From: Lachnospiraceae bacterium
GTDB lineage: Bacteria > Bacillota > Clostridia > Lachnospirales > Lachnospiraceae
Direction: 5' to 3'
DNA: 22,577 nt
NCBI GenBank assembly: GCA_017443685.1
Contig: JAFSYD010000021.1
Span: 1-22,577, forward strand
The notes below the pieces were generated by a model. The model searched no databases. It was given only the letters and a program-made list of their open reading frames with translations, and was not told the origin of the DNA. Below, in pieces: positions 1 to 22,577 of the stretch (the first letter of the stretch is position 1; the number at the start of each line of letters is the position of its first letter). The position numbers and the translations under genes are program-made.

Positions 1-1241
1 TTCTCTTCGGCAAAAAGCGTTACTGGGTCCGCATTGTGGACATCCGGGGCGCATATGAGAGGATCGATCCGCCCGTAATACAGAAGCTGTATCGGAACGT
101 GGCGCGCCTTTTGCAGATGGATGGCGAAGAAACGGAGACCTTCCGCATGGACCGTTACCGGCGCAACGCGTATTTTGACCTGTTGTTCGGCAATGTGCAA
201 AAGGAAGAGGTCTATGTGGACGAGACCGGACAGCTGTCGGCGGCCGAAATCGCGGAATTAAAGAATCATAATCTTCTGCGCGTTACGGCTTCCGGCGAAG
301 AGGGCGACCGTTTCCTCGTGAAATGGACGCCGGTAGAGGATTTTTCTCTTTCGGGACCGACCGACCGCCATTACGTTCTGCATCGGAGGATGGGACGGCT
401 GCAGTTCGGGGACGGCGTTTACGGACGTATCCCGGAAGCGAGCAGGGTGCCGAATATCAGCATTTCTTATGTGTTCGGCGGCGGCAGCAAGGGCAACCTT
501 GCGGCCGAATCCATACAGCAGATGGATCGCCAGATCGGCTTTATCAATGCGGTGTCGAATCCGGCGCCGACGGTGGGCGGGTGTGATGAGGAGCTTACCG
601 ATGAGGCGATCGTACGCATGACCGACCGGATCGTGACGCAGAACCGTGCGGTGACCTGCCGTGATTTTGAGCGGCTGGCATTTGCCTCGTCCCGTATGAT
701 CGCACAGGCGAAGGCCATTGCGGATATTGACGAGAACGGCGCCCCCAGGAAAAACGCGGTGACACTTGTGGTTTTAGACCGTGCCTTTGCGAGTGACCGT
801 CAGAATTTTGAAAAGATTTCCGCGCAGATCCATGCGGGGATGCGGGATAAGATCAGTCCGGTACTCATGGCGGAAGGCTTCTTCGTCTGTGAGCCGGAAT
901 TTGTCGAATGCAGTGTGAGCGCTGAGATCATCGCCGCGGACGAGGCGGAGATCTTTGCGGTGCGAAGGGCGGTGCATCAGCGGCTTTCCGATTTTATCCG
1001 CCCGGCGATGCGGGGCGGACAGGGCGGCTTTGCGATCGGTCAGATGCCGAACCTTCTGCAGCTGCAAAATGAGATCTTTGCGATCGAAGGGGTCAAGGGC
1101 GTTATGGGACTTAGCTTAAGAAATCTGATCCCGGGAACGAAAAGCGAGATCGACGCGAAAAATATGCCGAGGGCGGCGTTTGTACTGCCGATCTCCGGCG
1201 TTCATGATATTTTGGTAACGACACGGGATATGGAGGATTAA
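1..1241 (+). CDS. Baseplate J-type assembly protein, 5'-truncated by the window edge
   Basis: The reading frame is already open at base 3 and encodes LFGKKRYWVRIVDIRG before the first possible start (GTG at 36), so the gene begins upstream and only its C-terminal part, about 413 residues, is visible. It resembles the putative baseplate assembly (gpJ-like, Afp11/Pvc11) family. The hallmark is FGDGVYGRIPE (about bases 405-437), followed by a Gly/Asn-rich stretch (GGGSKGNLAAESI) and then GGCDEELTDEAIVRMTD, the order also found in the next gene. In this family the protein forms baseplate wedges that link the tube/spike hub to the sheath. It ends 7 bases before the next start, so the two are probably translationally coupled. 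Family assignment is confident; the exact Afp equivalent is not. Confidence 0.85.
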   Translation, partial: LFGKKRYWVRIVDIRGAYERIDPPVIQKLYRNVARLLQMDGEETETFRMDRYRRNAYFDLLFGNVQKEEVYVDETGQLSAAEIAELKNHNLLRVTASGEEGDRFLVKWTPVEDFSLSGPTDRHYVLHRRMGRLQFGDGVYGRIPEASRVPNISISYVFGGGSKGNLAAESIQQMDRQIGFINAVSNPAPTVGGCDEELTDEAIVRMTDRIVTQNRAVTCRDFERLAFASSRMIAQAKAIADIDENGAPRKNAVTLVVLDRAFASDRQNFEKISAQIHAGMRDKISPVLMAEGFFVCEPEFVECSVSAEIIAADEAEIFAVRRAVHQRLSDFIRPAMRGGQGGFAIGQMPNLLQLQNEIFAIEGVKGVMGLSLRNLIPGTKSEIDAKNMPRAAFVLPISGVHDILVTTRDMED

Positions 1242-1248
1242 GGGTAGT

Positions 1249-3354
1249 ATGCTTCCCGTACCGAGCTTAGACGATCAGACATTTGAAGAGCTGCTTTCCG
1301 AAGCACGCAACGTGATCACCAGCACGTACGCCGACTGGACGAATTTTAACGAACACGATCCGGGCGTGACGCTGTTGGAGCTGTTTGCGATGCTTGCGGA
1401 GAACCAGCAGTATTATATGGATCAGATCGGCAGGGAGAATCGGATCAAGTATCTGAAGCTTCTTGGACTGCGGCGCCGCCCGAAGGTGTGCGCCCGGACC
1501 TATGTGCATGTTGATACGGAAGATAACCTGCGTCTGATCAGGGGCAGTACGCTTCTGGCGGGAGAACTTTCGTTTGAGATGGAGAGAAACAGATGCGTTC
1601 TGGCACAGGACTTAAAGGGCGCGATGGCGGTCTGCGGCGAGGAGAAGCTCGACGCGGTATGGCTGTCGGGACGGCGCAGGGAGCGGATCGGTTTTCTGCC
1701 TTTCGGACCTAAGCCGAAGGAGGGGAATGCGTGCATTTTTGTGTTTAAGGAAGCGCCGCCCGCGAACGAATATCTGGCCCTGGGCGTGAACATAAGGCAG
1801 GGGAGCGTCGCCCGCAATCCGCTCGCGGATACACCGTTCGTGCCGTTTTACTCGCTGGCTTACGAGTACTATTCGACGGACGGCTGGAAGCCGCTGGATC
1901 AAGTCTCCGACGAGACGAAAGGTTTTCTGTACGACGGATCTTTTCGATTTTCGATCGGGGAAGAGCTGCCCTTCGCGCAGCTTTGCGGAGAGGAAGGATA
2001 TTTCATCCGTGTGCGGATCACGGAGGGCGAGTATGACATTCCGCCGCAGATCACCTATATGAGCATGAACATCGTTGCCGTTAAGCAGCGGGAAACGATC
2101 TGCGAGCATGTGGTGTATGAGCCGAAGGAGGAGGATAAAGCGGACGGGACCATTGCCTGTCCCTTATCGACGGAGCTTTCCGTATACGGCAAGACGGAGG
2201 TGTACGTGCTGCGCGAAAAAGCGTGGTATCGCATCGAGGATTTTGAGAAAAAGGTTGATCCCGCAATGGGGAATGCGGCTCTTATCGTATCGCTTCCGGC
2301 GGGAGAGTCAGCAGATCGCCTGCTTTTGATCCACAGACGGATCTCAATGTGGGATGAAAGCGTGGTGGGAGAGGGAACCGGTTTCCCGGAGCAGGAATTT
2401 TCGCTCGAGGATACCGCGGTCTGCGAGGATCCGATCGCTCTTTTGATCGAGGATGAGCAGCATCCGGGCGCATACCGTCTGTGGGAAAGAGTGGATGACT
2501 TTGCGGCGTCGGGGCCGGAAGACCGGCATTTTGTATTCGACAGCGAAAGCGGTATGATCCGTTTTGGCGACGGTCGGCGCGGACGGGTTCCCGAGGGGGA
2601 GATCCGGCTTGCGTCCTGCGTGCGTACCGAGGGCAGGGGCGGCAATATCCGCAAGCACAGGATCGAACGCTTTGCGCGTGGCGAGCTTTCCAATATCGGG
2701 GTTACGAATATTACGGAAGGCTGGGGCGGATGCGACGAGGAAAGCATGGACGACGCTTTCCTCAGGGCAAGGGAATGCTTAAGTCACCCGGTTACCGCGG
2801 TTTCGGCAGGGGATTACGAGCGGCTCGCGAAACAGACGCCGGGGCTTGTGATCCTGGACGCGAAGGTGATCTCGGCGGCAGACGTTAAGCGCTTCCGCAA
2901 GAACGCCGAAGCCGATGCCGTGCATATCGTCGTGGAACCTTTCGGCTATGAGAACAACCGTTATCTCGAGAAGTTTTACGCGAAGAACATTTTAAACCAC
3001 ATCGAACCCTACCGTATGCTGGGGACCGCGGTACGCATTTATTTCCCGGCGTATGTTGCGGTCGAGGTGTACGCGGAGCTTTCGTGCGCGAGCGTTTTTC
3101 TGGATATGGAAGAGCGTGTCCGCGAGGTGATCGGAGAGTATTTCGATGAACGCCAGAAGAGATTCGGGGAAAGCATCATATACAGCAACTTTTACGGTTA
3201 CCTTTTGCGGCAGGAGTTCATCACACAGGTACGTTCCCTGTCAATCTCGAGCAAAGGCGTAAGCGCGTTTTATAACAGGCTTGGGGACCTTTTGATCCCG
3301 CCGCATGCCAAGGTGCGGCTTACGGGGATCAAGCTGTCCCTGTCCATAGGATAG
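1249..3354 (+). CDS. Baseplate J-type assembly protein, long paralogue (Afp11-like)
   Basis: A 701-residue protein with the typical N-terminus of putative baseplate assembly proteins: NEHDPGVTLLELFAMLAE at about residues 34-51, followed by a helical segment. The middle carries beta-rich insertions. FGDGRRGRVPEG starts at residue 439 and is followed by GRGGNIRKHRI and GGCDEESMDDAFLRARE, matching the C-terminal half of the preceding gene. Two J-type proteins in series, one longer, are usual for Afp/PVC-like systems, where they build the baseplate wedges. The ATG is preceded by GGAGG about 14 bases upstream, inside the end of the previous gene. No frameshift or missing domain is evident. Confidence 0.9.
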   Translation: MLPVPSLDDQTFEELLSEARNVITSTYADWTNFNEHDPGVTLLELFAMLAENQQYYMDQIGRENRIKYLKLLGLRRRPKVCARTYVHVDTEDNLRLIRGSTLLAGELSFEMERNRCVLAQDLKGAMAVCGEEKLDAVWLSGRRRERIGFLPFGPKPKEGNACIFVFKEAPPANEYLALGVNIRQGSVARNPLADTPFVPFYSLAYEYYSTDGWKPLDQVSDETKGFLYDGSFRFSIGEELPFAQLCGEEGYFIRVRITEGEYDIPPQITYMSMNIVAVKQRETICEHVVYEPKEEDKADGTIACPLSTELSVYGKTEVYVLREKAWYRIEDFEKKVDPAMGNAALIVSLPAGESADRLLLIHRRISMWDESVVGEGTGFPEQEFSLEDTAVCEDPIALLIEDEQHPGAYRLWERVDDFAASGPEDRHFVFDSESGMIRFGDGRRGRVPEGEIRLASCVRTEGRGGNIRKHRIERFARGELSNIGVTNITEGWGGCDEESMDDAFLRARECLSHPVTAVSAGDYERLAKQTPGLVILDAKVISAADVKRFRKNAEADAVHIVVEPFGYENNRYLEKFYAKNILNHIEPYRMLGTAVRIYFPAYVAVEVYAELSCASVFLDMEERVREVIGEYFDERQKRFGESIIYSNFYGYLLRQEFITQVRSLSISSKGVSAFYNRLGDLLIPPHAKVRLTGIKLSLSIG

Positions 3355-3358
3355 ACAT

Positions 3359-4474
3359 ATGGCAAAGGGTGAATACTATTTTTTACTGAATAAAAGCGCG
3401 GACTACCGGAGAGGATATCTGGACGGCCTTCGGATCGAGGACGGGTTTCTTGCGCCGCCGGCGGAGGTCGGGAGGAACGGGATCTTCATCTCCCGCCTTT
3501 ACGACAGCCGCACCGAGACGATGCAATGGCACAGGCTTACCATGCGAAAGAGCGGATCCGAAGGCGCGTTTGAGCTTATGATCTTCGCGTCGGATGTCAG
3601 GGAGTTTGTCTTCGAAAATGAGCTGGTGGATATCGAGGATTTTATCAAAAACGAAAAGATCCCCATCGACATCAAAAAGAGGGCGCTTGCTCCCTTCTTA
3701 AAAAAACGGGTCACGGATACGGACGATGTCTGGCTGCATGACGTTAAGGGACGCTACCTGTGGATATCGGTGGTGATGTACGGGCGGCATGAGCAGGCCA
3801 GGATCGAGGAGATCCAGATCGAGTTTCCGGGGCGGAGCATATTAAAGTACCTGCCGGAAATCTACGAAGAGGTGGATGCGGACGGATTCCTCGAACGGTT
3901 CTTAGGCGTCTTCCAGACGATCTACGAGGACCGGAGCACACAGATCGAACAGATGGCTCAGCGGCTTGATCCGGACAGCGCCGAAGAAAAGGAGCTTTAC
4001 GCGTTAGCCGGATGGCTCGGTATCGAATCGCCGCATGTGTGGACATCACAAAGCCTGCGCATCCTGCTGCGTGAATTTTTTGACCTGATCCGACGGCGGG
4101 GGACAAGGCAGGGCTTAAGACGGATCCTGACACTTTTTACAGGGACGGAGCCGCTCATTGTGGAGCCGCAGGAAATGGACGATTTTCCGAAGGACAGTCC
4201 ATACTATGATACCCTCCGTAAGCTGTACGGAGGCGGTGAAAAAAAGATCATGATCCTGCTTTCCGAGGATGTCGCGAAGCCGCGGCTGAAGGAGCAGGTA
4301 TTGCGGAACCTGATCCGGGACATGTGCCCGGCGTATGTTCCTCACGAGCTGGTGCTCTTGAAACCATATATATTCGCCGGCGCATACAGTTACTTAGGCG
4401 TGAACACGACACTTGGCGCATACGGACAGACACGTCTGGACGGAACCTCGGCGGTATCGTTTACCAAGATATGA
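3359..4474 (+). CDS. Phage tail protein, P2 gpI-like (Afp12/Pvc12-like)
   Basis: A 371-residue protein starting 4 bases after the previous stop. The C-terminal half (about residues 160-275) matches the gpI-like tail family: ILKYLPEIYEEVDADGFLERF, then a predicted helix, then LAGWLGIE, then RRRGTRQGLRRILTLFTG and a Glu-Pro segment. These are characteristic of the TIGR02242-type domain. The N-terminal 155 residues (YLDGLRIEDGF ... RYLWISVVMYG) form an extra beta-rich domain common in CIS versions. In the family the protein joins the J-type wedges at the baseplate periphery. Position directly after two J genes supports this. Confidence 0.85.
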   Translation: MAKGEYYFLLNKSADYRRGYLDGLRIEDGFLAPPAEVGRNGIFISRLYDSRTETMQWHRLTMRKSGSEGAFELMIFASDVREFVFENELVDIEDFIKNEKIPIDIKKRALAPFLKKRVTDTDDVWLHDVKGRYLWISVVMYGRHEQARIEEIQIEFPGRSILKYLPEIYEEVDADGFLERFLGVFQTIYEDRSTQIEQMAQRLDPDSAEEKELYALAGWLGIESPHVWTSQSLRILLREFFDLIRRRGTRQGLRRILTLFTGTEPLIVEPQEMDDFPKDSPYYDTLRKLYGGGEKKIMILLSEDVAKPRLKEQVLRNLIRDMCPAYVPHELVLLKPYIFAGAYSYLGVNTTLGAYGQTRLDGTSAVSFTKI

Positions 4475-4487
4475 AGGAAGGACGAAA

Positions 4488-6224
4488 ATGTACAACGCAA
4501 AAATGTATCCATTTGAACGCAATCATTATTTCTACGGCAAGCTGTTGTCGGTAGAGGATTTCGAGCTCGAGCAGAAGTACATGAATGACAAGCGCCGGCT
4601 CATTAACCGTTTCCTGTTCGGGAGCGGCGTCGTTACGGGACTTACCGTGGTCGATGTGGATGAGCAGACCGTCTCGCTGGAAGCGGGATTTGCGCTCGAC
4701 TGCTGGGGACGCGAGATCTTCGTTGACGAGCCGGTTCTTCTAAAGCTCTCCGCGATGGAGGGATTTGACGCCTGCCTTAACGCCAATGCGGATGATGTAT
4801 ATCTGTGCATGGAGTACAACGAGCAGGACGCGGATCGGGTGCACTCCATAGCCGCGCCGCAGTCAGCGGTTGACCGGCGCGTACACGATGACTTTGACCG
4901 TACGAGAGAGGGGGCCAGACTGTATCTGACCGCGAAGGAGCCGGAGGAGAATATCCGCCCGCAGCTTTCCTTCCGCCATCTGCGCGAGACACAGACCGTG
5001 CTTTACGAAGGGGAGAGGGAGCGGATCACGCTGATCGCGCCGCGTTTTGCGGTGAAGGGGGAGGACGCCGTGCTTCGCCTGCACATTGAAAACCGCGGCC
5101 GGAACACGTTAGCATTCGCGTTTGACCTGCAGCTTGGCGGGTTCGTATCAGCGGACGGCAAATCCTCGCTTGGCGTAACCTTTGACGAGGAACTCTACGA
5201 GAAGAGCGACCAGTATGATGTGACCATTCCGATCACGGCGCCGGAGGGCACGGCGACCGAGGGAATGATCCGTGTGGAGAATGATAAAGCGAAGCTGACG
5301 CTTTCGGGCAGTCCGGTCGATACCGCGTTCGGCGCCGCGATCAGTGTCGGATTTGCGAAGGACAGTGTCGCCGGCGCGATCGATGAATATTACCGGAATA
5401 TGTCCGTTGACAATGTTGCGCTTACGGGAATGCAGATCCCGATCTATCTGGCAAGGCTTTCGGTGACGACGACGGAGGACACGCTGATCATCGAATCCTG
5501 TGAAAATGTTCCGTTCGGGCAGTATGTGGGGAATATCCCCCTGATGGAAAGCCTGATGGAGGTTGCCGGGGAAGGCGGCGGCAGTGAAAGAAGCACAAGA
5601 ACGTCGCAGTCACAGGTTGCTGCAGCGGAAGGCATGGACCGGACAAGGATCGCGCAGGGCGTGTATGACCTTATGGTGGAAGGCGGAAGAAAGGGTGAGG
5701 TATCTTACTCCGCGCCCATCGCGCACGGTCTCGGGCTCGGACGCGTGGCGGTCACGCTTGGCATCGAGGAAAAAGACGGCGATGTCATCTACGGATCCAG
5801 TGATATTTTTGATTCGAAGGAGGAACGCGCCGTCGATGTGGACATCGCAGCAAAGGTGAATGAGGATGACGGAAGCTTTATCATCGGGGCGCGTCTTAAG
5901 GAGCAGTCGGTCGGCGGGCACGTCCGGATCCACTGGACGGCGCTGCGGGACGAGAGGACCGTCTACGAAAAGAGTGAAAAGCGGATCTTTATCAAGCCGA
6001 ATCTTTTGGAGCTTGGCGTCAGGGAATCCTACGCGCTGGAGTGCGTATGTGAAAATATGATGGAAAAGAGCGTTACCTGGAGTGTTCACGAAAACGGGGG
6101 ATATATTGACGAGACGGGACTGTATACGGCGCCGAACGATCCGGGCGTATATGAGGTTATGGCGCAGTCGACGGCTTATCCGGATGTCAAAGCCGCAATC
6201 TTTGTAGTAGTCAGAGGTGCTTGA
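4488..6224 (+). CDS. CIS-associated beta-rich spike/fibre-like protein with Ig-like C-terminus
   Basis: ATG 4488 is chosen because GGAAGGA lies just upstream and the conserved N-terminus starts there; an earlier in-frame ATG at 4413 would lie inside the gpI-like gene. The product is 578 residues. Residues 1-85 (RNHYFYGKLLSVEDF, FGSGVVTGL, AGFALDCWGREIFV) resemble an N-terminal domain I recall from other CIS loci, without a firm name. Around residues 185-275 is a CARDB-like beta region (LRLHIENRGRNTLAFAFDL). The last about 65 residues (SVTWSVHENGGYIDETGLYT ... DPGVYEVMAQS) look like a bacterial Ig-like domain. Position after the baseplate genes suggests an outer baseplate, fibre or receptor-binding part. 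This role is inference; a structural adaptor is the alternative. Confidence 0.6.
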   Translation: MYNAKMYPFERNHYFYGKLLSVEDFELEQKYMNDKRRLINRFLFGSGVVTGLTVVDVDEQTVSLEAGFALDCWGREIFVDEPVLLKLSAMEGFDACLNANADDVYLCMEYNEQDADRVHSIAAPQSAVDRRVHDDFDRTREGARLYLTAKEPEENIRPQLSFRHLRETQTVLYEGERERITLIAPRFAVKGEDAVLRLHIENRGRNTLAFAFDLQLGGFVSADGKSSLGVTFDEELYEKSDQYDVTIPITAPEGTATEGMIRVENDKAKLTLSGSPVDTAFGAAISVGFAKDSVAGAIDEYYRNMSVDNVALTGMQIPIYLARLSVTTTEDTLIIESCENVPFGQYVGNIPLMESLMEVAGEGGGSERSTRTSQSQVAAAEGMDRTRIAQGVYDLMVEGGRKGEVSYSAPIAHGLGLGRVAVTLGIEEKDGDVIYGSSDIFDSKEERAVDVDIAAKVNEDDGSFIIGARLKEQSVGGHVRIHWTALRDERTVYEKSEKRIFIKPNLLELGVRESYALECVCENMMEKSVTWSVHENGGYIDETGLYTAPNDPGVYEVMAQSTAYPDVKAAIFVVVRGA

Positions 6225-6229
6225 TTCTC

Positions 6230-7012
6230 ATGGTGATCAAAACATTAGAAGCAACCTATTCGGTGCAGCGTCAGCTGCCGTATGCGCAGGACAACCGGGT
6301 GTTTGTCTGCGAAAAGGAGGGGGTAAATGATCTGTTTCTCCTTGTCGAGATTGCGGACAAGGAGACGATACGGACGGCAGTGGACTTTTTGAGTTCGGCA
6401 AAAAGGATGCCGGAGTTTTCGGATTTTATTGATTGTTTTTTCGCGGAAGAGAATTTTTACGCGGTATTTGCTTTTTACAACAGCAAGTCCCTTGAGGAGA
6501 TCTTAAAAGAGGATCATCCGACTCTTCCCGAACGTCTCGCGATGGTACGCGAGATCCTTGAGAAATGGATGCTGCAGAAGCTGCCGCCGTATTTTTCTTA
6601 TGATACGGCACGGGTTGATTATATCCGGTTTACGGCAGGGACGAAGAGTGTACTGGCCTTCGCGCTTTCGAATCTTGCGCAGCGCGATGAGATCACTTTT
6701 GAAAAAGTGCAGCAGCGTTTTTCAAAGCTCTGGGAGGCCGCATTTGCGGAGGAGTTTGCCAAAAAGAGTGTGCCCGAGCTTGAGCGCTTCAAGGAAACTC
6801 TTGATAAAGGGGTATATGAAGATGTTCCGGCTCTGTTTGTCGCATATGATAAGCTGGAGGAGGAGATTTTAAAGCAGCCGGAGGGGGAATGGGAAGCGTC
6901 GAAAACATGGCCGTTTCGGCTATGGGAAAAGATAAAAGCGGGCTTTCCGGCGGTGAAGCGTATCATAGAGTTCATTTTGCTGTTCGCGGCGTTTATGTTC
7001 CAGATCAAATAG
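6230..7012 (+). CDS. Tail-anchored membrane protein of unknown function (possible kinase-like fold)
   Basis: A 260-residue protein. The frame opens with TTG at 6221, but ATG 6230 is preferred because AGAGGTG (6212-6218) is correctly placed for it. No family is recognised. Most of the protein is soluble and charged. Residues 243-258 (KRIIEFILLFAAFMFQI) form a hydrophobic C-terminal segment with only two residues after it, so the protein is probably tail-anchored with its body in the cytoplasm. Strands near residues 22-40 and 75-84 followed by the helix PERLAMVREILEKWM recall a protein-kinase-like layout, but no Gly-rich loop, HRD or DFG motif is seen. The kinase comparison is weak inference. 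It lies between the spike-like gene and the MORN membrane protein gene. Confidence 0.6.
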   Translation: MVIKTLEATYSVQRQLPYAQDNRVFVCEKEGVNDLFLLVEIADKETIRTAVDFLSSAKRMPEFSDFIDCFFAEENFYAVFAFYNSKSLEEILKEDHPTLPERLAMVREILEKWMLQKLPPYFSYDTARVDYIRFTAGTKSVLAFALSNLAQRDEITFEKVQQRFSKLWEAAFAEEFAKKSVPELERFKETLDKGVYEDVPALFVAYDKLEEEILKQPEGEWEASKTWPFRLWEKIKAGFPAVKRIIEFILLFAAFMFQIK

Positions 7013-7024
7013 GTCCGCCCCAGT

Positions 7025-7159
7025 ATGTCCAGCGGTGGACAGCAGAGGCAGTTCGACCGGATCGGTACGTTAGAGATCCATGAGGATAAGCAGCCGGAAG
7101 AAGCAGAGGAAGAAGGGTTTCAACCATGGCGTCGATTACGCAATTCGCAAAGCGATTAA
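7025..7159 (+). CDS. Possible small acidic protein (44 aa)
   Basis: An ATG-initiated ORF of 44 codons lies between the tail-anchored protein gene and the MORN gene and overlaps the start of the latter by 34 bases in another frame. The peptide is hydrophilic, with an acidic middle (EDKQPEEAEEEG) and no membrane segment or known motif. Codon choice in the first 34 codons looks coding-like. The upstream ribosome site is poor (AGGTCC). It might be a real small protein, or a translated leader whose ribosomes restart at the MORN gene ATG at 7126. It could also be chance. Confidence 0.3.
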   Translation: MSSGGQQRQFDRIGTLEIHEDKQPEEAEEEGFQPWRRLRNSQSD

Positions 7160-8787
7160 CACGATTTTTTATTACCCCGGTACAGATAGCCGCGCGCAAG
7201 ATCATGATCTTGTTCTCACCGACGAGCATCATGAGCAAGGTGTCGACGGATATCAAGACCGAAGTCAAAAACGCGAAAGGTGTACCGAATACCATCGAGG
7301 AATACTTCCTGATCGGACATCGGTATGTTGCGAAAAAGATCGTATATATCGGTACATTGGTGGCAATACTGGTACTGGCATTTATCATCCTGGTGGGAAT
7401 GCCCTGGGCGATCTCCAAATTTTTTACTCGCACCTTTGTTATCAACTCCGAGAAAATGGTGGGCTATAACGGCAAAGTACGCCTGGTGGATACGGCGGAT
7501 CAAAAGAAAGTGCTCTTTGAAGGACGGATGGAAGAAGGCCGGATCAACGGGAAGGGAACGCTTTGGGATTACGGCGGCGCGAAGCTCTATCAGGGAGAGT
7601 TTCTGATGGAGATGTACGAAGGCAGCGGGGAGACCTTTTACCCGGACGGCAGTACCTGTTACAAGGGCGATTTTGTCAGCAACAATTACGAAGGCACAGG
7701 AACGCTCTACTACGAAAACGGTCAGATGAAGTACAAAGGCACGTTCATCGGCGGACTGTATGACGGCATGGGAACGCTCTACTACAAGAATGGCAAGACC
7801 GAATATGTCGGGGCGTTTTCCCAGGGACTGTTTAACGGTACGGGCAAGCTTTACGATAAAAGCGGCAGGCTTTTGTATGAGGGTGCTTTCTCGGGCGGGA
7901 AAAAGAACGGACAGGGAACCCTGTTCGGCGCGGACGGCGAAGCTCTGTTTACCGGGGATTTTGCCGATGATGTGTCCGTCGAGGGTATGACGACGATATA
8001 CGATGATAACGGAAATGTTGTCTACAACGGTCAGGTAAAAGACGGAAAATATGACGGCGAAGGGGTTCTGTACGGCGAGAACGGCGAGATCGTCTATGAG
8101 GGCTCTTTTGCAAAGGGCAAATACGAAGGCGACGGCAAGCTGTATAACGAAGAAGGTGCTCTTGTATACGAGGGAGCATTCGCGGACGGCGCGTACGAAG
8201 GCGACGGCAAGCTGTATGACGAAGAAGGCAAAGTGGTTTATAACGGCGCTTTCGCTGCCGGATTGAAGGAAGGCGCGGGCAAAGTCTACGAGGATGAAGT
8301 GCTGATCTATGACGGCACGTTCTCGGAAGATATGTACGACGGCAATGGCATGCTGTATGATAAGGAAACGACCGCGATGGTATACAACGGCGCGTTTTCC
8401 CGTGGTCTTTATGAGGGAGACGGCGTGCTGTATGACCCCACGACCGAGATCAAGATCTACGAAGGCGCTTTCCACAACGGCCTTTATGAAGGCGATGGCT
8501 GTCTGTATGATGAGAGCGGGCTGCTTCTGTATGAGGGCGCGTTCTCCCAGGGCAAATACAATGGCAAGGGAACGCTTTATGATGCGAAGACCGGGGCGGT
8601 AGTAGCCGATGGCGTCTTTTCCGGAGGAGAGGCCACAGAGGCGGCAATAAAAGCGGCGCAGGATGCGGCAGCAGCCGGCGACGCGGGGGCGGCGGACGGC
8701 GCGGAACAACCGGCAGACAGCTCTGCGGCAGACGCCGCGGGAACAGCGGCAGGGAGCACTTCACCGAACGTGGTCATCACGCAGTAA
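7126..8787 (+). CDS. Membrane-anchored MORN-repeat protein
   Basis: A 553-residue protein with an AGAAGGG ribosome site 8 bases before the ATG. Residues 1-70 are basic and amphipathic. Residues 72-92 (IVYIGTLVAILVLAFIILVG) are a transmembrane helix. Residues 130-500 are about 16 repeats of 23-25 residues with consensus Y-x-G-x-F-x-x-G-x-Y-x-G-x-G-x-L-Y, the MORN / YwqK-type repeat. The last about 50 residues are an Ala/Gly/Asp low-complexity tail ending PNVVITQ. Basic residues before the helix suggest an N-in topology, which would put the repeats outside the membrane. MORN repeats mediate protein or lipid contacts in other proteins. Such a gene between baseplate and cap genes is unusual; anchoring or sensing for the particle is inference. 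Confidence 0.85.
   Translation: MASITQFAKRLTRFFITPVQIAARKIMILFSPTSIMSKVSTDIKTEVKNAKGVPNTIEEYFLIGHRYVAKKIVYIGTLVAILVLAFIILVGMPWAISKFFTRTFVINSEKMVGYNGKVRLVDTADQKKVLFEGRMEEGRINGKGTLWDYGGAKLYQGEFLMEMYEGSGETFYPDGSTCYKGDFVSNNYEGTGTLYYENGQMKYKGTFIGGLYDGMGTLYYKNGKTEYVGAFSQGLFNGTGKLYDKSGRLLYEGAFSGGKKNGQGTLFGADGEALFTGDFADDVSVEGMTTIYDDNGNVVYNGQVKDGKYDGEGVLYGENGEIVYEGSFAKGKYEGDGKLYNEEGALVYEGAFADGAYEGDGKLYDEEGKVVYNGAFAAGLKEGAGKVYEDEVLIYDGTFSEDMYDGNGMLYDKETTAMVYNGAFSRGLYEGDGVLYDPTTEIKIYEGAFHNGLYEGDGCLYDESGLLLYEGAFSQGKYNGKGTLYDAKTGAVVADGVFSGGEATEAAIKAAQDAAAAGDAGAADGAEQPADSSAADAAGTAAGSTSPNVVITQ
7513..8631 (+). repeat. Tandem MORN-repeat coding region (about 16 units of 69-75 bp)
   Basis: Repeats are in frame and encode 23-25 residues each. 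They are diverged at DNA level, although the units at about 8091-8240 share long runs (for example TACGAAGGCGACGGCAAGCT occurs twice, near 8124 and 8196). Unit 7 (FTGDFADDVSVEGMTTIYDD) and unit 11 (ending KVYEDEVLI) deviate most. The repeats explain the long open antisense frame across the gene. Confidence 0.85.
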
Positions 8788-8825
8788 AAGAATAAGATCG
8801 ATCAAAAGGGAGCGAAAAAAGGACT

Positions 8826-9719
8826 ATGGGATTTTCTTCGATCAGTGATATCGGAAAGACGATGGTAAGAATATTAAATGACGCGCTCGTGCCGGATGTG
8901 ATCCTGCACAACGGCGCTATCGGGCTTTGCGCGCCGAACGACCACGGGGATTTCAATCTCGGCATCTATCTCTATGATGTCGCGCCGAGCGAGGAGGTTT
9001 TCGCGCATGGCATGGTCAACACCGGTCTTAAGGAACAGACCTATCCATCGTCGTTCCTGACGCTCCGTTACATGATCACGGCGTATTCCTCCGGCGACTT
9101 AAAGTACCGCGCGGAGGAGGATCAGCGCATTTTAGGGCGTGTCGTGCAGGCGCTTGCGGATCATTACGTGATCGGGCAGACCTCCGCGCTGCACGGGGAT
9201 CCGATGAAAACGCGCATTGAACAGGAGCGGATCGGTCCCTATGAGAAGATCCGCCTGTGGACCTTCCCGAATGAGCCATACCGCGTGACATTATTTTACA
9301 AGGTCTCGCCGGTGGAGATCACTTCCGCGCGTACGAAGACCATGACGCGTGTGACCGACCTTTCCATGCTTTTGGGAAACGATGTCGACAATGTTCTGGC
9401 AGAGCCGATCCGCGAGATCGGATACAAACGTACGCTGGTGGTTCTGTGCAAGGACTCCACGGACGGTCGCGTGATCACAGGCAACAACGTCCGCGCGTAT
9501 ATCGAGGGAGAGCGTCCGGCGGTCATCAAGGAGGACGGGTATCGGGTATTCTTAAATGTCAGAAGCGATCACGCGACGCTTAAGGTGGAAAGCGGGATCT
9601 ACGAGCCGTATGAGATGGAACTTGATTTTGGAGAGCGGGACGCCGAAGAGGTGCTTAACATCACCTTAGACCGGTCAAAGACGCACCCGAAATATGCGCA
9701 TGAGGAGGACGAGGCATGA
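8826..9719 (+). CDS. Pvc16/DUF4255-type tail terminator (cap) protein
   Basis: A 297-residue protein matching the DUF4255 / Pvc16 N-terminal family. Residues 4-30 give the helix SSISDIGKTMVRILND; NLGIYLYDV (44-52) and YPSSFLTLRYMITAYS (73-88) are the typical core, followed by the helix RILGRVVQALADH. The C-terminal about 80 residues are beta-rich (VIKEDGYRVFLNVRS). In Afp/PVC-like systems this family ends the tube and sheath at the distal end. The ATG has an AAAAAAGG stretch 3 bases upstream. Its stop overlaps the next ATG by 4 bases. Confidence 0.85.
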   Translation: MGFSSISDIGKTMVRILNDALVPDVILHNGAIGLCAPNDHGDFNLGIYLYDVAPSEEVFAHGMVNTGLKEQTYPSSFLTLRYMITAYSSGDLKYRAEEDQRILGRVVQALADHYVIGQTSALHGDPMKTRIEQERIGPYEKIRLWTFPNEPYRVTLFYKVSPVEITSARTKTMTRVTDLSMLLGNDVDNVLAEPIREIGYKRTLVVLCKDSTDGRVITGNNVRAYIEGERPAVIKEDGYRVFLNVRSDHATLKVESGIYEPYEMELDFGERDAEEVLNITLDRSKTHPKYAHEEDEA

Positions 9720-10102
9720 GTATGTGTGTGTGCATGGGGGCGATGATGCAGTGCAGCTTCGGGATGACGCCGTCCTCGCTTATCGTACCGCCGACCGGTC
9801 GTGTCAACAACACGGCGCCGGTGGCGACGATCATGGATAACAAGCCGATCGTGAATATCCCGCCGTTTGGCATGTGCAAGTCCATGGCCAATCCGACAGT
9901 CGCGGCAGCTACGGCGGCGGCGTCGGGCGTACTGACACCGATGCCGTGCGTTCCGGTTACGGCGGCACCATGGATGCCGGGCAGCCAGACGGTTGTGATA
10001 GGTTCGTTTCCGGCGCTTACCGACAATTCCAAATGTATGTGCAACTGGGGCGGACAGATCTCGATCAATTCCCCCGGATCGAATTGCGTGCAGGTGGGAT
10101 AA
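9716..10102 (+). CDS. DUF4280 PAAR-like spike tip protein
   Basis: A 128-residue protein that starts in an ATGA overlap with the cap gene. It matches the PAAR-like DUF4280 family: a Cys-containing N-terminus (MSMCVCMGAMMQCSFG), then LIVPPTGRV, NIPPFGMCKSMANP, a short Ala-rich helix, PMPCVPVTAAPWMPGS, SFPALTD and CMCNWGGQISI. Eight Cys are present (4, 6, 13, 54, 78, 107, 109, 124). PAAR-type proteins form the sharp cone at the spike apex, often around a bound metal, and may carry or dock effectors. No extension domain is fused here. Being next to the cap gene rather than a VgrG-like gene is a little unusual. Confidence 0.85.
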   Translation: MSMCVCMGAMMQCSFGMTPSSLIVPPTGRVNNTAPVATIMDNKPIVNIPPFGMCKSMANPTVAAATAAASGVLTPMPCVPVTAAPWMPGSQTVVIGSFPALTDNSKCMCNWGGQISINSPGSNCVQVG

Positions 10103-10121
10103 CGGGGAGGATTTATAACAT

Positions 10122-10979
10122 ATGGGAAAAAGCATTCGGGAACAATTTATTCCAAAAAAGAAGCTGGACTTTTTGCAGATCGACGGTACTTTCGAAGAAG
10201 CAAAGCAGAATCTCAAAACGCCCCGCTGTATCGATGCGGGTGTGATGCGGATGGGCATGGCTGACATCGATTTCGGGTTCGATGATAATGAGGCTCCTGC
10301 GATGTTTGAGCGGATCGCCGCACAGGTGGAGCACGCGATGCCTTCTTTTGCCGAGTGGGGCGGCGAGGTGGACCACGATCTGGGAACCGGCGTGCAGCTG
10401 CTCTTCATGGAGAATAAGACCGGCGCGCTGGGCGCCGCGATCCAGGCGCGGGAGCGCCTGTTAAAGCGGGCGGAAATGATAAGGGACATGACCTTCGGCC
10501 TCTCCTATGGCAAAGTAGTTCTCGGAGTCTTAGGGGGCGCGGAGTCTTACAGCGTGATGTCTTTTTCGCAGGTATCGTTCATTTCCGCGTTTTTGCAGCA
10601 GGTGACGGGCAAATACTCCGCGAGCATACTTGTGTCGGAGGAGCTGATCCGGCAGGATCCGTCTCTTACGTCGAAATATTCCTGCCGGCTTTTAGGAAAA
10701 TTTTATTTTGGCAAAATAAAAAAGACACTGAAGGTCTATGACTTTTATGATGGAGATGAGATTGCCGTGCGTACCGCAAAGCGCAAGACGGATCTGCTTT
10801 TTGACAAGGGTGTAAGCCTTTTTCTGGCAGAGGATTTTGCACGGGCGCGGAGCTATTTTATCGAGGTGATCAAGGCCAACCGCGGGGATAAGGCGGCGCG
10901 TATCTATCTGTCGCTTTGTGATACTTTCAGGGAGAATCCGCCGGAATCTCCCGAAGAGCTTTGTATTGAGAGGGTATGA
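10122..10979 (+). CDS. Degenerate class III nucleotide-cyclase homologue with TPR-like tail
   Basis: A 285-residue protein with a GGGGAGGA ribosome site before the ATG. Residues 40-210 follow the order of a class III cyclase catalytic domain: MRMGMADIDFGF (first strand, Asp48), GGEVDHDLGTGVQLLF, ALGAAIQARERL, FGLSYGKVVLGVLGG, a dimer-helix region, SILVSEELI and LLGKFYFGKIKKTLKVYDF. The last about 55 residues (FDKGVSLFLAEDFARARSYF ... AARIYLSLC) form the TPR-like tail found after many bacterial cyclases. The usual GDG is GTG (88-90), so the second metal Asp is missing. The Asn/Arg pair expected in the dimer helix is replaced by SFISAFLQQ (152-160). It is therefore probably inactive and may act as a binding or sensory partner. 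No membrane segment is present. Confidence 0.65.
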   Translation: MGKSIREQFIPKKKLDFLQIDGTFEEAKQNLKTPRCIDAGVMRMGMADIDFGFDDNEAPAMFERIAAQVEHAMPSFAEWGGEVDHDLGTGVQLLFMENKTGALGAAIQARERLLKRAEMIRDMTFGLSYGKVVLGVLGGAESYSVMSFSQVSFISAFLQQVTGKYSASILVSEELIRQDPSLTSKYSCRLLGKFYFGKIKKTLKVYDFYDGDEIAVRTAKRKTDLLFDKGVSLFLAEDFARARSYFIEVIKANRGDKAARIYLSLCDTFRENPPESPEELCIERV

Positions 10980-10983
10980 ACGG

Positions 10984-12240
10984 ATGAAGATTAAAACGAT
11001 CCGAAAGCAGATCATGGTGGCGATGATCGGTGTCATTCTGATCTATTTTGCGATATCCATGGGGTATTCCATGCTGGAATACGCGACCTTGAATCAGCTG
11101 ATGGACGGCGAAATGGAGCAGGCTTTCGATTTGATGGAGCAGGTCTTAGAGGGGGCCAATCCGGATGATCCGGCGGTTCAGATGCTGATGTCCGACGAGT
11201 ACTATGACGGGATCCTCAAACATGTCGATGAGAGCTTAAACAAACTCGAGGTCGGATATATTGCCGCTTTAGTGCTGGTTATTGTGATCTCATTTTTGTA
11301 CTCGCGAAGAATGTCCAACCGTATCGTGAATCCGATCGTGCGGCTCGAAGAGCAGATGAAGGCTGTCGGGGAAGGACATTTAGATCAGATGGTACGCATC
11401 GAAAACGCGCCGGAGGAGATCGAGGGACTTGCGAATTGCTTTAATTCGATGACGACCTCCCTGCAGGAGTACATCAGGCAATTAACACAGACGACCTCCG
11501 ACAAGAACCGTTTGTCGATGGAGCTTACCCTGATGCGGCAGATTCAGGCGAACATGCTGCCGTCCCGGTATCCCACGTTGAATAACGTGATGATGCATGC
11601 GGATGTGTGGCGTTTTTCGGAGATCGGCGTTGCGTATTACGACTTTTTCCCGGTGGATGAGTCCCGCCTGGCGCTGATCGTCGGGGATGTGACGGACCAG
11701 GGCGTCATGGCGACACTGTTTGCGGTGATGTCGCAGAATTTTATCCGCGGTTTTGCCAAGATGGGTTATGCGCCAAGCCGTATCCTCTCTGAGACCAACA
11801 ACCTTCTCTCGGAAAAGAACGAGTTCGGATTGAATGTCGCGGTAACGGTGGTGGTGATCGACCATATGACGGGTGAGATCGCCTACGCGATGGCGGGAGG
11901 CGAGCCGCCGATCCTGCGGCAGGCGGGAAGCGCCGCAAAGCCGGTATCGGATCAGATGACGATCCCGCTCGGGAACATGGAAAATGTCGGATATCATACG
12001 TATAAGACGCGTCTGGCGCAGGGCGATACCTTAGCGGTCTATTCCCATGGTGTGGTGGAAGCGAAGAATGCGGCGAATGAAAGCTTCGGGGCGGGACGCC
12101 TTGCGGAGGCGATAGAGGCACGGCTGGGATACGAACTGTCCGAGGCGTCCGAAGAGATCCGCTCGCGCATTCACACATTTACCGGCGGCGCCGCACAGGC
12201 CGAAGACGGGATCATGCTTTTGCTTAGGTACCTGGGGTAG
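10984..12240 (+). CDS. HAMP-containing SpoIIE/PP2C-type phosphatase homologue, probably degenerate
   Basis: ATG 10984 is chosen because AGAGGG lies 9 bases upstream; an earlier in-frame start at 10918 would lie inside the cyclase-like gene. The 418-residue product has TM1 at 10-30, a short external loop, TM2 at 91-107, a HAMP-like region at 108-160 and a linker with the RsbU-type motif LMRQIQANMLPSRYP. A SpoIIE/PP2C-type domain follows (about 205-418). Family landmarks are present but altered: the usual GGD is GVA (215-217), GDVxGxG is GDVTDQG (234-240), GHxP is GGEPP, YTDG is YSHG (353-356), and DDxT is DGIM (408-411). Loss of several metal ligands suggests a pseudophosphatase. It probably relays an external signal to a partner; this is inference. 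Confidence 0.75.
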   Translation: MKIKTIRKQIMVAMIGVILIYFAISMGYSMLEYATLNQLMDGEMEQAFDLMEQVLEGANPDDPAVQMLMSDEYYDGILKHVDESLNKLEVGYIAALVLVIVISFLYSRRMSNRIVNPIVRLEEQMKAVGEGHLDQMVRIENAPEEIEGLANCFNSMTTSLQEYIRQLTQTTSDKNRLSMELTLMRQIQANMLPSRYPTLNNVMMHADVWRFSEIGVAYYDFFPVDESRLALIVGDVTDQGVMATLFAVMSQNFIRGFAKMGYAPSRILSETNNLLSEKNEFGLNVAVTVVVIDHMTGEIAYAMAGGEPPILRQAGSAAKPVSDQMTIPLGNMENVGYHTYKTRLAQGDTLAVYSHGVVEAKNAANESFGAGRLAEAIEARLGYELSEASEEIRSRIHTFTGGAAQAEDGIMLLLRYLG

Positions 12241-12244
12241 GAAA

Positions 12245-13864
12245 ATGAGTTCGGATAAGACTGCATTGTTTTTAAACCGCGGAGAAGAGTCTGCGGATAC
12301 CGGGGAATTGCTTTCCCTGCTTATGTTTGAGCCGAAGGCGGACGAGAGAGTGTTCCCGGAAAGCATCCGGGAGGATAAACGATCCGCGTGCGCGTTTTAT
12401 ATGTCGGAAATGTCCAGGCAGCAGTATCGCAGACCGGCGAAGCTGTACGGCGGGCATTTGCTGTGTATCTACGGCCCCGAGGGGATCGGGAAGCGGGAGC
12501 TTGTATATCAGACGGCAAAGGAGATGGGGGCTCTGCTTCTGTGGATCGACGCGGACAAGCTTTTTTTGGCCAACGCGAAAGAGATCACGGAGATCCTTGG
12601 GGCACTTGCGCAGCGGATCAGCCGGACGGGGGCGCTTCCGGTATTCGTAAGTACCCGCGTCGATAAAGAGAAGGAAAAGGATACCGCGGAGAACAGGATC
12701 CGGGAGAGTTTCCTGTATTCGTGGCTTGCGAGGGAGAACGGCGCGGCTGTCCTGCTTTCGGCAGAAAAGCCGGATGAGGTGTTTGGCTACCGGCTGCATA
12801 CCCTGTTCATCGAGCTTCCGATGCTGAGTGTCGGTGAGCGGGTGCTGCTCTGGGAGGAAATGTGCGGGGACATTCCTTTTGCAGCGGATGTGAACCCCTC
12901 ACAGTGCGCGAACCAGTACATTTTTACCCCGAAAAGCCTTCGTGAGATCTTAAGCGACGCCGTAAAGCGGGCGCAAAGGAACGCCGGAGACGCGGAATAT
13001 GCCGTTACGGCCGCGGATATCCGTGCGGCGGTAAGCGAACAGAGCGCGAATCAGCTGGGTGCGTTAGCGAAGGAGCTGCATTCTAACTACACCTGGGAGG
13101 ACCTTGTGATCGACGATGAGGAACAAAGGCAGCTTCAGATCATCTGCGACCAGGTGCGTTACCGGAGCGTGGTGGGCGATCAGTGGGGATTTTACGATAA
13201 GTCGGCTTACGGACGCGGGATTACCGCACTGTTTTACGGCACGCCGGGCACCGGCAAAACGATGGCGGCGCATGTGCTCGCCAATGAGCTGGGCCTTAGC
13301 CTGTACCGTGTGGACTTATCGCAGATGGTGTCAAAATATATCGGAGAGACGCAGAAAAATATCTCCGAGCTCTTTGATAAGGCGAAGAATACCAACGCGA
13401 TGCTGTTCTTTGATGAGGCAGACGCTCTTTTCTCCAAGCGGACGGAGGTAAAGGATGTCCACGATAAGCACGCGAACGCCGATACCGCGCATCTTTTGCA
13501 GCGCTTAGAGGATTACGAGGGGCTTGTGATCCTTGCGACGAACTACCAGCAGAATATCGACGACGCGTTCAAACGGCGGATCCGCTTCATGGTGCGGTTT
13601 GCCTTCCCCGATGAGGATGTTCGTCTTACCTTATGGAAGACGATCCTGCCGAAAGGCGTGCCGATTGACGAAGAGATCCGGTTTGTTTTTTTCGCGAAGC
13701 GGTTCGAGCTGCCGGGCAGCGGGATCAAGGAAGTGTTAAAGAACGCCGCTTATCTGGCGGCAGCACAGGACAGAGGTTTGAAGAACTGCGATATAGAGAT
13801 CGCGTTAAAATACTATTTTGCAAAACTCGGAAAGGTACTTGGAAAGGAGGATTTTCAAACATGA
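12245..13864 (+). CDS. AAA+ ATPase (Afp15-like) with an N-terminal degenerate P-loop domain
   Basis: A 539-residue protein, starting 4 bases after the previous stop. The C-terminal AAA+ module has Walker A GTPGTGKT (332-339), Walker B LFFDEAD (387-393), sensor-1 Asn433 in LATNY and paired Arg444/445 as arginine-finger candidates. Residues 60-260 contain a second NTPase-like segment with GPEGIGKR (77-84), a weak P-loop with no clear matching Walker B. AAA+ ATPases of this type accompany CIS clusters and are thought to help particle assembly or disassembly. A close paralogue lies at 16441. It overlaps the next gene by 4 bases. Confidence 0.85.
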   Translation: MSSDKTALFLNRGEESADTGELLSLLMFEPKADERVFPESIREDKRSACAFYMSEMSRQQYRRPAKLYGGHLLCIYGPEGIGKRELVYQTAKEMGALLLWIDADKLFLANAKEITEILGALAQRISRTGALPVFVSTRVDKEKEKDTAENRIRESFLYSWLARENGAAVLLSAEKPDEVFGYRLHTLFIELPMLSVGERVLLWEEMCGDIPFAADVNPSQCANQYIFTPKSLREILSDAVKRAQRNAGDAEYAVTAADIRAAVSEQSANQLGALAKELHSNYTWEDLVIDDEEQRQLQIICDQVRYRSVVGDQWGFYDKSAYGRGITALFYGTPGTGKTMAAHVLANELGLSLYRVDLSQMVSKYIGETQKNISELFDKAKNTNAMLFFDEADALFSKRTEVKDVHDKHANADTAHLLQRLEDYEGLVILATNYQQNIDDAFKRRIRFMVRFAFPDEDVRLTLWKTILPKGVPIDEEIRFVFFAKRFELPGSGIKEVLKNAAYLAAAQDRGLKNCDIEIALKYYFAKLGKVLGKEDFQT

Positions 13865-14385
13865 CAAAGGCGTGGAGGGAGCAGTTCCTAAATGAACTGT
13901 TAAAGCAGGCGAAGATGATCACGGAGGCTGCCGAGCTGAGTGACCATGCCGCGAGCGGAGAGGGACCGATGCTGGTCGCACAATTTTCCACCGTTGTGGA
14001 CGGCACGGGGATCTGCACATTCGAGACGGAGATTCTGGAGGCATTCGAGGGTGAGCCGGAGATGGAGACCATGGTGACCCTGCCGCTTGAGATCGAAGAT
14101 GACGATACGTTTACGGAGGTTACGGATGCGATCTTGAATATGAACCTTTACGTACCGTTCGGTCACTTCGGGTATTATTATCCGTCGGGGCAGGTGTATT
14201 TCCGTCATCTGGAGTTTTTCGATGTGAATAAGCCGGTGGAAGAGCTGGCGACCGGCGTGATCGAAAAATACAAGAAGATCGCGGTCATCGTCGGGAATGT
14301 ATTCGGTGCGCTGGAGCGGCTCGCTACCGGCGAAAGCAGCTTTGAGGAAGAAGTGGAGAACGGCACATTGCCGGCACAGGAGTAA
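13861..14385 (+). CDS. Small acidic, chaperone-like protein of unknown function
   Basis: A 174-residue acidic protein starting in an ATGA overlap, with a near-ideal AAAGGAGG (13844-13851) upstream. It has an N-terminal helix, a beta-sheet centre (LVAQFSTVVDGTGICTFETE, VTLPLEIEDDD), a helix (FTEVTDAILNMNLYVPFG), a strand hairpin (GYYYPSGQVYFRHLEF) and a C-terminal helix. This alpha-beta order resembles type III secretion chaperone / YbjN-like folds, but no family is recognised by sequence. Position directly before the Gly-rich repeat protein gene would fit a chaperone-cargo pair; this is inference. Confidence 0.7.
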   Translation: MTKAWREQFLNELLKQAKMITEAAELSDHAASGEGPMLVAQFSTVVDGTGICTFETEILEAFEGEPEMETMVTLPLEIEDDDTFTEVTDAILNMNLYVPFGHFGYYYPSGQVYFRHLEFFDVNKPVEELATGVIEKYKKIAVIVGNVFGALERLATGESSFEEEVENGTLPAQE

Positions 14386-14390
14386 GAGCT

Positions 14391-15212
14391 ATGGGATTTA
14401 TGGATTTTATCAAATCGGTTGGCGGAGCGATCGGCGGCAGCCTTGGGCTTGGCGGCGGTGACAAGAAGGAAGACGGCGGCGGTGAGAAGAAAGGCGGCGG
14501 TATCTTAGGCGGTATCGGCGGTATTTTAGGCGGCATCACCGGACTGGTCGGTAAGGATTCGAAGGTCGGCGGCTTCCTGGGCGGTATCGGGCAAAAGATT
14601 GGTGCAAAGCAGGAGGAAGGCGGCGGCAATAAGGGCGGCTTTATGGGAATTTTAGGCGGCTTAGGCGGAATCTTAGGCGGCATCGGCGGCATGATGGGTA
14701 AGGATTCGAAGGCGGGCGGTGTCTTAAGCGGCATCGGCGGTTTCGCAAGCAAGGCCGGCGGAGGTAAGAGTAAAGGTATCCTTGGCGGCTTAGGCGGAAT
14801 CTTAGGCGGCATCGGCGGTATGCTCGGCAACTCGAAGGCGGGCGGTATCTTAAGCAGCATCGGCGGAATTATGGGCGGCCTCGGCACGGTCTTAGGCGGT
14901 ATCGGCGGCAAGCTCGGTAAGGATTCCAAGGCCGGCAAGATCTTACGCGGTCTTGGTGGCGGCCAGGATGAAGAGAAGAAAGAAGAGCCGGCCCCGGAAA
15001 CTACAACAGAAGGCGCAGGAGAAGGCGCAGACGAAACGAAATCAAAAGAAGAAGTGAAAGAGGAAGTGAAGGAGGAGATCAAAGAGTCTGCATCCGAGGG
15101 AGGCAGCTCGGAAACACCTCCCGAGACGAAAGTGGATGAGGTCGCCAAGCAGGTAGCCGAAACCACCACGAAAAAGAAAGGAAAGCGGCGCAGAAGACGC
15201 AGAAGAAGATAA
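14391..15212 (+). CDS. Gly-rich repeat protein with acidic middle and Arg-rich C-terminus
   Basis: A 273-residue protein with AGGAG before the ATG. Residues 1-20 are an amphipathic start (MGFMDFIKSVGGAIG). Residues 36-190 hold four imperfect tandem repeats with GGIGGILGGI-type hydrophobic glycine stretches followed by GKDSKxGG-(F/V/I)L-xx-IGG. Residues 194-250 are Glu/Lys-rich and probably helical. The protein ends in a basic block (KKKGKRRRRR plus three more Arg). No known family. The glycine-zipper-like repeats suggest membrane interaction or self-assembly; the basic tail could bind nucleic acid or an acidic partner. A cargo/effector or tube-lumen filler are both possible. The codon pattern is repetitive because of the repeats, not a sign of transfer. 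Confidence 0.7.
   Translation: MGFMDFIKSVGGAIGGSLGLGGGDKKEDGGGEKKGGGILGGIGGILGGITGLVGKDSKVGGFLGGIGQKIGAKQEEGGGNKGGFMGILGGLGGILGGIGGMMGKDSKAGGVLSGIGGFASKAGGGKSKGILGGLGGILGGIGGMLGNSKAGGILSSIGGIMGGLGTVLGGIGGKLGKDSKAGKILRGLGGGQDEEKKEEPAPETTTEGAGEGADETKSKEEVKEEVKEEIKESASEGGSSETPPETKVDEVAKQVAETTTKKKGKRRRRRRRR
14496..14960 (+). repeat. Four imperfect tandem repeats in the Gly-rich gene
   Basis: Units encode about residues 36-70, 82-116, 127-159 and 160-190. Each has a GGI/GGL stretch, GK-DSK (GN-SK in unit 3) and a terminal IGG or LGG. DNA copies are partly identical, for example TTAGGCGGAATCTTAGGCGG occurs near 14660 and near 14791, suggesting recent duplication. Confidence 0.75.
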
Positions 15213-15237
15213 TGACGGGGGAACTGTTTAAGCCGTT

Positions 15238-16401
15238 ATGAATGAAGCGGAAGAACTATTGCTTACAATATTAGAGGATAACGGCGCGGCGCTGCTTTCG
15301 TCGGGCAGGGAGGGGATCGCTTCCGTCGGGAAGATGATCGCTTACTTAGAGCGGGAGGGCGTCGTGTTCTCGCCCGCCGCGATGGGAATCGCGGGGCAGT
15401 ATTATTACGCGGTCGGTCAGACCGCGGAGATGGAGCGGTGTCTTACGGACGCGGATATCGCTTTCGGCGCGGAGAACCGTTTTGCCATCTACCGGCAGAT
15501 GTACCGGGCTCTTTTGCATTATGATACGGATGCGGCGCATTATGTGAAGCTTCTGAATAACGCAAGCTTCTATCTGCATGAGCATGGAGAGCCGCTGCCG
15601 TTCCTTTTGCCGCAGGATGAAAAGCGGCTGGCGGCAGTCCGCCGCGAGCAGGAGGGGGCGGCAAAACAGCTTTGCGTGCGTACCCTCGGGGGCTTTTCCG
15701 TGACGGCAAAAGCGGACGGAAGGGAGCTGCCCTGGCGGACAAGAAAGGGGCGGGAGCTCTTCGCCTATCTTCTGGAGCTGGAGGGACAGACGATCGACCG
15801 AAGCCACCTGATCGAGGTGCTCTGGCCGGAGGAGATCCCGAAGAACGCGGTCGCTCTTTTGCACAACATGATCTATAATATGCGCAAGGAGCTTTCGGCA
15901 TACAGTATGGATGGGATCGTCGTCTATGAGAAGAAGCGCTATCGGCTTTTAATGGATGATATCCAAAGCGATTCCGTGCTTTTGCACCGCGTGATGGACG
16001 CTGTCCGGCGTGTGGATATGGAGGAGCTTTCCAAAGAAAAGGAGTTCTTTTTATCGTATCAGGGGGCGTATCTTAAGGATATCGACAGCCCTTGGGCGGA
16101 TGCGGTGCGCCAGGCTTGGGATGAGGCGTTTAGGATGGGCTGTATGTTCCTGGCGGAGGATGCGGAGCTAAGGCGCGATTACGAGACGGCGGTAAAGCTC
16201 TATGACAATATTCTGGCGGTCTCCCCGTATGAGGAGAGCGCGGCGGCGAAGCTGTTGGAGCTTTATACGAGGCAGCGCCGCTGGGAAAAGCGGGAGGAGT
16301 GCTTTAAGAGCTTTGCGGCGCGCATGGAAGAGGATCTCGGTATCGCGCCGGGAGAGGAAGTGCTTCTCGCATATGAAATGAGTAAGGCAAAAGCCGGGTA
16401 A
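15238..16401 (+). CDS. BTAD-type transcriptional regulator without receiver domain
   Basis: A 387-residue protein. Residues 1-140 are helical and TPR-like. Residues 145-238 form an OmpR-type winged helix: LCVRTLGGFSVTA, LPWRTRKGRELFAYLLE, DRSHLIEVLWPEE and LLHNMIYNMRKEL, ending with a YEKKRYRLL wing. Residues 243-385 are a bacterial transcriptional activation domain (FLSYQGAYL, DYETAVKLYDNILAVSPYEE). This is the SARP/BTAD arrangement with the DNA-binding domain internal and no phosphoacceptor receiver. The ATG has no close ribosome site (a G-run lies about 17 bases upstream), so it may be coupled to the previous gene. It is the only clear DNA-binding regulator in the window and is a good candidate to control the locus. 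Confidence 0.8.
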   Translation: MNEAEELLLTILEDNGAALLSSGREGIASVGKMIAYLEREGVVFSPAAMGIAGQYYYAVGQTAEMERCLTDADIAFGAENRFAIYRQMYRALLHYDTDAAHYVKLLNNASFYLHEHGEPLPFLLPQDEKRLAAVRREQEGAAKQLCVRTLGGFSVTAKADGRELPWRTRKGRELFAYLLELEGQTIDRSHLIEVLWPEEIPKNAVALLHNMIYNMRKELSAYSMDGIVVYEKKRYRLLMDDIQSDSVLLHRVMDAVRRVDMEELSKEKEFFLSYQGAYLKDIDSPWADAVRQAWDEAFRMGCMFLAEDAELRRDYETAVKLYDNILAVSPYEESAAAKLLELYTRQRRWEKREECFKSFAARMEEDLGIAPGEEVLLAYEMSKAKAG

Positions 16402-16420
16402 GAGAGAACCCGGCTTTCTT
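16390..16420 (+). terminator. Hairpin overlapping the regulator stop codon (weak terminator/attenuator)
   Basis: A perfect 10-bp inverted repeat AAAGCCGGGT (16390-16399) and ACCCGGCTTT (16408-16417) with an 8-base loop. The stop codon TAA (16399-16401) lies at the stem-loop edge. Only CTT follows, so the T-run is short. It may terminate partially or protect the upstream mRNA 3' end. Confidence 0.55.
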
Positions 16421-16440
16421 CATACGAGAGGAAGGGGAAA

Positions 16441-17862
16441 TTGGAGGCATATCGCGACTATCTGGAAAAATTGTATGCGCTGGTGACGAAGCGGCTTCGG
16501 CTCGGCGCCATGCGGGCGGATGAGGATACGGCGGAAGCGACCGGGAAGGAGGCGCAGGGAAATCCGGCGGAGACTAAGGCGGCGCGCGTGGAGGCGCTCG
16601 CCGGTGAGATCCGCGCTAAGGCGCATCGTCTCCTTGCGATGGAGGAGGAATTGCTCGAGGGCGGGTCATTCGCTCCGCTTCCGTATCTGTACGCGGCGTG
16701 CGACGCGGATGATTTCGAGCGGCATACGGCGGCAATGCTGCTGTTTGCGGAGATCTCCTCCGCCTGTGCGGACGGCGTAGGCATCCTGCAGGAGGATGCG
16801 GCAAAAACCCGATTTCCTGCTTCAGACGAGGTCACGCCGCGTCTTCTTATGATGACCTATGAGGGCGAATATCACGACGATGACGCGTATCTGTCCCTGC
16901 GGGAGGACTCCGTGTTCGGCAGCGTTTTTCTGGAGAAGACGGGGGAACGCGGGATGAACCGCGCCTTAAGTCTGGATGCGAAGATCCTGCGGATGATCCT
17001 GACCGGAGCATCGGAGAATACGGATACAGAAGGACTGCTTACGGCAAAGGGCTACGCGTCGGCCGGCAGTCCGATCCCGCATACACAGCGGATGACGGGA
17101 GGAGCGCGTCTTTCCGGTGTGATCCTGCCGGAGCATTCCCGTGAGCAGGTAGCGGCCTGCATCGAGAGGGTGCGGCTGGCGAAGAAGGTCTATGACGCGT
17201 GGGACTTTGCCCGGGTAGCAGGTTATGGCAGGGGCGTTTCGATGCTCTTTTGGGGACCGCCGGGAACGGGAAAGACGATGCTTGCCCAGGCCGTGGCAAA
17301 TGAGCTTCAAATGGAGCTTTACCGCGTCAATCTGCCGGCGGTCGTCAGCAAATACGTCGGCGAGACGGAAAAGCATTTAAACGAGATCTTTGAGCACGCG
17401 AAGGGGCGCAGGATCGTCCTCTTTTTTGACGAGGCGGACGTCCTGTTCGGGAAGCGGACGGAGATCAAGGAGGCAAACGACAAGTACGCCAATATGGAAG
17501 CGGCGTATCTTTTACAAAAAATGGAGGAATATGAAGGGGTTACGATCCTTGCGACGAATTACCGGAGGAATTTTGACGAGGCGTTTTCAAGGCGTCTGAC
17601 CGCCATCATAACGATTCCGTTCCCGGACGAAGCCGCGCGGCGGGCCATCTGGGAGCTGGTGCTCCCGAAGGAGCTTCGGGGGGATGATGTCGATCTGAAC
17701 CGCATGGCGGCAAAATACGAGCTGACCGGAAGCGCCATCAAAAACAGCGTCCTTTCCGCGGCTTTTGCCGCGGCAGCCGACGGGGAGGAGCGGATCAGCG
17801 ATGAGCGTCTGCGCGCCGGCATCCGGGGCGAGTTTGAAAAGCAGGGGAAGACGATGCAGTAA
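16441..17862 (+). CDS. AAA+ ATPase, second Afp15-like paralogue
   Basis: A 473-residue protein that appears to start at TTG 16441, with GAGGAAGGGG just upstream; the first internal ATG is at codon 24. Residues 1-215 are helical and not recognised. The AAA+ core has Walker A GPPGTGKT (272-279), Walker B LFFDEAD (327-333), sensor-1 Asn373 in LATNY and Arg384/385. The core closely matches that of the ATPase at 12245 (shared YGRG, ANEL, LYRV, VSKY-GET, KRTE), but the N-terminal region is different and has no P-loop. Most Afp/PVC-like loci I know carry one such ATPase, so a second may have a separate client or form a mixed ring. Confidence 0.85.
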   Translation: MEAYRDYLEKLYALVTKRLRLGAMRADEDTAEATGKEAQGNPAETKAARVEALAGEIRAKAHRLLAMEEELLEGGSFAPLPYLYAACDADDFERHTAAMLLFAEISSACADGVGILQEDAAKTRFPASDEVTPRLLMMTYEGEYHDDDAYLSLREDSVFGSVFLEKTGERGMNRALSLDAKILRMILTGASENTDTEGLLTAKGYASAGSPIPHTQRMTGGARLSGVILPEHSREQVAACIERVRLAKKVYDAWDFARVAGYGRGVSMLFWGPPGTGKTMLAQAVANELQMELYRVNLPAVVSKYVGETEKHLNEIFEHAKGRRIVLFFDEADVLFGKRTEIKEANDKYANMEAAYLLQKMEEYEGVTILATNYRRNFDEAFSRRLTAIITIPFPDEAARRAIWELVLPKELRGDDVDLNRMAAKYELTGSAIKNSVLSAAFAAAADGEERISDERLRAGIRGEFEKQGKTMQ

Positions 17863-17908
17863 AGATTTTATTGATGAAAGAGATTCGATAACGGAGCGGT
17901 GCAGGCTT

Positions 17909-19210
17909 ATGATCTTTCAGGAATTTGACAAAAATAACAGGGAAACAATCAAAAACCTGCGGGAACGGGACAAAGAGGCGCAAAGCTCTTCATCCGTCTG
18001 GCATGCGCAGTATACGGTCGACGAGGAGCGCACGCGGGCGAACGTCCACGAGCGGGGGCAGGAGCAGAAGAAGGAAGACTCCGTTTTTCCGGAGAAGAAG
18101 GAGCGCGGCAAAGAAGGCGATAAGGAAAGCCGGATGCAGGAGGTCTTTCACACGGAAAACGCGTTTGCGAGACTGTCTTTGGGGCTGAACGAAAAGGGGG
18201 AGTCTTCTTTTGTTGTGGCGCGCAAAACGCGTGCGGACGAAAAAAGCACGGAGCGGAGTGAGCGGGAGCTGGACGAGCAGCGATCTTATAACTGGCACGT
18301 TGTGGGCGGAGATGATAAGGCGAACCTCAACAAGCCGGCAGAGAGCGCGTTCGGCTTTTATCAGACCGACAAGGGCAAGATCGCGCCTCATACGCGGGCA
18401 CACAGGATCCTTTCACGTTCGCAGGAATTTGCGAATCTGACGGGGAATATGATGACGGAGGAATTCGTGCCGCCCGGGACGTCGAAAGCTGGGGATACGA
18501 AGGAGCTTACCGCACGGCAGCTGACCCTGGAGCATCAGCTGGCAATCGCTCTGGAGCGTGGCAAAAAGAAGAACGAGGCAAAGAAGGATAAAGAGATCAT
18601 TCCTAAGGCGTGGCAAAAGGAAGAGATCAAAGGAAAGCCGAAGAAAAATAAGGATGAGACCGCTCCGAGGCCGGGGAATCGGAAGAATCCGTATGAGGAA
18701 GAGGATGATTGGAACGGATTCCCGGCCGATGAGGAAAATCATTCCGGCGGTTCGTCCGGGGGATGGTTCGGCGGGTCATCCGGTGGTTCTTCCGGTGGAT
18801 GGTTCGGCGGTTCATCCGGTGGTTCTTCCGGTGGATGGTTCGGCGGATCATCCGGCAGACGGTCCGGCGGTTCATCCGGCGGATATTCCCGGTTTATCGG
18901 AAGGGGAGCGGTTGCCGCAGCGAAGACCGGGGGCGCATTGTGGGTCGGGCGAAAAGGCCCGGCAGGGATGCCCGACGCGTCGGCCGGCAAACCGAAAAAG
19001 CCCCATAAGCTGCGTCCGATCAGGGGCAGGAAGAAGCGTATCAAAAGGGCGCAAGCCCCGGGAATGAATCTGTCAGGGGGCATCGCCGGCTTGCGGACGG
19101 GATCGCGGGACAGCTTAAAGTGGCTGGCATTTTTTGCGATACCGATGGTGCTGAACAAAGAAGAGGAAGAAAAAAAGAAACCGAAAGGGAAAAAGAAAAC
19201 AAAAAAATAA
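17909..19210 (+). CDS. Charged protein with Ser/Gly/Trp/Phe tandem repeats, function unknown
   Basis: ATG 17909 (MIFQEFDKNN) is preferred; the frame is open further upstream from 17765, but that part overlaps the ATPase gene. The ribosome site is weak. The 433-residue product is highly charged: residues 1-120 are Glu/Lys/Arg-rich, and about 195-260 are Lys-rich. Three exact-length 12-residue repeats SSGGWFGGSSGG (18752-18859) follow. Then comes a basic region (KPKKPHKLRPIRGRKKRIKR), a hydrophobic segment (LKWLAFFAIPMVLN) and a Lys-rich end. No signal peptide or enzymatic motif is seen. It could be CIS cargo, an assembly factor or a membrane-associated protein. Confidence 0.6.
   Translation: MIFQEFDKNNRETIKNLRERDKEAQSSSSVWHAQYTVDEERTRANVHERGQEQKKEDSVFPEKKERGKEGDKESRMQEVFHTENAFARLSLGLNEKGESSFVVARKTRADEKSTERSERELDEQRSYNWHVVGGDDKANLNKPAESAFGFYQTDKGKIAPHTRAHRILSRSQEFANLTGNMMTEEFVPPGTSKAGDTKELTARQLTLEHQLAIALERGKKKNEAKKDKEIIPKAWQKEEIKGKPKKNKDETAPRPGNRKNPYEEEDDWNGFPADEENHSGGSSGGWFGGSSGGSSGGWFGGSSGGSSGGWFGGSSGRRSGGSSGGYSRFIGRGAVAAAKTGGALWVGRKGPAGMPDASAGKPKKPHKLRPIRGRKKRIKRAQAPGMNLSGGIAGLRTGSRDSLKWLAFFAIPMVLNKEEEEKKKPKGKKKTKK
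18752..18859 (+). repeat. Three 36-bp tandem repeats (SSGGWFGGSSGG)
   Basis: Units begin at 18752, 18788 and 18824. Units 2 and 3 are nearly identical in DNA; a degraded fourth unit (RSGGSSGG) follows. The encoded linker is aromatic and Gly/Ser-rich. Confidence 0.8.
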
Positions 19211-19218
19211 AAGGGATG

Positions 19219-19259
19219 TTTATAAAATTGTAGAGAATATACGTATATAATTTTCTCTA
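19219..19259 (+). promoter_or_regulatory. Possible sheath-operon promoter with dyad operator
   Basis: The 117-base gap before the sheath gene is AT-rich. TATAAT (19246-19251) looks like a -10 box, but no convincing -35 is present at normal spacing. It lies inside a dyad: TAGAGAA (19231-19237) and TTCTCTA (19253-19259) flank the palindrome TATACGTATA (19238-19247). A promoter needing an activator, possibly the BTAD protein, would fit. This is inference. Confidence 0.4.
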
Positions 19260-19266
19260 TCAGTAA

Positions 19267-19298
19267 ACGGGAGGGTTGTATCCCGTGATCGATTTTTT
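19267..19298 (+). promoter_or_regulatory. Leader hairpin upstream of the sheath gene
   Basis: ACGGGA (19267-19272) pairs with TCCCGT (19281-19286) around an 8-base loop, followed after 6 bases by six T (19293-19298). It could be an attenuator or a stabilising leader structure. AAGGAG (19311-19316) serves the sheath ATG. Confidence 0.3.
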
Positions 19299-19327
19299 AC
19301 CAATATACGAAAGGAGAATCATTTTTT

Positions 19328-21115
19328 ATGGCTGAGTATTTGTCACCGGGCGTATACGTCGAAGAGTTTGACTCCGGCGCGGTCCCAATGGAAGGTGTAA
19401 GCACAAGCACAGCGGGTTTTGTCGGTCTGGCGCAGAGAGGACCGGTTGAAGGTCTTCCGCAGCTGATCACGAATGTTGCGGATTTCGGCAGAACCTACGG
19501 AGGTTATTTATCGGAGAACGAGTTTGGACAGTATCGCTTTTTAGCATATGCGGTTGCAAGCTTTTTCGCAAACGGCGGTGCGCGCTGCTACGTTATGCGT
19601 GTTGCTCCGTCGGACGCTAAGATGTCTTCGGGTACGGTAGGTCCGCTTACCATCACGGCGAAGAATCCGGGTACCTGGGGCGATGACATCACCGTTTCCT
19701 TTACGCCGGGAAGCAAGGCTAAGACGCAGATCCTTGAGATCATCAATGACGGAGGCAAGAAGAAGTATCGCGCGAAGAACGCGGCGGGCTTCAATGCGGG
19801 CGATGTGGTTGCGTTCACGGATGGCGATAAGGTTACCTATAACCGCATCGTAAAGAATCAGGACAACATCATCACCTTTGAGAATGATTATCCGGATTCG
19901 ATCGTGGATACGAACCTCCTTCCGGAGAAGACGATCTCCACCTGTGAAGTTACGGTCATTGTAAAGTATGACGATCAGGTTGAGACCTATGAGAATGCTT
20001 CCTTTAATATTGAGGCTTCGAACTTCATCGAGAAGATGACGGCCAAGTCCGATATCGTTACCGTTACGTTCAATGGCGGCGCGGCACCGGGAGCACCGGC
20101 GGCACCGGCAGGCGGCGATGATAAGAAGGATGCAAAGAAGGCTCCGGCACCGGCAGCACCGGCAGCACCGGCAGGGATCGCGGCTCCGATGGATATCTTA
20201 AAGGTTTCCGGCCTGACGCTTACGGGCGGAAGCAACGGTTCGGTTGCCAACATTACAGCCGGCGATTTCATCGGCGTAGACAAGGGCGCAGGCAAGCGTA
20301 CGGGTATCCAGGCATTTTTGGATAATGACAACGTTTCCATTATGGCGGTACCGGGCGTTACGGATCCGAACGTACAGCTTACACTGGTTGGTCACTGCGA
20401 GAGCTTAGAGAGCCGTTTTGCCGTATTGGATTGCCCGAGAGACGCTAAGAAGGTGGATGACGTTATCGCGCATCGCGACATTTTTGATACGCAGTATGGC
20501 GCTATGTATCATCCGTGGCTGTCCGTATTCGATCCGCTGGATAAGAAGAATATCCCCATTCCGCCGTCAGGCGCTGTGATCGGTATTTACGCGAGAAGCG
20601 ACAATACAAGAGGCGTTCATAAGGCACCGGCCAATGAAGTTGTCCGCAACTGCGTAGGCCTTGATGTTCAGTTCAATAAGGGCGAGCAGGACATTTTGAA
20701 TCCGAAGGGTGTCAACCTGATCCGTACATTCCCGGGACAGGGCATCCGTGTATGGGGCGCGCGTACCTTATCGAGCAACGGCCTTTGGAAATATGTCAAC
20801 GTTCGCCGTCTGTTCATCTTCGTAGAAGAGTCTATCCGCGCGAATACGAGCTGGGCAGTATTTGAGCCGAACGATGAGACACTCTGGGTTCGCGTAAGAC
20901 GTACGATCAGTGTATTCTTAACCAACCTTTGGAGAGAAGGCTCTCTGATGGGCTCCTCGCCGGAGGAAGCATTCTTTGTCAATATCGGCAGAGAAACGAT
21001 GAGCCAGGATGACATTGACAACGGCAGACTGATCTGTGTGATCGGTATCGCTCCGGTGAAGCCGGCAGAATTTGTAATCTTCCGCCTGACGCAGAAGACT
21101 AACGAAGCCGAGTAA
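19328..21115 (+). CDS. Contractile tail sheath protein
   Basis: A 595-residue protein with the sheath N-terminus MAEYLSPGVYVEEF, then STSTAGFVGLAQRGPVEG, DFGRTYGGY and SFFANGGARCYVMRV. The C-terminal sheath core is present: VNVRRLFIFVEESI, NDETLWVRVRRTISVFL, WREGSLMGSSPEEAFFV and the IGIAPVKPAEFVIFR ending. The sheath surrounds the tube and contracts to drive it into the target. Residues 251-287 are an Ala/Pro-rich insert (AAPGAPAAPAGG ... KKAPAPAAPAAP) in the outer variable region, probably a flexible exposed linker. AAGGAG lies 11 bases upstream. Arg codons are CGC, CGT and AGA, with CGG not seen, unlike upstream genes; this fits high expression. Confidence 0.95.
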   Translation: MAEYLSPGVYVEEFDSGAVPMEGVSTSTAGFVGLAQRGPVEGLPQLITNVADFGRTYGGYLSENEFGQYRFLAYAVASFFANGGARCYVMRVAPSDAKMSSGTVGPLTITAKNPGTWGDDITVSFTPGSKAKTQILEIINDGGKKKYRAKNAAGFNAGDVVAFTDGDKVTYNRIVKNQDNIITFENDYPDSIVDTNLLPEKTISTCEVTVIVKYDDQVETYENASFNIEASNFIEKMTAKSDIVTVTFNGGAAPGAPAAPAGGDDKKDAKKAPAPAAPAAPAGIAAPMDILKVSGLTLTGGSNGSVANITAGDFIGVDKGAGKRTGIQAFLDNDNVSIMAVPGVTDPNVQLTLVGHCESLESRFAVLDCPRDAKKVDDVIAHRDIFDTQYGAMYHPWLSVFDPLDKKNIPIPPSGAVIGIYARSDNTRGVHKAPANEVVRNCVGLDVQFNKGEQDILNPKGVNLIRTFPGQGIRVWGARTLSSNGLWKYVNVRRLFIFVEESIRANTSWAVFEPNDETLWVRVRRTISVFLTNLWREGSLMGSSPEEAFFVNIGRETMSQDDIDNGRLICVIGIAPVKPAEFVIFRLTQKTNEAE

Positions 21116-21136
21116 TTGAGAAAGGAGAATGAATAA

Positions 21137-21568
21137 ATGGCACAGCAGGGCTACCCGCATGGGAAATTTAGATATAAAGTTGAGATTGACGGCTTGGATG
21201 CCGGTGGATTCTCTGAAGTTACCGGTTTTGACGCGTCCATTGATGTAATGGAATACCGCGAGGGGGATGATGTTACGACACCGAAGAAGATCCCCGGCCT
21301 GAAGAAGTACGGCAACATCACGTTAAAGCAGGGTTTGGTTGACTCCATGGTAATGTATGACTGGATCATGGAGGGTGTCAACGGCGCTGTGAACCGCAAG
21401 ACGATCACGATCACGCTTTTGGATGAGGAAGAAGCGGCGGTTGCGTCCTGGCAGGTGATCAACGCATGGCCGATGCACTATACGGCTCCGGACTTCAATG
21501 CTTTATCGTCCGAGATCGCGATCGAGTCGATGGAGATCGCGCATGAAGGTATGACGAGAACGCAGTAA
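21137..21568 (+). CDS. Tail tube protein (T4 gp19-like)
   Basis: A 143-residue protein, the usual tube length. It begins YPHGKFRYKVEIDGLDAGGF, continues with SEVTGFDASIDVMEYREGDD, PKKIPGLKKYGNITLKQGL and MYDWIMEGVNG, and ends SSEIAIESMEIAHEGM. These are the standard gp19-like tube landmarks. The protein stacks in hexameric rings to form the inner tube. A strong AAAGGAG (21121-21127) lies 9 bases upstream, and a terminator follows, so sheath and tube form a two-gene transcription unit. Confidence 0.95.
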   Translation: MAQQGYPHGKFRYKVEIDGLDAGGFSEVTGFDASIDVMEYREGDDVTTPKKIPGLKKYGNITLKQGLVDSMVMYDWIMEGVNGAVNRKTITITLLDEEEAAVASWQVINAWPMHYTAPDFNALSSEIAIESMEIAHEGMTRTQ

Positions 21569-21588
21569 GATATAAGGATAAGGCGAAA

Positions 21589-21627
21589 GGTCCCCGTCAC
21601 GGATTTTTATGACGGGGGCTTTTTTTT
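21589..21627 (+). terminator. Strong Rho-independent terminator after the tube gene
   Basis: GTCCCCGTCA (21590-21599) pairs with TGACGGGGGC (21610-21619) around a 10-base loop, followed by eight T (21620-21627). One T-G wobble is included. It should separate the sheath/tube unit from the following genes. Confidence 0.85.
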
Positions 21628-21628
21628 G

Positions 21629-21657
21629 TTGAAAAAATGCGCAACCTATTATAATAT
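21629..21657 (+). promoter_or_regulatory. Sigma-A-like promoter for the second tube gene
   Basis: TTGAAA (21629-21634) is followed after 17 bases by TAATAT (21652-21657); an overlapping TATAAT is at 21650. It directly follows the terminator. Transcription would start near 21664, leaving a roughly 100-base leader with the palindrome ATCCGCGGAT (21680-21689). Confidence 0.6.
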
Positions 21658-21763
21658 GAATATCAGGATCATAAGAGGTTCATCCGCGGATCGTTTTATT
21701 TCAAAAACGAAAGACGGAAGCCGGAACGAAAACAGTTTTGAAAATCAGGCAGGGGTTATAATT

Positions 21764-22186
21764 ATGGCGTACGATCTGATCCCCGGGTACGAATTTGAAG
21801 TACAGCTGGGAATGTTTATTACGATCAATTTTATGAAGATATCGAATATGTCTTCCGCGGGCGAATTCGATGTGCGGGCTGACGGCGGCAATAATGAGCG
21901 AATGTTTTTTTCCGCAAAGCCGCACCGGACGCCGGACACGCTGACGTTTCACAAAGGATGGTCATCCAGTCTGGCGTCTATGGCGCTGTCGTTTCTGACG
22001 CCCGGCCTCAAGATAGAAGGCATTATGATCATGGTAAAAAAGGACGGCAAGCTCAAGAAATCTTTTTACATCGAGCAGGGCATTTTGACACGGGTCTCGT
22101 TTTCGGATCTGGACGCCATGAATTCGAGCATTATCATTAAGACGATGGAGATCGCTCATACAGGGCTTAAGGAAAACGGTATATGA
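21764..22186 (+). CDS. Second gp19-like tail tube protein (Afp5-like)
   Basis: ATG 21764 is chosen because AGGGG (21751-21755) lies 8 bases upstream and the conserved region starts there; the frame is open from 21626 but has no support. The 140-residue product starts YDLIPGYEFEVQLGMFITIN and ends NSSIIIKTMEIAHTGLKENG. This mirrors the tube protein's SSEIAIESMEIAHEG ending. Such divergent tube-like proteins often form the first ring on the baseplate hub in CIS, so it may be an initiator ring. It overlaps the next ORF by 4 bases. Confidence 0.75.
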   Translation: MAYDLIPGYEFEVQLGMFITINFMKISNMSSAGEFDVRADGGNNERMFFSAKPHRTPDTLTFHKGWSSSLASMALSFLTPGLKIEGIMIMVKKDGKLKKSFYIEQGILTRVSFSDLDAMNSSIIIKTMEIAHTGLKENGI

Positions 22187-22577
22187 AAAAGCAAGCGTCA
22201 CCTCCGCTGCGCCAGGCGCGGGAGATCGGGTTAACCGCAGTATTAAGGACAGTACGAATAGCACCGAGAATTTCCGGAGATTTTGCGTCTTCCGTTATGG
22301 GAAAATACCTGGGGACGGAGAATTACCGGAATTTTTTTGCGCGCATGGTATTTCATATCCTTCCGGAGGGAGAGGACAGGGAGCGGGAAAAAGAAAAGCG
22401 CGAGGTTGTGCATCATACGCATGTGTATCATCGGTATGTGCGCGTTTATCAGACGGTGCATAGCGCACCCGTGTACCGCTACCGGTATCTGCGCAGCCGG
22501 GATAGGGCGCAAGGCGACCGCGTACATCCCGTGCTTCGGATCACCGACGGCCAGGCAGAGATTAAAAATGTAAAAAA
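22183..22577 (+). CDS. Right-truncated ORF, function unknown
   Basis: An ATGA overlap with the second tube gene opens a frame that runs past the right edge; 131 residues are visible. It begins MKKQASPPLRQAREIG, contains FFARMVFHILPEGEDRE, then a His/Tyr/Arg-rich stretch (VVHHTHVYHRYVRVYQTVH), and continues to ITDGQAEIKNV. No family is recognised. Tight coupling supports that it is real and belongs to the CIS. Small proteins linking tube and hub occur at this place in Afp/PVC loci. Confidence 0.6.
   Translation, partial: MKKQASPPLRQAREIGLTAVLRTVRIAPRISGDFASSVMGKYLGTENYRNFFARMVFHILPEGEDREREKEKREVVHHTHVYHRYVRVYQTVHSAPVYRYRYLRSRDRAQGDRVHPVLRITDGQAEIKNVK

What the first reader, a model, noticed from the sequence alone, without database searches (positions are those of the whole stretch)
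6230..12240. Putative signalling module embedded in a CIS operon
Between baseplate genes and ATPase genes lie a tail-anchored protein, a MORN membrane protein, a cyclase-like protein and a HAMP/SpoIIE-like membrane protein, with the cap and tip genes among them. At least two of these keep the fold landmarks but lose catalytic residues. A set of pseudoenzymes within a CIS operon suggests assembly or firing controlled by binding rather than catalysis.
Basis: partly seen in the sequence, partly recalled or inferred. Interest (0 to 1): 0.75.

Follow-up and report, generated by a model that had tools for sequence, protein, structure and literature searches.

The report
Dead-enzyme membrane module of injection machine
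In gut bacteria related to Lachnospiraceae, the genes for a phage-tail-like injection machine carry a conserved set of proteins built from inactive relatives of a kinase, a cyclase and a phosphatase, which probably dock the machine to the cell's own membrane and tell it when to fire.

Summary
The "tail-anchored protein" is a pseudokinase (kinase fold, catalytic motifs lost family-wide). The "cyclase-like" protein is a pseudocyclase with a conserved TPR-like tail. The HAMP/SpoIIE protein is a pseudophosphatase. The MORN protein has one membrane helix, with its repeats predicted outside.

In 80 loci found through the adjacent Cis13-like gene, the pseudokinase is present wherever the DNA reaches (78 of 78), MORN in 73 of 73, the pseudocyclase in 55 of 57. 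The pseudophosphatase is optional (23 of 56): absent where the pseudocyclase carries its own multi-helix region (0 of 26), usual where it does not (23 of 28). The two look like interchangeable sensor inputs.

Best reading: a docking and trigger complex for a contractile injection system (CIS), working by binding rather than catalysis. It resembles in layout, but shows no sequence relation to, the pseudokinase hub of type VII secretion. T6SS TssM was not found in 12 of 12 host genomes. Whether firing is outward (T6SS-like) or suicidal (Streptomyces-like) is open; there is no experimental evidence. One full-text search for CIS with pseudokinase found no paper. New variant of a known kind.

The parts
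3..1241 (+). baseplate J-like protein, first copy (cut by window start)
   Evidence: Pfam Baseplate_J 2.3e-9
1249..3354 (+). baseplate J-like protein, second copy
   Evidence: Pfam Baseplate_J 4e-8
3359..4474 (+). Tail_P2_I-like baseplate protein
   Evidence: Pfam Tail_P2_I 2.1e-5
4485..6224 (+). Cis13-like protein, directly upstream of the pseudokinase
   Evidence: NCBIfam NF053767 CIS13_fam, 81.9 bits over residues 10-167, below the curated cutoff of 370
6230..7012 (+). membrane-anchored pseudokinase: kinase fold plus C-terminal membrane helix
7013..7087 (+). conserved outer tail with the IGTLEI motif, in the same frame but beyond an in-frame TAG at 7010-7012; relatives encode it without a stop
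7126..8787 (+). MORN-repeat protein: conserved N-terminus predicted cytoplasmic, one membrane helix, repeats predicted outside
   Evidence: Pfam MORN 5.3e-25; topology of relatives; N-terminal conservation
8826..9719 (+). cap protein, Pvc16-type
   Evidence: Pfam Pvc16_N 1.3e-18
9716..10102 (+). PAAR-like spike tip (DUF4280)
   Evidence: Pfam DUF4280 1.1e-35; PAAR_motif only 0.06
10122..10979 (+). pseudocyclase: class III cyclase fold without catalytic residues, plus conserved YDxYDGD linker and TPR-like tail; the window copy lacks the N-terminal membrane/HAMP region that longer relatives carry
10987..12240 (+). HAMP plus SpoIIE-type pseudophosphatase with an N-terminal hydrophobic region (read from the sequence)
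   Evidence: Pfam SpoIIE 1e-33 and HAMP 4.3e-8; metal Asp lost
12245..13864 (+). AAA+ ATPase
   Evidence: Pfam AAA 3.4e-34
16441..17862 (+). second AAA+ ATPase
   Evidence: Pfam AAA 7.4e-31
19328..21115 (+). contractile sheath
   Evidence: Pfam Phage_sheath_1 4.3e-20
21137..21568 (+). tube protein
   Evidence: Pfam Phage_T4_gp19 5.8e-43
21626..22186 (+). second tube-like protein
   Evidence: Pfam Phage_T4_gp19 6.8e-6, 26.4 bits against a cutoff of 28.2

Best explanation
This is a conserved membrane docking-and-trigger module of a Clostridia contractile injection system. Shown by computation: the pseudokinase, the MORN protein and a pseudocyclase are stable parts of the locus, and the enzyme-like ones are catalytically degraded. 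Inferred: the pseudokinase sits on the inner face of the cytoplasmic membrane, held by its C-terminal helix, and acts as an interaction hub that receives the baseplate, most likely through the neighbouring Cis13-like protein. The MORN protein crosses the same membrane and extends a repeat stalk of variable length outward; the short outer tail of the pseudokinase (IGTLEI) may bind it. A sensor with a HAMP relay passes an outside signal to the pseudocyclase. In some loci that part is fused to the pseudocyclase; in others, including the window, it is carried by the HAMP-pseudophosphatase. The pseudocyclase would pass the signal on by changing shape or dimer state, with its conserved TPR-like tail as the output that contacts the docked machine. 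No second messenger and no phosphate transfer are needed.
For: Co-occurrence: pseudokinase 78 of 78, MORN 73 of 73, pseudocyclase 55 of 57 of the loci with enough downstream DNA; the other 2 of the 80 loci end at the Cis13 gene. The pseudokinase starts within 191 bases of the Cis13 gene's end in 78 of 78. Sheath-based sample: 10 of 12 sheath-positive genomes of 100 have the pseudokinase. Order sample: of 18 non-self genomes with a profile match, 15 have it in a Cis13-bearing locus, 14 of these directly beside Cis13, and 3 are ordinary kinases. Folds. Catalytic loss: VAIK Lys kept in 4 of 66, HRD Asp 0 of 66, DFG Asp 4 of 66; 55 of 65 cyclase-like proteins keep none of four residues; 0 of 25 phosphatase-like proteins keep all three scored metal Asp. 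Topology: one C-terminal helix in 76 of 76 full-length pseudokinases, IG motif in the tail of 73 of 76, MORN single helix in 69 of 72 with more Lys/Arg on the N-terminal side in 66 of 71. Alternation: pseudophosphatase in 23 of 28 loci with a 0-1 helix pseudocyclase, 0 of 26 with a multi-helix one, Fisher 9e-11. Selection: median dN/dS 0.095 pseudokinase, 0.105 pseudocyclase, 0.131 MORN, 0.16 pseudophosphatase, against 0.07-0.10 for Cis13, Tail_P2_I and Pvc16. Conservation in the pseudocyclase is highest in linker and tail. TssM family PF06761: 0 of 12 genomes. Precedents: CisA is needed for firing in Streptomyces (PMC12237407, passages); a putative anchor goes with membrane-docked haloarchaeal systems (PMC11566945, passages).
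Against: No interaction, localisation or firing data exist; the link to the baseplate is by gene order only. The 80 loci were chosen through the Cis13-like gene, so the co-occurrence holds for this CIS subtype. The three samples overlap: judged by equal contig lengths, 5 of the 10 genomes of the sheath sample and 4 of the 15 of the order sample are also among the 80, and some of them are in the profile used. In the sheath sample 2 of 12 lacked the pseudokinase (G006, 67% complete with an 11-kb contig; G046, a 99% complete genome whose sheath gene stands without other recognised CIS genes), and G085 has pseudokinase and MORN but no pseudocyclase was recognised. In G142 the pseudokinase lies 3.1 kb from Cis13 on the other strand. 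Sequences are related by descent, so the Fisher value overstates independence. Two loci lack a detectable pseudocyclase (L082, L094), and five with a 0-1 helix pseudocyclase lack the pseudophosphatase (L064, L067, L068, L069, and L107, whose gene is cut by the locus end). Kinase C-lobe columns rest on an alignment of very distant sequences; the profile match to kinases covers the N-lobe only. Cache matches in the fused forms are below Pfam cutoffs. The window copy of the pseudokinase is interrupted, so this particular system may be decaying, unless that is an assembly error.
Confidence: 0.55

Rival explanations
1. A stress-suicide system like the cytoplasmic CIS of Streptomyces: the module senses envelope damage and lets free cytoplasmic particles fire into the cell's own membrane, killing the producer.
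For: [quoted passage not shown] Here too membrane genes follow baseplate genes, and HAMP with weak Cache matches fits stress sensing.
Against: No sequence comparison with CisA was made. CisA is described as an unstructured N-terminus, one helix and a substrate-binding-like domain, unlike the pseudokinase or MORN protein. The long MORN parts predicted outside suggest engagement with the wall or exterior.
Confidence: 0.25
2. An ordinary extracellular CIS released by lysis; the membrane genes control expression or timing (partner-switching or second-messenger signalling) and are not part of the machine.
For: The operon has a BTAD-type regulator, and HAMP-SpoIIE proteins usually belong to regulatory switches (recalled).
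Against: The genes are interleaved with cap, tip and baseplate genes in most full-length loci, catalytic residues are lost across the family, and pseudokinase and MORN are present in every locus that reaches far enough.
Confidence: 0.13
3. Some of the enzymes are active with unusual residues or as heterodimers, so signalling is catalytic.
For: A few members keep single catalytic residues (9 of 65 keep one of four cyclase residues, 1 of 65 keeps two; 2 of 25 phosphatase-like proteins keep two of three scored metal Asp), and three of the 56 long loci carry two pseudocyclase genes.
Against: 55 of 65 cyclase-like proteins, the window's among them, keep neither the metal pair nor the transition-state pair, so they could supply neither half of a heterodimeric site. 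The HRD Asp is absent in 66 of 66 kinase-like proteins.
Confidence: 0.05

Closest known systems
Streptomyces coelicolor CIS with the membrane protein CisA (PMC12237407, passages read)
   Same: A CIS with membrane protein genes next to baseplate genes; the membrane protein is needed for firing there.
   Different: CisA is described as an unstructured N-terminus, one helix and a substrate-binding-like domain. Here there is a pseudokinase, a MORN protein and a pseudocyclase with HAMP partners. No direct comparison was run.
Haloarchaeal T6SS-like CIS with putative anchor Hbor_38620 (PMC11566945, passages read)
   Same: A conserved membrane protein tied to a subset of CIS clusters (29 of 41), proposed to dock the baseplate at the cytoplasmic membrane.
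   Different: That anchor has six predicted helices and a cytoplasmic domain of about 150 residues; the passages read describe no module of dead enzymes.
YukC/EssB of type VIIb secretion and TraF of Gram-positive type IV secretion (PMC13037476, abstract and outline; PMC12599244, passages)
   Same: Cytoplasmic pseudokinase domain plus membrane anchoring, used as an interaction hub of a secretion machine.
   Different: No detectable sequence relation to YukC (hhalign probability 0.2; no PF10140 match in the window's genome); TraF was not compared. Only a short outer tail follows the helix here.
Class III nucleotidyl cyclases such as OaPAC
   Different: Catalytic residues lost; TPR-like tail added; many members carry membrane helices and HAMP in front.
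HAMP-PP2C regulators (SpoIIE/RsbU/SiaA type)
   Same: HAMP plus SpoIIE domain; best NCBIfam model is SiaA, far below its cutoff.
   Different: At least one scored metal-binding Asp lost in each of the 25 proteins compared; located inside a CIS operon.

Membership tests
Contractile injection system (CIS) | sheath, tube, two baseplate J-like proteins, cap, spike tip and AAA+ genes in one cluster | tested here: met
   Pfam matches on one contig
Type VI secretion system (TssJLM type) | membrane complex protein TssM (PF06761) | tested here: not met
   0 of 12 module-bearing genomes match, the window's included; the control search rings in E. coli. TssJ and TssL were looked for only as Pfam matches among the 20 window proteins, none
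Membrane-docked (T6SS mode) CIS | particles attached to the cytoplasmic membrane and firing outward | not testable with these tools
   needs tomography or killing assays
Hanks-type Ser/Thr kinase, fold | kinase fold | tested here: met
   pLDDT 94.1 model; the 50 rows shown by Foldseek and the 50 by VIA-align are all entries of kinases, kinase homologues or complexes that hold one; N-lobe profile match to PknB-like kinases, probability 83.6, P 8e-6
Hanks-type Ser/Thr kinase, active | VAIK Lys, HRD Asp, DFG Asp | tested here: not met
   4 of 66, 0 of 66, 4 of 66; window E, T, A
YukC/EssB | PF10140 sequence family | tested here: not met
   no match in the window's genome; hhalign probability 0.2 against four YukC proteins
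YukC/EssB | cytoplasmic pseudokinase domain followed by one membrane helix | tested here: met
Class III nucleotidyl cyclase, fold | cyclase fold | tested here: met
Class III nucleotidyl cyclase, active | two metal Asp and transition-state Asn and Arg | tested here: not met
   0 of 4 kept in 55 of 65, window included (window G, T, F, F)
SpoIIE-type PP2C phosphatase, fold | SpoIIE domain | tested here: met
   Pfam 1e-33
SpoIIE-type PP2C phosphatase, active | metal-binding Asp (three columns taken from 3es2) | tested here: not met
   0 of 25 keep all three; window A, D, H
CIS13 family (NF053767) | score above curated cutoff of 370 bits | tested here: not met
   81.9 bits, N-terminal part only; called Cis13-like here
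CisA of Streptomyces | sequence or fold relation to CisA | not tested
   no CisA sequence was fetched

The most novel reading that the evidence does not exclude
The module is the trans-envelope complex of a previously undescribed T6SS-like injection machine of gut and rumen Clostridia, built almost wholly from dead signalling enzymes. The pseudokinase would be a further, separately recruited membrane pseudokinase hub of a Gram-positive secretion machine, after YukC/EssB and TraF. An outside sensor (HAMP with Cache-like, in some loci perhaps propeller-like, parts) would fire the docked machine through a pseudocyclase conformational switch.
Probability: 0.4. Interest if true: 0.88.

Novelty: new variant of a known kind. 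Interest (0 to 1): 0.76.

Why it matters
How contractile injection systems are docked and told to fire in bacteria without the T6SS membrane complex is an open question; two recent partial answers are CisA and the haloarchaeal anchor. Here a defined, testable protein set recurs in Clostridia (456 stretches in species genomes encode a relative of the marker gene, of which the best 80 were examined), some in named strains, with candidate receptors whose outside parts vary. It would extend the theme of membrane pseudokinases as secretion hubs to another kind of machine, and it gives an unusual case of a signalling chain in which each enzyme-like part is dead.

Tried and rejected
Pfam and NCBIfam on the window pseudokinase gave nothing useful (FAD_binding_1 at 0.0094, below cutoff; no NCBIfam match); 4 of 66 members touch Pkinase at E up to 1, best 0.0017. 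The profile search of the PDB was only suggestive (best E 0.0065); the fold was settled by the model. I considered that it might be a YukC/EssB relative: rejected at sequence level. YukC/EssB did not appear among the 50 rows listed by VIA-align, which excludes nothing. Weak pseudokinase-profile matches in G117, G136 and G148 were read and are ordinary kinases with the catalytic Lys, Asp and DFG in place. A second weak match in G022 (7e-6) was not examined. The sheath match in G046 has no other recognised CIS genes in the stretches fetched, about 17-20 kb on either side; its two weak CYC matches look by eye like chemoreceptor-type HAMP proteins and are not counted. The CYC profile, widened in its second round, also picked up the HAMP region of PP2C proteins (label CYC+PP2C); those were excluded from CYC counts. 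Mirror-tree correlations are positive for all gene pairs tested and single out no partner, so I draw nothing from them. dN/dS pairs overlap in members and dS is above 1 in many of the pairs printed. In four loci the PP2C gene lies on the opposite strand (L070, L072, L073, L075). Literature: the listings returned by searches showed no report of this module. Searches returned no paper; only 12 of 51 and 8 of 778 papers were listed. Most subscription papers and preprints are not in that library.
Full report
WHAT IS THERE. The window is one contig (G000:C146) of an incomplete assembly, 1.68 Mb and 71% complete. Its genus mate G104 has a pseudokinase on a contig of 84,378 bases, the same length as the contig of Lachnospiraceae bacterium RGIG4930 from roe deer rumen (L062), one of the two closest named relatives by the Cis13-like protein (53%), so I take the host to be a Lachnospiraceae relative (inference). 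On the + strand lie two baseplate J-like genes, Tail_P2_I, a Cis13-like gene, the four genes of the finding with cap (Pvc16_N) and PAAR-like tip (DUF4280) genes among them, two AAA+ ATPases, a BTAD-type regulator, sheath and two tube genes.

THE SPOIIE-LIKE PROTEIN IS A PSEUDOPHOSPHATASE. Pfam SpoIIE 1e-33 and HAMP 4.3e-8. Of 25 proteins (the window plus 24), none keeps all three scored metal Asp and two keep two; one of the 25 is cut by its contig end. The window reads A, D, H. The fourth Asp common in this class (recalled) was not scored.

THE MORN PROTEIN. Of 72 MORN proteins of 300 residues or more, 69 have exactly one predicted membrane helix; among 71 with the helix near the N-terminus, 66 have more Lys/Arg before than after it, so the repeats are predicted outside. 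The N-terminus is conserved (Y60 in all 73 rows, G64 in 99%, K70 in 95%). Total length runs from 320 to 1108 residues, some cut by contig ends, and a strict pattern finds 1 to 19 repeats, 10 in the window. A variable stalk is an inference.

CO-OCCURRENCE. A scan of species genomes with the Cis13-like alignment found 456 relatives; the best 80 were kept. Where the locus extends far enough, the pseudokinase is present in 78 of 78, MORN in 73 of 73, the pseudocyclase in 55 of 57, the pseudophosphatase in 23 of 56. The 2 of 80 loci without a pseudokinase hit (L101, L106) end at the Cis13 gene. In 78 of 78 the pseudokinase starts within 191 bases of the end of the Cis13 gene. This set was chosen through Cis13, so two other samples matter. 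First, of 100 genomes of the family, 12 have a sheath relative at E 1e-20 and 10 of these 12 have the pseudokinase. The exceptions are G006 (67% complete, short contig) and G046 (a sheath gene without other recognised CIS genes). In 8 of the 10 both lie on one contig. In G085 no pseudocyclase was recognised. With the window's single sequence, 6 of the same 100 genomes had a pseudokinase match, all six sheath-positive. Second, in 246 genomes of the order, 19 matched the pseudokinase profile; besides the window's own, 15 of 18 lie in a locus with a Cis13-like gene (G022, the rest), 14 of them directly beside it and one (G142) 3.1 kb away on the other strand; the other three are ordinary kinases. 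The samples overlap: by equal contig lengths, 5 of the 10 and 4 of the 15 are also among the 80. Gene order differs between two sub-types: pseudokinase-MORN-cap-tip-pseudocyclase, and pseudokinase-pseudocyclase-MORN. Pseudokinase, MORN and, with the exceptions named, pseudocyclase stay together through that change. The T6SS membrane protein TssM was found in 0 of 12 module-bearing genomes.

SENSOR ALTERNATION. Of 56 loci with at least 9.9 kb downstream, 28 have a pseudocyclase with no or one membrane helix, and 23 of these 28 have the HAMP-pseudophosphatase; 26 have a multi-helix pseudocyclase, and 0 of 26 have it (Fisher 9e-11, ignoring relatedness); 2 have no pseudocyclase found. Four fused forms examined by Pfam (L020, L023, L027, L110) all match HAMP above cutoff; Cache matches are weak. 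So the input is either fused to the pseudocyclase or supplied by the pseudophosphatase (inference). The five exceptions are L064, L067, L068, L069 and L107 (cut by the locus end). In L064 and L068 membrane proteins of MFS type, that of L068 with NHL and weak Cache matches, lie downstream.

SELECTION. Median dN/dS on close pairs: pseudokinase 0.095 (63 pairs), pseudocyclase 0.105 (45), MORN 0.131 (69), pseudophosphatase 0.16 (19), Cis13 0.083 (75), Tail_P2_I 0.102 (70), Pvc16 0.073 (48). The dead-enzyme genes are maintained. Pairs overlap in members and dS is often above 1 in those printed.

HOW IT LIKELY WORKS. Shown by computation: folds, catalytic loss, predicted topology, genomic linkage, purifying selection. 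Inferred: the pseudokinase receives the baseplate at the membrane (Cis13 is its neighbour; in haloarchaeal systems Cis12 and Cis13 at the baseplate periphery were suggested as possible membrane contacts, PMC11566945); MORN extends outward; HAMP sensors switch the pseudocyclase, whose tail is the output. The direction of firing is open: T6SS-like outward or Streptomyces-like self-directed (PMC12237407; PMC12998442, passages).

NOVELTY. The parts are known folds and the machine is a known kind; the module did not appear in the listings of my searches. A survey of eCIS loci reports GerE and BTAD regulators and occasional histidine kinases, and the word cyclase does not occur in its main text (PMC8213781, passages). 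A review of bacterial pseudokinase families does not contain the word contractile (PMC12599244, passages). I file it as a new variant of a known kind.

Noticed in passing
window 14391-15212: Glycine-rich protein with repeated GGILGG-type blocks, a charged stretch and a run of arginines at the C-terminus; no Pfam match over cutoff. Possibly a cargo or membrane-active product of the locus.
   Followed up: no
window 17873-19210: Low-complexity protein with SGGSSGGWFGG repeats between the second AAA+ gene and the sheath; no Pfam match. May be another cargo candidate.
   Followed up: no
L028 (G000:C15) and L029 (G000:C5): The same genome carries fragments of what looks like a second, divergent CIS: cap genes, PAAR-like tip and sheath on C15; MORN and a pseudocyclase-like protein with membrane region on C5. 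That they belong together is a guess.
   Followed up: partly
L064:18084-21682, by eye also L065, L067 and L025:5049-8621: Some loci have an ABC substrate-binding-like protein followed by a large MFS-type membrane protein downstream of the pseudocyclase (families checked in L064 only). CisA of Streptomyces is described with a substrate-binding-like domain, so the parallel may be worth a look.
   Followed up: partly
L110:16737-19448 and relatives of about 900 aa: The longest pseudocyclase fusions have about 300 residues between the first two membrane helices, by eye propeller-like, before the HAMP region; a candidate receptor for an outside target. Not identified by Pfam.
   Followed up: partly
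L133, L134, L137: Three loci carry two different multi-helix pseudocyclase genes in tandem.
   Followed up: no
L058:1915-3642 (G046): A sheath-like gene stands without other recognised CIS genes, next to repeat-rich and sensor-type proteins.
   Followed up: partly
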